DNA of 64,000 bases from Zymoseptoria tritici IPO323. Lineage: Eukaryota > Ascomycota > Dothideomycetes > Mycosphaerellales > Mycosphaerellaceae. The notes beneath the pieces were generated by a model, which did no database searches, had not been told where the DNA came from, and was given only the letters and a program-made list of their open reading frames with translations. Position 1 is the first letter of the stretch. The number at the start of each line of letters is the position of its first letter. Position numbers and translations under genes: made by a program. The DNA is taken from the NCBI RefSeq assembly GCF_000219625.1, contig NC_018217.1, positions 3,782,001 to 3,846,000 on the forward strand, given 5' to 3'. This document shows, piece after piece, positions 1 to 64,000 of this stretch.

Positions 1-1013
1 CCGGATCCTGGTCTATACACGCTATAGGGCTACGGCTGCGACTGCCGATGCGAACTCATGCCCGTGGTCTGCTCCCTTGCTGAACAGGCTTTTGCACTCA
101 CGCCGGATCCGAAGCCGACTCTTCCGATGTGTCACCATTGCGCCTCGCGGTTAGCCCAAGTGCAATGTCTTGCTTATTGTTGATTAGCGACCCCACGTGG
201 AGACCAGCGATCCGGAGAAATGACCACAAGCTTTGCAAGCTTCTCGAAGTGCTCGAGCACTTGGTCACCCTAAGGGGCAGACCCCGGGGGGTGGAGCTCA
301 CTCCGTGGTCTCGCCTGAACTCGCTATTCGCTATCGAGATTCTGCTAATGACAAGCGCGAGATCTCGCATTCTGAATTGCTCCGGAATCTACAGGGGGCG
401 TGTCGAAGGGGCAAGTCGTAACGTCTTGCTCCGAACTTGTCCCCGTCCAATCAGAAGATGGATTCTCAGTCTTCCTCGACATAAACCCGCCGCGGACAAT
501 AATGAGAGTATCTCGACGCTACTACAAGACCAACATACTGGCATCGCACCTGCACGCCACCAAGACGTACTATGATGGTCCCCCACGAGATACTACCTCA
601 TCACAAGACCGATATTCTGGAATCGTGCCCGCGAGCTCCTGAGACACCATGTGCTGACTCCGAAAAGCTCCCACCAATGTCCATCGGATCTTGTATCTGA
701 ACTAGAGTTTTCTCGTTGACTTAGGGCGACAGCAAGGTCATCCACGGCCAGCGTGCTCGTCGGTGTCGTTACCAGCGTCAGTCGCAAGGAGGACCCGCTC
801 GACCGCTCGAGGGAACGCATTCAAAAGGCAGGACTCTTCCTCTTCGTTGCACTGATTCATCCAAGTCCATCACTCGACCAACACCCATCTTGACCAGCAG
901 ATCTGACCTCCGTGCTTGTTGTCAACTCCATTCCAAGTCTATCACCAGTCCAACATCCATACCGACCGTCCATCCTACCTCTGCTCTCTTTGCCAATCCC
1001 ACCCCATTCCAAC
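1..1013. other. No confident gene; 5-prime flank of the secreted protein gene
   Basis: Several overlapping open frames exist on both strands, none with a recognisable domain or a convincing start. The last 150 bases are pyrimidine-rich, with repeated TCCAAGTC/CATCACC-like words, and resemble the 5-prime untranslated leader of the gene that starts at 1014. A partial gene cut by the window edge cannot be excluded. Confidence 0.4.
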
Positions 1014-1353
1014 ATGAAGGCCGCCACTCTCATCGCAGCTCTTTTCGCAATCGCAGATCATGTCATGGCAGACGACATATGCTGCGTCTCCAACTACGAT
1101 CCAAGTCAAGGCAGATGCGCTGTTGGAATTCCCGCCTGCGTAAGACTCCTCTCCGCCATTTCGCGTGCATATCTGACACACTCTCCAGTGCGATGGAAGG
1201 ATCCGCAAACATCCGAAATGCGCCACGGCCACATTGGGCGAAATCTTTTTCCAACCGCGCGACCAGACGGGCCCGGTACCTGGGGGTGGAAACCCCTCTC
1301 AATGCACTCCGGGAGGGAGACAAGGCGAGTGGTGGTGTGTGCACTACCCCTGA
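1014..1353 (+). CDS. Small secreted cysteine-rich protein (effector-like), one intron
   Basis: I assemble two exons, 1014-1139 and 1189-1353, separated by a 49-bp intron (GTAAGA donor, CTGAC branch site, CCAG acceptor). The product is 96 residues. Residues 1-19 look like a signal peptide (hydrophobic TLIAALFAIA core, V-M-A before the cleavage point). The mature 77 residues hold eight cysteines: an ICC pair, RC, then PAC joined to CDG across the splice site, KC, QC and a C-terminal WWC. It ends in CVHYP. Small size, secretion signal and even cysteine number are the usual profile of fungal apoplastic effectors or defensin-like secreted proteins, but I recognise no family. Without the intron the frame would run on into unrelated sequence, which is why simple open-frame scanning misses it. 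The splice model is my reading. Confidence 0.7.
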
Positions 1354-1686
1354 GAAGACTCGGTCCGGGCGAGGGGATCAGGGAAGGCACCAGAGTACGG
1401 CGATCGCGAAGCGTCGGACCTTTCCGGCAGGCTTGTCTATGTGGATGGAAGATGAGGCGGATGAGGATGTGTGGCTGGACCTGTTCGTTTCTTTGTTGTC
1501 TGATGCGTGCACTCATAGACCGTAGCATTTCATTTTGATTTTTGTCTGGAGAAACCCTATTACATCCGCAAGCTCTTCCACCTTACACTTTAGCCACGTC
1601 CTGAATTCGCATCTCAAACTGACCATTGCCCTCGGTGCCCATTGGCGTCTTGAAAGCGAAGCAGGATCTTTGTAACGCGAACCCCT
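1354..1686. other. Intergenic region, convergent 3-prime flanks
   Basis: This gap lies between the end of the secreted protein gene on the plus strand and the end of the coiled-coil gene on the minus strand. It should hold both 3-prime untranslated regions. I see no motif or further gene in it. Confidence 0.5.
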
Positions 1687-2280
1687 TTAGCTGAATCGAA
1701 CGCTTTGATTCGCTGTGTCGTGGTAAGTGGACCTTCTTCTCTCGTTCTCAGGGGACGTCGAGGTCGATCCGAGAGATTTTGACAGCTGGTCGACGGCCGA
1801 GGTGTTTTGGCCGACGGCTTGCGCGAGCCTCTTCAGAGCATCGCTCTGATCCCTGAGCTGTGACTGCATTCGCTTCGCTTCCATTTCGTGCCACCCCTTC
1901 TGCGCTTTCGCAAGATCTCTCTCCTTCTTAGCAACCATCTTCTCTCGTTCCGCGACGTCGCGCTCTCCCGTGGTCAGATCTTGCTGTGCTTCCCAGAGTT
2001 CACGCTGTCCGTTAGCGAGATCAATCTGTTCGATAGCCAAGGCAGACCTCGCTTCCTCCAGCTCCTTTTTGTTCTGTTTATTCAGCGACTATTCGGCTGC
2101 TCCCTCGATGGTGATCTCGGCAAAATCAAAAAGAGCGGCCCGGTACTCAGGAGCTGTCTCTGGGACGAGGAGGTCTAGGCCTTCGCGGATGACTTGTTTG
2201 CTATCCATGTATCCATCCAAATCGCTATCGTGTAGTTCGAGGCGCTTGAGCAGCTTTGCTGAGATGAGAGACGGGGCCAT
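1687..2280 (-). pseudogene. Coiled-coil hypothetical protein with one in-frame TAG
   Basis: Starting at the ATG at 2280 (product begins MAPSLISAKLLKRLE), the frame stays open for 63 codons, meets TAG at 2089-2091, and then continues in the same frame for about 134 more codons to the stop at 1687. The part after the TAG is a typical charged coiled coil rich in E, K, Q and R (ELEEARSALAIEQ onwards), ending in a Ser/Thr/Arg-rich tail. The first part has an acidic helix with DSDLDGYMDSKQ, which resembles a single EF-hand-like loop, though that is a weak resemblance. The TAG could be a CAG-to-TAG mutation, a strain-specific null, or a sign that two pieces are joined by an intron I could not place; the splice sites I tried broke the frame. 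Function is unknown. Confidence 0.5.
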
Positions 2281-2917
2281 GGCGGTAATTGAATCGCAAT
2301 CGCTTTCGGACGTCTTTCTTTGTGGCGTTGTGTTCGGATGAAAAGTACAGAAGGAAATGAAGTGAAGTGAGCTTCGTGTGGCGCGCGAGTACGGACAGGT
2401 GCGATCGAATAGGCAGACGTAAGGTATTAGCACTCGTGCACACATCGATCTGCGCATCCGGGAAGACTCGAGAAAGTTGGACTCTGGTAGCTTACAATTC
2501 TTAATGAGCACAGTTCGAGACCTGACGCCGATGAGCGCAATCTCGCTTTTCGCCGCGAGAACATTTACTTCAACCTTGATACGGATCATGTCGTCTCGTA
2601 GTCTTTTGCCGTCACCTGCGCCTTTTGTTCAACCTGCTGGGAGATTTTGGGAGCGCATAAACCAGAGCATACCGCATGGTCCGCTCTATTCCAGCTTAAC
2701 ATCGTCTCGAGCGCCGCTTTCCTACCCACGAACAGTTCGCTGCGCTTCCGTTTGCCCCAACAGGCTTCGTTACAATGTACTACTCGTCCATACGCCGAAA
2801 TTCAATGGAAAGTGCTCCCATATCGCATCGTAAGCACGCCCTCAGCTTGCATACGCTTCTCCGGAGTCAGCAAGACACCTCCAGCCGGCTCACTTGCGTC
2901 TTTGTCCTCCAGCTCTC
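2281..2917. other. Intergenic region upstream of the coiled-coil gene
   Basis: Both genes around this gap are on the minus strand, so it should hold the promoter of the coiled-coil gene and the terminator of the GTPase gene. Open frames on both strands look like chance frames without domains. A frame just past the GTPase stop (2790-2905, minus strand) reads an acidic, GELEDKDASEPAGG-like peptide and could be an unrecognised last exon. Confidence 0.35.
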
Positions 2918-4192
2918 CTATACAAAGGTGCCGATCAGCCGCCGCAGATTAGGAATATCCGTCTCCTCCAATGACATGAATGGTTCTTTGTCATATGTCG
3001 CCTCGTAGCCGTCGACATGCTTTGCGTACTCGGAGTCCGAGACTGAACAGACTGGAACGGGAGACTCCGTGTAACCAAACAAGTCCGGTTGTAGCGCATT
3101 GAAGATTATCTCGCCGCGCATTTTGATACGGTGCACCTTCTCTTGGGCTGTGGCGCACCGAACCATAGTCTTCAACTCTGTGTGTCGAGTTCTCGGGGCA
3201 AAATAGTTGCTCAAGTCACCTGACTGAATACCCGCCTCAAGGGCATCCTCCATGTCGATGTCAACAGACTTATCTTCAGCCTCCAGCTGCGTTAAGCGGT
3301 CTTTGAATTTGCGGGCAAGAGCTTCGTCACGCAGGCTGCCCGACATGGAATGATCGCCGATGATGTCCGTCTTCGTCACTACGACAACGACTCGATCTTT
3401 GCCCAGATGTCGCATCCTCAGACCTTCCTGATTCACAGTCCAATCCGAAAGAGCCCCACAGGTGTTTGTCGTAATCATAGCATGCGTGACCTACTCACGG
3501 TATCTTGCTGCGTTATACTGGCGCGTGAAATCCGACACGATATGCCCAGGAGTGTCCAGGAAATGGATACCTTTCGCCGTGAGTGGATTATCGACATGAA
3601 AACGGATCAAAGAGACGAACGGCCATAAAGACGGACCTTCGCGCATCTTGGAGTCGTACGGCCTGAGCTGAGTCAACAGATCGGTGGCGTGGACTCCAGT
3701 GACTGTGATTGTCTTTTTCGCTCCAATAGTACGCGCAAGCAAGTCGTTGGACCACTGCACGAGTTTCGCGCCAATAGCTCCGTTGTTGCCGGGTTTGGCG
3801 TCGTCCAAGAAGCGATAAACAGCGCGGTAGTCCTCGCACTCCGGATGATCCTTGAAAATGGTCTCCAGCGCTTGGCATACCATCAGCTGTGCGGCAGTGG
3901 CCATCATTCTCTGCGTAGGGTCGGGAGCTGCGGCGCTATCGTAGTCGTGGATCCATCTCGAAATCATTTTGTACCGATCGGCTTCTGTGAAGAAGAAAAC
4001 TTCAGCAAGCAACGGCGAGATCTGATCTGTTCTCTTCCCGCAGTACAGATTGGTGGTGAAGGTGACGCAAGAAACCGATCCACCATATCGCGCGATCTCG
4101 CCGACCTGGAATTCAGAATTCAGAGTTGCACTTTTGCCGGACCCTGACCTGCCCACGACACCAATGGTGATTCGTTCTGTAGTCGCTGACAT
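2918..4192 (-). CDS. P-loop GTPase, dynamin/SLIP-GC-like, short form
   Basis: Two exons are read, 4192-3499 and 3423-2918, around a 75-bp intron (GTGAGT donor, acceptor ...CAGGAAG). This choice keeps the frame and gives 399 residues. The start at 4192 is the first ATG before the P-loop. The P-loop GRSGSGKSA lies near residues 14-22, a DTPG (G3) motif near 210, and TKTD (G4) about 15 residues into exon 2. Large G domains with this layout are found in dynamin-like and SLIP-GC-type fungal GTPases; the family call is tentative. The protein stops just after an IPNLRRLIGTF segment, where its neighbour (4934-7312) continues for several hundred residues, so it may be C-terminally truncated or lack a recognised exon. 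It shares GEIAR and LWPFVSLIRF-type segments with the paralogue at 10745-11910. Confidence 0.65.
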
Positions 4193-4933
4193 GCTGAGCT
4201 CGACGAGGCTGCGAGTGCGGAGTGAGTTGAATTGCTGGAGCGCTGCGCGAGCTGTGCTCCGGTGCTGCGAGAGCGCAGATCTGCCGAGTGGCTGAGTGCG
4301 CCAAAGAGTTAGAGGTGATATGTCATAGTGCGATGTAATGTCTAGTAGTGAAGTATAAAAGGTCGATGTGGAGGGGCGACGATCAAGGTTGCCGAACGAT
4401 GAAGGTAGGAAAAAGGTCTCAGGTTGAGAAGAACTTGAAAGTCCTTGTTTGTGCTCAGCGAAAGCGGGAAGGAAGATCGGAGTTCCGCGGGCCGTGGTTG
4501 TAGGTGAATGCTCCGTTGTGTGTTCGGACTAGGATTCGCGCGGAGTGACTATATAGTCTTTCACGTGAAAGAAGCCTGCTGGACATGACAGAATTTGAAA
4601 GTCTCGAAAGCAATACTTACTGAAACAAACCTCGCTTTTCCGCCGTAAACCATTTGCTTTGGCCGTGCTTCAATGTACGACATGTCGCTTTTCGCTCGTG
4701 GCTTGCATTGCTTCGAGGTTCACGCAAGCCATCGTGTATCGCTCTCCCGCCGTTAGCTCATTCCTCCGGTATCAGTTCGAGCCGTCGCAGCTCGCAGTCT
4801 TAAATCCATGCCACAAGCGACTCGCTTCGTTGCCGCTACCTTTCAGCATGTTTCGCTACTTGCGTCTGTCCGCCGTGAAGCAATCCTTACAGATTCGCTT
4901 CGTCTCATTGCGGGTCACCGATTCGTCTGTCCG
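4193..4933. other. Intergenic region between two GTPase-related genes
   Basis: This 741-bp gap separates two minus-strand genes and should hold the promoter of the 2918-4192 gene. A TATA-like TATAAAAGG lies around 4355-4363 (plus strand), and TATATAGTC around 4550. No supported coding region is seen. Confidence 0.4.
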
Positions 4934-7312
4934 TCATCTATACTTGGGGTCCTTCTCCAGCGCATCAAAGGCACGCCGCATGGGGCCTAGCAAATGTTCC
5001 CGAGCCTTTTCAAGGTTCTCCAGCAAGGCTTGCTGCAACTCCAGTTCCGCTGGTGAGCTGCCAAACTTGTCCGCGCAAGTTGTGTCGAACTCCCGACGGA
5101 AAGCCTGAAACGCCGTGCAAATTTCCTTCTGCAGTGCAGTCATCTGTTCCGAAAGCAGAGTCTCCAGTTCTTGGTTCATGAGCCCGCGCACCGTAGCCCA
5201 CACCCCGTCGACCTGGGCAACGCCTTTTCTGATTGCGGCTTTGCGTGCATTTGCCCAACCTTCTGGCGGACGCGGGTCTCGGTTTTTTTCCTTGGTTTTC
5301 TCCTTGGTCACGGGATCGATGGCATTGACTTTGGGGACGAAGTCAGTCGGCAGTGTTCCACTAGCCCAAGAAGAACATACCTTGAAGCTGCCATACTTGC
5401 TCATAGATCGGAACCATCGCAGTGAGCAGGTATGTATCCTCTCCCGGCGCGCATGCCTTTCTTTCGAGTTCTCTAGATCAAGATTAGCATCGTGCCAATG
5501 ATCAAAGAGAAGCTTTGAGATCTTACTTCATCCCACCAAGGATATTGCTGGTCGTGGTCTCCACGCTTATTTGGAATCGAGTCTTGGCCCTATTCAGACT
5601 TCGTATCGATGCGTCGAAGTTGACGGAGAAAGTGTCTGAATGCTCTAGTATGGTGTTAACTGGTGCAGGTTCAAGTTGACTTCCTGCACGTACCCTGTAA
5701 TTTCGAGGCAAGGTTGCCAGACAATGTGTCGATGTCTCGAGTAAGAGAACGGACGAATTTGTGGACGACAAGGTCAACGGGCCTGCCGAATATGTGCTGC
5801 ATGGTCGATGAGCTAATCCCGACCAGATCCGAGCTCATATCGATAGGAGGACGGCCGCCACTGGATGGGCGGCGACCGTGGCGTTTCATGATCGTAAGGA
5901 ACACGTCAGAGCTGACTTGCGCCTCGTATTTAGTGCAGAGGATGCCAGCTTGGGTCGCCCAGCCTTGTACTTTGTCCTTAACGGCTGTATTGATGGCACT
6001 TCGGAGCTTCCTTCCGAGCTGTTCGAAGTGCTGCTGAATCAATCGATCGGACTGGGACTCTGGGAACTTCAAGTGTACGTCCAGGTCCAGTTTTCGCTCC
6101 CTGACCTCTCCCGAGGCGTATGAATGCAGTCGCATGAACAGCTCCGGAATAGCAGTGTTTTGACGAAGGCGCGCTTCTTTCAGAAGTACTTCGTTAGGAA
6201 ACGAGGCAATCAGTCCGCGCAACTTCGGGATGTTCGTTTGCTCGACCGACAGCATTGGACTGGCCTTCGTTGAATGGCCAGCCAGGTGTTCGGCGTATGG
6301 CCCATTTGCGATGTAGAGAACAGGTACCAACGCAGCAGCTTTGCAAGACTTCGCAAGATTCTCCACAACCACAGCTGCGTTGTGCTTATTTCGCAGGCCT
6401 AAGCGATACGCCTCAAGTTTGTTGTCGGCGAGCTTTGCCTGCACTTCGGCCTTTCTCTTCTCCTGGCCGTCTTTTCCAGCTTGAGCGAAGTTGCCGGCCT
6501 CCTCATATCCCACTATTCTGTTGTCGATATTATCTACCAATGACCGCAGCCGAGCACACTCGGCTAGGAGCTCCAGGATCTTGTTCGCTTGGTCTTGTGT
6601 CTGCGCTAGGCCAGCATCGCCGTCGACTTTGTCGGGATGTGGCACCACTACCACAACTCTTTTGTTTCCAAGAGCACACATAGCTTTCACTTGTTCGGAC
6701 ACCACAGGGTCGTCTTTCGAGCCTGCGACATCTGTCAGGATAATAAGATGTCCAGCGGCCTGACGTTCCGCAGCGTCCACCATGATGACACCAAGCTTCC
6801 TGAGCGGATCTTCAAAATGATGAAGGAGAGACTTGAGCGTCGAGTCCCTGTCTTGGAAAGGGTAAGCAGATGTCAAATATTAACAAGCGTCGTTACTTAC
6901 CTTCAACGGACCCGCCACTGATGCCGACCGTGATGCTCTCCTGCTTGATGTACAGCAGAGTATCCTTGCAGGACTTCACGTGCCGCTCGGTGTATTGGTC
7001 ACGATGCTTCGCAAGCTCGAAAGGTTCCGTGATCAGTTCGTAGATACGGCGTCGACCGTCTTCCAGCGTCGCCCACGCCTTCGTCAAGGCCACAGCACTG
7101 AACCATCGCTCTTGCTGATGATCGTACGGTTGCACTTTCTTCGTGCTTACAATGTCGACAGACGGAGGCGGGACCACAGCATTGGACCGTTGCTCCTGTT
7201 GGTGGTCGTCCGCTCGCACCTTCTTCGTGCTGATGGTGTCGACAGACGGGTCTTCAGCTCGACGCTTTCGGTCTTCGCTCGCTGGGAAAGGGATCGTCTC
7301 TGGCGTCGCCAT
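4934..7312 (-). CDS. Large GTPase-like protein with degenerate G domain, five exons
   Basis: The spliced model is 7312-6901, 6851-5694, 5644-5527, 5472-5381 and 5328-4934. The four introns are 49-54 bp with GT-AG ends, and the total of 2175 nt gives 724 residues with no frame break. Residues 1-110 are disordered and contain a duplicated motif of the form PSVD..STKKV...DHQQE. A P-loop-like stretch (ITVGISGGSVEG) spans the first splice junction but lacks the GK[ST] signature in my splice. The equivalent of G4 reads VVVVVPHPDKVD instead of TKxD. Only about 70 residues separate these two motifs, against roughly 230 in the neighbour, so most of the G domain is missing. The remainder is helical, with an IPKLRGLIASF segment shared with the neighbour and a long C-terminal helical region. 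It is probably a non-hydrolysing paralogue. Function is unknown. Confidence 0.65.
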
Positions 7313-7897
7313 GATGAAAGGATCTGAAGCTGTTCGGAAAGGAGTTGTGTCAAAGGTGGTGACCAAGATCAAATGGTCGGAGAGGTAGATGTTTTAGTCT
7401 CGCTTTCGAGCCCAAAGAACAAGACTGATATGCCATCGAAAACGCACGGTCCTCAATCAAAAGATTCCGACGACAGCAGCTGATAGTGAGAGGCTGTGAG
7501 GCAAGTGAGCGCGGAATAAACTGAACCGAGACGATATCGTGATGATGGATAGTCACAGGGCCTAGCGGTCAATGAGTCAAACTCGCTAATGAGAAGTATT
7601 GTCAGTTGTTCCTCTTCTCATGGGGTTCGTATTCCACTCTGCGAAGGAACTCACTGTGAGTACACCCTCCCCAAGCCGCCGGAGCTCAACGTTAGCATTC
7701 TGTTTGTCAGCAACATAAGGTGTGGAATGAGTCCAGCGCTGGGAAAAGCAAGACGGCGCGGAGGAGATCCGTAGGCCTGGGATGGTAGCGAAAGTCAGCC
7801 ATTTTTCTACGTCTAGATTCTTACTCTATTGCGGAGGACTTCCCTCTGGCCTCTCTTCGCCAGTATCCCATGCATGCAAATGCACGACCTGATCTCA
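7313..7897. other. Intergenic region
   Basis: This 585-bp gap lies between the start of the large GTPase-like gene and the stop of the LOG-family gene, both on the minus strand. I see no domain-bearing frame, RNA gene or repeat in it. Confidence 0.45.
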
Positions 7898-8791
7898 TCA
7901 CCTCGCTCCCCACTCCAGCTTGAATCTGCCAGCCGTCTTCTGGTATCCGCTCAATTTCTGCACCACCTCTTCCGCAGTCTTGCCTTCCACCATGATCCCC
8001 CGATTGCTCTCCGAAACGAAGCCACTCTCAACAGCCGTATTGACCCACTTCAGAATGCCGTCCCAGTATCCCTCCACATTATACAGCACCACTCCTCTCT
8101 CATGTATACCCAGCTGATTCCACGTCACCACCTCCATCAACTCTTCCAATGTTCCGTAGCCTCCACTCAACGCCACGAATCCGCCGCCTGGCCCGGACTC
8201 GATGACCTCTCGCGCCATCATCTGCTTACGTGTGTGCCTGAAGTAGAAGGGCAGAAGGGTCAGCAGTAGTTCGGACACATGGTGTAAGGACAGACTGAGA
8301 CCTGCTGACATTGCCCGAGAGATAATCTCGGACGGTTACAGGCCTTCTGTCCTTCAGTTTCTTACATATCCTTCACCACTGTGAACCGGCCGTAGACATC
8401 CTCGTCGATCAACTTTTGTACTTTCTCTTCGCCCAGTCCGTCTTCTCGGTTGCTGCGTTCATACTGCAACAAAGCCTCAGGAATGACGCCGTGCACTGCG
8501 TCCGGCCCAGCGAGGGATACGAGCGTCTTCGCGATCTCTCCCATTACTCCGACGGTGCCACCGCCATATACGAGTCGAATGCCGTGTTTGTGGAAGGTGT
8601 GTGCGAGCTCGCGAGCGGCTGCGAGATGGGCTGGAGAGGTTCCTGGCGAGGCGCCGCAGCTGGGAGGAGAAGTCAGTCCGTACAGGGCATCAAAAGAGCT
8701 AGACATACAATACGCAGACAGTAGGCGGCTTGGTCTTCGAAGGCACGATCTGTCCAAGAGCGCTGACATCAGCTCCAGCGGCGGCGGCCAT
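7898..8791 (-). CDS. LOG-family cytokinin riboside 5-prime-monophosphate phosphoribohydrolase
   Basis: Three exons, 8791-8709, 8659-8366 and 8237-7898, with introns of 49 and 128 bp, give 238 residues with the frame preserved. Splicing the first intron creates VCVFCGASPGTSPAH, and splicing the second creates VVKDMHTRKQMMAREV; both are standard LOG-family segments. GIRLVYGGGTVGVMGEIA is the Rossmann nucleotide-binding part. LSGGYGTLEELMEV is the PGGxGTxxE-type catalytic motif, with Ser in place of the first Pro, which is common in fungal members. Family members release free base cytokinin and ribose 5-phosphate from cytokinin nucleotides, and some act on other nucleotide monophosphates. The ATG at 8791 was chosen because no in-frame ATG lies further upstream. 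It shares a divergent promoter region with the Rab gene. Confidence 0.9.
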
Positions 8792-9379
8792 GGTTGCGAA
8801 CGCCCTGAATGGATTGGAGAGTGAGTGTTGGCGAGAAGACTGCTTTGACAAAAGAAATCGGACAGGAAGAGATCTTCGTAGCAAAGACACAATAATATAT
8901 GTGGTGGAAGGCGTGAAGGAGAAGAGTCAGCGTATCGAGTCACAGTGGACCTTGGGACGCTGCGCATGCCGGACGTAGACTTTGCTATTGGTGAACCTTG
9001 GAAGAGCAATGAGACCCGGTCCCCGCAAGGGATAGTCTGGTAAGTGAATGAAAACCTAGCGAATAGCCTCTCAATAGGCCAGACGGATTGAGACGGTGGA
9101 GTGTAAACCTTTGCTTTTGTCCATGGCCAGACCGGATGGGGACGTTGCAGGGGGTGGGATGACGGAGGGCTGCAGCTCGTGGTCAGCGGTCAGGGTGAGA
9201 TCAAATGGCGGAGGTGGCTCCGCGGCAGCTTGTTCCTTGTTCGACTGCATGTGCCTTGTCTTGCGTCTCGACATCAACCTGAGAATAACACTACCGACTT
9301 GATACACGCCGACGCATATTACCAGCTGCTACTGTGATTCGCAACTCTGCCGCACGAATACGCAACCTCCACCGCCATC
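8792..9379. promoter_or_regulatory. Divergent intergenic promoter region, LOG gene / Rab gene
   Basis: This 588-bp region lies between two divergently oriented starts (8791 minus, 9380 plus) and must carry both promoters. A pyrimidine-rich leader (CGCAACCTCCACCGCCATC) directly precedes the Rab start. No defined operator could be recognised. Confidence 0.4.
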
Positions 9380-10298
9380 ATGGCGCAACCCTACGACTAC
9401 ATCAGCAAGATCGTGAGCTTGGGAGATAGTGGCAGCGGCAAATCAAGTGTACGCCCTCTCCGCCCTTGTCGTCCCGCTCAGCAGTCCGCTGATGTATCTG
9501 CTCTTCATAGCTGACAATCCGGCTCTGCGAAGGTCGTTTTGTCTCCCACCACGACGTGACCATCGGCGTTGAATTCGGCTCGCGAATCGTTCCCGTAGGG
9601 CCACCTGCCAGTCTCGAGTACAACATCAACAACCCTTCACACACACCCGCCGCTGTGCCCGCACAACAGTCTGCCAAAGATGCAAAGTCAAAGGCACAGA
9701 CGAAACCGAAAACACCGGAGCAGAAACACATGAAGCTTTCATTATGGGATACCGCTGGGCAAGAGACGTACAAGTCGATAACGAGATCGTACTTCCGTGG
9801 AGCTTCAGGAGCATTGCTGGTCTTTGATATCTCACGGCGGAACACATTTGCATCCGTAACAGCATGGCTGCACGACCTACGGCAAATAGCGGAGGACGAT
9901 ATCGTGGTGGTACTCGTGGGAAATAAATCGGATCTGGCAGCTTCGTCAACGGTGTCGGGCGATCAGAGTGCTGCGAACAAGAGGCAGGTCACAAGGGAGG
10001 AGGCGGAAGAGTGGTGTAGAGAGAACAAAGTCATGCAGTATGTGGAGACTTCAGCGAAGAGTGGAGAGAACGTGGAGAGGGCGTTCTTGGAGGTTGCAGA
10101 GAGGATATACCAGGTACGTGTCCTCTATTTTGAGGGCTGGAAGTGTATGCTGACCTCATTGAACAGAATATTGAAGCAGGTAAATACGACCTGAACGATC
10201 GAAGAAGCGGTGTCAAAGGACCCGGAGCTGGAGGCGGGCGTGCAGTGACACTGGGAGGACCGGATCGGAACGCGGCCAAGAAGGCAGGGTGCTGCTAA
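9380..10298 (+). CDS. Rab2/Rab4-like small GTPase with internal insertion
   Basis: Exons 9380-9448, 9511-10113 and 10167-10298 give 267 residues. All G motifs are present: GDSGSGKS (G1, spanning the first splice), TIGVEFGS (G2, the form seen in Rab2/4/14), WDTAGQE (G3), GNKSD (G4) and ETSAK (G5). The C-terminus ends KKAGCC, a double-cysteine geranylgeranylation signal, so it should be a membrane-anchored vesicle-trafficking switch. It is about 50 residues longer than a usual Rab because an insertion rich in P, A, K and Q (about residues 46-90) lies between the effector loop strand (FGSRIV) and the WDTAGQE strand, that is in the inter-switch region. A second short insertion (SSTVSGDQSAANKR) follows the G4 motif. 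Both introns have standard GTACG donors and AG acceptors. The exact Rab subfamily is uncertain. Confidence 0.9.
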
Positions 10299-10744
10299 TG
10301 CCTGGCTGTGACCAGCGGTATTGACTTGAAGCTCGGTATGTAATATTTCTCGGGACCGACAAGTCTCCAAGCTTCCCTCTCTTCAGTCACTTTGAAATCC
10401 ACACTCCGACTCCTCATCGTATGCGCCAGTCAGCCTCCTTACAACAAGAAGCGTCTCCATATTCGTGCTCGGTCCGTTGATTGAGCGGCTCTGCTACATT
10501 GCCAATTACGTTATTCGTAGGTGAGTGACCCTCAGGACCCACCCAAGTTCACTTCCATTCACTCTCTTCTCTTCCTGCTGATCGAAACCAGTTACGATTA
10601 AGCAGCGCAACCTTCGACTTCGACATTGAAACTACCTTTTACTTCTGCAGCATTCCAATTGTCGACGCTATATCGCCTTGAATAGTACATCCACCATCCG
10701 ATATACCCGCGCGGTATTGACAGCCAGCAACTCCACGTCACAGC
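10299..10744. other. Intergenic region
   Basis: This gap lies between the Rab gene and the GTPase paralogue, both on the plus strand. A GTGAGT at about 10520 followed by a pyrimidine tract and AACCAG near 10590 could be an intron in the leader of the downstream gene. Nothing else is recognised. Confidence 0.35.
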
Positions 10745-11910
10745 ATGGCAACGAAGCGAGGAAACATCGGCACCCTGAAGCGTGCTCCCTGGCACGACTT
10801 CAGCGCAAAGCTGGATGAACAATATTGGCCTATGATCGAAATGATCGCCAAGCAGGGTGGCGATGCTACGGACGATCTCATCGGGCGCATGAAAGAGTGT
10901 GAGAAGCAAATGCGCGGCTGCATCGGCGTTTACGTTGCTGGTGGAACGGGCTCCGGCAGAAGCGCCACGATCAATTCGCTCTATCAGGTTGGCGAGATCG
11001 CGCGTGCGGAGGGTAGCCTTATCCTCAACGAGTACTGCGGTGCGCAGCCAGATCAAACCGCACCGTTCCTTGCCGAGGTTTCTTTCTTTCCATCGACGGA
11101 CCAGCGCGCCGTCTTGACCGAACTCGTGCGCGACTGCTACGGCCACAACTTCGTCAAAGAGGTGCAGGCCGCGATGGATCTGGCCTCGCCGATCTCTTAC
11201 GCAAGCTCGAACCATATGTCATCCGCGCGAGCTCGTCAATGTGGCCGCTGGTCTCTATGATTCGGTTTCATTTCCACGCCCCTCTCATGAAGCAGGGTAT
11301 CTCCATCGTGGACGCCCCGGGACTGTCACGGATTGCCCGGGAGGTCTGGTATGCCATTTTTGTGACGGAAGCCGACTTCGCCCTGAGCGATTCCACGCTA
11401 TTCAGTCGTGTCCGCCAGATGAAGGACAATGGACCCAACCGCGTTGCTGTCGTGGTTACAAAGCGGGACAGCATTGACGACCGTGCGGATCAATACAGCA
11501 ACGCTCCGGGATGTACGACGAAGCACTCGGAGCACATCTGCGAGAAAATGCGGCGGGACTTGAAAGTTCCAGTCTTTGTCGTCTCGGACGACGACCATGC
11601 GGTCCGCGCACCAACAGAGCCCTTCGAGGAGGACATAAGCATCACCAACCTGCGCGATCAGATCCTCAGCTTTCGAATCGAAGGGCGTTTGTACGCGGAG
11701 CGGAAGTGGCTCGAAGTCGAGATTCCATCGTTGATCGAGCTTGGTATTGCGACGGACGCAGATCGTGCAGTCGCAGAAGCTGAGGGGCGTGAAGTACACC
11801 AGATCTCGTCGCAGAGACTGCCGGAACTCAAGGGTAGTCTTGAAGCGTTGCGGCGGTCTTTGGACGCTCGCACAATGCAGTTTCAGGAGTTCGTCGCCAG
11901 CTTCGGGTGA
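10745..11910 (+). pseudogene. P-loop GTPase paralogue, internally deleted and frameshifted
   Basis: The first part (10745 to about 11170) encodes an N-terminal extension and GGTGSGRSATINS, a P-loop with Arg in place of the invariant Lys. It is followed by SLYQVGEIAR, matching NSEFQVGEIAR in the paralogue at 2918-4192. Around 11161-11190 the similarity jumps to another frame (ADLLRKLEPYV, then SMWPLVSMIRFHF). That frame continues through VDAPG (G3) and VVVTKRD (G4) to the stop at 11910. About 90 residues present in the paralogue are missing at the switch, so a deletion with frameshift is the simplest reading; I found no canonical intron that would join the two frames. The gene lies only about 240 bp from the RIP-affected repeat border. 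The loss of the P-loop Lys also argues against normal GTPase activity. Confidence 0.6.
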
Positions 11911-12145
11911 GAGGAGAAAGCGACGACCCGAGGATTGGAATGAGCCTAGGATTAACGAGATGGTGTCGGAGAAAGGCGACAGGGCGAGATGGAGGGAATC
12001 ATGGCGAGACGGCGGGATTGCAGCGACTGGTTTGGGGTCCGCATAGAGATCATGTGTCGTACAGATTTCGTGGGGTGCTTTGTACGAAGCACATTTACCG
12101 CACTATCTCTGTTGCAGCCCCTTAGACTCTTAATAAATTCCTAGT

Positions 12146-12309
12146 ATTTAAAAACACTAAAAACCGTTTAGGTTTACTTAAACCCTTAAAAGCCTTAGGC
12201 ATTGTTTTACTTAAGGGCTATTATATAACTTGCTCGTTTTAGTTAGTCTATATAGTATAAGGGCTCCGCCCTTATAAATTAGTATTACTCTTTTTCTACT
12301 TTTTAATTA
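12146..12309 (+). repeat. Probable 5-prime LTR, RIP-mutated
   Basis: About 165 bp beginning TATTTAAAAACACTAAAAACC matches, in reverse complement, the block at 39424-39596 (and 62075-62247), which begins TGTTTAAAAACACTAAAAACC on that strand. The TG start and an ending TTTAATTA (CA changed to TA) fit LTR ends. The match stops at both edges, which defines the unit. It marks the sharp change from gene DNA to AT-rich repeat DNA. An SINE- or MITE-like unit is the alternative. Confidence 0.55.
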
Positions 12310-12311
12310 TC

Positions 12312-12319
12312 TAGTAGCT
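12312..12319 (+). other. Possible primer-binding site (initiator tRNA type)
   Basis: TAGTAGCT lies 2 bp after the LTR-like end. Allowing one G-to-A change it is TGGTAGCT, complementary to the AGCTACCA 3-prime end typical of fungal initiator methionine tRNA. This supports the LTR reading but is a short match. Confidence 0.4.
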
Positions 12320-14468
12320 AAGAGTACTTAAGGTAGCTCCTTAGCCGTCTTACCGGCTAGCTCTACTACTTAAGGGTTAGAGCTAGCCGGATACTTAATT
12401 TATTACCTCTTTAGCTAAACTAGCCTAAAACGATTATAGTTTAAGACCTTCCTAGAACTATAGATTATACCGGACCTTCTACTTAGACTATATACCTAAC
12501 TAGAAGCACCGGATTTTCTATAGCTAGGGCTCCTTAATATAACAACTTATATAATAGTATTATATATTCCGAATTACTAATTTCTATCTAAACTTTAGTA
12601 TAAATCCTATTTTATCTTAAGTTCTTAACTTAAAGTATACTATATTTAAGTATAATAATAGCTAGAGGCTACCTAGCTACTTAAGAAACTATAAGAAGGA
12701 AGTTAGAACTCTTTAAGTTACCGGAAGTAATAATAATAGTAATTTAATTTAATAATCTATTCTACTAAGATAAGATATCCGCTACTAGCCAAGCTAAATA
12801 AACTATAGAGCTTCCTTTCCTTTATAACTTAAACTCTATAGTTACTAAAGAAGAAGAGCTTAAGAAGGAGGATAAATAAAGCTATCTAAGCCTAACTAGC
12901 GAACTTAATTATATTAAGGAACGAGCTAGTAATATAGAGGCGGTATTATCTATTCCTACTTATCTCTTTTCTAAGACTTATTCTTAAACGAATCTTTCTA
13001 CTCTACTAAGAGCTAACGTTACTATCTATACTCCTACTTACCTAAGTTAATCTATAAATATAGGCTTAGGCCCTACTTACTTTAGTAAATATATAGCCGC
13101 CTTAAAGGAAATAAAAGAATATATTACCTAACTTAAGATAGACGCTATCTAATTAAGGCTAAGAATACTTACTTATTCTAGGAATCTTAAGTAGGAACTA
13201 CTAATAGGCTAATCTAAGAACTAAGAGAGCTAGGAGCTATATAATTTAAGCTATCTCTATACTATAGTATAAGGATAGTATAACTAGGTAGTAACTAATA
13301 TATATAAGTAGTCTATATATAGATATCTATTAGAGGCTAGAGCCTAAGGCTATATTAGCTATACCGATACCTAGACTAATACCTAACGGACAAACGCCGG
13401 TTTAGAAATCTACTAGGCTAAATTAGGAATAAGCTTCCTTTCGGCCGAGTAGAAGGCTATATATATACTAAGTAACGCTATAGGTACGTATAGCTTATAC
13501 TTAACGTTTTATTACTCTAGATAGTATAGTAGGGAATATCGTACTATTACGTATAGTCTATATCTAGCTTTAGCTTCGTATATAGGTCGGAGGATTATAA
13601 AGACATCGACCTCCGGAGGAATAGGACACCGACTACTAGTACCTCCGGAAGGACCTTCGATACGTATACGAGGCCTAATAGTACAGAGCACTTAATACTA
13701 CCTCTTTTGCCCCTATACCTTTTACTCTAATTGTATAGTTTACCGCCCTTTTTGCCCCCTATACTACTCTATACGTCCGTACTACTACTATCCGCGGGAG
13801 ATCGGAACCTTTAGAAGTTCCCCCCTTATATTTTAGTAGACGATATAAGACTCCTTCCTTCGCGAAAGCGGAGAAGGAGGATATATAAAGGGTAGGTAGT
13901 AGTACGGAAGTGCGGAGTAGCTACGGCCTCGATAATAGCGCCGGTCGCCTTACGAGTACTTACGATATATACGACGAATACCCTCCCTCGAAGAAAGGAT
14001 TACGATATACCTCTACCCCTTAGCTAGGGCAGTAGGCTTAAGTACCTAAGATTAAAGTCTAAGTTTAAAATATAAAGTACCTTAATATACAAATCGCTAT
14101 ATATACATTACTAGATCTACTACCGAATATACCCTACCTTAATATACAAATCGCTATATATATATTGCTAGATCTACTACCGAATATACCCTAAATATAC
14201 GAATATATAGATATATTCCCTATACCCTACCGAGCTATATACCCTACGCCGGGCAGCTCGTCGATATAGCCTAAGAAGGAGAAGGAAGAAACCGAGGGAG
14301 CAAAAGAGTATATAAAAAAGGGATACTAACATCGTATAGAGGCTCGGTATAAAGCGCTCTCGTACTAATATATATAACCGCGCTACCGGACTCGGATGTA
14401 CGCCCTTAAAGCGCGACGCTATAGCGGAGAGTATATCGACTATAATAGACGCGATTTAGGGTAAAAAG
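12320..14468. repeat. AT-rich RIP-degraded repeat DNA
   Basis: This is dense in TA, TAG and TAA with no usable frame on either strand. It probably includes internal sequence of the LTR element and at least one other repeat family. The last 180 bp resemble 18870-19050 and belong to the 348-bp repeat into which the LINE inserted. I cannot decode a gag or pol product. Confidence 0.5.
14081..14193. repeat. 57-bp tandem repeat, two units
   Basis: CTTAATATACAAATCGCTAT starts at 14081 and again at 14138, and the rest of the unit is nearly identical (TAGATCTACTACCGAATATACCC). A third, partial unit follows. Confidence 0.75.
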
Positions 14469-14477
14469 AAGCCTCCT
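14469..14477 (+). repeat. Target-site duplication, left (AAGCCTCCT)
   Basis: The 9-bp AAGCCTCCT here recurs at 18704-18712, directly after the LINE tail. A single copy in the same context at 19052-19060 is the unoccupied paralogous site. Confidence 0.75.
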
Positions 14478-14489
14478 CGCAAAGCAAGT

Positions 14490-15240
14490 CTCGAACCTAG
14501 AAACGACAATAAAGAAACTAGCAGCACAGGCGAAGAAGCCTACTTTCGCAGACGTTGTTAAGGGAGATAGCGGATCCGATACCTCTACCTCTACCTCCTC
14601 GACAACAAAGACAACACAACAACAACAACAACAACAACAACGTTAGACGACCGTCTCCCGGAGGGCTAGCAAGCCGAAAGAACAAGTAGAACCGATGCCT
14701 CTTATCCTTGTACCAAAGGATAAAGAGAAGGAACTCGACTAGATCGCAACCCGAGACAAAATTAACGACGCTCTTAAAGGCGAAGACTAAGAGCTAGCTG
14801 TCCTTGCGATAAAGAAATTAGTTCGGGGTAATATTATCCTAAACTTTGTAATAGAGAAAGCCCGCTAACGAACGATCAATAGCCTTACTAAGGTTACTAA
14901 TATCGTAGGCGAGGCATAGGTAATAAAGGACTCTCTCTAGCACAAGGTCGTAGTCTACGGCGTCTCGACCGCGAACTTTAACACGCTAACGGGCCTATAG
15001 GACATTTAACAAGAAATTAAGACCTTTAATAGAGGTCTTAAACTCGTAGGCACCCCGATTTGGCTAACGAACGAAGAGAGAAGAAGGACTCTTACTAGGG
15101 CGATAGTTCTAGTAGGTTTTGCTACCGAGGAGGAGGCAAAAAGGGCTATTTAAAACCGTCTATACATAGGCGCGGACAGCCTAAGAGTCGAGAAGGCGAA
15201 GGATCGTATATAACAGAAAGGGAGGCCCCTAGAACGTTCT
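14490..15240 (+). pseudogene. LINE ORF1 (gag-like) remnant
   Basis: The frame reads a coiled N-terminus, KKPTFADVVKGDS (a PTFADV.K motif typical of Tad ORF1), a poly-Ser/Thr then poly-Gln tract, and a region with HKVVVYGVSTANFNT and VGFATEEEAKRAI that resembles the RRM-like fold of LINE ORF1 proteins. It is broken by several TAG/TAA codons at likely Gln or Trp positions. Confidence 0.7.
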
Positions 15241-15249
15241 ATATGTTAG

Positions 15250-18200
15250 AATACTCTCTACGGATTTTCTACGTTAATCTTAACTAATCTATCGAGGCTA
15301 CAGAGTCTACCTTAGACGTCGCGGTTAAGCAGAAAGCCGACCTTCTACTAGTCTAGGAACCGTAGACTATAGAAGACCCGATAACAGGCTACAAAGAGAC
15401 AAGATCTATCGCACACCGGGATTACAACTAGCTATTCCTAACGACTACGGATTCGACGATCCGGCTAAGAATAATGCTATATATTAGCATAAGACTTAAC
15501 ATTAATATCTCTCCTATTTTATTAGACGACAGCGACATACTTTCCTTTGTTATTTTAGATAAGAAGGGCAACAAGATCTAGATAGTTAATCTCTATAACG
15601 AGAAGGACCTTCGGGATACCGAGAACCCGCAAAACCGACGAACAATAGAGAGAAGCCTCTACTCTCTACGCAACACGTTCCTTCTAAACACTCTACTAGT
15701 AGGAGACTTTAACCTTAGACACCCGTCCTAGGATCCGAGGGGAAAGGATACTACTAGTGCCCGCGAATTTATAAAGTGGATAGAAGACTAGGGCTTTACT
15801 CTACGTAATACGATAGGTGTCGGGACCTTCTATAGGCCGTACCTAGACGCAGAGTCGGTCCTAGACCTTACGTTTATAAGAGGATCCTTATCTACGAAAG
15901 AAATCGACTAGAGAACGATTCCGACAGGCTTAGACTATAAGGCTATATCTATAGACCTTATTAGCGCGTAAGATCGAGCCTAATAGAAGAAAGTAGTACT
16001 AGATATAGCTTCCGCGGATTGGGAACTGTTTACAGATCTCCTAATAAGCAAGGCGACGTCTATTAACTATACGAACTCCCTCGACGACATCGTAGACTCC
16101 TTTACCTCGTGTATTACCGAATCGATGCGGGGAGCAATCCTAGAGAAAGTAGTACACGCCTACGCAAAACCTTAGTAGAATAGAGAGCTACGTACGCTAC
16201 GCCGTATAATGTCTAGAACATATAGACAGACCTTTACCTACGGACGTACGCCGACGCTAGACGAGAAAGAGGCGTATACGAAAGCGAGAAACGAGTACTT
16301 CTAAGCTATTAAAACAGCTAAGAAGAACTACTAGAACGCTTTCCTCGAAAAAGAAGACTTGAAATCTATCTTTAAAGCTATGTCCTATACTAGGAATAGC
16401 AGCCGAAGACAGATACCTACAATAAATAACGAAGATTCTTTCGAGGGGAAATGTAAGGCCTTCTCCGAAGCCTTATTTCCGCGCCCTCCTGCCGAGGAAC
16501 CTCTACCTAGCTGTTAGGAAGCGTATACAGCCGGGGATTAGGGCTGGACTACGCTAACCGAAGAGGAACTCGCTGCCGCCTATAGTACGAAGATAGTAAA
16601 AGGAAAAACGCCGGGCCTAGACGGTATTACGTAAGCTATTATTAGTAAAGCGTACGGCGCTATTCCTATTACCTTTCTACGTATATACAGTAGGCTACTC
16701 GACGAAGGACACTACCCCCGATGCTGGAAAGTTGCGACAGGCGTAGTTCTAGCAAAGCCGGGAAAACTAGACTATTCGGTCCCTAAGGCCTACTAAGTTA
16801 TCTCTCTCCTAAACTGCCTTAGTAAGATTAGCGAGAGAATACTCGCAAAACGCCTAGGGATTATCGTAGAGACGAAGCCCCTTCTATACGACTCGTAGTT
16901 AGGAGGGCGAAAGAAGAAATCGGCTATCGATACGGTGCTTCTCTTAACAAACGAAATCGAGGAGAATCGAAGAAAGAAAAAGAAGACTTCGGTTATCTTC
17001 CTTAACGTAAGAGGAGTATACGACTACGTTGCAAAGAACCGACTATTAAGAATAATAATCTAGTTAAGGCTTCCGCATAGCCTTATACATTAGGTTTAGT
17101 TGTTTATAAGTAATAGACGCCTACAAATAGCATTCGACAGACAGATATAGGAATTCTAGGACGTAGAGATCGGCGTTCCGCAAGGCAGCCCGATATCTCC
17201 TATCCTCTTTCTTATCTATACGCGCGACATATTCTTCTCGCTATAAGGAGTTACTCCTAGTTCCTACGTCGACGATATTAGACTATCTACCTCGTCTACG
17301 TCCCTTAAGAAGAACTCTAAGGTACTAGAACGTAAGGCAAGAAGGCTAATAGACCTAGGAAAGAAGAACTCGATTGCTTTCGACCTAGCAAAGACAGACC
17401 TAGTACACTTCTTGAAAGGGAAAGGGTCCGATTGCCTAGTAATTCTTCTAAACAGCGATATTGTTCGCCCGGCAAAGAAAGCGATAAGGTGGCTTAGGAT
17501 TTAGCTAGACGCCGGTCTTACCTTTAAGGAGTACATTACAATAAGATCGGCATAAGCACAAGCGGCATTCTATCGATTAGAAAGACTAGCAAATACCGAA
17601 CGCGGTCTATCTTCTATATCGTTAAGAAAGATCTACCTAGCCTACGTTACTACAATAGCAGACTACGGGGCCCCGGTTTGGTAGCGGTCGAAAAAGAGTA
17701 TAAAACCTCTAGTATCTCTACAAAGTAAAGCTTGTAGAAAGATCCTAGGCGTTTTCCGTACCGCCCTAAACGTCCTGTCCGAAGTAGAGTCAAATCTCTT
17801 CCCCCCGGATCTACGCCTAGAGAGATAGTTAATTTTATATTCTCTACGCGCAGCAAAGCTACCCGAAAACTACCCCGTAAGACTCGCTATCTAAAGCGCG
17901 CCTTCGGATACGCGAGAAGTCCGACACGAGGACTCGAGAGAGATACTTCCGCAAAAACGACAGAGAACATAGATATAACTACTCTATTATTAACTCCGAC
18001 AATACAAGCATTTCGTAGAATACGAGAGGGCTAACTACGCAAAAGACGATCTCTTTAGCGTCTAGAAAACCCGATACGAAATAGTAAGACAACGGGAGAT
18101 TAATAAGGTACCTAGGAATACAAATAGCTACCTTAGTCGATTTCTATGGAGCTCGCTAGGAAAACATAGAATAGGAGGAAGACGCGCTTTAACTAGTGCC

Positions 18201-18500
18201 TTCTATACTATCCTATTAGGATACGGATACCTAAAGTCCTATCTCTATCGCTTTAGACACGTAACGACGCTAGACTGCCCTTGCGGACGACGAGAAACAG
18301 CAGAACACCTTGTATGTAGCTGCCCTATCTACGATGTATTTAGGCTACTACCGCTACGATAAGCACAATCTCTACTAGAAATAGTAGAAGATAAGGAACT
18401 CCGGAAACACCTTACTACCTTTCTCTCGGATACAAAGATTGCCTCTAGGTCCTAGCACCTAGCAAGAGGCGAAGACGAGACCGTCTAGCCTACACTCCTT
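15250..18500 (+). pseudogene. LINE ORF2 (endonuclease + reverse transcriptase) remnant
   Basis: An APE-type endonuclease is shown by LLVGDFNLRHPS at about 15696-15731 and LDLTFIRG further on. The reverse transcriptase is shown by IDTVLLLTNEIEE, then GVPQGSPISPILFLIYTRDI, and the catalytic YVDDI at about 17262-17277. A C-terminal CPCGRRETAEHLVCSCP cysteine motif is typical of these elements. I did not see a clear RNase H domain. Many TAG/TAA codons make it non-functional. Confidence 0.8.
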
Positions 18501-18703
18501 TTACTTTTCCTTATTTGTCTTTCTTTAAAGTCCTTCGATACTAGCTTGCTACTATCCTAGGCACGGGTCTTTCCCTAAGGTTAAGAGATACGAGAGAACA
18601 ACGATTGTACATAGATAGACTGCTGTCGCGAGACAGCCGTCCTACATAGTCATAGACTCCTACAGGACGTAAATGGAACAAACAAACAAACAAACAAACA
18701 AAC

Positions 18704-19260
18704 AAGCCTCCTAGGCCTAAAATCGTACTACTATAGCTTTTCCTATACCCGACTACCTACCGGTAAAGGTAAGCGAGACGAGCGGCGACCGTATTTTATC
18801 TCTTATTTAGCGGCCCGTAGTGCCCTATATGCTCCGAAAAAGAAGGACGAGCGAGTAAATATGCCTCCTTAAGTACCTAGAATATCGTACCGGTCGCGGT
18901 AAAAGTTATAATAGATATAATAGACATTAGAGATTATCGCTCCTATACCTATACGAACGACTACGCTACCGAGCTTAGCTATACGCCTTTAAAACGCGAC
19001 ACTACTACGGAGATAATATCGACTCTAGCGGATATAAAATAGGGTAAAAACAAGCCTCCTAGGGCTAAAATCGTACGGCTATAGCTTTTCCTATACCCGA
19101 CTACCTACCGAGGTAGGTACGCTAGGCGTACGGTAAACCCTATACGAGGCGCTCGTAAAGAAAAGAAAGAGAAATAGGGTAGAAAAAGAGCCCTTAAGTA
19201 CCTAGAAAACTTTACCGACCGCCGTAGTAGCTATAATAGATATACTAGACATTAGAGAAT
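18704..19260. repeat. 348-bp-period tandem repeat hosting the LINE insertion
   Basis: AAGCCTCCTAGG.CTAAAATCGTAC starts at 18704 and 19052 (348 bp apart). A second shared segment, TTAAGTACCTAGAA...ATAGACATTAGAG, occurs at about 18869-18935 and 19192-19255. The left half of the first unit is at about 14290-14477, so the LINE split one repeat unit. Confidence 0.65.
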
Positions 19261-20030
19261 ACTCGGTTACGTAAGCCGTCCCGCGCTCTCGATAGAAGGG
19301 CTATAAGAAACGAGACTAACTAGCTATTATAGCGTAGGCGTCGCAAATACCCTAAGAAACGTCGCCCTATCGTACCGATCGTCCGACTGCTCTTTAGTAT
19401 TACTTTCCGAGGTAATAGTAGATAATATCGCTACGAACCCTATACTAGAACTAGGGAGTATATAAGCCCTACCTAGATCTACCGATACTAGGTTCTCGGT
19501 ACAAGAATGCGATATATAGTTCTCGGCTCTAGCTAGCTAGAATAGTCTAAGAGGTACGACCTTTCGAGGATACGATGTTTCCTAGACTAAATTAGGAAGA
19601 GGGTCTAGTAAATAAATAATACTAAGCTACGGACCCTAGACGTATCCCTAGTCCTTATTTCCCTACCCTAGACTCTTTTATACCGTACGAGAAGCGATCC
19701 CGCCTTATTCCCGAGTTTCTAGATACTTAGCCGTCCTACGTACCCGGAACGTACGATTATACCTAGCCCGTACTAAGGAGACTATCGAATATAGCCCTAG
19801 ACTATATATAAACAGTATAATTAGCTATAGTACACCGCTAGTAGTAACAATATTTCCTAGACTAATAGTCTAGCAAACCCTCGAGAGCTTTAAATAGTCT
19901 ACTCCCGCCGCCCCGGTATCGACGACGACTTACTAACCTTTTCCTATACGCCTTCCGAATACGTATCTATACTCCTTACTTCCTATTTCCCTATTTGCGA
20001 TACTAAGCTATATATCGCTATTACGATGTC
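19261..20030. other. RIP-degraded DNA, nothing recognised
   Basis: This stretch is TA/TAG-rich, without a decodable frame, up to the first telomere-like tract. I see no repeat pair or RNA gene. Confidence 0.4.
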
Positions 20031-20067
20031 TAGGGTAGGGTTTAGGGTTAGGGTTTAGGGTTAGGGG
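20031..20067 (+). repeat. Interstitial telomere tract (TTAGGG type)
   Basis: TAGGGTAGGG followed by TTTAGGGTTAGGGTTTAGGG and TTAGGGG makes about six G-rich telomere-like repeats, some with an extra T. It directly abuts the LINE 3-prime fragment at 20068. Confidence 0.85.
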
Positions 20068-20619
20068 TTCATTGTACTTGTTTATATAGGCTAGTCTACC
20101 TTTGCACCTGATCTGAACTAAAGCCCCATCCAAGCCCTTGCTCCCGGCTCTTTTGGCCGTCTTTAGAGGGGAGGAAACAGACCCACGCTCCCACGTAAAG
20201 CGCCTCGCGATGTACGGCACCGCAGCTACTCCCAGCCCAACTACGTTTTACGGTGTCCTTTTTACCATCTCCCGAGTTGACTAAACCGCCAAAAAGAGAG
20301 ACTACCGATAGGCTAATCCGCATCCTAACGTACAATATCGCTCCGGTAATCGCTTACCGTCTATCGTACCTTAGGTTTCCAAACCTCCTAGGTAACGGAC
20401 GAGGTGTGCGTCTCCTTATCCGCCCGAAACTATAACCCCGTCTCGTTAAGGGGGAACATCCTGCTTTAAGACCGTCCGGTAGAGCTCTGTCCTCCCTCCG
20501 TCCGGCGTATCTACTGTCGGAGACATTCGATTCCGATCGAGCCGCTTGCACACTAGTCCATAAGTGCTTCCCGAACGGTTTAGGGAGTGCTGTCTTCCCT
20601 TCGGCCAGAATTCCTCCTC
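20068..20619 (-). mobile_element. 552-bp LINE 3-prime fragment between telomere tracts
   Basis: The sequence matches the first 552 bp of the large unit (20639-21190) with a few transitions. Read on the minus strand it is the 3-prime end of the telomere-associated LINE, cut off at its 5-prime side by a new TTAGGG tract at 20620. Such 5-prime truncation is normal for LINEs. Confidence 0.75.
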
Positions 20620-20638
20620 TTAGGGTTAGGGTTAGGGG
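20620..20638 (+). repeat. Interstitial telomere tract
   Basis: TTAGGGTTAGGGTTAGGGG lies exactly between the truncated LINE fragment and the next LINE 3-prime end. Confidence 0.9.
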
Positions 20639-21739
20639 TTCATTGTACTTGTTTATATAGGCTAGTCTACCTTTGCACCTGATCTGAACTGAAGCCCCAT
20701 CCAAGCCCTTGCTCCTAGCTCTTTTGGCCGTCTTTAGAGGGGAGGAAACAGACCCACGCTCCCACGTAAAGCGCCTCGCGATGCACGGCACCGCAGCTAC
20801 TCCTAGCCTAACTACGTTTTACGGTGTCCTTTTTACCATCTCCTGAGTTGACCAAACTGCCAAAAAGAGAGACCACCGATAGGCTAATCCGCATCCTAAC
20901 GCACAATATCGCTCTAGCAATCGCTTACTATCTATCGTACCTTAGGTTTCCAAACCTCCTAGGTAACGGACAAGGTGTGCGTCTCCTCATCCGCCCGAAA
21001 CTATAACCCCGTCTCGTTAAGGGGGAACATCCTGCTTTAAGACTGTTCGGTGGAGCTCTGTCCTCCCTCTGTCCGGCGTATCCACTGTCGGAGACATTCG
21101 ATTCCAATCGAGCCGCTTGCACACTAGTCCACAAGTACTTCCCGAACGGTTTAGGGAGAGCCGTCTTCCCTTCGGCTAGAATTCCTCCTCTAGCGATCGT
21201 CGTCGTCCACTCCTCTCCCCTACTACGCCGTCGCCTTCGCTTTCCTCTAAGCCTCCTACTGCTCTATAGAGGTACTAGTTTTCTTCCTCCCGCTCCCCGG
21301 CTTTGAGAGGAAGCAGCCGCAGATCTAGGGTACACGCCTTACATCTACCGCTGGGCCTTCCGGATAGAGTTAATCGTCCGGTGCGGAGCCAGTCCGGGCC
21401 TCGCTAGTCGCCCACGTCTCCCACGTCGCAGCGCAGCCTTTTAACGTCCTACCGATCGGACGCCTACTTTTATCTTAAGGGAAGAGACTCCTTTTTAATA
21501 GGGTAAACACCCAATTTATCCTCGAGGGATGATCTCTGCTTTTACGTCCCGGGTCGACGGAGCTACTTTACGTCCTACCCATCGGACGGAGCCTTTTTAC
21601 GTCCTACCCATCGGACAGAGCCACTTTACATCCTACTTATCGGACGGAGCTACTTTACGTCCTACTCATCGGACGGAGCCACTTTACATCCTACTCATTG
21701 GACGGAGCCTTTTAACGTCCTACTTAGGACAGTGTGCAC

Positions 21740-24700
21740 TAGGTCTGTGCCGCCGCTTCCTCCGCTTCCTCCTTCGCAGCTTCCTCCTTCGTAATCTTCG
21801 TCGAGATTCGCTCGAGGATCTCGTTAGCTCGCTCCTAGCATCCTGTATTTAGAAGGAAGTCTACCTCGGTAAACTTCGTGTTCGTAGTGCCCATTTTCTT
21901 ATGCATCTTCTGCTTCGCCCGTCGTTCCTTCCTCGAGAGCTAGCTCGTCCTGTTTTCCTAGTAGCAAGTCTCGTGTCCTTAGATGAATTTGCTTGTACAG
22001 ACGCAGAAACCATAGGTATAGAAGGTTCTACGCCGATACTAGAGGAAGCGCTTCTGGAAGGACTGCGGCGCCTTTAAAAAGTAATCGGCTCCTCGTAAGT
22101 CCCGCTTTAGGCGGCTTTCTTCCGGTATAATCCGGGTTAGGCTCCACTTCTTAGCCTCTTCGGCTATATCTTCCTCTCTCTCCTAGCGCAGGAACCGCTA
22201 GACAGAACGGCGGTCTTCGCTAAGGCTTCGGTCGCGAGGCCAGGACTCGGGTGTCTTGCGGTACTTCTTGTAGAGCTTGTCCTCTGTCAAGCGCCGGAAG
22301 AACGCTTTAGGTTTCTAGATTAGTAATCCTAACTTCCGCAGCGGACTTTCTTCCAGAGCGTGCTTCTTTACGACCTAAAAGCCAGTTTTTAGTGCCTTAA
22401 ATCGCGAGGGTAGGGCGGAGATTCCCAGGAGATTGCGAGTAAAGTAAGGGTTAGAAGCATAACCCGAGATCTACTTCGTCAGCTTCGTAACGTCCTTAGT
22501 CGTCTCGTCCTAGAACTTAGGAGAGTCCTCGGCAAACGCCGCGAGGAGAGGCGCGCTATACTCGAACATCGGTGCGAGATACTACTAATAGACTCGCAGG
22601 CGATGCGCGAAGCCCTAACCGTCCGCGTCGAGGGTCAGGAAGTCGCTTCGTTTCCTGGCCTATTCGAGCCGGCTCTTAAGGTGCCTCCTTAAGTTAATCC
22701 CTCGCGCCGTTACGGGAAATCCGAGGTAGGTATATACCTCTCTCCTCGGTACCTCCGCACTAAAGAGGTAGATCGCCTCCTACAAAGACGCCGGTGCTAG
22801 ATAGGCGCATTTTTTAATATTTAGGGCGATGCGGTTAGCGGAGGACCAGCGCTCGAGGATCTGGATTAGTACACGCACCTTGTCTAAGTCGCTAGCGAGG
22901 AGAACACTATCATCGGCGAAGAACAGCGCGCGAAGAATCGGCGGCGCCGCGGGCATTACGTCGGAAGAGCCGGCCAGGGCGAGTGTCCTAGGTCGATTCA
23001 AGTCCTCGAGCAAGCTATCGATAAAGATGTTAAATAGATAGGGCGAGAGGGGTAAGCCCTATAGAACTCCCCTCGTCCGCGGAAACTACTAAGAAGCCGT
23101 ACAATCCGAAACGACAAAGGACCAGACGTCGAAAAAGCAGAGGCTCGCAATTAGAGCTAGCATATTCTCCGGACATCTCCGCTAGCGTAGAACGTCCGCG
23201 AGCAGTACATGATCTACAACGTTAAAGGCGGCTTGAAAATCGAGGAACACGGCGTATATAATCCGGCTCGATTTGAGGAAGGCGTAGACGACTGCGGCGT
23301 TCGTTATAGTAGAGTGGTGACTTCGAAATCCCGCCTAGTTAGGATGCATCCTCGCCTATGTCCTGCTATTAAAGCGCTAGAGGAGCAGGCGCTCGAAGAC
23401 CTTTCGAAACATCGTTACCAGCGAGATCGGACGAACATTATTAGCGTCCTTCGCCGGCATCGTACTATCCTCCTATCGGGTCTTATCCTTAACGACCAGA
23501 CAGACGACAGTTTCGTTCCAGCTCCGCGGCGTCTTACCATTCCGGAGATAGGAATTATAGAAGGCGGCCAGGATCCGGAGGAAGCTCGTCGTCGCGAGGG
23601 TTTTCATTAGACGGATATGTACCCTATCGTTTCCGCAGGCCTTCGTAGCATCCTAGTAGGTAAGCTCCTGTATTATCTCGTCGATCGAGAAGGAGAGCGA
23701 GGCGGATCGATCGTCGATAGGAAACATCTCCTGTACTAGGAGGGTCGCTGTCGAGACGAATCGACCGGCAAATCCCTCTGTTACCTCGTCGATTGCCGTC
23801 ATCCCTCTCGCCTTCCCCGCCGGGGTCGGCACTAGCGGTATATTCTCGTTCGCGCGGCGCTACGCTCTCTTATAGAGACGGACCGTCTCGAGCGTCCCGC
23901 TATTAGCGTCTAGATTCGGCTTCGCTATCGCCTTAAGACGCTAGTCCTTCTTCTTCTTGCCACAGCGGCGTAGCCGCTTTAGCTTGCGAGTAGCGTCGTT
24001 ATTATCCTCAGCTCGCTTTCGCTTCGGGTCTGTTATCGCCTTTCGAGGCCTATCGTTCTTCTCTCTACCTCTATTCTTCTTCTCTCCGCCTCTATCCTTC
24101 TTCTCTCCGTCTCTATTCTTCTTCTCTCCACCTCCGTTACTTATATCCTCCGCCTTTTGTCTACCCAGAGGACGATTTCGACGACGCGCAGAGGCGAGTC
24201 CTAGCACGGCTTCGCTTACCTGCTGGCAGAGCGATATGATTTCCGCATTCCGCTTGTCTACATCGGCGCTCATATAGTACAGATGCTGTCGATGCTGCGC
24301 CCTTCTCTCCTAGCTATAGCAGAGCGCCTACGCCGTATCGTCGTCGTTTAGCCGGCTTATCGCATAGCGTCGAAGTTAATACGGCACGGCTAATCTACCC
24401 GGAGTACCTATAGTTAGGTCTAGCTAGAGGTAGAGCTAGTAGACATAGTCGGTATTCATCTTCTCCGTCGGTCGCGGTAGAGCTAGCGTCGCATGCAGCA
24501 GCGTCCGGCGGACAAAGCAGTAGTTAGTCGTTAGTTGTTTCTCGCACATAGCGTCCGCAATCGTGATCGGCTCCTAGATCGGTATTAGATAGGTTATTGC
24601 GGAGTCCTCGATCTATTACGAGACGACCTTCCGTCTCGGAAGCAGCGACGCCTTCCTGCTCTAGAGAGACATCTTACCAAAGTGGACGTTAATATCTCCG

Positions 24701-25090
24701 AGAACGACATCCGAGCCGGCAACCGCCTTAAGCGTAGACTGGACCTTATCCGGCTTCTACTTAGGGGGAAAGTAGACTCCGCTAATCGTTCCCCGGTCCG
24801 TCGGCAGGGTTATAGCGTCTGTCCTAATAATCTACGCCTCGCCGGTGAGCTAACTTCGCGCGCGTACTGTCCCTATTACCAGAATCCCACAGCCCAAGCG
24901 ACCCTTTCTTGGCACTATATCGGGCTTTACTATAGTCGCAATTACGCGGTAATCCGCTTAGCGCTTCTTATGCTCGACGAACTAGGTCTCGACGATAAAG
25001 AGGTAGTCGAGGACGTCGTTGTTAATTAGCGCCGCTAGGATCGGCTACCTATTATCCCCCAAGCCCCGGATGTTAATATATCTAATCCTA
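21740..25090 (-). pseudogene. LINE ORF2 (endonuclease + reverse transcriptase), copy 1
   Basis: Reading the minus strand with stops read through: INIRGLGDNR and DYLFIVET (endonuclease start, about 25085-24990), VLGDINVHFG (catalytic GDxN motif, about 24700-24674), FLDFQAAFNVVDHVLL (reverse transcriptase, about 23260-23215), RGVL.GLPLSPYLFNIFIDSLLEDL (about 23085-23015), and LFFADDSVLLASD with the catalytic FADD at about 22926-22908. The C-terminal part is charged and Glu/Ala-rich. TAG/TAA codons interrupt it throughout. Confidence 0.8.
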
Positions 25091-25099
25091 GCATTCCTC

Positions 25100-26400
25100 C
25101 TAGTCTCGCGACCCGCGAGAGGACTCGCCTCCCCCGGATGCCTCTCGACTCTCTCTCTTAGAGGATGCTCCTCGAGTCTCTCTCTTCGAGCCTAGGCTAT
25201 CCTCCCGTCCCGCCGGCTCCTCTTCTAGCCCCTGCCGTATTAGCTCGGCTTTAAACTCGTCGAAGACGCCGGCACTCTTTGCCTTCTGCCGCACTACTTG
25301 CCTTTTGAATTTGTTATCGGCTTCTTCATAGCAATCAACGAACTCGCGGACCTAATCCGCAGACAATCTTCTAGGAAGGTTTACAAAGCGGGGTTAGAGT
25401 AGTTTCCGCTTACGGTCCGCTAAAGGAGAGGTCGGTTTCGTTTGTAGCTTCGGCTCCGCGGAGAGAATCCAGAAGGTCTTCGCTTTTGGGGAGGGCGTTA
25501 CTAGTTCGGCACGCGCGGCTAGGTCCGCGATCTACGGCCTCTACCGTCCCGACGAAGAGAACAGAAAGGGAGTAAGCTCCTTTGCCTTTGCAGGAGAGGG
25601 CGTGTCCGGAGAGGGCATAAGGGGAGGAGGGACGGATGCCGTAGAAAAGGGCGAGAGAAGGTTGTAGTCCTTACTAGGAAAGAGGTCGTAGGGTCGCACC
25701 TCGGGAGGAACACTCTTCCCTCCGCGCTTCTCCTTAACGGAATAGTACAGAAGACTCTTCCTCTACTATCTCTCCTCGATCGACTCCGCTCGCGCGTCGT
25801 TCCGGCTAGGCGGTAGGGCTCTGTTCGTAGCGGGTCTCGATTCCTTCTAGTGCTCGCTCGCGCCGTCTTTAGGTCCAGGAGGGTCCGGAGGATCTTCACT
25901 CGAGCAATAAGGAGGACCTTCGTCCGAGCAATAAGGAGGACCTTCGCCTAGGGTGTACAGGAGGCGGTCAACCGATCGCTTCGTCTCCTTCGCTACGCGG
26001 ATTAGGCAGGCCTCGGCGTATTTCTAAAAGAAGGGTATCTATACGATAGGCTTCGGTACAGGGTCGACTGGAATCGCGGCAGGGTCGGTCTCTAGGACGA
26101 GGACAGTAGGGATCGTTAAGGGGATGTCGATAGAAGGCAGCCCGGTTAAAGGGATGTCGGTAGGGAGCCTCGTAGAAGGAATGTCTATAGAAGGAATGTC
26201 TATAGAAGGAAGATTCGTCGACGGAATCTTCGTCGAAGGGATGCTCGTAGAAGGAAGATCTGTAGAGACAATATCTAGGAACACGTCCTCCTTACGCCGG
26301 ATCGTCTTCCTTAACCGACAATCCGCGGACGCAGTCTCGATCGAAAACTCGGACTTAAGTGCTCGCTTCGCCGGCGCGGTTACCGGCTCCTCTAGTCGAT
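25100..26400 (-). pseudogene. Probable LINE ORF1 region, copy 1
   Basis: Upstream of ORF2 the minus strand reads a charged segment (ADNKFKRQVVRQKAKSAG, then ELIRQGLEEEP and a Ser/Arg-rich end) and, further 5-prime, a repetitive IPST.LPS.DIPS tract of about 80 residues (26284-26039). Low complexity and a basic C-terminus are compatible with a LINE ORF1, but I recognise no RRM or zinc knuckle. Confidence 0.4.
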
Positions 26401-27777
26401 CTTCAATCTAGGTAACGAGCTAGGCTGTATCCTTACTACGGTTACGAAGCTGGTCCAGGATCGTTTGCGCTACAAGTATAAGTCTCGACCAGCCGATTTC
26501 CGCGGTAACGCTCTTAATCCACGCCTTAACAGTACGCCTTTTGTTTGTACAACACTTCTTATACTCGAAGGTGCGGTAGTATCGTCCTTCTGTGTCGGGA
26601 TGTCCGGTCTTGTTCCTCAGGACGCCAAAGTAGTTAATCTCGCCGCCGCATAGGATAATGCCCTTATAGAGCTCCTAGAGGGCGTCCGCAAAGGCCGTCA
26701 GACCTTCCTAGGGCCGTACCGTGCTCGTCGACGGTTTGGATAACATCCGAAGGTTAGAGGGCAGAGAGGGCAACGCCGAGGGTAGAGGGGAGGAGGAAGC
26801 TACAAGGAACGTCGAGGGAGAGGTCGGCGAAGTAACGAGTCGGGATCGGTAGTAGGAGGCACTCGAAGGAGAGGGCAACCTAGGCAGAGAGTGCTTACGG
26901 ATAGTTCGAAGTCTCTACCGCAGAGGAAAACCGAGGCTAAGAGCGTAAACGGATAGTAGCGAGGCTCCAGAGAGGAGGGAACACATCCGGCTCTTATAGG
27001 GCCGGGGTGTGGTCGTCCTTCTTACAATTACGAGCAGGGTTAGCCTTACGATCGTCGATAGTTATCGTCGATAGCCATCCTCTTATCTCGCCGTCTACTA
27101 GGGTCTACGGCTTAATTAGAATCGTTACACTCGACGAGGTGGTAGTATAAAGGGCCACCCTCCCCTCCGTACTTACTCGTCCTACTCGTCGTCTCTTCCT
27201 CCACTCCCCAGTCTAAGAATAGGCTATCCCCGGCATCGTTATATCGTCCTCTCTAGGCATCGTTATATCGTCCTCATCTCGATACTATCCTATCCTACTA
27301 GGCCTATATCCTCTTTATCCTCCCGTCTTCCTCTCCCTTCGCCTAGCTCGTCTCCGGTCTCGTCTATTACCTTACCGTCTCGCTTTCGAATCTCCTATGT
27401 CCACGTCTTCTCCCTCCTCCTCCTCCGCCCTACTCTCGTTAATCTATTCTCCTTCGTACTGTTCTCGTACCCGAGCCGTCCTCTATAGGCCGTTAAATCT
27501 ACGTTAGACTTGCTATCCGCGTATTTTTGCCAACGAGGAGCTCGACGACGTAGTGTAGTGCTCTCCCGTCGTAGTAATTCCTACCTACATTCAGCACTAC
27601 CCCCTCCTTATCGGGCACCTAGTAGAAAGCGTAACAAAGCTACACGTAGTAGCGCTAGCGTCGCAGGCTCTTATATCGTAGGACTTCTATGTCCGTAGAG
27701 GTTTCTACGGTGGCTGTTCTTAAGCGTCGAGCAGGAGGTGTAGGCCGCTTACGTGTTCGGCTGCTGGGTCAGCTCTC
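26401..27777. other. Degraded sequence upstream of the LINE
   Basis: No clear gene. A short plus-strand frame starts at 27397 (MSTSSPSSSSALL) and runs to about 27720 with two internal TAGs, including LDDVV and IPTYIQHYPLLIGHLVESV. It may be a decayed small gene but is unrecognised. Two ATCGTTATATCGTCCTC words lie at about 27235-27275. Confidence 0.35.
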
Positions 27778-28410
27778 CGCCCATCCTAGCATTAGGCGAG
27801 AAATCCGCCTAGCGGCAAGGTAGGCTGGAAATCCGCCCATCCCGGCATTAGGCGAGAAATCCGCCTAGCAGCAAGGTGGGCTAGAAATCCGCCTAAGGTG
27901 TAGAAGCTAAAACGGAAATTCCGACATACAGTCTAGCAGCGACACCTCAAGTTTCTCGACCTTTTTTAACACTACAACAACGATCTCAAATTAAATATAG
28001 ACACATAGAAAGGAACTTCTTATACTAGAGTTACTCTCCGTGTTCTTAGAATCTTTGAAATTAGCTATATACGCGAGATACGAGAGGTAAAAGCAGAAAG
28101 CCATAATTCTTAGAAGTTTCCGTTTTGCTTTTAGGCGGAGGCCGCCCATCCCGGCATTAGGCGGAAAATCCGCCCAGCGGCAAGGTAGGCTAGAAATCCG
28201 CCCATCCCGGCATTAGGCGAGAAATCCGCCTAGCGGCAAGGTAGGCTGGAAATCCGCCCATCCCGGCATTAGGCGAGAAATCTGCCTAGCAGCAAGGTAG
28301 GCTAGAAATCCACCTATCCTAGCATTAGGCGAGAAATCCGCCCAGCGGCAAGGTGGGCTAGAAATCCGCCTATCCCGGCATTAGGCGAGAAATCCGCCCA
28401 CACCCGTAAT
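27778..28410. repeat. 56-bp minisatellite, interrupted, copy 1
   Basis: The unit CCCATCC.GGCATTAGGCGAG followed by AAATCCGCCTAGCGGCAAGG and TAGGCTGGAAATCCG repeats with a 56-bp period: two units at 27779-27892 and about five at 28144-28408. A non-repeat stretch of about 245 bp separates them. The motif AAATCCGCC recurs twice per unit. Confidence 0.85.
27893..28135. mobile_element. Possible MITE inserted in the 56-bp array, copy 1
   Basis: The interrupting segment begins CCTAAGGTGTAGAAGCTAAA followed by ACGGAAATT, and the reverse complement of its end begins CCTAAAAGCAAAACGGAAACTT. These imperfect inverted ends (CCTAA..GC.AAACGGAAA.TT) fit a small terminal-inverted-repeat element. No clean target duplication was identified. 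Confidence 0.4.
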
Positions 28411-29466
28411 CTGTAGCCGGCCTGCCCTAGCATCGTCTATATCGTGAGAAGGGTAGACTTCAGCTATAGCTCCGGAAAGCGATACAATCCGCGTTTAGGC
28501 GGAGGAGGTAGAGCAGTTCGTAGTGCAGGCTATAGAGGCAATCCTAGCGGAGGAGACGGCGAGGTTGTAGCAGAGAGGGAGGAGTCTTAGCGGGAAGTTC
28601 AGCAGTGCGCCAATTGGTCCTAGCGACCGGACACGGACCCTCCTTAGTCAATTAACCAAGGTATAGGGCTTAGAGTTTATAGTCGACTAATTAGAGGAGC
28701 CGGACGGGTCTAGAGCAGGGCTCTTTCGACAACTCGCTAGACCTCGTCTCCTTCGCGCTTCCTCTTAACTATCGAAAATCCTCCTTAAGGGTCTGCCGAC
28801 TAGTCGGGGCGAACAGACGAATTCGAGGCTCGTCGTATACTTTTAGAACCCAACTTCTTAACCTTACGACAGGTTCTTTCGAAACTAATACAAGCTCCGA
28901 GTGCGGGTTATAACAAGAAGAATTGTCTGTTTTCAATCTTCGATATCATATATATCAGATCTTCATTCGCCCGCTAGCAGATTTGGATTGCACGAAATCC
29001 ACGTCGGAGTCTAGGAGATGGAGGAGTTCGGAGTAGAGGAGACAGCGAGGTCGTAGCAGAGAGGGAGGAGTCTAGGTAGGAAAGTTCAGCAGTACGCTTC
29101 TATATCTACGTAACCGGGCACGGACCCACCTTAGTCAATTAACCAAGACGTGGGGCTCAGAGTTTGCGGCCAGCTAATAGGCAGGGGAGGACGTAGCGGC
29201 CCTCCCGTCGCGGCTGATTCGTCTACGCGACCGGACACGGACCCACCTTGGTTAATTAACCAAGACGTAGGGCTTAGAGTTTGCGGTTGACGAATCAGAG
29301 GAGCCGGATAGGTCTAGATCGAATCTATACTTGGATAACTCGCTAGACCTTATCTCCTCCGCGCTTCCTCTTTACTATCCTCTTCCGCGGCAGTACTATG
29401 TCTTGCTCGGGTGTTGTTAGTTATAGTCGAAACCCGAAAATCCTTCGTAAAGGGTCTGCCGGCAAG

Positions 29467-30456
29467 CAGTAAGCTTATTGTATTGTATCCTTGTTGTATT
29501 GTATTGTATTGTCGTATATATAGCTGTCGTGGATCCTTACCTTAAGGCTAGTGTATTATATTGTCGTGCTGTACGGCTAGATACAATACAGCTGTATCTA
29601 GTAATAGTAGGCATAGTTTTAAGGGCTATGTTTATAGTAGTGTATTAGGAGGTGGTGTTTTCAGAGGTGTATTCGGAGTCTGCGCCGGTGTTGTTACACT
29701 GCATAAACAGAGTCTGCACCTGAGAAGTTAGCTATTAATCCACTGCTCTTATAACTATTGTAACAACACTATTGCTATTAACATAGCCTTATCTTCAGCC
29801 TTAACACCCTCGACAGCAGGCTGGCAACTGCTACTACGTAAGGATCGCACCTCCGACGATATTACGCTTTGTAAGAGTAGCGCTGTATTCGACAAGGCCC
29901 TTTAGCCGGACTCCTTTAAGATCAAGGGCACTGAATACACTCGTTGTGCGAACGCACACCACTATTCGACGCTATTGCTTAGTAGATAGCTCGTCGCCGT
30001 CAGTAGCTATGCCTCTTACGAATGGCACTCGACTGCCTTTTAGTCCCCCTTATAAGCAACAACCCTAAGCGCTTATTTAGCTCCGGCAGAGATATAATTA
30101 ACTACCGCCGTTCACAGCTCTATAGCGACATTATCGAAGCTTATACGTTCCTTCGCAGTACATATAGACCTCCAATTAAGACAACAAGAGCCGGAGCAAC
30201 AACACTAGCATTTGACGACGACGAGGACATTAAGAAGTCTATAGATGGTCAGACAACAAGCTCATTTATAAGCGATACAACAGCCGGCTTTACAACCTTC
30301 TACACTACTTAAGGAGACTTATAAGCAACAGTAGTGGACGATAAGGTCTAAGAGTGTTGTATACAGTGGATATCTACTATATGTTGCTAAGATACACGTT
30401 GTATTGTATTGTTACTACCCTTATATATAATACAATCTAATATAACAAGCTTACTG
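29467..30456 (+). mobile_element. hAT-family DNA transposon remnant, copy 1
   Basis: This 990-bp element has inverted ends: CAGTAAGCTTATTGTATTG on the left, and on the right the reverse complement CAGTAAGCTTGTTATATTAG. It is flanked by a perfect 8-bp duplication, CCGGCAAG, at 29459-29466 and 30457-30464, which is the hAT hallmark length. The related block at about 28786 lacks the insertion and acts as an empty site. Inside, 30022-30312 encodes the hAT C-terminal dimerisation region (MALDCLLVPLISNNPKRLFS then SGRDIINYRRSQL). The rest of the transposase is missing, so it is internally deleted and non-autonomous. Confidence 0.85.
30022..30312 (+). pseudogene. hAT transposase C-terminal (hATC) fragment, copy 1
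   Basis: The open frame reads LISNNPKRLFSSGRDIINYR, matching the conserved P-E-R-x-F-S-S ... R-R-x-x-L core of hAT dimerisation domains, then EAYTFLRST and an acidic tail. Only the last part of a transposase is present. Confidence 0.8.
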
Positions 30457-31089
30457 CCGGCAAGTCGGGGCAGCAAGACGAATCCGACGCTCGTCGCATA
30501 CTTAGAAAACCTTACTTCTGAACCTTGTGATAGTTTCTTTCGCAACAAAGACGGGCTCCGAGACCGGGCAATTACGAGAAGAACTGTCTATTAAAAATCT
30601 TCTATGTCGTATCTATAAGAGCTTGTTTTACCCTCGAGCAGACTCGGATTCAACGAAATCCGCGTCGAGGCGGACGAGACAGAGGAGTTCGCTGTATAGG
30701 AGATAGAGGCAATTACCGCGGAGGAGGTCGTAGAAGGGAGGGAGGAGTCCGGGTAGGACAGTTCAGCAGTGCGCTTCTAGGCCCACGTAACCGGGCACGG
30801 ACCCACCTTAGTCAATTAACCAAGACATAGGGCTTAGAGTTTGCAGCCAGCCAATAGGCAGGGGAGGACGCAGCGGCCCTCCCGTCGCGGCCGATTCGTC
30901 TACGCGACCGGACACGGACCCACCTTGGTTAATTAACCAAGACGTGGGGCTTAGAGTTTGTAGTCGACGAATCAGAGGAGCCGGACCGGTCTGGATTAAA
31001 TCTATACTTGGATAACTTGCTAGACCTTATCTCCTCCGCGCTTCCTCTTAACTATCCTGTCCCTCCGTAGCCCTTCCGCCTACGTCCTC

Positions 31090-33799
31090 GTCGTTCAGAA
31101 AGGTCGAAAACGACGAACCCTAGTCGACGTCGGTTACCGCATCGCTAGGCTGCAATAGGACACTCGGATCGCACGTCCGCGGCCTGCCGTCCTCGCTGCC
31201 CGAGAATTCAAACTGCTGCGTTAGCGACAGCTCGCGATACCTGCGCATCTCGAGCCGCAGGTTCGCAACATACAGTTTCGCAGCAGTTCGCGCACGGTTA
31301 TAGTACCTCTACCTCTGGAGTCGCTCGGCCGTCGGCGCAATCTCCGGCCGTACTCGACAGATAAGATAGACCTAGGCGACAAAGACGGGAAGCGGGATAG
31401 TGTGCTAGATGTAGGACAGATCCCTCCCGAGGTTAATAAGGAGCAGGGCGTTAAGGTTTAGAACCCTTACGAACCTCCTCCAGCGCCTCCCTACCTTAAT
31501 CGCACGCTTAAAGGCGTTCCATTCCGTCCCCAGGCCCTCCTACACTACGTCCTCTTTCGTAAAGCCGGCGGGGAGTCTGTTGGTCTAGTCCGGACGCATC
31601 TCCCGGAAGAGGGCCCCCCTCGCAGAGGGCGTTTTGTCCGGAAGTACCATCGCTGTCGTCTACGACGATCCTCGCGGCAGGAGCTTCTTATAGAGGTCTA
31701 GCTAGTCCGCTAGGCGCACCGTCGCGCAGCGAAACTTAAAGTTCGACTGCCAGATCCCCACCTCGCAATCTACGGCTGTACGGTACTCCCAATATGCTAC
31801 GGCGACTACCTCCCGCCTCTCCTCCTGCCTCTCGTCCTCGACGAACGCTGTCTCCCCCTTGTCCCTATCCCGCCGGCATAGGTCTTAACTCTGTTACAAA
31901 AAGCCTTGCCACTTGTCGATTACGATTATTCCTATAGTCCTACGAGCAATAGCGAGGCATTTCTCGAAGTGCTTCTAGAGACCTAGGTCGACCTCCTGTG
32001 TTTTCCGTAGGCTTTACGCGCTCACGTAATGGTCCTTAGCGCTGCCGGCGTTGTCGGCGACGTCCTAAACAAAGTCATACTAGAGGCGGTAATCCGGGTA
32101 GGTAGGGGAAATGCCTCCCACTCCCTCCACACCAGACACGGCGCCCGCCGCCGTAGGATGCTAGCGGAGCTACAGGAGGCCCTCCGCACATCAGGCCTTA
32201 GCGCCGGCTTCGGATAGTTAGTAGCGGACAGTGCAGGGCGGAGGGTTTTAACGTACTATAGGGCGGCTAGCGAGTATCTTCCTAAGAATCCGGCGTCCCT
32301 CTAGTGCTTACAGGAGGATCTAGTCCTCCTCTATCGCTTCTAGAAGGGTCTGGTCTTTCCCTAGTATTCTCTAGAACATCCGACGTCCCTCTAGTGCTTA
32401 CAGGAGGATCTAGTCCTCCTCTATTGCTTCTAGGAGGGTCTGGTCTTTCCCTAGTGTTCTCCGGAACATCTAACGTCCCTCTAGTGCTTACAGGAGGATC
32501 TAGTCCTCCTCTATCGCTTCTAGGAGGGTCTGGTCTTTCCCTAGTATTCTCTAGAACATCCGACGTCCCTCTAGTGCTTATAGGAGGATCTGGTCCTCCT
32601 CTATCGCTTCTAGGAGGGTCTAGTCTTTCCCTAGTGTTCTCCGGAACATCCGACGTCCCTCTAGTACTTCTAGGTAGGTCTGGCCCTCCTCTAGCGTTCT
32701 CGGGAGGATCTAACCCTTCTCTATCGCTTCTAGGTAGGTCTAGCCCTCCTCTAGCGTTCTCGGGAGGATCTAACCCTTCTCTATCGCTTCTAGGTAGGTC
32801 TGGCCCTCCTCTAGCGTTCTCTAGTCTGCTATTCCCCTCCGGATCCGCAGGGTCCTACTCTCTTGCTTCCGCTACTGCTCCCGGTTCTCGACCTATTATC
32901 TTATCTACAGTCTTACAGGAAATAGTCGATCTTAGGGTCCCCTTACCAGACTTGCGCTTCTATAGCAGTAGGTCCTTTAGTACCTTAAGCTACATTGGCC
33001 TCTACTTCGGATACCTTTTTAGGTAACAGAATAAGGAGGCGGCCCTTACCTTAGCGACTACGATCTCCTCGGGCTCCCCGTTGCCGTCGTCGCTACCGTT
33101 GTTAACAGCGTCTTCGTCGGCGTTGCTTTCTACTACCTACCGCGGCAAAATAGGCTTCCGACGCTTCTTTAACAGCTGCTCGTCTTCCGGCTCGTTTTCT
33201 TCCCCGTCGCTCTCCGCCAGCTAGTCTTCCTCTACCCTGTCTTCTATAGTAGGTTTGGAGTACTTCTCTCGACGAGGAGAGTGTCGAAGGGGTAACGTCG
33301 CTAGGCAGCTCCGTACGCGGCAGTCGTCCTGCTTTCGCTTTCTTCCTAACGTAGGAGCTATCTCCTTACTACCTGCTTTGCCTAGTACCGGCTACGCAGA
33401 GGAGGGATACTCTGTATACGCTAGCGGAGGCGAGGAGGTCGCGCGTAGGCGTTGTTGTCCCCGCCTTTCCGCTCCTACTACCGACGAGATCTGTCGGCAG
33501 GCCTTCTCTTCGAAATATCGTGACATGCACTAGCGGACCTCCTTGTTTATACGAGTCTCTATCTCTTTCTCCGTATATAGCCTTAGTTGCTCCTTAGCCT
33601 AAGCCTCGGAGACGGCAAACGGTTCCCGAAGGCGTTAGGATCCTCGAGAGAGACAGCAGACCTCGCAGCGGTCCTAGGCCTTATTAGCGCGAACAATAAC
33701 AAAGTCGTTCGTATCGCCGGCTCGCTGTTCGGTCGCCCGGAAGAGCGCGTCCAGGATGTCCAAGGGAATTTGCACTACTCCGTCTACTTCGTTAAGCAT
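31090..33799 (-). pseudogene. Unrecognised decayed gene with internal amino-acid repeats, copy 1
   Basis: From an ATG at 33799 (MLNEVDGVVQIPLDILDAL) one frame runs with few stops through an acidic, nuclear-looking region (KKRRKP near 33165, then NADEDAVNNGSDDGNGEPEE) and through the 60/90-bp repeats, which it reads without stops as GPDLPRSDREGLDPPENARG-type units. After about 32300 the readable protein shifts to another frame (DNAGSAKDHYVSA, KHFEKCLAIARRTIGIIVID, NALLLINLGRDLSYI, RYRELSLTQQFEFSGSEDG), which suggests an intron or frameshift. I recognise no family. TAG/TAA codons at likely Gln/Trp sites indicate RIP decay. Confidence 0.5.
32295..32825. repeat. 90-bp then 60-bp coding minisatellite, copy 1
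   Basis: ACATC.GACGTCCCTCTAGTGCTT recurs at about 32377, 32467, 32557 and 32647 (90 bp apart). TAGGTAGGTCTGGCCCTCC recurs at 32671, 32731 and 32791 (60 bp apart). Both periods are multiples of three, which fits a protein repeat on the minus strand. Confidence 0.9.
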
Positions 33800-33864
33800 C
33801 GTTAGTAAGTAGGCGGTTAGGAAGGTTACAGGAGGAGGCGACTGCGATAGATAGGACTACGGAG

Positions 33865-34280
33865 AATTCGATTAGGGAGGAGGCGATTACGGTAGATGCG
33901 ACTGTGCTACGATTGCGACAGATGCGACTATAGAGGATTCGAGGAGGAAGGAGGTAATTGCGGTAGATGCGACTGTACTACGATTACGACAGATGTAACT
34001 ACGGAGGATTCGAGGAGGAAGGAGGCGATCGTGCTAGATGTAACTGCGCTACGATTGCGATAGATGCGACTACGGAGGATTCGAGGAGGGAGGAGGCGAT
34101 CGCGCTAGATGCGACTACGCTACGATTGCGACAGATGCGACTACAGAGGATTCGAGGAGGAAGGAGGCAATCGTGCTAGATGCGACTGCGCTACGATTAC
34201 GACAGATGCGACTATAGAGGATTCGAGGAGGGAGGAGGCGATCGCGCTAGATGCGACTGCGCTACGATTGCGACAACAAA
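33865..34280. repeat. 71-bp minisatellite, copy 1
   Basis: GATTCGAGGAGG.AGGAGG recurs at 33936, 34007 and 34078 and onwards with a 71-bp period, about six units. Each unit also holds GCTACGATTGCGACAGATGC. The period is not a multiple of three, so the array is probably non-coding. Confidence 0.9.
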
Positions 34281-34803
34281 GGCTCTTCGGAGGATCGGGT
34301 TAATTAAGGCGGCTACAATGCGAGAGAAGAGGTAAGGAGGAAGAAGGCTATAGGGAGGAGAATTGCGATTCGGTTTGTAACTTGTTAGAAACAGAATAGT
34401 TATAGAGAAGAGAACTCCGAGGAGGAAGATTACAAAGAGGAGGAGAGAGTGCATAGCATAGGCAACAACGGCGTAAACTCGTAGGGATCATCCTTCTCCG
34501 CTGGGTTCGGCAGAAACCCTAAGCTAGGCCTAGGGTAGGGTAACAAAGCCTAACCGGACACGGTTCCTAGAGGTGCCTTAGTTCTCTTAGGCACGGATAA
34601 CCCTCTGTGCTATCCAGCCCTCTACTTCGAAAGCTACGCCCCCAGCGGCGAGAACCGCTGTAGAGAACTATCCGCAAGAGCAAGGACTTTTGAGCCGCCC
34701 TCTCCAAGCATACGAAAGAGCGAGGAACGCTAAACCCTAAATACGAGAGGCCTAGGCCTAGCGCGATGCCGTAGCCGGACAAGGAACAGTCAAGGAGGAC
34801 CTT
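34281..34803. other. Spacer with no recognised gene, copy 1
   Basis: The sequence between the 71-bp array and the repeat flanking the methyltransferase shows no domain-bearing frame. Some plus-strand purine-rich sequence continues to about 34450. Confidence 0.35.
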
Positions 34804-34890
34804 AAGCGTTCGTAACAACACTTAAGCGAAGACTCGGGTCATATGCCACCGCCCTTAAGTAGGCGTACATAAGTAATCTCGAATATAATC
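34804..34890 (+). repeat. Left direct repeat flanking the methyltransferase, copy 1
   Basis: AAGCGTTCGTAACAAC...CATATGCCA..GC.CTTAAGTAGG...TAATCTCGAATA matches 39625-39714 in the same orientation, with mostly C/T and G/A differences. The two repeats bracket the methyltransferase. Confidence 0.75.
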
Positions 34891-34929
34891 TATCTCACTT
34901 CTACTGTTTAAATTTGACAGCACTAATAC

Positions 34930-37900
34930 ATGCCATTCGCGATGGCGGCTATTATAGGCATTAAGGTGCAGGCGCGGTTAAAAGTTAATAGCTAGAACAT
35001 CCTTGGTCGCACTTCAAAGCTTCCAGACCACACTTTATTAACTACCTTACGAAGCAACGTCTTACCGGCAAGTTGCGCGCATTCCTTTTTACCTCTACGG
35101 ATATTCGTTTTGCAGATATCTTAGTCTGCTATTTCTTCTTTGCTTCGGCAGATTATTACACTACGTACACGGCTTGCAAGGTAAATAGTTAGTGCATTTA
35201 CTCTTGGACTTTACTTGCAGCTCTAGCACTCGCATTGTGCGATTTGGCACACTTACCGCGGACGGACTGCTTCGAGCAACGAAAAGAACATAGCGCCTTT
35301 GTAGCGAGACAGCGGCATTCTTAACCCTATTACTACCTCGCACACGACGGCATTAAGCAGCACGGCAACTATAAAGAGACGGATTAGCGGCGACACGATT
35401 GTTATTTAGGATGACGAGGACAATATTATAGTAGGACCTACTTCGAAGCCTTCTAAGAAGCCGCGGCTTTAGAATAGACAATTGCAGATAGACATTTTAC
35501 GCGCTAGAGCTTCCCTAAGCAATGCAATTATAATTAGTCCTACAGCTTCTAAGCAGGACCGAGGCGAGTCGAAACAACAAGAAGAAGATAGAGTGCAGAG
35601 AGCGGTTTAGTATAAGATAGAATCGGGCGAGGAGCAGACAAGCCAAACGGTCGGAGATTAGGAAGTTAAGGACCAGGGCCTACTACGCACGCCCAGACAA
35701 CGAAGGCTTAGGACTGCACTTACTCCTCCAGCGACCGAAACAGAACTAGGGGACGAGCCTGCTACTAGAGCAGAGCCTGGGGCCACAGCTCGTTCTAGGA
35801 AACGACAGCAGCTTCGCTACTTAAGCCACATCTCTATTGCAGGACTAGCATTTCCGAGAAGCGCTTACTACGGATACAAACCTCCTTTGCAACCTATAAA
35901 CGAGGTCGAAGCAAGCCTAGACTTAAGTGCAGGCTTCTTCGCAGCTGCGAAGTCTACTAGCACCGAAACTCCGGAATGTACTACTTTCAAACTCGATCAA
36001 TTCTCGGTATACATAGCGGACAGACGACGCGCATTAGACCTCGTTACTCTTAAGAAACTGCGGCAATTAAACTATACAGAGTTCTGTTTCGATAGCATTC
36101 TATCGGCAGGCAACGAAAAGCGCTACGTACAGGGTATACGGTTTAAGATCTTAGCTATTAGTAGGTACAGCGACCTAGACTTCACAGATTTTGCCGGTAG
36201 CATCTGCATTTAATCGAAGCTACAGTCGAAAGCGTCCGCTCTATTTAGTTATTAGTACAAGCTAGGAACGCCTACACTGGAATATCGTCGATTCTACGAG
36301 CCGTTCCTTTAGCTAGCACAGTTCGGGAAGCACTTCGTCGACTACCTCCTTAGCAACTAGCAGGTTACCCTTAGACATTTCCGCAGACGATTTTACTAAT
36401 AGCTAACTAGACTCTACAGCGATAAAACTAGCTTTAACTAATAGCTAGCTAAATGCAAACTTAAAGACTTCCGCACGACCATTGCCGCAAAGGTCGGCTT
36501 CCTTTAGAAAGAATGCTAGGATATCAATAACAAAGAGTCTAGATTATGCCGACAACCGATCTAGGGTAAAGTTAATCCCTATAATCTTACAGCTATCCTA
36601 GCGCAGCCAAACAAGGAGTTGCGAACGATCGTCATGCCTTTTGTCTACTAGTGCTTTCGACATATGTACTTCGGTAACTAGCTAGAAGAGCGGACGATTA
36701 CAGACCGAAATGTGCTAAAGAAGTCGGATAAGCTAAAAGCAAGGCTTAGACTAACGCCGCGACGAGCATCTCCGAGTGCACCGCCAATACAAACCTTAAT
36801 GCCTAGGAGTATGAGCCGAAGCGAACCTCAAGAGGGGAACAAAGCAGTCACGGTAAACACAGGGGATGTCGTATACGTCGCGCCGGATATAAGTACTAAA
36901 TAGGGGATTAAAGCGCACGCATAGTATGCCTATGTTCAGAACGTACATACTCGCAAAGATCATACTTCGCTCGATGTTCTCTAGCTGTACGAGCTAAAGG
37001 ACACTACACTTAGCAAAGCCTATTACCCTTTTGCGAATAAGCTCTTCTTATCCGACAACTACAGCTACGGCACATCGGCTCTCGACCTGGATTGCGTCTT
37101 AGATAAGGCAGACGTATGTTAGTATACTAAGGATCTATATCAGCAGGGAGGACACTTCGTGCGCCAGAAGTTCCGCACAGTTCACGAGCAAGATATATAC
37201 GACTTCGTTGCAATTTAAGCAAGCGACTTTAGGTGCTAGTGCAAGCATAACGTTCCTATATTCGACGAGTGCCGGAGCAAATATGCAATTAGTAACACCG
37301 TCCTCGTCCGCGAATAGAATAACGACCTTAACGAGGACCGGCTCTAGCCAGCCCAAATTATCGAGTTCGATACCTAGAAGCGGCGCGTCGTTCTACGTTA
37401 ATTCTTGCGGAAGAGCGAGCAGCAGACGGGCGCGAAAGCTAGGCCGAACGAGCTAGTACTTACAGACGTCGTGTTTAACAAAGCATACGACAAAATCATC
37501 CGGAAGTGCCATATATACTGCTTTCGTAAAGACTAAATCGATTCTAGAGATATTGTTACGCTATACGACCGAGACGGGACTAGCGATTTCTTTTACCTCG
37601 CCGAAGACCTTTCCGCAGCACGAGATAGTTTCCTACTAATAAAAGAAGGATGGAATCCTAATATACACTACAGCGAGAAAATGGTCGGAATGAGTCTCTT
37701 CTACGGTAGTAGAACCTTTAACTGTAGCTTGGAAGAAGCCGGTATTGCTAGATTCAAGTATACCGCCGACTAGAATAAACATACGTTGCACAGCTACCAG
37801 GCAAACGTTCGACGGCCGGATAGAATAGAGTATTTCCTAGGCTCAGTTAACGACTTGCTTACCAGAGCTATAGCGGGCGACCTAATGTCGAACATCGCGC

Positions 37901-39342
37901 AGCCAGGAGATATTTACATTCTCACAGGCGGAAGTCCATACCCCGGATTTTCGATGCTGCAGCTCTTTAAGCTTAGCGAGCAGTCTAAGCAGAACGCTTC
38001 GCTAGTAGCGTCGATCGTGTCATTTGTAGACTTCTACGTCCCGCGGTACTTCCTCCTTTAGAACGTTGTTACGATAACGGCCGGGATAGGACCGAATAAA
38101 GATCAGAATGTGTTTTCACAAATCGTTGCGGCCTTAGTCGCACTTAGTTATTAAGTTTAGCAATTCCTAGGCGATGCCTGGTCGCACAGCAGTCCACAGT
38201 AACAATCACGAGTGTTTATCTCTACTTCCGCTCCTAGTCTGCCGCTACTGTTGCTAATTCCTTACAGCTACAGTTATCCAAACATAAGCTTCAGAAGTCG
38301 TGCACTTAGCTTCTCGAGCAACGGCCTGCCTTTCGGCAGTCGCAAAGACGAGTTTACTACGTTCCTACACGTTACTCCGGCGTAGGCTTACGCCGACTTG
38401 CTAGATATCGGAGATGCGCAACCGCAGCTTTGCCTGCAATTCCCAGACCATCGGACTATGTCGCTAGAGTCGGCAACAAACTAAATACAGATAGCGGCTA
38501 TGCCTACTCGACCGCACAGGATGGGTCTTATACAGGCCAAATTGCTCGGGCTTCTACGCGGAGAACCCTTAACATTCTGCGACAACATTAACGCAACCCG
38601 TCGGCAGGAGAACTCGAGAATGTTTTCGCAAATGTTCCCAAATAGCCTCTTTCCAACTATCGTTACTAAGACCGCTATCGGAGATAGCATTAATAGACGT
38701 TTCATACACTAGTCTCAGAATCGGATCTGGACTGTTATAGAAGCGAGGCGAGCTCAGGGCTATTAAGACTGGGAGGTTCTAATAGGTAGCCCTACTTAGC
38801 AACACAAGATCGTCGGCAACAGCGTTAACAGGAAAGTAGCGCTCGTGCTAGGTCTGTCTTTACGAGAGTCGTAGGAGCAAGCTCGATCGCAGTTATTGTT
38901 TCCAAGAGCGAGTAAGATCCGTAACGAGCATGTCGAAAAAGAGATAGGAACCGATATTACCGTAGAGGCTTCGCAACCTACAACGCCAACTAAGGACGAA
39001 GACGTCGAGATCGAAGGAAATTCAAGCTCGGTCGCTACTAGAGGTGCGCTTAAAGAAGAAGAGCAGTTACGAGCCCTAATAGCACTATCGACACCTTAAG
39101 TTAGTCCCAGCGCTTGCCTAAATATTAAAGAATTAGACAATCGTACCGCCAAAATGCTGTTATTTATGCCGGAAGAGGTCGGCGACGTTAATAGCCTCGA
39201 AGGCGGAGAGTTCTAGGAGAGCCTTAAATTGCTCTAAGAATAAAAGCTCGCACATATAGAGCAGATGTACAAATTCAAGGTCGAAGTAAGTACAATAGCG
39301 TAGCTAAAGTATTATAATCGTCCAGCTAATTCCAGCAGGTGA
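34930..39342 (+). pseudogene. DIM-2-like DNA (cytosine-5) methyltransferase, RIP-inactivated, copy 1
   Basis: One frame from the ATG at 34930 stays in register for about 1470 codons, close to the length of Neurospora DIM-2, interrupted by about 49 TAG/TAA codons mostly at likely Gln/Trp positions. In order I see: a replication-foci-like region (FKLDQFSVYIADRR, YVQGIRFKI, about 35990-36200); a BAH-type region (GDVVYVAPDIS at about 36860, KAYYPFANKLFLSDN, HFVRQKFRTVHEQDI to about 37210); and the catalytic domain. In the latter, motif I is degenerate (MSLFYGSRTFNCSLEEAG, about 37690). Motif IV reads GGSPYPGFS, so the catalytic Cys (PCQ) is Tyr at 37939-37941. Motif VI reads LL-stop-NVV. NGLPFG and GNSVNRKVA (motif X-like, about 38820) follow. 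No intron is needed. The C-terminus runs into a repeat at 39316. DIM-2 maintains cytosine methylation and promotes CpA mutation of repeats. Confidence 0.88.
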
Positions 39343-39426
39343 ATAATCGAATTCACGTACTATCACAAGCCTCGAGCTAGTAACTGCCGGCGCGGGGTAG
39401 AATTTACCAGCAGGTCGCCCTTCTAA
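39316..39426 (+). repeat. Direct repeat beside solo LTR, first member, copy 1
   Basis: AATCGTCCAGCTAATTCCAG...ACTGCCGGCGCGGGG...CCAGCAGGTCGCCC matches 39756-39866 (440 bp downstream, same orientation) with scattered transitions. It overlaps the last codons of the methyltransferase frame, so the native C-terminus may have been replaced by repeat sequence. Confidence 0.75.
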
Positions 39427-39596
39427 TTAAAAAGCGGAAAAGAATAATACTAATTTATAAGGGCGAAGGCCCTCAAGCTATATAGACTAACTGAAACGAG
39501 CGAGTTATGTAATAATGACGAGCCTTTAAGTGAAACAGTGCCCGAGGCTTCAAGGGTTTAAGTAAACCTAAGCGAGGTTTTTAGTGTTTTTAAACA
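39424..39596 (-). repeat. Solo-LTR-like element, copy 1
   Basis: The reverse complement starts TGTTTAAAAACACTAAAAACC and ends near TTTTTAATTA, matching the unit at 12146-12309. It stands alone here, inserted beside one member of a direct repeat pair. No exact target duplication is visible. Confidence 0.55.
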
Positions 39597-39624
39597 TCCT
39601 CCCCTTTGGTGAATGCGTAACCTC

Positions 39625-39714
39625 AAGCGTTCGTAACAACCTTAATTAAAGGCTTAGGTTATATGCCAATGCTCTTAAGTAGGTGTGCGTAATCTCGAAT
39701 AAACGAGCGTAATC
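39625..39714 (+). repeat. Right direct repeat flanking the methyltransferase, copy 1
   Basis: This is the partner of 34804-34890. The pair is about 4.8 kb apart and encloses the methyltransferase and the solo LTR. Confidence 0.75.
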
Positions 39715-39755
39715 TAGGAGGTCCGTAATTGCTCGGAAGGTAAGGGCTTAAGTGC

Positions 39756-39866
39756 AATCGTCCAGCTGATTCCAGCAGGTAAATGCTCTAATTCACGTAC
39801 TATTACAAGCCTCAAGCTGGTAACTGCTAGCACGTAGTCGAATTCACTAGCAGGTCGCCCCTCTAA
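39756..39866 (+). repeat. Direct repeat beside solo LTR, second member, copy 1
   Basis: This is the partner of 39316-39426, with about 85 percent identity by eye. Most differences are transitions. Confidence 0.75.
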
Positions 39867-40101
39867 GGGCACAAAAGCGACTACGTTCTTCTTTTCAAAC
39901 CCTCTCTCTTTTATTAACTTCCGCAATCCTTTCCTTCCCTTTCCCTTAGACCTTTACACAGTCTACGATTACCACCTCTTACGACAACACACTACCCCTT
40001 ACCTCTAGCAACTACATACCTATACCTTCTACCACGACTGCACTCCCACATCGACAATCGTCCACACTATCATCGACATAGCTGCTCCGGTCTTCCCTAA
40101 T

Positions 40102-40803
40102 ATGCATGCCCTAAACCAAACTCTGGACGAGCGCCAAATAGATCAGAACTTCCCTAACTATGCTCCCGCCAGTCTGACCAAATTCAAGAGAGATCTCCTA
40201 CGGCAGGTCCACGAGACTGCCGCCCGGGACAAACCTATTATTCCTAGAATGACTAGTATGCCGGGCGGAGCATATAACACCTAGACCAGATTCCTACTCT
40301 TTAGGTCGGAGGAAAATAAGGACAACTTGGTGCTGCTTCCCGGTGCTCTTCGGCTATATAGGGCCCCGGTCTACGAGGAGACTTAGGATTACAAGAGGGC
40401 TGCGGTAGAGTACATAAACTAGCTGGATTTCTCTAACCTCTGCTGGACTCCCCAGGTGCAGGGAAAGACTCGGGCTTAAGCGGAGCAGGACATCTCCCGC
40501 TTCGTGTTTCGGCCTAGCTATGCAGCCCTTACTCCCGCGGAGCAGGGGGTAGCGGCCGGTTACCTAGGCAGGGCGCGCGACAATCTTATCCGGAGAGCGG
40601 TGCACAAGCAGAGGATGGATCTCCACGACCAGGGACTAGCCTAGGCTCACATTATAATAGTACGCACTCCCCCTGTCCTCTACGCAATGCCGACCTAACC
40701 TCGTCCCGCAGCCGTAAAAGGGAGAAGTCTTCCTCCGGAACGGGGGGAAAGGGCGCAAGATCCGAGGAGCGCTTCTCCTTTCCTTCGATGTAGGCTGCCG
40801 TGT
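40102..40803 (+). pseudogene. Weakly mutated unknown gene ending at a telomere tract, copy 1
   Basis: From the ATG at 40102 (MHALNQTLDERQIDQNFPNY) the frame reads about 60 clean codons. It then meets TAG at 40282 and a few further TAG/TAA codons up to the telomere-like tract at 40809. Many Gln (CAA, CAG) and Trp codons survive, so it is less mutated than its neighbours. Readable segments include LTKFKRDLLRQVHETAARDK, VLLPGALRLYRAPVYEE and AALTPAEQGVAAGYLGRARD. I recognise no family. A pyrimidine-rich leader (39930-40090) looks promoter-proximal. It may be a gene truncated by chromosome breakage. Confidence 0.5.
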
Positions 40804-40808
40804 TATGC

Positions 40809-40822
40809 TTAGGGTTAGGGTT
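40809..40822 (+). repeat. Interstitial telomere tract, copy 1
   Basis: TTAGGGTTAGGGTT. Identity between the two large units drops sharply just to the right of this point. Confidence 0.75.
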
Positions 40823-41217
40823 GTAACGGGAATCTCGAGGTGTTCTTTCCTACTTTCCGCCTTACCTTAACTCTTATCTCTAGAGATTTTCTGCATCTGT
40901 TGCTCTCGATTTAAGGGGTTTAGCTCCTCGTTCTGGCCGGAATGCGGCCGATCCTACGTAGAAAGTCAAATGAATTTGGAGCTTCGACTAATATACATGC
41001 TATCGAATAAGAGGAAATCTCCTCCCTTCTCACATTAGAAACCGGATCCAAGTGGGAAGTGTTCCCTTCCGAGGAGAAGGGGAGGTCTAGATCGGAGAGC
41101 TCCTCGGAGTCCTCGTCGGAGTAGTTTTAACCCTAGGTAGGGAGCCATCCGGGGTTGGAATGCGAGTGCTAATGTGAGGGTATATAAGGTCGGGGAAATC
41201 CCCTGTTTCTTATCTAT

Positions 41218-41293
41218 GGCTAGTTGGTCAAGTGGTATGATTTCTGTCCACAGCAGTGCACAGAAGGTTACGGGTTCAATCCCCGTATCGGCC
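41218..41293 (+). tRNA. tRNA-like gene or tRNA pseudogene, copy 1
   Basis: Seventy-six bases fold as a tRNA: acceptor GGCTAGT with ATCGGCC (one mismatch, two wobbles), D arm GTCA...TGAT, and T arm ACGGG-TTCAATC-CCCGT. The internal promoters are intact: A box TGGTCAAGTGG and B box GGTTCAATCCC. The anticodon stem (TCTGT with ACAGA) encloses a 12-nt loop, CCACAGCAGTGC, instead of 7, so either a very short intron is present or the anticodon arm is damaged. I cannot assign an isotype. A TATATAAGG lies about 30 bp upstream. No clear T-run terminator follows. It could also be the head of a tRNA-derived SINE. Confidence 0.5.
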
Positions 41294-42861
41294 TCTTATT
41301 TCGTGCGACTATGTCAGGATGTGTTCCTCTTATGCTCGCACGAGATGCTCTTTTTGGTGGACGCCTATATTACGGGATAGCGTCGGTAATTTCAGTTCTG
41401 TCGGACAGTCTGCAAGGTGCAGGTCTGTCCTCACCCGCCTCGGCACGCTTGATAACACGAGTAACGAAGAGTTCGAGGATTAATCGGCGACCTTTTACGA
41501 CCAGGATAGCTCTCGAGTCTCTCGCACTCCGCCGCGATGCGAAGAACGAAAGCATACTCTACGAGATCCAATAGGACTGTTTAACGCACCAAATGACATC
41601 GATCTGTCCCTAGAGTATTACCGCAACTCCGTCTAGAATGCAGAAACACAGGTCGGTCTTATTAACTCCATAGGTTAAGGCTATTCCGTTCTAGGCTTAA
41701 TCTTTAACAAGAGGGTCGAGACGGTCTTAGGGAGTAGCAAGGAGACACTCGTATACATTAGCAATCGACAGTAGTTAACCTCTAGTAAGCGCTTTGTCAG
41801 AAATGCATCGAACCTTTACCGCGTTTCTGCCTACAAATACAACGCCTTCCGACGTCGGCTAACGCCTTCGTAGAACCTTTCGGATGCGGTAGTTACGGAT
41901 ATATATAGCCCTCGTTCGCACCGGTAGATAATCGACAACCTACTCGTTTTTCCAAACGTTATAAGCCTAGAAGCAGCGCATCTTTCGACTCTGTACATCT
42001 AAGAACACCCGAATATTCGAGAACGCTCTGAACGCCGGTTTAGAAATTGACCAAGTCCAAAAGCGGTCTTTGCAGCCCCAGATTTGAACGCCGGCCTATA
42101 CCGGATCGGGCAACTTGCGGACATCGTCTACTAGGGGCAAACTCAAATCTGAACGTCACCTCCCGACGGGAAATCCGGCACTTCGACCTTTAATTCGACT
42201 ACATCGATTTGACGAACAACTACGCAACGCTACAACGCCGCTATAGGACGATTTTCTCGGGTCTTATAGAACCAGACCGCGCGAATCTACCTACTGCATA
42301 AAGAGACTAGATGCTTTATAACAAGCTAGACAAGGAGATTCCACTGGACAAGCCTATTCGACTCTTCCAAACATTTAAAAGAAACAAAGGTGGAAGAATG
42401 GCCTTTGCTCTAATGTTACAGTTACAGCAAGATTAAAGACAAGCACAAGAACTCGGCCGCAACGAGAACAGTCGGAAAAGGAAAGCCATAAACTTAAGGC
42501 CGAGCTCGTCCAACAAACCTTTAGGCAAAGACGGGAAGTGTACACAACCGTCTTAGTAAGATCTCACTAAAGCAAAAGGCAAGAACATTTGCGAAAAACG
42601 CTCGGAATGTACTGTTATAGACTACAGACTTCGAGCACGGGTCTTAAAGGATGCAGAACAGTTCCTAGTCTATAAGGCGAAGCTAAAGGAGTAGAAGAGG
42701 TCCCGCAGGGAAAACCCCGGGTATCGCAAGCGTGCAAGCGACACACATAAAGATCCACCTGCTTAGAAGATCCTTAAGGACTACCACAAGGAGGAACTAA
42801 AGACTAAGAAGAAGTCTTCCAAAGCACCGAGGCGGGAAGACCCAGGATCTAGCTCGGAAAC
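41294..42861. other. Degraded repeat DNA, gene remnants not identified
   Basis: Plus-strand frames contain scattered readable pieces, for example TKAKGKNICEKRSECTVIDY and ARVLKDAEQFLVYKAKLKE around 42560-42690. A Lys/Arg-rich C-terminus of this kind is reminiscent of pogo/Fot1-type transposases, but no DDE motif was found. I give no family call. Its counterpart in copy 2 would lie beyond the window. Confidence 0.35.
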
Positions 42862-42884
42862 AACCCTATAACCCTAACCCTAAA
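42862..42884 (-). repeat. Telomere-like tract in opposite orientation
   Basis: AACCCTATAACCCTAACCCTAAA on the plus strand is the C-rich strand, opposite to all the other tracts in the window. Confidence 0.85.
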
Positions 42885-43265
42885 CATCCGCCTGAAGCTC
42901 AATAGGAGATTTCTGTTGCTCTTCTGTAACAATCGTCAGACACTAAGGATAATACCGTTTAACGCAGGCAAGCCTAACACAAACCTTCGCTATGTAGACA
43001 TTTATCTGTGCTAGCCACGACCGGAAGTCGAGCAAGGGCGTATTAACATACTGTAGCCGCCCACAAAAGAGATGCCTGCAGATAGATCGACTACACTCCT
43101 CTGCCCACAGCAGCACGGTACCTCTATAGAGCAACCGCGACTTAGAAAGCTAGGAGCAAGTAAAGTTAAACAAACATAATTTACGAGGTAATGTCGAACT
43201 TCCCTACAGATAAGACCCACTTTTTACTCTCCATTTTCCATATTAAGACGTAACTCGAGAGTGCA
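42885..43265. other. Unique spacer between opposed telomere tracts
   Basis: The 381 bp between the CCCTAA tract and the next TTAGGG tract show no recognised gene. The two tracts point towards each other like fused ends with filler DNA between them. Confidence 0.45.
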
Positions 43266-43289
43266 TAGGGTAGGGTTTAGGGTTAGGGG
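43266..43289 (+). repeat. Interstitial telomere tract at start of copy 2
   Basis: TAGGGTAGGGTTTAGGGTTA followed by GGGG. The same irregular TAGGGTAGGGTTTAGGG order is present at 20031, one repeat longer. Confidence 0.88.
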
Positions 43290-44390
43290 TTCATTGTACT
43301 TGTTTATATAGGCTAGTCTACCTTTGCACCTGATCTGAACTGAAGCCCCATCCAAGCCCTTGCTCCCGGCTCTTTTGGCCGTCTTCAGAGGGGAGGAAAC
43401 AGACCCACGCTCCCACGTAAAGCGCCTCGCGATGCACGGCACCGCAGCTACTCCCAGCCCAACCACGTTTTACGGTGTCCTTTTCACCATCTCCCGAGTT
43501 GACCAAACTGCCAAAAAGAGAGACCACCGATAGGCTAATCCGCATCCTAACGCACAATATCGCTCTAGCAATCGCTTACTATCTATCGTACCTTAGGTTT
43601 CCAAACCTCCTAGGTAACGGACAAGGTGTGCGTCTCCTCATCCGCCCGAAACTATAACCCCGTCTCGTTAAGGGGGAACATCCTGCTTTAAGACTGTTCG
43701 GTGGAGCTCTGTCCTCCCTCTGTCCGGCGTATCCACTGTCGGAGACATTCGATTCCAATCGAGCCGCTTGCACACTAGTCCACAAGTGCTTCCCGAACGG
43801 TTTAGGGAGAGCCGTCTTCCCTTCGGCTAGAATTCCTCCTCTAGCGATCGTCGTCGTCCACTCCTCTCCCCTACTACGCTGTCGCCTTCGCTTTCCTCTA
43901 AGCCTCCTACTGCTCTATAGAGGTACTAGTTTTCTTCCTCCCGCTCCCCGGCTTTGAGAGGAAGCAGCCGCAGATCTAGGGTACACGCCTTACATCTACC
44001 GCTGGGCCTTCCGGATAGAGTTAATCGTCCGGTGCGGAGCCAGTCCGGGCCTCGCTAGTCGCCCACGTCTCCCACGTCGCAGCGCAGCCTTTTAACGTCC
44101 TACCGATCGGACGCCTACTTTTATCTTAAGGGAAGAGACTCCTTTTTAATAGGGTAAACACCCAATTTATCCTCGAGGGATGATCTCCGCTTTTACGTCC
44201 CAGGTCGACGGAGCTACTTTACGTCCTACCCATCGGACGGAGCCTTTTTACGTCCTACCCATCGGACAGAGCCACTTTACATCCTACTTATCGGACGGAG
44301 CTACTTTACGTCCTACTCATCGGACGGAGCCACTTTACATCCTACTTATTGGACGGAGCCTTTTAACGTCCTACTTAGGACAGTGTGCAC

Positions 44391-47300
44391 TAGGTCTGTG
44401 CCGCCGCTTCCTCCGCTTCCTCCTTCGCAGCTTCCTCCTTCGTAATCTTCGTCGAGATTCGCTCGAGGATCTCGTTAGCTCGCTCCTAGCATCCTGTATT
44501 TAGAAGGAAGTCTACCTCGGTAAACTTCGTGTTCGTAGTGCCCATTTTCTTATGCATCTTCTGCTTCGCCCGTCGTTCCTTCCTCGAGAGCTAGCTCGTC
44601 CTGTTTTCCTAGTAGCAAGTCTCGTGTCCTTAGATGAATTTGCTTGTACAGACGCAGAAACCATAGGTATAGAAGGTTCTACGCCGATACTAGAGGAAGC
44701 GCTTCTGGAAGGACTGCGGCGCCTTTAAAAAGTAATCGGCTCCTCGTAAGTCCCGCTTTAGGCGGCTTTCTTCCGGTATAATCCGGGTTAGGCTCCACTT
44801 CTTAGCCTCTTCGGCTATATCTTCCTCTCTCTCCTAGCGCAGGAACCGCTAGACAGAACGGCGGTCTTCGCTAAGGCTTCGGTCGCGAGGCCAGGACTCG
44901 GGTGTCTTGCGGTACTTCTTGTAGAGCTTGTCCTCTGTCAAGCGCCGGAAGAACGCTTTAGGTTTCTAGATTAGTAATCCTAACTTCCGCAGCGGACTTT
45001 CTTCCAGAGCGTGCTTCTTTACGACCTAAAAGCCAGTTTTTAGTGCCTTAAATCGCGAGGGTAGGGCGGAGATTCCCAGGAGATTGCGAGTAAAGTAAGG
45101 GTTAGAAGCATAACCCGAGATCTACTTCGTCAGCTTCGTAACGTCCTTAGTCGTCTCGTCCTAGAACTTAGGAGAGTCCTCGGCAAACGCCGCGAGGAGA
45201 GGCGCGCTATACTCGAACATCGGTGCGAGATACTACTAATAGACTCGCAGGCGATGCGCGAAGCCCTAACCGTCCGCGTCGAGGGTCAGGAAGTCGCTTC
45301 GTTTCCTGGCCTATTCGAGCCGGCTCTTAAGGTGCCTCCTTAAGTTAATCCCTCGCGCCGTTACGGGAAATCCGAGGTAGGTATATACCTCTCTCCTCGG
45401 TACCTCCGCACTAAAGAGGTAGATCGCCTCCTACAAAGACGCCGGTGCTAGATAGGCGCATTTTTTAATATTTAGGGCGATGCGGTTAGCGGAGGACCAG
45501 CGCTCGAGGATCTGGATTAGTACACGCACCTTGTCTAAGTCGCTAGCGAGGAGAACACTATCATCGGCGAAGAACAGCGCGCGAAGAATCGGCGGCGCCG
45601 CGGGCATTACGTCGGAAGAGCCGGCCAGGGCGAGTGTCCTAGGTCGATTCAAGTCCTCGAGCAAGCTATCGATAAAGATGTTAAATAGATAGGGCGAGAG
45701 GGGTAAGCCCTATAGAACTCCCCTCGTCCGCGGAAACTACTAAGAAGCCGTACAATCCGAAACGACAAAGGACCAGACGTCGAAAAAGCAGAGGCTCGCA
45801 ATTAGAGCTAGCATATTCTCCGGACATCTCCGCTAGCGTAGAACGTCCGCGAGCAGTACATGATCTACAACGTTAAAGGCGGCTTGAAAATCGAGGAACA
45901 CGGCGTATATAATCCGGCTCGATTTGAGGAAGGCGTAGACGACTGCGGCGTTCGTTATAGTAGAGTGGTGACTTCGAAATCCCGCCTAGTTAGGATGCAT
46001 CCTCGCCTATGTCCTGCTATTAAAGCGCTAGAGGAGCAGGCGCTCGAAGACCTTTCGAAACATCGTTACCAGCGAGATCGGACGAACGTTATTAGCGTCC
46101 TTCGCCGGCATCGTACTATCCTCCTATCGGGTCTTATCCTTGACGACCAGACAGACGACAGTTTCGTTCCAGCTCCGCGGCGTCTTACCATTCTGGAGAT
46201 AGGAATTATAGAGGGCGGCCAGGATCCGGAGGAAGCTCGTCGTCGCGAGGGTTTTCATTAGACGGATATGTACCCTATCGTTTCCGCAGGCCTTCGTAGC
46301 ATCCTAGTAGGTAAGCTCCTATATTATCTCGTCGATCGAGAAGGAGAGCGAGGCGGATCGATCGTCGATAGGAAACATCTCCTGTACTAGGAGGGTCGCT
46401 GTCGAGACGAATCGACCGGCAAATCCCTCTGTTACCTCGTCAATTGCCGTCATCCCTCTCGCCTTCCCCGCTAGGGTCGGCACTAGCGGTATATTCTCGT
46501 TCGCGCGGCGCTACGCTCTCTTATAGAGACGGACCGTCTCGAGCGTCCCGCTATTAGCGTCTGGATTCGGCTTCGCTATCGCCTTAAGACGCTAGTCCTT
46601 CTTCTTCTTGCCACAGCGGCGTAGCCGCTTTAGCTTGCGAGTAGCGTCGTTATTATCCTCAGCTCGCTTTCGCTTCGGGTCTGTTATCGCCTTTCGAGGC
46701 CTGTCGTTCTTCTCTCTACCTCTATTCTTCTTCTCTCCGCCTCTATCCTTCTTCTCTCCGTCTCTATTCTTCTTCTCTCCACCTCCGTTACTTATATCCT
46801 CCGCCTTTTGTCTACCCAGAGGACGATTTCGACGACGCACAGAGGCGAGTCCTAGCACGGCTTCGCTTACCTGCTGGCAGAGCGATACGATTTCCGCATT
46901 CCGCTTGTCTACATCGGCGCTCATATAGTACAGATGCTGTCGATGCTGCGCCCTTCTCTCCTAGCTATAGCAGAGCGCCTACGCCGTATCGTCGTCGTTT
47001 AGCCGGCTTATCGCATAGCGTCGAAGTTAATACGGCACGGCTAATCTACCCGGAGTACCTATAGTTAGGTCTAGCTAGAGGTAGAGCTAGTAGACATAGT
47101 CGGTATTCATCTTCTCCGTCGGTCGCGGTAGAGCTAGCGTCGCATGCGGCAGCGTCCGGCGGACAAAGCAGTAGTTAGTCATTAGTTGTTTCTCGCACAT
47201 AGCGTCCGCAATCATAATCGGCTCCTAGATCGGTATTAGATAGGTTATTGCGGAGTCCTCGATCTATTACGAGACGACCTTCCGTCTCGGAAGCGGCGAC

Positions 47301-47741
47301 GCCTTCCTGCTCTAGAGAGACATCTTACCAAAGTGGACGTTAATATCTCCGAGAACGACATCCGAGCCGGCAACCGCCTTAAGCGTAGACTGGACCTTAT
47401 CCGGCTTCTACTTAGGGGGAAAGTAGACTCCGCTAATCGTTCCCCGGTCCGTCGGCAGGGTTATAGCGTCTGTCCTAATAATCTACGCCTCGCCGGTGAG
47501 CTAACTTCGCGCGCGTACTGTCCCTATTACCAGAATCCCACAGCCCAAGCGACCCTTTCTTGGCACTATATCGGGCTTTACTATAGTCGCAATTACGCGG
47601 TAATCCGCTTAGCGCTTCTTATGCTCGACGAACTAGGTCTCGACGATAAAGAGGTAGTCGAGGACGTCGTCGTTAATTAGCGCCGCTAGGATCGGCTACC
47701 TATTATCCCCCAAGCCCCGGATGTTAATATATCTAATCCTA
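44391..47741 (-). pseudogene. LINE ORF2 (endonuclease + reverse transcriptase), copy 2
   Basis: The same endonuclease and reverse transcriptase motifs as in copy 1 lie at +22651: GDINVHFG near 47340 and FADD near 45568. Nearly all stop codons are shared with copy 1. Confidence 0.8.
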
Positions 47742-47750
47742 GCATTCCTC

Positions 47751-49051
47751 CTAGTCTCGCGACCCGCGAGAGGACTCGCCTCCCCCGGATGCCTCTCGAC
47801 TCTCTCTCTTAGAGGATGCTCCTCGAGTCTCTCTCTTCGAGCCTAGGCTATCCTCCCGTCCCGCCGGCTCCTCTTCTAGCCCCTGCCGTATTAGCTCGGC
47901 TTTAAACTTGTCGAAGACGCCGGCACTCTTTGCCTTCTGCCGCACTACTTGCCTTTTGAATTTGTTATCGGCTTCTTAATAGCAATCAACGAACTCGCGG
48001 ACCTAATCCGCAGACAATCTTCTAGGAAGGTTTACAAAGCGGGGTTAGAGTAGTTTCCGCTTACGGTCCGCTAAAGGAGAGGTCGGTTTCGTTTGTAGCT
48101 TCGGCTCCGCGGAGAGAATCCAGAAGGTCTTCGCTTTCGGGGAGGGCGTTACTAGTTCGGCACGCGCGGCTAGGTCCGCGATCTACGGCCTCTACCGTCC
48201 CGACGAAGAGAACAGAAAGGGAGTAAGCTCCTTTGCCTTTGCAGGAGAGGGCGTGTCCGGAGAGGGCATAAGGGGAGGAGGGACGGATGCTGTAGAAAAG
48301 GGCGAGAGAAGGTTGTAGTCCTTACTAGGAAAGAGGTCGTAGGGTCGCACCTCGGGAGGAACACTCTTCCCTCCGCGCTTCTCCTTAACAGAATAGTACA
48401 GAAGACTCTTCCTCTACTATCTCTCCTCGATCGACTCCGCTCGCGCGTCGTTCCGGCTAGGCGGTAGGGCTCTGTTCGTAGCGGGTCTCGATTCCTTCTA
48501 GTGCTCGCTCGCGCCGTCTTTAGGTCCAGGAGGGTCCGGAGGATCTTCACTCGAGCAATAAGGAGGACCTTCGTCCGAGCAATAAGGAGGACCTTCGCCT
48601 AGGGTGTACAGGAGGCGGTCAACCGATCGCTTCGTCTCCTTCGCTACGCGGATTAGGCAGGCCTCGGCGTATTTCTAAAAGAAGGGTATCTATACGATAG
48701 GCTTCGGTACAGGGTCGACTGGAATCGCGGCAGGGTCGGTCTCTAGGACGAGGACAGTAGGGATCGTTAAGGGGATGTCGATAGAAGGCAGCCCGGTTAA
48801 AGGGATGTCGGTAGGGAGCCTCGTAGAAGGAATGTCTATAGAAGGAATGTCTATAGAAGGAAGATTCGTCGACGGAATCTTCGTCGAAGGGATGCTCGTA
48901 GAAGGAAGATCTGTAGAGACAATATCTAGGAACACGTCCTCCTTACACCGGATCGTCTTCCTTAACCGACAATCCGCGGACGCAGTCTCGATCGAAAACT
49001 CGGACTTAAGTGCTCGCTTCGCCGGCGCGGTTACCGGCTCCTCTAGTCGAT
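47751..49051 (-). pseudogene. Probable LINE ORF1 region, copy 2
   Basis: Collinear with 25100-26400, with the same charged C-terminal segment and IPST repeat tract. Confidence 0.4.
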
Positions 49052-50428
49052 CTTCAATCTAGGTAACGAGCTAGGCCGTATCCTTACTACGGTTACGAAG
49101 CTAGTCCAGGATCGTTTGCGCTACAAGTATAAGTCTCGACCAGCCGATTTCCGCGGTAACGCTCTTAATCCACGCCTTAACAGTACGCCTTTTGTTTGTA
49201 CAACACTTCTTATACTCGAAGGTGCGGTAGTATCGTCCTTCCGTGTCGGGATGTCCGGTCTTGTTCCTCAGGACGCCAAAGTAGTTAATCTCGCCGCCGC
49301 ATAGGATAATGCCCTTATAGAGCTCCTAGAGGGCGTCCGCAAAGGCCGTCAGACCTTCCTAGGGCCGTACCGTGCTCGTCGACGGTTTGGATAACATCCG
49401 AAGGTTAGAGGGCAGAGAGGGCGACGCCGAGGGTAGAGGGGAGGAGGAAGCTACAAGGAACGTCGAGGGAGAGGTCGGCGAAGTAACGAGTCGGGATCGG
49501 TAGTAGGAGGCACTCGAAGGAGAGGGCAACCTAGGCAGAGAGTGCTTACGGATAGTTCGAAGTCTCTACCGCAGAGGAAAACCGAGGCTAAGAGCGTAAA
49601 CGGATAGTAGCGAGGCTCCAGAGAGGAGGGAACACATCCGGCTCTTATAGGGCCGGGGTGTGGTCGTCCTTCTTACAATTACGAGCAGGGTTAGCCTTAC
49701 GATCGTCGATAGTTATCGTCGATAGCCATCCTCTTATCTCGCCGTCTACTAGGGTCTACGGCTTAATTAGAATCGTTACACTCGACGAGGTGGTGGTATA
49801 AAGGGCCACCCTCCCCTCCGTACTTACTCGTCCTACTCGTCGTCTCTTCCTCCACTCCCTAGTCTAAGAATAGGCTATCCCCGGCATCGTTATATCGTCC
49901 TCTCTAGGCATCGTTATATCGTCCTCATCTCGATACTATCCTGTCCTACTAGGCCTATATCCTCTTTATCCTCCCGTCTTCCTCTCCCTTCGCCTAGCTC
50001 GTCTCCGGTCTCGTCTATTACCTTACCGTCTCGCTTTCGAATCTCCTATGTCCACGTCTTCTCCCTCCTCCTCCTCCGCCCTACTCTCGTTAATCTATTC
50101 TCCTTCGTACTGTTCTCGTACCCGAGCCGTCCTCTATAGGCTGTTAAATCTACGTTAGACTTGCTATCCGCGTATTTTTGCCAACGAGGAGCTCGACGAC
50201 GTAGTGTAGTGCTCTCCCGTCGTAGTAATTCCTACCTACATTCAGCACTACCCCCTCCTTATCGGGCACCTAGTAGAAAGCGTAACAAAGCTACACGTAG
50301 TAGCGCTAGCGTCGCAGGCTCTTATATCGTAGGACTTCTATGTCCGTAGAGGTTTCTACGGTGGCTGTTCTTAAGCGTCGAGTAGGAGGTGTAGGCCGCT
50401 TACGTGTTCGGCTGCTGGGTCAGCTCTC
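49052..50428. other. Degraded sequence upstream of the LINE, copy 2
   Basis: Counterpart of 26401-27777. No gene recognised. Confidence 0.35.
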
Positions 50429-51061
50429 CGCCCATCCTAGCATTAGGCGAGAAATCCGCCTAGCGGCAAGGTAGGCTGGAAATCCGCCCATCCTGGCATT
50501 AGGCGAGAAATCCGCCTAGCAGCAAGGTGGGCTGGAAATCCGCCTAAGGTGTAGAAGCTAAAACGGAAATTCCGACATACAGTCTAGCAGCGACACCTCA
50601 AGTTTCTCGACCTTTTTTAACACTACAACAACGATCTCAAATTAAATATAGACACATAGAAAGGAACTTCTTATACTAGAGTTACTCTCCGTGTTCTTAG
50701 AATCTTTGAAATTAGCTATATACGCGAGATACGAGAGGTAAAAGCAGAAAGCCATAATTCTTAGAAGTTTCCGTTTTGCTTTTAGGCGGAGGCCGCCCAT
50801 CCCGGCATTAGGCGGAAAATCCGCCCAGCGGCAAGGTAGGCTAGAAATCCGCCCATCCCGGCATTAGGCGAGAAATCCGCCTAGCGGCAAGGTAGGCTGG
50901 AAATCCGCCCATCCCGGCATTAGGCGAGAAATCTGCCTAGCAGCAAGGTAGGCTAGAAATCCACCTATCCTAGCATTAGGCGAGAAATCCGCCCAGCGGC
51001 AAGGTGGGCTGGAAATCCGCCTATCCCGGCATTAGGCGAGAAATCCGCCCACACCCGTAAT
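50429..51061. repeat. 56-bp minisatellite with possible MITE, copy 2
   Basis: Same unit, copy number and interrupting segment (about 50544-50786) as in copy 1. Confidence 0.85.
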
Positions 51062-53711
51062 CTGTAGCCGGCCTGCCCTAGCATCGTCTATATCGTGAGA
51101 AGGGTAGACTTCAGCTATAGCTCCGGAAAGCGATACAATCCGCGTTTAGGCGGAGGAGGTAGAGCAGTTCGTAGTGCAGGCTATAGAGGCAATCCTAGCG
51201 GAGGAGACGGCGAGGTTGTAGCAGAGAGGGAGGAGTCTTAGCGGGAAGTTCAGCAGTGCGCCAATTGGTCCTAGCGACCGGACACGGACCCTCCTTAGTT
51301 AATTAACTAAGGTATAGGGCTTAGAGTTTATAGTCGACTAATTAGAGGAGCCGGACGGGTCTAGAGCAGGGCTCTTTCGACAACTCGCTAGACCTCGTCT
51401 CCTTCGCGCTTCCTCTTAACTATCGAAAATCCTCCTTAAGGGTCTGCCGACTAGTCGGGGCGAACAGACGAATTCGAGGCTCGTCGTATACTTTTAGAAC
51501 CCAACTTCTTAACCTTACGACAGGTTCTTTCGAAACTAATACAAGCTCCGAGTGCGGGTTATAACAAGAAGAATTGTCTGTTTTCAATCTTCGATATCGT
51601 ATATATCAGATCTTTATTCGCCCGCTAGCAGATTTGGATTGCACGAAATCCACGTCGGAGTCTAGGAGATAGAGGAGTTCGGAGTAGAGGAGACAGCGAG
51701 GTCGTAGCAGAGAGGGAGGAGTCTAGGTAGGAAAGTTCAGCAGTACGCTTCTATATCTACGTGACCGGGCACGGACCCACCTTAGTCAATTAACCAAGAC
51801 GTGGGGCTCAGAGTTTGCGGCCAGCTAATAGGCAGGGGAGGACGTAGCGGCCCTCCCGTCGCGGCTGATTCGTCTACGCGACCGGACACGGACCCACCTT
51901 GGTTAATTAACCAAGACGTAGGGCTTAGAGTTTGCGGTTGACGAATCAGAGGAGCCGGATAGGTCTGGATCGAATCTATACTTGGATAACTCGCTAGACC
52001 TTATCTCCTCCGCGCTTCCTCTTTACTATCCTCTTCCGCGGCAGTACTATGTCTTGCTCGGGTGTTGTTAGTTATAGTCGAAACCCGAAAATCCTTTGTA
52101 AAGGGTCTGCCGGCAAGCAGTAAGCTTATTGTATTGTATCCTTGTTGTATTGTATTGTATTGTCGTATATATAGCTGTCGTGGATCCTTACCTTAAGGCT
52201 GGTGTATTATATTGTCGTGCTGTACGGCTAGATATAATACAGCTGTATCTAGTAATAGTAGGCATAGTTTTAAGGGCTATGTTTATAGTAGTGTATTAGG
52301 AGGTGGTGTTTTCAGAGGTGTATTCGGAGTCTGCGCCGGTGTTGTTACACTGCATAAACAGAGTCTGCACCTGAGAAGTTAGCTATTAATCCACTACTCT
52401 TATAACTATTGTAACAACACTATTGCTATTAACATAGCCTTATCTTCAGCCTTAACACCCTCGACAGCAGGCTGGCAACTGCTACTACGTAAGGATCGCA
52501 CCTCCGACGATATTACGCTCTGTAAGAGTAGCGCTGTATTCGACAAGGCCCTTTAGCCGGACTCCTTTAAGATCAAGGGCACTAAATACACTCGTTGTGC
52601 GAACGCACACCACTATTCGACGCTATTGCTTAGTAGATAGCTCGTCGCCGTCAGTAGCTATGCCTCTTACGAATGGCACTCGACTGCCTTTTAGTCCCCC
52701 TTATAAGCGACAACCCTAAGCGCTCATTTAGCTCCGGCAGAGATATAATTAACTACCGCCGTTCACAGCTCTATAGCGACATTATCGAAGCTTATACGTT
52801 CCTTCGCAGTACATATAGACCTCCAATTAAGACAACAAGAGCCGGAGCAACAACACTAGCATTTGACGACGACGAGGACATTAAGAAGTCTATAGATGGT
52901 CAGACAACAAGCTCATTTATAAGCGATACAACAGCCGGCTTTACAACCTTCTACACTACTTAAGGAGACTTATAAGCAACAGTAGTGGACGATAAGGTCT
53001 AAGAGTGTTGTATACAGTGGATATCTACTATATGTTGCTAAGATACACGTTGTATTGTATTGTTACTACCCTTATATATAATACAATCTAATATAACAAG
53101 CTTACTGCCGGCAAGTCGGGGCAGCAAGACGAATCCGACGCTCGTCGCATACTTAGAAAACCTTACTTCTGAACCTTGTGATAGTTTCTTTCGCAACAAA
53201 GACGGGCTCCGAGACCGGGCAATTACGAGAAGAACTGTCTATTAAAAATCTTCTATGTCGTATCTATAAGAGCTTGTTTTACCCTCGAGCAGACTCGGAT
53301 TCAACGAAATCCGCGTCGAGGCGGACGAGACGGAGGAGTTCGCTATATAGGAGATAGAGGCAATTACCGCGGAGGAGGTCGTAGAAGGGAGGGAGGAGTC
53401 CGGGTAGGACAGTTCAGCAGTGCGCTTCTAGGCCCACGTAACCGGGCACGGACCCACCTTAGTCAATTAACCAAGACGTAGGGCTTAGAGTTTGCAGCCA
53501 GCCAATAGGCAGGGGAGGACGCAGCGGCCCTCCCGTCGCGGCCGATTCGTCTACGCAACCGGACACGGACCCACCTTGGTTAATTAACCAAGACGTGGGG
53601 CTTAGAGTTTGTAGTCGACGAATCAGAGGAGCCGGACCGGTCTGGATTAAATCTATACTTGGATAACTTGCTAGACCTTATCTCCTCCGCGCTTCCTCTT
53701 AACTATCCTGT
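51062..53711. repeat. Repeat cluster with TTAATTAA palindromes, copy 2
   Basis: Counterpart of 28411-31060. At about 51296 the palindrome reads TTAGTTAATTAACTAA, perfectly symmetrical because both arms carry matching C-to-T and G-to-A changes, where copy 1 is asymmetrical (TTAGTCAATTAACCAA). Confidence 0.75.
52118..53107 (+). mobile_element. hAT-family DNA transposon remnant, copy 2
   Basis: Identical boundaries, inverted ends and CCGGCAAG flanks to copy 1, so it was inserted before the large duplication. The hATC fragment lies at 52673-52963. Confidence 0.85.
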
Positions 53712-53740
53712 CCCTCCGTAGCCCTTCTGCCTACGTCCTC

Positions 53741-56450
53741 GTCGTTCAGAAAGGTCGAAAACGACGAACCCTAGTCGACGTCGGTTACCGCATCGCTAGG
53801 CTGCAATAGGACACTCGGATCGCACGTCCGCGGCCTGCCGTCCTCGCTGCCCGAGAATTTAAACTGCTGCGTTAGCGACAGCTCGCGATACCTGCGCATC
53901 TCGAGCCGCAGGTTCGCAACATACAGTTTCGCAGCAGTTCGCGCACGGTTATAGTACCTCTACCTCTGGAGTCGCTCGGCCGTCGGCGCAATCTCCGGCC
54001 GTACTCGACAGATAAGATAGACCTAGGCGACAAAGACGGGAAGCGGGATAGTGTGCTAGATGTAGGACAGATCCCTCCCGAGGTTAATAAGGAGCAGGGC
54101 GTTAAGGTTTAGAACCCTTACGAACCTCCTCCAGCGCCTCCCTACCTTAATCGCACGCTTAAAGGCGTTCCATTCCGTCCCCAGGCCCTCCTACACTACG
54201 TCCTCTTTCGTAAAGCCGGCGGGGAGTCTGTTGGTCTAGTCCGGACGCATCTCCCGGAAGAGGGCCCCCCTCGCAGAGGGCGTTTTGTCCGGAAGTACCA
54301 TCGCTGTCGTCTACGACGATCCTCGCAGCAGGAGCTTCTTATAGAGGTCTAGCTAGTCCGCTAGGCGCACCGTCGCGCAGCGAAACTTAAAGTTCGACTG
54401 CCAGATCCCCACCTCGCAATCTACGGCTGTACGGTACTCCCGATATGCTACGGCGACTACCTCCCGCCTCTCCTCCTGCCTCTCGTCCTCGACGAACGCT
54501 GTCTCCCCCTTGTCCCTATCCCGCCGGCATAGGTCTTAACTCTGTTACAAAAAGCCTTGCCACTTGTCGATTACGATTATTCCTATAGTCCTACGAGCAA
54601 TAGCGAGGCATTTCTCGAAGTGCTTCTAGAGACCTAGGTCGACCTCCTGTGTTTTCCGTAGGCTTTACGCGCTCACGTAATGGTCCTTAGCGCTGCCGGC
54701 GTTGTCGGCGACGTCCTGAACAAAGTCATACTAGAGGCGGTAATCCGGGTAGGTAGGGGAAATGCCTCCCACTCCCTCCACACCAGACACGGCGCCCGCC
54801 GCCGTAGGATGCTAGCGGAGCTACAGGAGGCCCTCCGCACATCAGGCCTTAGCGCCGGCTTCGGATAGTTAGTAGCGGACAGTGCAGGGCGGAGGGTTTT
54901 AACGTACTATAGGGCGGCTAGCGAGTATCTTCCTAAGAATCCGGCGTCCCTCTAGTGCTTACAGGAGGATCTAGTCCTCCTCTATCGCTTTTAGAAGGGT
55001 CTAGTCTTTCCCTAGTATTCTCTAGAACATCCGACGTCCCTCTAGTGCTTACAGGAGGATCTAGTCCTCCTCTATTGCTTCTAGGAGGGTCTGGTCTTTC
55101 CCTAGTGTTCTCCGGAACATCTAACGTCCCTCTAGTGCTTACAGGAGGATCTAGTCCTCCTCTATCGCTTCTAGGAGGGTCTGGTCTTTCCCTAGTATTC
55201 TCTAGAACATCCGACGTCCCTCTAGTGCTTATAGGAGGATCTGGTCCTCCTCTATCGCTTCTAGGAGGGTCTAGTCTTTCCCTAGTGTTCTCCAGAACAT
55301 CCGACGTCCCTCTAGTACTTCTAGGTAGGTCTGGCCCTCCTCTAGCGTTCTCGGGAGGATCTAACCCTTCTCTATCGCTTCTAGGTAGGTCTAGCCCTCC
55401 TCTAGCGTTCTCGGGAGGATCTAACCCTTCTCTATCGCTTCTAGGTAGGTCTGGCCCTCCTCTAGCGTTCTCTAGTCTGCTATTCCCCTCCGGATCCGCA
55501 GGGTCCTACTCTCTTGCTTCCGCTGCTGCTCCCGGTTCTCGACCTATTATCTTATCTACAGTCTTACGGGAAATAGTCGATCTTAGGGTCCCCTTACCAG
55601 ACTTGCGCTTCTATAGCAGTAGGTCCTTTAGTACCTTAAGCTACATTAGCCTCTACTTTAGATACCTTTTTAGGTAACAGAATAAGGAGGCGGCCCTTAC
55701 CTTAGCGACTACGATCTCCTCGGGCTCCCCGTTGCCGTCGTCGCTACCGTTGTTAACAGCGTCTTCGTCGGCGTTGCTTTCTACTACCTACCGCGGCAAA
55801 ATAGGCTTCCGACGCTTCTTTAACAGCTGCTCGTCTTCCGGCTCGTTTTCTTCCCCGTCGCTCTCCGCCAGCTAGTCTTCCTCTACCCCGTCTTCTATAG
55901 TAGGTTTGGAGTACTTCTCTCGACGAGGAGAGTGTCGAAGGGGTAACGTCGCTAGGCAGCTCCGTACGCGGCAGTCGTCCTGCTTTCGCTTTCTTCCTAA
56001 CGTAGGAGCTATCTCCTTACTACCTGCTTTGCCTAGTACCGGCTACGCAGAGGAGGGATACTCTATATACGCTAGCGGAGGCGAGGAGGTCGCGCGTAGG
56101 CGTTGTTGTCCCCGCCTTTCCGCTCCTACTACCGACGAGATCTGTCGGCAGGCCTTCTCTTCGAAATATCGCGACATGCACTAGCGGACCTCCTTGTTTA
56201 TACGAGTCTCTATCTCTTTCTCCGTATGTGGCCTTAGTTGCTCCTTAGCCTAAGCCTCGGAGACGGCAAACGGTTCCCGAAGGCGTTAGGATCCTCGAGA
56301 GAGACAGCAGACCTCGCGGCGGTCCTAGGCCTTATTAGCGCGAACAATAACAAAGTCGTTCGTATCGCCGGCTCGCTGTTCGGTCGCCCGGAAGAGCGCG
56401 TCCAGGATGTCCAAGGGAATTTGCACTACTCCGTCTACTTCGTTAAGCAT
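53741..56450 (-). pseudogene. Unrecognised decayed gene with internal repeats, copy 2
   Basis: Counterpart of 31090-33799 with the same frame change and the same repeat numbers. The 60/90-bp repeats are at 54946-55476. Confidence 0.5.
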
Positions 56451-56515
56451 CGTTAGTAAGTAGGCGGTTAGGAAGGTTACAGGAGGAGGCAACTGCGATA
56501 GATAGGACTACGGAG

Positions 56516-56931
56516 AATTCGATTAGGGAGGAGGCGATTACGGTAGATGCGACTGTGCTATGATTGCGACAGATGCGACTATAGAGGATTCGAGGAGGAA
56601 GGAGGTAATTGCGGTAGATGCGACTGTACTACGATTGCGACAGATGTAACTACGGAGGATTCGAGGAGGAAGGAGGCGATCGTGCTAGATGTAACTGCGC
56701 TACGATTGCGACAGATGCAACTACGGAGGATTCGAGGAGGGAGGAGGCGATCGCGCTAGATACGACTGCGCTACGATTGCGACAGATGCGACTACAGAGG
56801 ATTCGAGGAGGAAGGAGGCGATCGTGCTAGATGCAACTGCGCTACGATTGCGACAGATGCGACTATAGAGGATTCGAGGAGGGAGGAGGCGATCGCGCTA
56901 GATGCGACTGCGCTACGATTGCGACAACAAA
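56516..56931. repeat. 71-bp minisatellite, copy 2
   Basis: Same unit number as copy 1, with private transitions in several units (for example CTATGATTG against CTACGATTG in the first unit). Confidence 0.9.
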
Positions 56932-57454
56932 GGCTCTTCGGAGGATCGGGTTAATTAAGGCGGCTACAATGCGAGAGAAGAGGTAAGGAGGAAGAAGGCT
57001 ATAGGGAGGAGAATTGCGATTCGGTTTGTAACTTGTTAGAAACAGAATAGTTATAGAGAAGAGAACTCCGAGGAGGAAGATTACAAAGAGGAGGAGAGAG
57101 TGCATAGCATAGGCAACAACGGCGTAAACTCGTAGGGATCATCCTTCTCCGCTGGGTTCGGCAGAAACCCTAAGCTAGGCCTAGGGTAGGGTAACAAAGC
57201 CTAACCGGACACGGTTCCTAGAGGTGCCTTAGTTCTCTTAGGCACGGATAACCCTCTGTGCTATCCAGCCCTCTACTTCGAAAGCTACGCCCCCAGCGGC
57301 GAGAACCGCTATAGAGAACTATCCGCAAGAGCAAGGACTTTTGAGCCGCCCTCTCCAAGCATACGAAAGAGCGAGGAACGCTAAACCCTAAATACGAGAG
57401 GCCTAGGCCTAGCGCGATGCCGTGGCCGGACAAGGAACAGTCAAGGAGGACCTT

Positions 57455-57541
57455 AAGCGTTCGTAACAACACTTAAGCGAAGACTCGGGTCATATGCCAC
57501 CGCCCTTAAGTAGGCGTACATAAGTAATCTCGAATATAATC
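57455..57541 (+). repeat. Left direct repeat flanking the methyltransferase, copy 2
   Basis: Counterpart of 34804-34890. Its partner is at 62276-62365. Confidence 0.75.
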
Positions 57542-57580
57542 TATCTCACTTCTACTGTTTAAATTTGACAGCACTAATAC

Positions 57581-60500
57581 ATGCCATTCGCGATGGCGGC
57601 TATTATAGGCATTAAGGTGCAGGCGCGGTTAAAAGTTAATAGCTAGAACATCCTTGGTCGCACTTCAAAGCTTCCAGACCACACTTTATTAACTACCTTA
57701 CGAAGCAACGTCTTACCGGCAAGTTGCGCGCATTCCTTTTTACCTCTACGGATATTCGTTTTGCAGATATCTTAGTCTGCTATTTCTTCTTTGCTTCGGC
57801 AGATTATTACACTACGTACACGGCTTGCAAGGTAAATAGTTAGTGCATTTACTCTTGGACTTTACTTGCAGCTCTAGCACTCGCATTGTGCGATTTGGCA
57901 CACTTACCGCGGACGGACTGCTTCGAGCAACGAAAAGAACATAGCGCCTTTGTAGCGAGACAGCGGCATTCTTAACCCTATTACTACCTCGCACACGACG
58001 GCATTAAGCAGCACGGCAACTATAAAGAGACGGATTAGCGGCGACACGATTGTTATTTAGGATGACGAGGACAATATTATAGTAGGACCTACTTCGAAGC
58101 CTTCTAAGAAGCCGCGGCTTTAGAATAGACAATTGCAGATAGACATTTTACGCGCTAGAGCTTCCCTAAGCAATGCAATTATAATTAGTCCTACAGCTTC
58201 TAAGCAGGACCGAGGCGAGTCGAAACAACAAGAAGAAGATAGAGTGCAGAGAGCGGTTTAGTATAAGATAGAATCGGGCGAGGAGCAGACAAGCCAAACG
58301 GTCGGAGATTAGGAAGTTAAGGACCAGGGCCTACTACGCACGCCCAGACAACGAAGGCTTAGGACTGCACTTACTCCTCCAGCGACCGAAACAGAACTAG
58401 GGGACGAGCCTGCTACTAGAGCAGAGCCTGGGGCCACAGCTCGTTCTAGGAAACGACAGCAGCTTCGCTACTTAAGCCACATCTCTATTGCAGGACTAGC
58501 ATTTCCGAGAAGCGCTTACTACGGATACAAACCTCCTTTGCAACCTATGAACGAGGTCGAAGCAAGCCTAGACTTAAGTGCAGGCTTCTTCGCAGCTGCG
58601 AAGTCTACTAGCACCGAAACTCCGGAATGTACTACTTTCAAACTCGATCAATTCTCGGTATACATAGCGGACAGACGACGCGCATTAGACCTCGTTACTC
58701 TTAAGAAACTGCGGCAATTAAACTATACAGAGTTCTGTTTCGATAGCATTCTATCGGCAGGCAACGAAAAGCGCTACGTACAGGGTATACGGTTTAAGAT
58801 CTTAGCTATTAGTAGGTACAGCGACCTAGACTTCACAGATTTTGCCGGTAGCATCTGCATTTAATCGAAGCTACAGTCGAAAGCGTCCGCTCTATTTAGT
58901 TATTAGTACAAGCTAGGAACGCCTACACCGGAATATCGTCGATTCTACGAGCCGTTCCTTTAGCTAGCACAGTTCGGGAAGCACTTCGTCAACTACCTCC
59001 TTAGCAACTAGCAGGTTACCCTTAGACATTTCCGCAGACGATTTTACTAATAGCTAACTAGACTCTATAGCGATAAAACTAGCTTTAACTAATAGCTAGC
59101 TAAATGCAAACTTAAAGACTTCCGCACGACCATTGCCGCAAAGGTCGGCTTCCTTTAGAAAGAATGCTAGGATATCAATAACAAAGAGTCTAGATTATGC
59201 CGACAACCGATCTAGGGTAAAGTTAATCCCTATAATCTTACAGCTATCCTAGCGCAGCCAAACAAGGAGTTGCGAACGATCGTCACGCCTTTTGTCTACT
59301 AGTGCTTTCGACATATGTACTTCGGTAACTAGCTAGAAGAGCGGACGATTACAGACCGAAATGTGCTAAAGAAGTCGGATAAGCTAAAAGCAAGGCTTAG
59401 ACTAACGCCGCGACGAGCATCTCCGAGTGCACCGCCAATACAAACCTTAATGCCTAGGAGTATGAGCCGAAGCGAACCTCAAGAGGGGAACAAAGCAGTC
59501 ACGGTAAACACAGGGGATGTCGTATACGTCGCGCCGGATATAAGTACTAAATAGGGGATTAAAGCGCACGCATAGTATGCCTATGTTCAGAACGTACATA
59601 CTCGCAAAGATCGTACTTCGCTCGATGTTCTCTAGCTGTACGAGCTAAAGGACACTACACTTAGCAAAGCCTATTACCCTTTTGCGAATAAGCTCTTCTT
59701 ATCCGACAACTACAGCTACGGCACATCGGCTCTCGACCTAGATTGCGTCTTAGATAAGGCAGACGTATGTTAGTATACTAAGGATCTATATCAGCAGGGA
59801 GGACACTTCGTGCGCCAGAAGTTCCGCACAGTTCACGAGCAAGATATATACGACTTCGTTGCAATTTAAGCAAGCGACTTTAGGTGCTAGTGCAAGCATA
59901 ACGTTCCTATATTCGACGAGTGCCGGAGCAAATATGCAATTAGTAACACCGTCCTCGTCCGCGAATAGAATAACGACCTTAACGAGGACCGGCTCTAGCC
60001 AGCCCAAATTATCGAGTTCGATACCTAGAAGCGGCGCGTCGTTCTACGTTAATTCTTGCGGAAGAGCGAGCAGCAGACGGGCGCGAAAGCTAGGCCGAAC
60101 GAGCTAGTACTTACAGACGTCGTGTTTAACAAAGCATACGACAAAATCATCCGGAAGTGCCATATATACTGCTTTCGTAAAGACTAAATCGATTCTAGAG
60201 ATATTGTTACGCTATACGACCGAGACGGGACTAGCGATTTCTTTTACCTCGCCGAAGACCTTTCCGCAGCACGAGATAGTTTCCTACTAATAAAAGAAGG
60301 ATGGAATCCTAATATACACTACAGCGAGAAAATGGTCGGAATGAGTCTCTTCTACGGTAGTAGAACCTTTAACTGTAGCTTGGAAGAAGCCGGTATCGCT
60401 AGATTCAAGTATACCGCCGACTAGAATAAACATACGTTGCACAGCTACCAGGCAAACGTTCGACGGCCGGATAGAATAGAGTATTTCCTAGGCTCAGTTA

Positions 60501-61993
60501 ACGACTTGCTTACTAGAGCTATAGCGGGCGACCTAATGTCGAACATCGCGCAGCCAGGAGATATTTACATTCTCACAGGCGGAAGTCCATACCCCGGATT
60601 TTCGATGCTGCAGCTCTTTAAGCTTAGCGAGCAGTCTAAGCAGAACGCTTCGCTAGTAGCGTCGATCGTGTCATTTGTAGACTTCTACGTCCCGCGGTAC
60701 TTCCTCCTTTAGAACGTTGTTACGATAACGGCCGGGATAGGACCGAATAAAGATCAGAATGTGTTTTCACAAATCGTTGCGGCCTTAGTCGCACTTAGTT
60801 ATTAAGTTTAGCAATTCCTAGGCGATGCCTGGTCGCACAGCAGTCCACAGTAACAATCACGAGTGTTTATCTCTACTTCCGCTCCTAGTCTGCCGCTACT
60901 GTCGCTAATTCCTTACAGCTACAGTTATCTAAACATAAGCTTCAGAAGTCGTGTACTTAGCTTCTCGAGCAACGGCCTGCCTTTCGGCAGTCGCAAAGAC
61001 GAGTTTACTACGTTCCTATACGTTACTCCGGCGTAGGCTTACGCCGACTTGCTAGATATCGGAGATGCGCAACCGTAGCTTTGCCTGCAATTCCCAGACC
61101 ATCGGACTATGTCGCTAGAGTCGGCAACAAACTAAATACAGATAGCGGCTATGCCTACTCGACCGTACGGGATGGGTCTTATGTAGGCCAAATTGCTCGG
61201 GCTTCTACGCGGAGAACCCTTAACATTCTGCGACAACATTAACGCAACCCGTCGGCAGGAGAACTCGAGAATGTTTTCGCGAATGTTCCCAAATAGCCTC
61301 TTTCCAACTATCGTTACTAAGACCGCTATCGGAGATAGCATTAATAGACGTTTCATACACTAGTCTCAGAATCGGATCTGGACTGTTATAGAAGCGAGGC
61401 GAGCTCAGGGCTATTAAGACTGGGAGGTTCTAATAGGTAGCCCTACTTAGCAACACAAGATCGTCGGCAACAGCGTTAATAGGAAAGTAGCGCTCGTGCT
61501 AGGTCTGTCTTTACGAGAGTCGTAGGAGCAAGCTCGATCGCAGTTATTGTTTCCAAGAGCGAGTAAGATCCGTAACGAGCATGTCGAAAAAGAGATAGGA
61601 ACCGATATTACCGTAGAGGCTTCGCAACCTACAACGCCAACTAAGGACGAAGACGTCGAGATCGAAGGAAATTCAAGCTCGGTCGCTACTAGAGGTGCGC
61701 TTAAAGAAGAAGAGCAGTTACGAGCCCTAATAGCACTATCGACACCTTAAGTTAGTCCTAGCGCTTGCCTAAATATTAAAGAATTAGACAATCGTACCGC
61801 CAAAATGCTATTATTTATGCCGGAAGAGGTCGGCGACGTTAATAGCCTCGAAGGCGGAGAGTTCTAGGAGAGCCTTAAATTGCTCTAAGAATGAAAGCTC
61901 GCACATATAGAGCAGATGTACAAATTCAAGGTCGAAGTAAGTACAATAGCGTAGCTAAAGTATTATAATCGTCCAGCTAATTCCAGCAGGTGA
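57581..61993 (+). pseudogene. DIM-2-like DNA (cytosine-5) methyltransferase, RIP-inactivated, copy 2
   Basis: Collinear with copy 1, in one frame over the whole length. The Tyr in place of the catalytic Cys (GGSPYPGFS, near 60590) and nearly all stop codons are shared with copy 1. Private changes are few and are transitions, for example an added CTATAG at about 59067 and ATGAACGAG in place of ATAAACGAG at 58547. Neither copy can encode an enzyme. Confidence 0.88.
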
Positions 61994-62074
61994 ATAATCG
62001 AATTCACGTACTATCACAAGCCTCGAGCTAGTAACTGCCGGCGCGGGGTGGAATTTACCAGCAGGTCGCCCTTC

Positions 62075-62247
62075 TAATTAAAAAGCGGAAAAGAATAATA
62101 CTAATTTATGAGGGCGAAGGCCCTCAAGCTATATAGACTAACTGAAACGAGCGAGTTATGTGATAATGACGAGCCTTTAAGTGAAACAGTGCCCGAGGCT
62201 TCAAGGGTTTAAGTAAACCTAAGCGAGGTTTTTAGTGTTTTTAAACA
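62075..62247 (-). repeat. Solo-LTR-like element, copy 2
   Basis: Counterpart of 39424-39596. The flanking direct repeats are at 61967-62077 and 62407-62517. Confidence 0.55.
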
Positions 62248-62752
62248 TCCTCCCCTTTGGTGAATGCGTAACCTCAAGCGTTCGTAACAACCTTAATTAA
62301 AGGCTTAGGTTATATGCCAATGCTCTTAAGTAGGTGTGCGTAATCTCGAATAAACGAGCGTAATCTAGGAGGTCCGTAATTGCTCGGAAGGTAAGGGCTT
62401 AAGTGCAATCGTCCAGCTGATTCCAGCAGGTAAATGCTCTAATTCACGTACTATTACAAGCCTCAAGCTGGTAACTGCTAGCACGTAGTCGAATTCACTA
62501 GCAGGTCGCCCCTCTAAGGGCACAAAAGCGACTACGTTCTTCTTTTCAAACCCTCTCTCTTTTATTAACTTCCGCAATCCTTTCCTTCCCTTTCCCTTAG
62601 ACCTTTACACAGTCTACGATTACCACCTCTTACGACAACACACTACCCCTTACCTCTAGCAACTACATACCTATACCTTCTACCACGACTGCACTCCCAC
62701 ATCGACAATCGTCCACACTATCATCGACATAGCTGCTCCGGTCTTCCCTAAT

Positions 62753-63454
62753 ATGCATGCCCTAAACCAAACTCTGGACGAGCGCCAAATAGATCAGAAC
62801 TTCCCTAACTATGCTCCCGCCAGTCTGACCAAATTCAAGAGAGATCTCCTACGGCAGGTCCACGAGACTGCCGCCCGGGACAAACCTATTATTCCTGGAA
62901 TGACTAGTATGCCGGGCGGAGCATATAACACCTAGACCAGATTCCTACTCTTTAGGTCGGAGGAAAATAAGGACAACTTGGTGCTGCTTCCCGGTGCTCT
63001 TCGGCTATATAGGGCCCCGGTCTACGAGGAGACTTAGGATTACAAGAGGGCTGCGGTAGAGTACATAAACTAGCTGGATTTCTCTAACCTCTGCTGGACT
63101 CCCCAGGTGCAGGGAAAGACTCGGGCTTAAGCGGAGCAGGACATCTCCCGCTTCGTGTTTCGGCCTAGCTATGCAGCCCTTACTCCCGCGGAGCAGGGGG
63201 TAGCGGCCGGTTACCTAGGCAGGGCGCGCGACAATCTTATCCGGAGAGCGGTGCACAAGCAGAGGATGGATCTCCACGACCAGGGACTAGCCTAGGCTCA
63301 CATTATAATAGTACGCACTCCCCCTGTCCTCTACGCAATGCCGACCTAACCTCGTCCCGCAGCCGTAAAAGGGAGAAGTCTTCCTCCGGAACGGGGGGAA
63401 AGGGCGCAAGATCCGAGGAGCGCTTCTCCTTTCCTTTGATGTAGGCTGCCGTGT
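62753..63454 (+). pseudogene. Weakly mutated unknown gene, copy 2
   Basis: Counterpart of 40102-40803 with only two differences that I could see (CCTGGAATG against CCTAGAATG, and TTTGATG against TTCGATG). The same stop codons are present, the first at 62933-62935. Confidence 0.5.
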
Positions 63455-63459
63455 TATGC

Positions 63460-63473
63460 TTAGGGTTAGGGTT
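63460..63473 (+). repeat. Interstitial telomere tract, copy 2
   Basis: TTAGGGTTAGGGTT, equivalent to 40809-40822. Confidence 0.75.
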
Positions 63474-63887
63474 GTAATGGGAATCTCGAGGTGTTCTTTC
63501 CTACTTTCCGCCCTACCTTGACTCTCATCTCTGGAGATTTTCTGCATCTGTTGCTCTCGATTTGAGGGGTTTGGCTCCTCGTTCTGGCCGGAATGCGGCC
63601 GATCCTACGTAGAAAGTTAACGTGCATATTTACATTGCAGTGAATTTGGAGCTTCGACCAATATACATGCCATCAAATAAGAGGAAATCTCCTCCCTTCT
63701 CACATCAGAAACCGGATCCAAGTGGGAAATGTTCCCTTCCGAGGAGAAGGGGAGGTCTAGATCGGAGAGCTCCTCGGAGTCCTTGTTGGAGTGGTTTTGA
63801 CCCTAGGTAGGGAGCCATCCGGGGTTAGAATACGAGTGCTGATGTAAGGGTGTATAAGGTCGGGGAAATCCCCTGTTTCTCATCCAT

Positions 63888-63963
63888 GGCTAGTTGGTCA
63901 AGTGGTATGATTTCTGTCCACAGCAGTGCACGGAAGGTCACGGGTTCAATCCCCATATCGGCC
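63888..63963 (+). tRNA. tRNA-like gene or tRNA pseudogene, copy 2
   Basis: Same 76-base fold, A box and B box as copy 1, with three differences: CGGAAG, GTCACGGG and CCCATATC. The changes at CACGGG and CCCATA weaken one T-arm pair, and the change in ACGGA affects the anticodon stem, so selection on the fold seems absent or weak. Confidence 0.45.
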
Positions 63964-64000
63964 TCTCATTTCGTGCGACCACGTCAGGATGTGTTCCTCT

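Follow-up and report, generated by a model that had tools for sequence, protein, structure and literature searches.

Telomere tracts and LINE copies in the window

The window analysed here comprises 64,000 nucleotides of Zymoseptoria tritici IPO323 (C2:3782001-3846000), taken from a genome of 39,686,251 bases in 21 contigs, of which C2 contributes 3,860,111 bases. It contains a succession of telomere-like tracts and LINE copies, the coordinates of which are collected in Table 1. The order described in the initial annotation for positions 20031-20639 (a tract, a LINE fragment, a second tract and then a long LINE) is present as described, and its observation of a minus-strand LINE whose 3' end is placed upon a G-strand tract holds for all three junctions in the window. 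The outer limit given for copy A (28987) corresponds to the point at which the copy at the right end of C16 meets its terminal telomere cap.

Table 1. Telomere-like tracts, LINE copies and the repeated block (window coordinates)
Feature	Position	Strand	Basis
37-nt telomere-like tract, some units irregular (TAGGG, TTTAGGG)	20031..20067	+	Sequence, tract parsing
LINE 3' fragment, 553 nt, 5'-truncated, TTAGGG directly beyond	20068..20620	-	95% identity to long copy A
Interstitial TTAGGG tract, 19 nt, TTAGGGTTAGGGTTAGGGG	20620..20638	+	Sequence, tract parsing
Long LINE copy A, 3' end at 20639, at least 8.35 kb	20639..28987	-	Genome copy comparison
RT and C-terminal part of ORF2, copy A, stop-broken	21802..23898	-	tblastn with P0001, 52% identity; FADD motif at 22783-23058
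APE-type endonuclease part of ORF2, copy A, stop-broken	24175..25188	-	tblastn with P0001, 35% identity, E 1e-46, RT frame
ORF1 remains, copy A	25103..26674	-	Open pieces 25103-25351 and 26423-26674 resemble C21 ORF1
Tandem repeats, LINE 5' region	27776..28398	-	Matches the C21 copy at several offsets
22.65-kb block: LINE copy A and ~14 kb of distal DNA	20621..43270		Repeated from 43271 to window end, 99.1% identity
Interstitial telomere-like tract, 24 nt, inner edge of second block	43266..43289	+	Sequence, tract parsing
Long LINE copy B, inside duplicated block	43290..51638	-	Self-comparison, copy comparison
RT and C-terminal part of ORF2, copy B	44453..46549	-	tblastn with P0001
APE-type endonuclease part of ORF2, copy B	46826..47839	-	tblastn with P0001, 36% identity, E 7e-48

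Self-comparison of the window pairs positions 20621-41330 with 43271-64000, so that the recurrence of the junction at 43266, reported in the initial annotation, stands as an arrangement (a tract followed directly by the LINE) but not as a wholly separate LINE event: because this junction lies inside a block copied by recombination, it is weaker evidence than a separate insertion would be. The inner tract and flank found there differ from those at 20620. A distal piece of the block has 15 near-full-length matches in the genome, all near chromosome ends, as well as partial ones; an internal occurrence lies at C10:1541075-1542067, and C13 and C15 each show weaker internal similarity. The idea that the entire 22.65-kb block represents a single element was rejected, since LINE copies stack at intervals of ~8.0-8.5 kb and this distal piece also occurs internally.

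Several additional features accompany these copies. A remnant of another, distant LINE RT (23% identity to P0011) occupies 16548-17723 on the plus strand, in low-GC DNA that is centromere-proximal to the first tract. Repeats of ~600 bp, 82% alike, are found beside and beyond the LINE 5' region (28793-29381, 30454-31058, 51444-52032 and 53105-53709), and in the distal block open frames on both strands cover an internally repeated stretch (32282-33026 and 54933-55677). Each copy of the block also carries, on the plus strand, the stop-riddled remains of a DNA-methyltransferase gene (PF00145; 37690-38226 and 60341-60874), and similar remains are found at seven other places, ~15-18 kb distal to a LINE 3' end. 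Most extra copies of dim2 in Z. tritici are reported to be flanked by LINE sequence (PMC8016269).

Coding content and class of the element

This LINE is of the APE type and measures at least 8.35 kb; its ORF1 is followed by an ORF2 that consists of an N-terminal AP-like endonuclease, a reverse transcriptase (RT) and a C-terminal Cys/His motif; tblastn with P0001 places the endonuclease part within the same ORF and frame as the RT, on its N-terminal side. ORF1 forms one open frame of 657 aa in the chromosome-21 copy, and ORF2 is broken by stops in every copy that was translated (those of C21 and C9, and both window copies). An RVT_1 domain was found in all 37 homologues scanned and a Cys motif in the C-terminal region of 34, and the best RT profile match is to R2 (7e-34), accompanied by a match to LINE-1 ORF2 (8e-32); families absent from the VIA-align list were not counted as excluded. 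Because the element's own 208-aa endonuclease piece matched nothing in Pfam or PDB sequence searches, its assignment draws upon homologues and a predicted structure, and the endonuclease of the closest intact homologue is predicted to fold like those of LINE-1 and TRAS1. At an E value of 0.1, Pfam returned no match for ORF1, for the endonuclease piece or for the 439-aa middle piece of ORF2, and the homologue search found no relatives of ORF1.

A subtelomeric family of this species (then also termed Mycosphaerella graminicola) was described as 'Family 4' by Dhillon et al. 2014, whose account gives 34 full-length and 49 truncated copies restricted to subtelomeres, with TTAGGG at a 3' end that points away from the telomere, and files the family as a putative endonuclease-lacking Penelope-like element of 3.4-3.5 kb (PMC4522978). 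The present element is very probably the same family. Since that family has been in print since 2014, its localisation and orientation, upon which the two accounts agree, are not new (PMC4522978). They disagree in size (at least 8.35 kb, including an ORF1) and in class (an APE-type endonuclease). Homology between copies extends far past 3.4-3.5 kb (37 of 51 candidates scored in a search with a 4-kb piece of the LINE body). What is new here is the APE classification, the larger size and the layer-by-layer anatomy of the ends; a search of the open-licence literature found no description of an APE-type telomeric LINE in a fungus.

The fungal telomeric LINEs found in print provide a further comparison. 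MoTeR (Magnaporthe oryzae) likewise has its 5' end facing the chromosome end, with truncated copies that bear telomere repeats; FoTeR (Fusarium oxysporum) is a telomeric non-LTR element carrying TAACCC repeats at its 3' end; and Cnl1, a fungal telomeric non-LTR element of Cryptococcus, is reported to group with MoTeR (PMC12810828). Both MoTeR and FoTeR are described as REL-type, with a C-terminal REL endonuclease recognised by a motif set of CCHC, RHD/N and R/KPD or RAD (PMC12857005), whereas here the endonuclease is N-terminal and APE-type, and 0 of 37 homologues carried both RH[DN] and [RK][PA]D in their last 220 residues (a crude motif test). The combination of a LINE-type RT, an N-terminal AP-like endonuclease and 5'-truncated copies sharing one 3' end is that of APE-type LINEs; neither the C-terminal REL motif set of the CRE/REL telomeric LINEs (by the same crude test) nor the poly(A) of the R1-clade telomeric LINEs (TRAS/SART) was found. 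The initial annotation proposed that a fungus carries a telomeric LINE of the APE type that differs from the REL-type MoTeR, and this proposal is supported.

Junctions and truncations across the genome

A pattern representing the 28-nt LINE 3' end (no more than three mismatches) matches the genome 80 times, and the pattern prefixed with TTAGGGG (31 nt, no more than three mismatches) matches 79 times; since the reversed control matches 0 times in either case, the junction is not a product of chance. Of the 80 copies, the one farthest from a contig end is 85,375 bp away, and all have their 3' end facing the centromere, the pattern detecting copies that retain their 3' end at no more than three mismatches, such that internal or very diverged pieces could escape it; at least one LINE 3' end is present at 34 of the 42 contig ends. 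No internal copy was found among at least 46 matches to the last 552 bp of the LINE (40 of 72 candidates scored) or among at least 41 matches to 4 kb of its body (37 of 51 candidates scored). In contrast, open RT frames of other elements are found inside chromosomes (for example at C2:964926 and C2:3612619). The initial annotation had allowed that most copies might prove to be internal, with other flanks, yet none of the 80 3' ends is, and the shared junction that it proposed to look for in the left flanks is present, with GGGG directly before the same LINE base in all 80. This distribution agrees, at the level of the end states of one genome, with a telomere-targeted retrotransposon.

The tracts themselves carry more than this tetranucleotide. 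The sequence TTAGGGTTAGGGG(G) precedes the fixed LINE base at 72 of the 80 junctions, none of which has poly(A) at the LINE 3' end, and among the 45 junctions read first, 42 to 45 agree at each position from -1 to -13, with conservation decaying beyond them. Tract length is 13 to 59 nt in 76 of the 80 (13-19 nt in 34, but 13-14 nt in only 10), and the remaining four, parsed as 0 to 7 nt, appear mutated or short. The 13-nt TTAGGGTTAGGGG is likely to be encoded in the LINE RNA, with the reservation that tract lengths display no sharp peak at 13-14 nt. Among 66 tracts of at least three units, the frequency of irregular units, counted away from the LINE, is 8/66, 18/66, 16/39 and 9/16 at the first four positions before the last unit, and 3/12, 4/6, 2/2 and 0/1 (small and mixed numbers) further in. 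The rise over the first four units would fit tracts that were started on broken DNA and only later covered by a LINE.

Comparison of the inner flanks of 79 junctions (that of C1:27259 being too short) identified 20 related pairs. One of these (C1:26903 and C1:62513) has flanks that are 96% alike, the same junction point and the same tract length, and represents a duplicated locus; its neighbours, C1:27259 and C1:62869, are also alike. The LINE layers at C1:26903-27259 and C1:62513-62869, which resemble each other in flanks and tracts and are separated by 35.6 kb, mark a large duplication in the left subtelomere of chromosome 1. The junctions C19:537688 and C2:3802638 fall at an almost identical point of LINE sequence, and in other pairs (for example C7:357 and C9:18864, C15:23052 and C9:2142307, C1:6088355 and C2:3825289) one sequence has been capped at different points.

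The 5' break of the LINE was read below 1 kb in 29 of the 80 copies and beyond 1 kb in 26, with that of the other 25 falling outside the sequence that was read. Twenty of the 29 truncated copies enter telomere repeats within 30 nt, at 18 distinct LINE positions; nine do not, some of which are strongly mutated copies whose alignment may simply have ended early. Eight of the 20 are themselves the end of a contig, where 25, 77, 92, 227, 276, 320, 487 or 708 nt of LINE lie below the terminal array, and two further termini end within the LINE at greater depth (C5 left at LINE position 2680, C16 right at 8349). The ends examined were picked for a nearby LINE 3' end, which lies within 9 kb at a total of 13 ends. 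These 10 terminate in LINE sequence, whereas C7 right and C20 left enter other DNA, and C19 left was left out of the reading. At four of the 10 LINE-ending termini (C5 left, C16 right, C9 right and C5 right) the cap contains an irregular unit near its start. The breaks into TTAGGG and the stacking of copies (as at the left end of chromosome 1, where layers of ~320 nt, ~8.0 kb, 506 nt and another long copy succeed one another) bear out the layered, 5'-truncated arrangement put forward in the initial annotation. Two pieces at C7:2664456 and C20:6856, truncated at 322 and 349 nt, enter the same non-telomeric sequence, and before the former (L036) a LINE tip of 14-17 nt (its boundary is ambiguous) sits between two telomere tracts, possibly as an aborted reverse transcript.

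The copies differ in their apparent age. Across the last 230 nt, 63 polymorphic columns are C/T or G/A and four are transversions, and the contexts of the transition columns (CpA 28, CpG 21, CpC 11, CpT 3) make CpA the commonest, as would be expected of RIP, yet with CpG close behind. Short copies (below 400 nt, with at least 10 sites; C9 right was dropped for having too few) are less mutated on average than long ones (13 versus 51, one-sided Mann-Whitney p 0.002), a comparison that is indicative only, as copies are not independent, the break went unread in 25 of the 51, and neither group includes the 15 truncated copies that measure 400-984 nt. Exceptions among the short copies are C1 right (0.286) and C8:15288 (0.556), against a median of 0.27 for the 51. 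Six copies of no more than 246 nt (C9 right, both C11 copies, C10 left, C7 left and C9:18864) match a long copy with at most 1 nt of difference, although such near-identity carries little information below 100 nt. Among the eight terminal pieces, those of C9 right, C11 right, C10 left and C7 left are near-identical to a long copy (0-1 nt over the 25-227 nt compared), while C1 right (10/276), C15 right (10/320), C4 left (22/487) and C5 right (22/599) have diverged; thus part of the terminal pieces look recent and part do not, with only half of the eight appearing fresh.

Proposed addition to chromosome ends, and the alternatives

Taken together, these observations probably reflect an APE-type LINE that adds itself to chromosome ends by G-strand priming, and that is truncated, re-capped and stacked. 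By this process the LINE RNA would end in, or pair with, the C-rich telomere complement, and reverse transcription, primed by the 3' end of a short TTAGGG tract (the G strand), would begin at a single fixed position in the 3' UTR. Synthesis would often halt early, leaving 5'-truncated copies from ~14 nt upwards; telomerase would then re-cap the new end, and further copies could be added on top. A second process, recombination between ends, has spread large blocks that start at the LINE; because recombination also moves ends, as the 22.65-kb block illustrates, not every junction represents an independent insertion. The fixed 3' junction, the orientation, the confinement to ends, the truncations into TTAGGG at contig ends, the stacking and the APE-type endonuclease are direct observations, from which we infer priming on a telomeric 3' end, the RNA tail and the re-capping by telomerase. 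Counted against this explanation are the stops in ORF2, the nine breaks without TTAGGG, the four diverged terminal pieces and the failure of the rise in irregular units to be sustained beyond four units.

End-on addition, stacking and a 3' end facing the centromere are familiar from the HeT-A and TART elements of Drosophila, and are shared by the process proposed here; Drosophila, however, lacks telomerase-made repeats, whereas here TTAGGG is read between the layers. The insect elements TRAS1 and SART1 offer a different model, in which an endonuclease acts upon the telomere repeat itself. The initial annotation had placed TRAS and SART in one orientation, which needs correcting: they are reported to enter the repeat in opposite directions (PMC7265360). 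SART1 (Bombyx mori) has a poly(A) and inserts within TTAGG repeats rather than at the very end; in the present element there is no poly(A), and truncated copies make the chromosome termini.

An endonuclease nick inside a tract would leave nearly the same trace as end priming. A process of that kind, in which a longer TTAGGG tract is nicked, the LINE inserts and the distal TTAGGG is the old telomere rather than a new cap, is nevertheless judged unlikely. The element encodes an endonuclease with a predicted TRAS1-like fold, TRAS1 and SART1 are reported to act in this manner (PMC7265360), and six of the 10 LINE-ending termini, when read by eye, have no clearly irregular unit near the start of the cap. 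The other four caps, however, are irregular near their start, like tracts begun on non-telomeric DNA, the inner tracts measure merely 13-19 nt in 34 of 80 cases, and the poly(A) of SART1 is absent.

It is similarly improbable that no recent reverse transcription took place at all, and that an old junction between tract and LINE was spread by break-induced replication (BIR), with ends eroded and healed variously in the manner of Y' elements. The near-identical tandem block and the 15 near-full-length, end-confined matches to its distal piece point in this direction, as does the divergence of half of the eight terminal pieces, which stand 3-5% apart from all other copies and hence are not fresh. 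In Magnaporthe, BIR and the truncation of MoTeR with formation of new telomeres are documented, the same mixture as is found here (PMC7367193). Such spreading is opposed by the existence of LINE pieces of 14-17 and 25 nt, by the repeated capping of the same sequence at different points, and by the position of the breaks, eight of 10 of which lie within the last 0.71 kb of an element of at least 8.35 kb (these termini were chosen for a nearby LINE 3' end, yet only 13 ends in the genome have such an end within 9 kb, and the 10 are among them).

The endonuclease-lacking Penelope-like element proposed in 2014 can be dismissed as extremely improbable: terminal place, orientation and 3' TTAGGG do recall telomeric Penelope-like elements (PMC4522978), but homology between copies continues into an APE-type endonuclease in the RT frame, the RT profile matches R2 and LINE-1, and a published table for IPO323 gives one Penelope entry, no CRE and 376 Tad1 entries (PMC7181583).

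A further proposal can be put forward tentatively, as conceivable rather than probable: that an APE LINE has turned chromosome-end healer, which would prime on short or newly healed TTAGGG ends without its endonuclease and leave stubs of ~14 to several hundred nt, and whose tracts would seed the recombination that spreads blocks, including dead dim2 copies.

If the APE class and the addition to ends are both true, then fungi, like insects, have APE-type LINEs that took up telomeres, in addition to the REL/CRE elements, and the present family would no longer serve as an example of a Penelope element. In a species whose telomeres consist of TTAGGG, the layers of this genome would allow the loss of ends, their healing and the addition of LINEs to be read off, and a retrotransposon would be tied to the amplification of blocks that carry inactivated copies of the dim2 methyltransferase.
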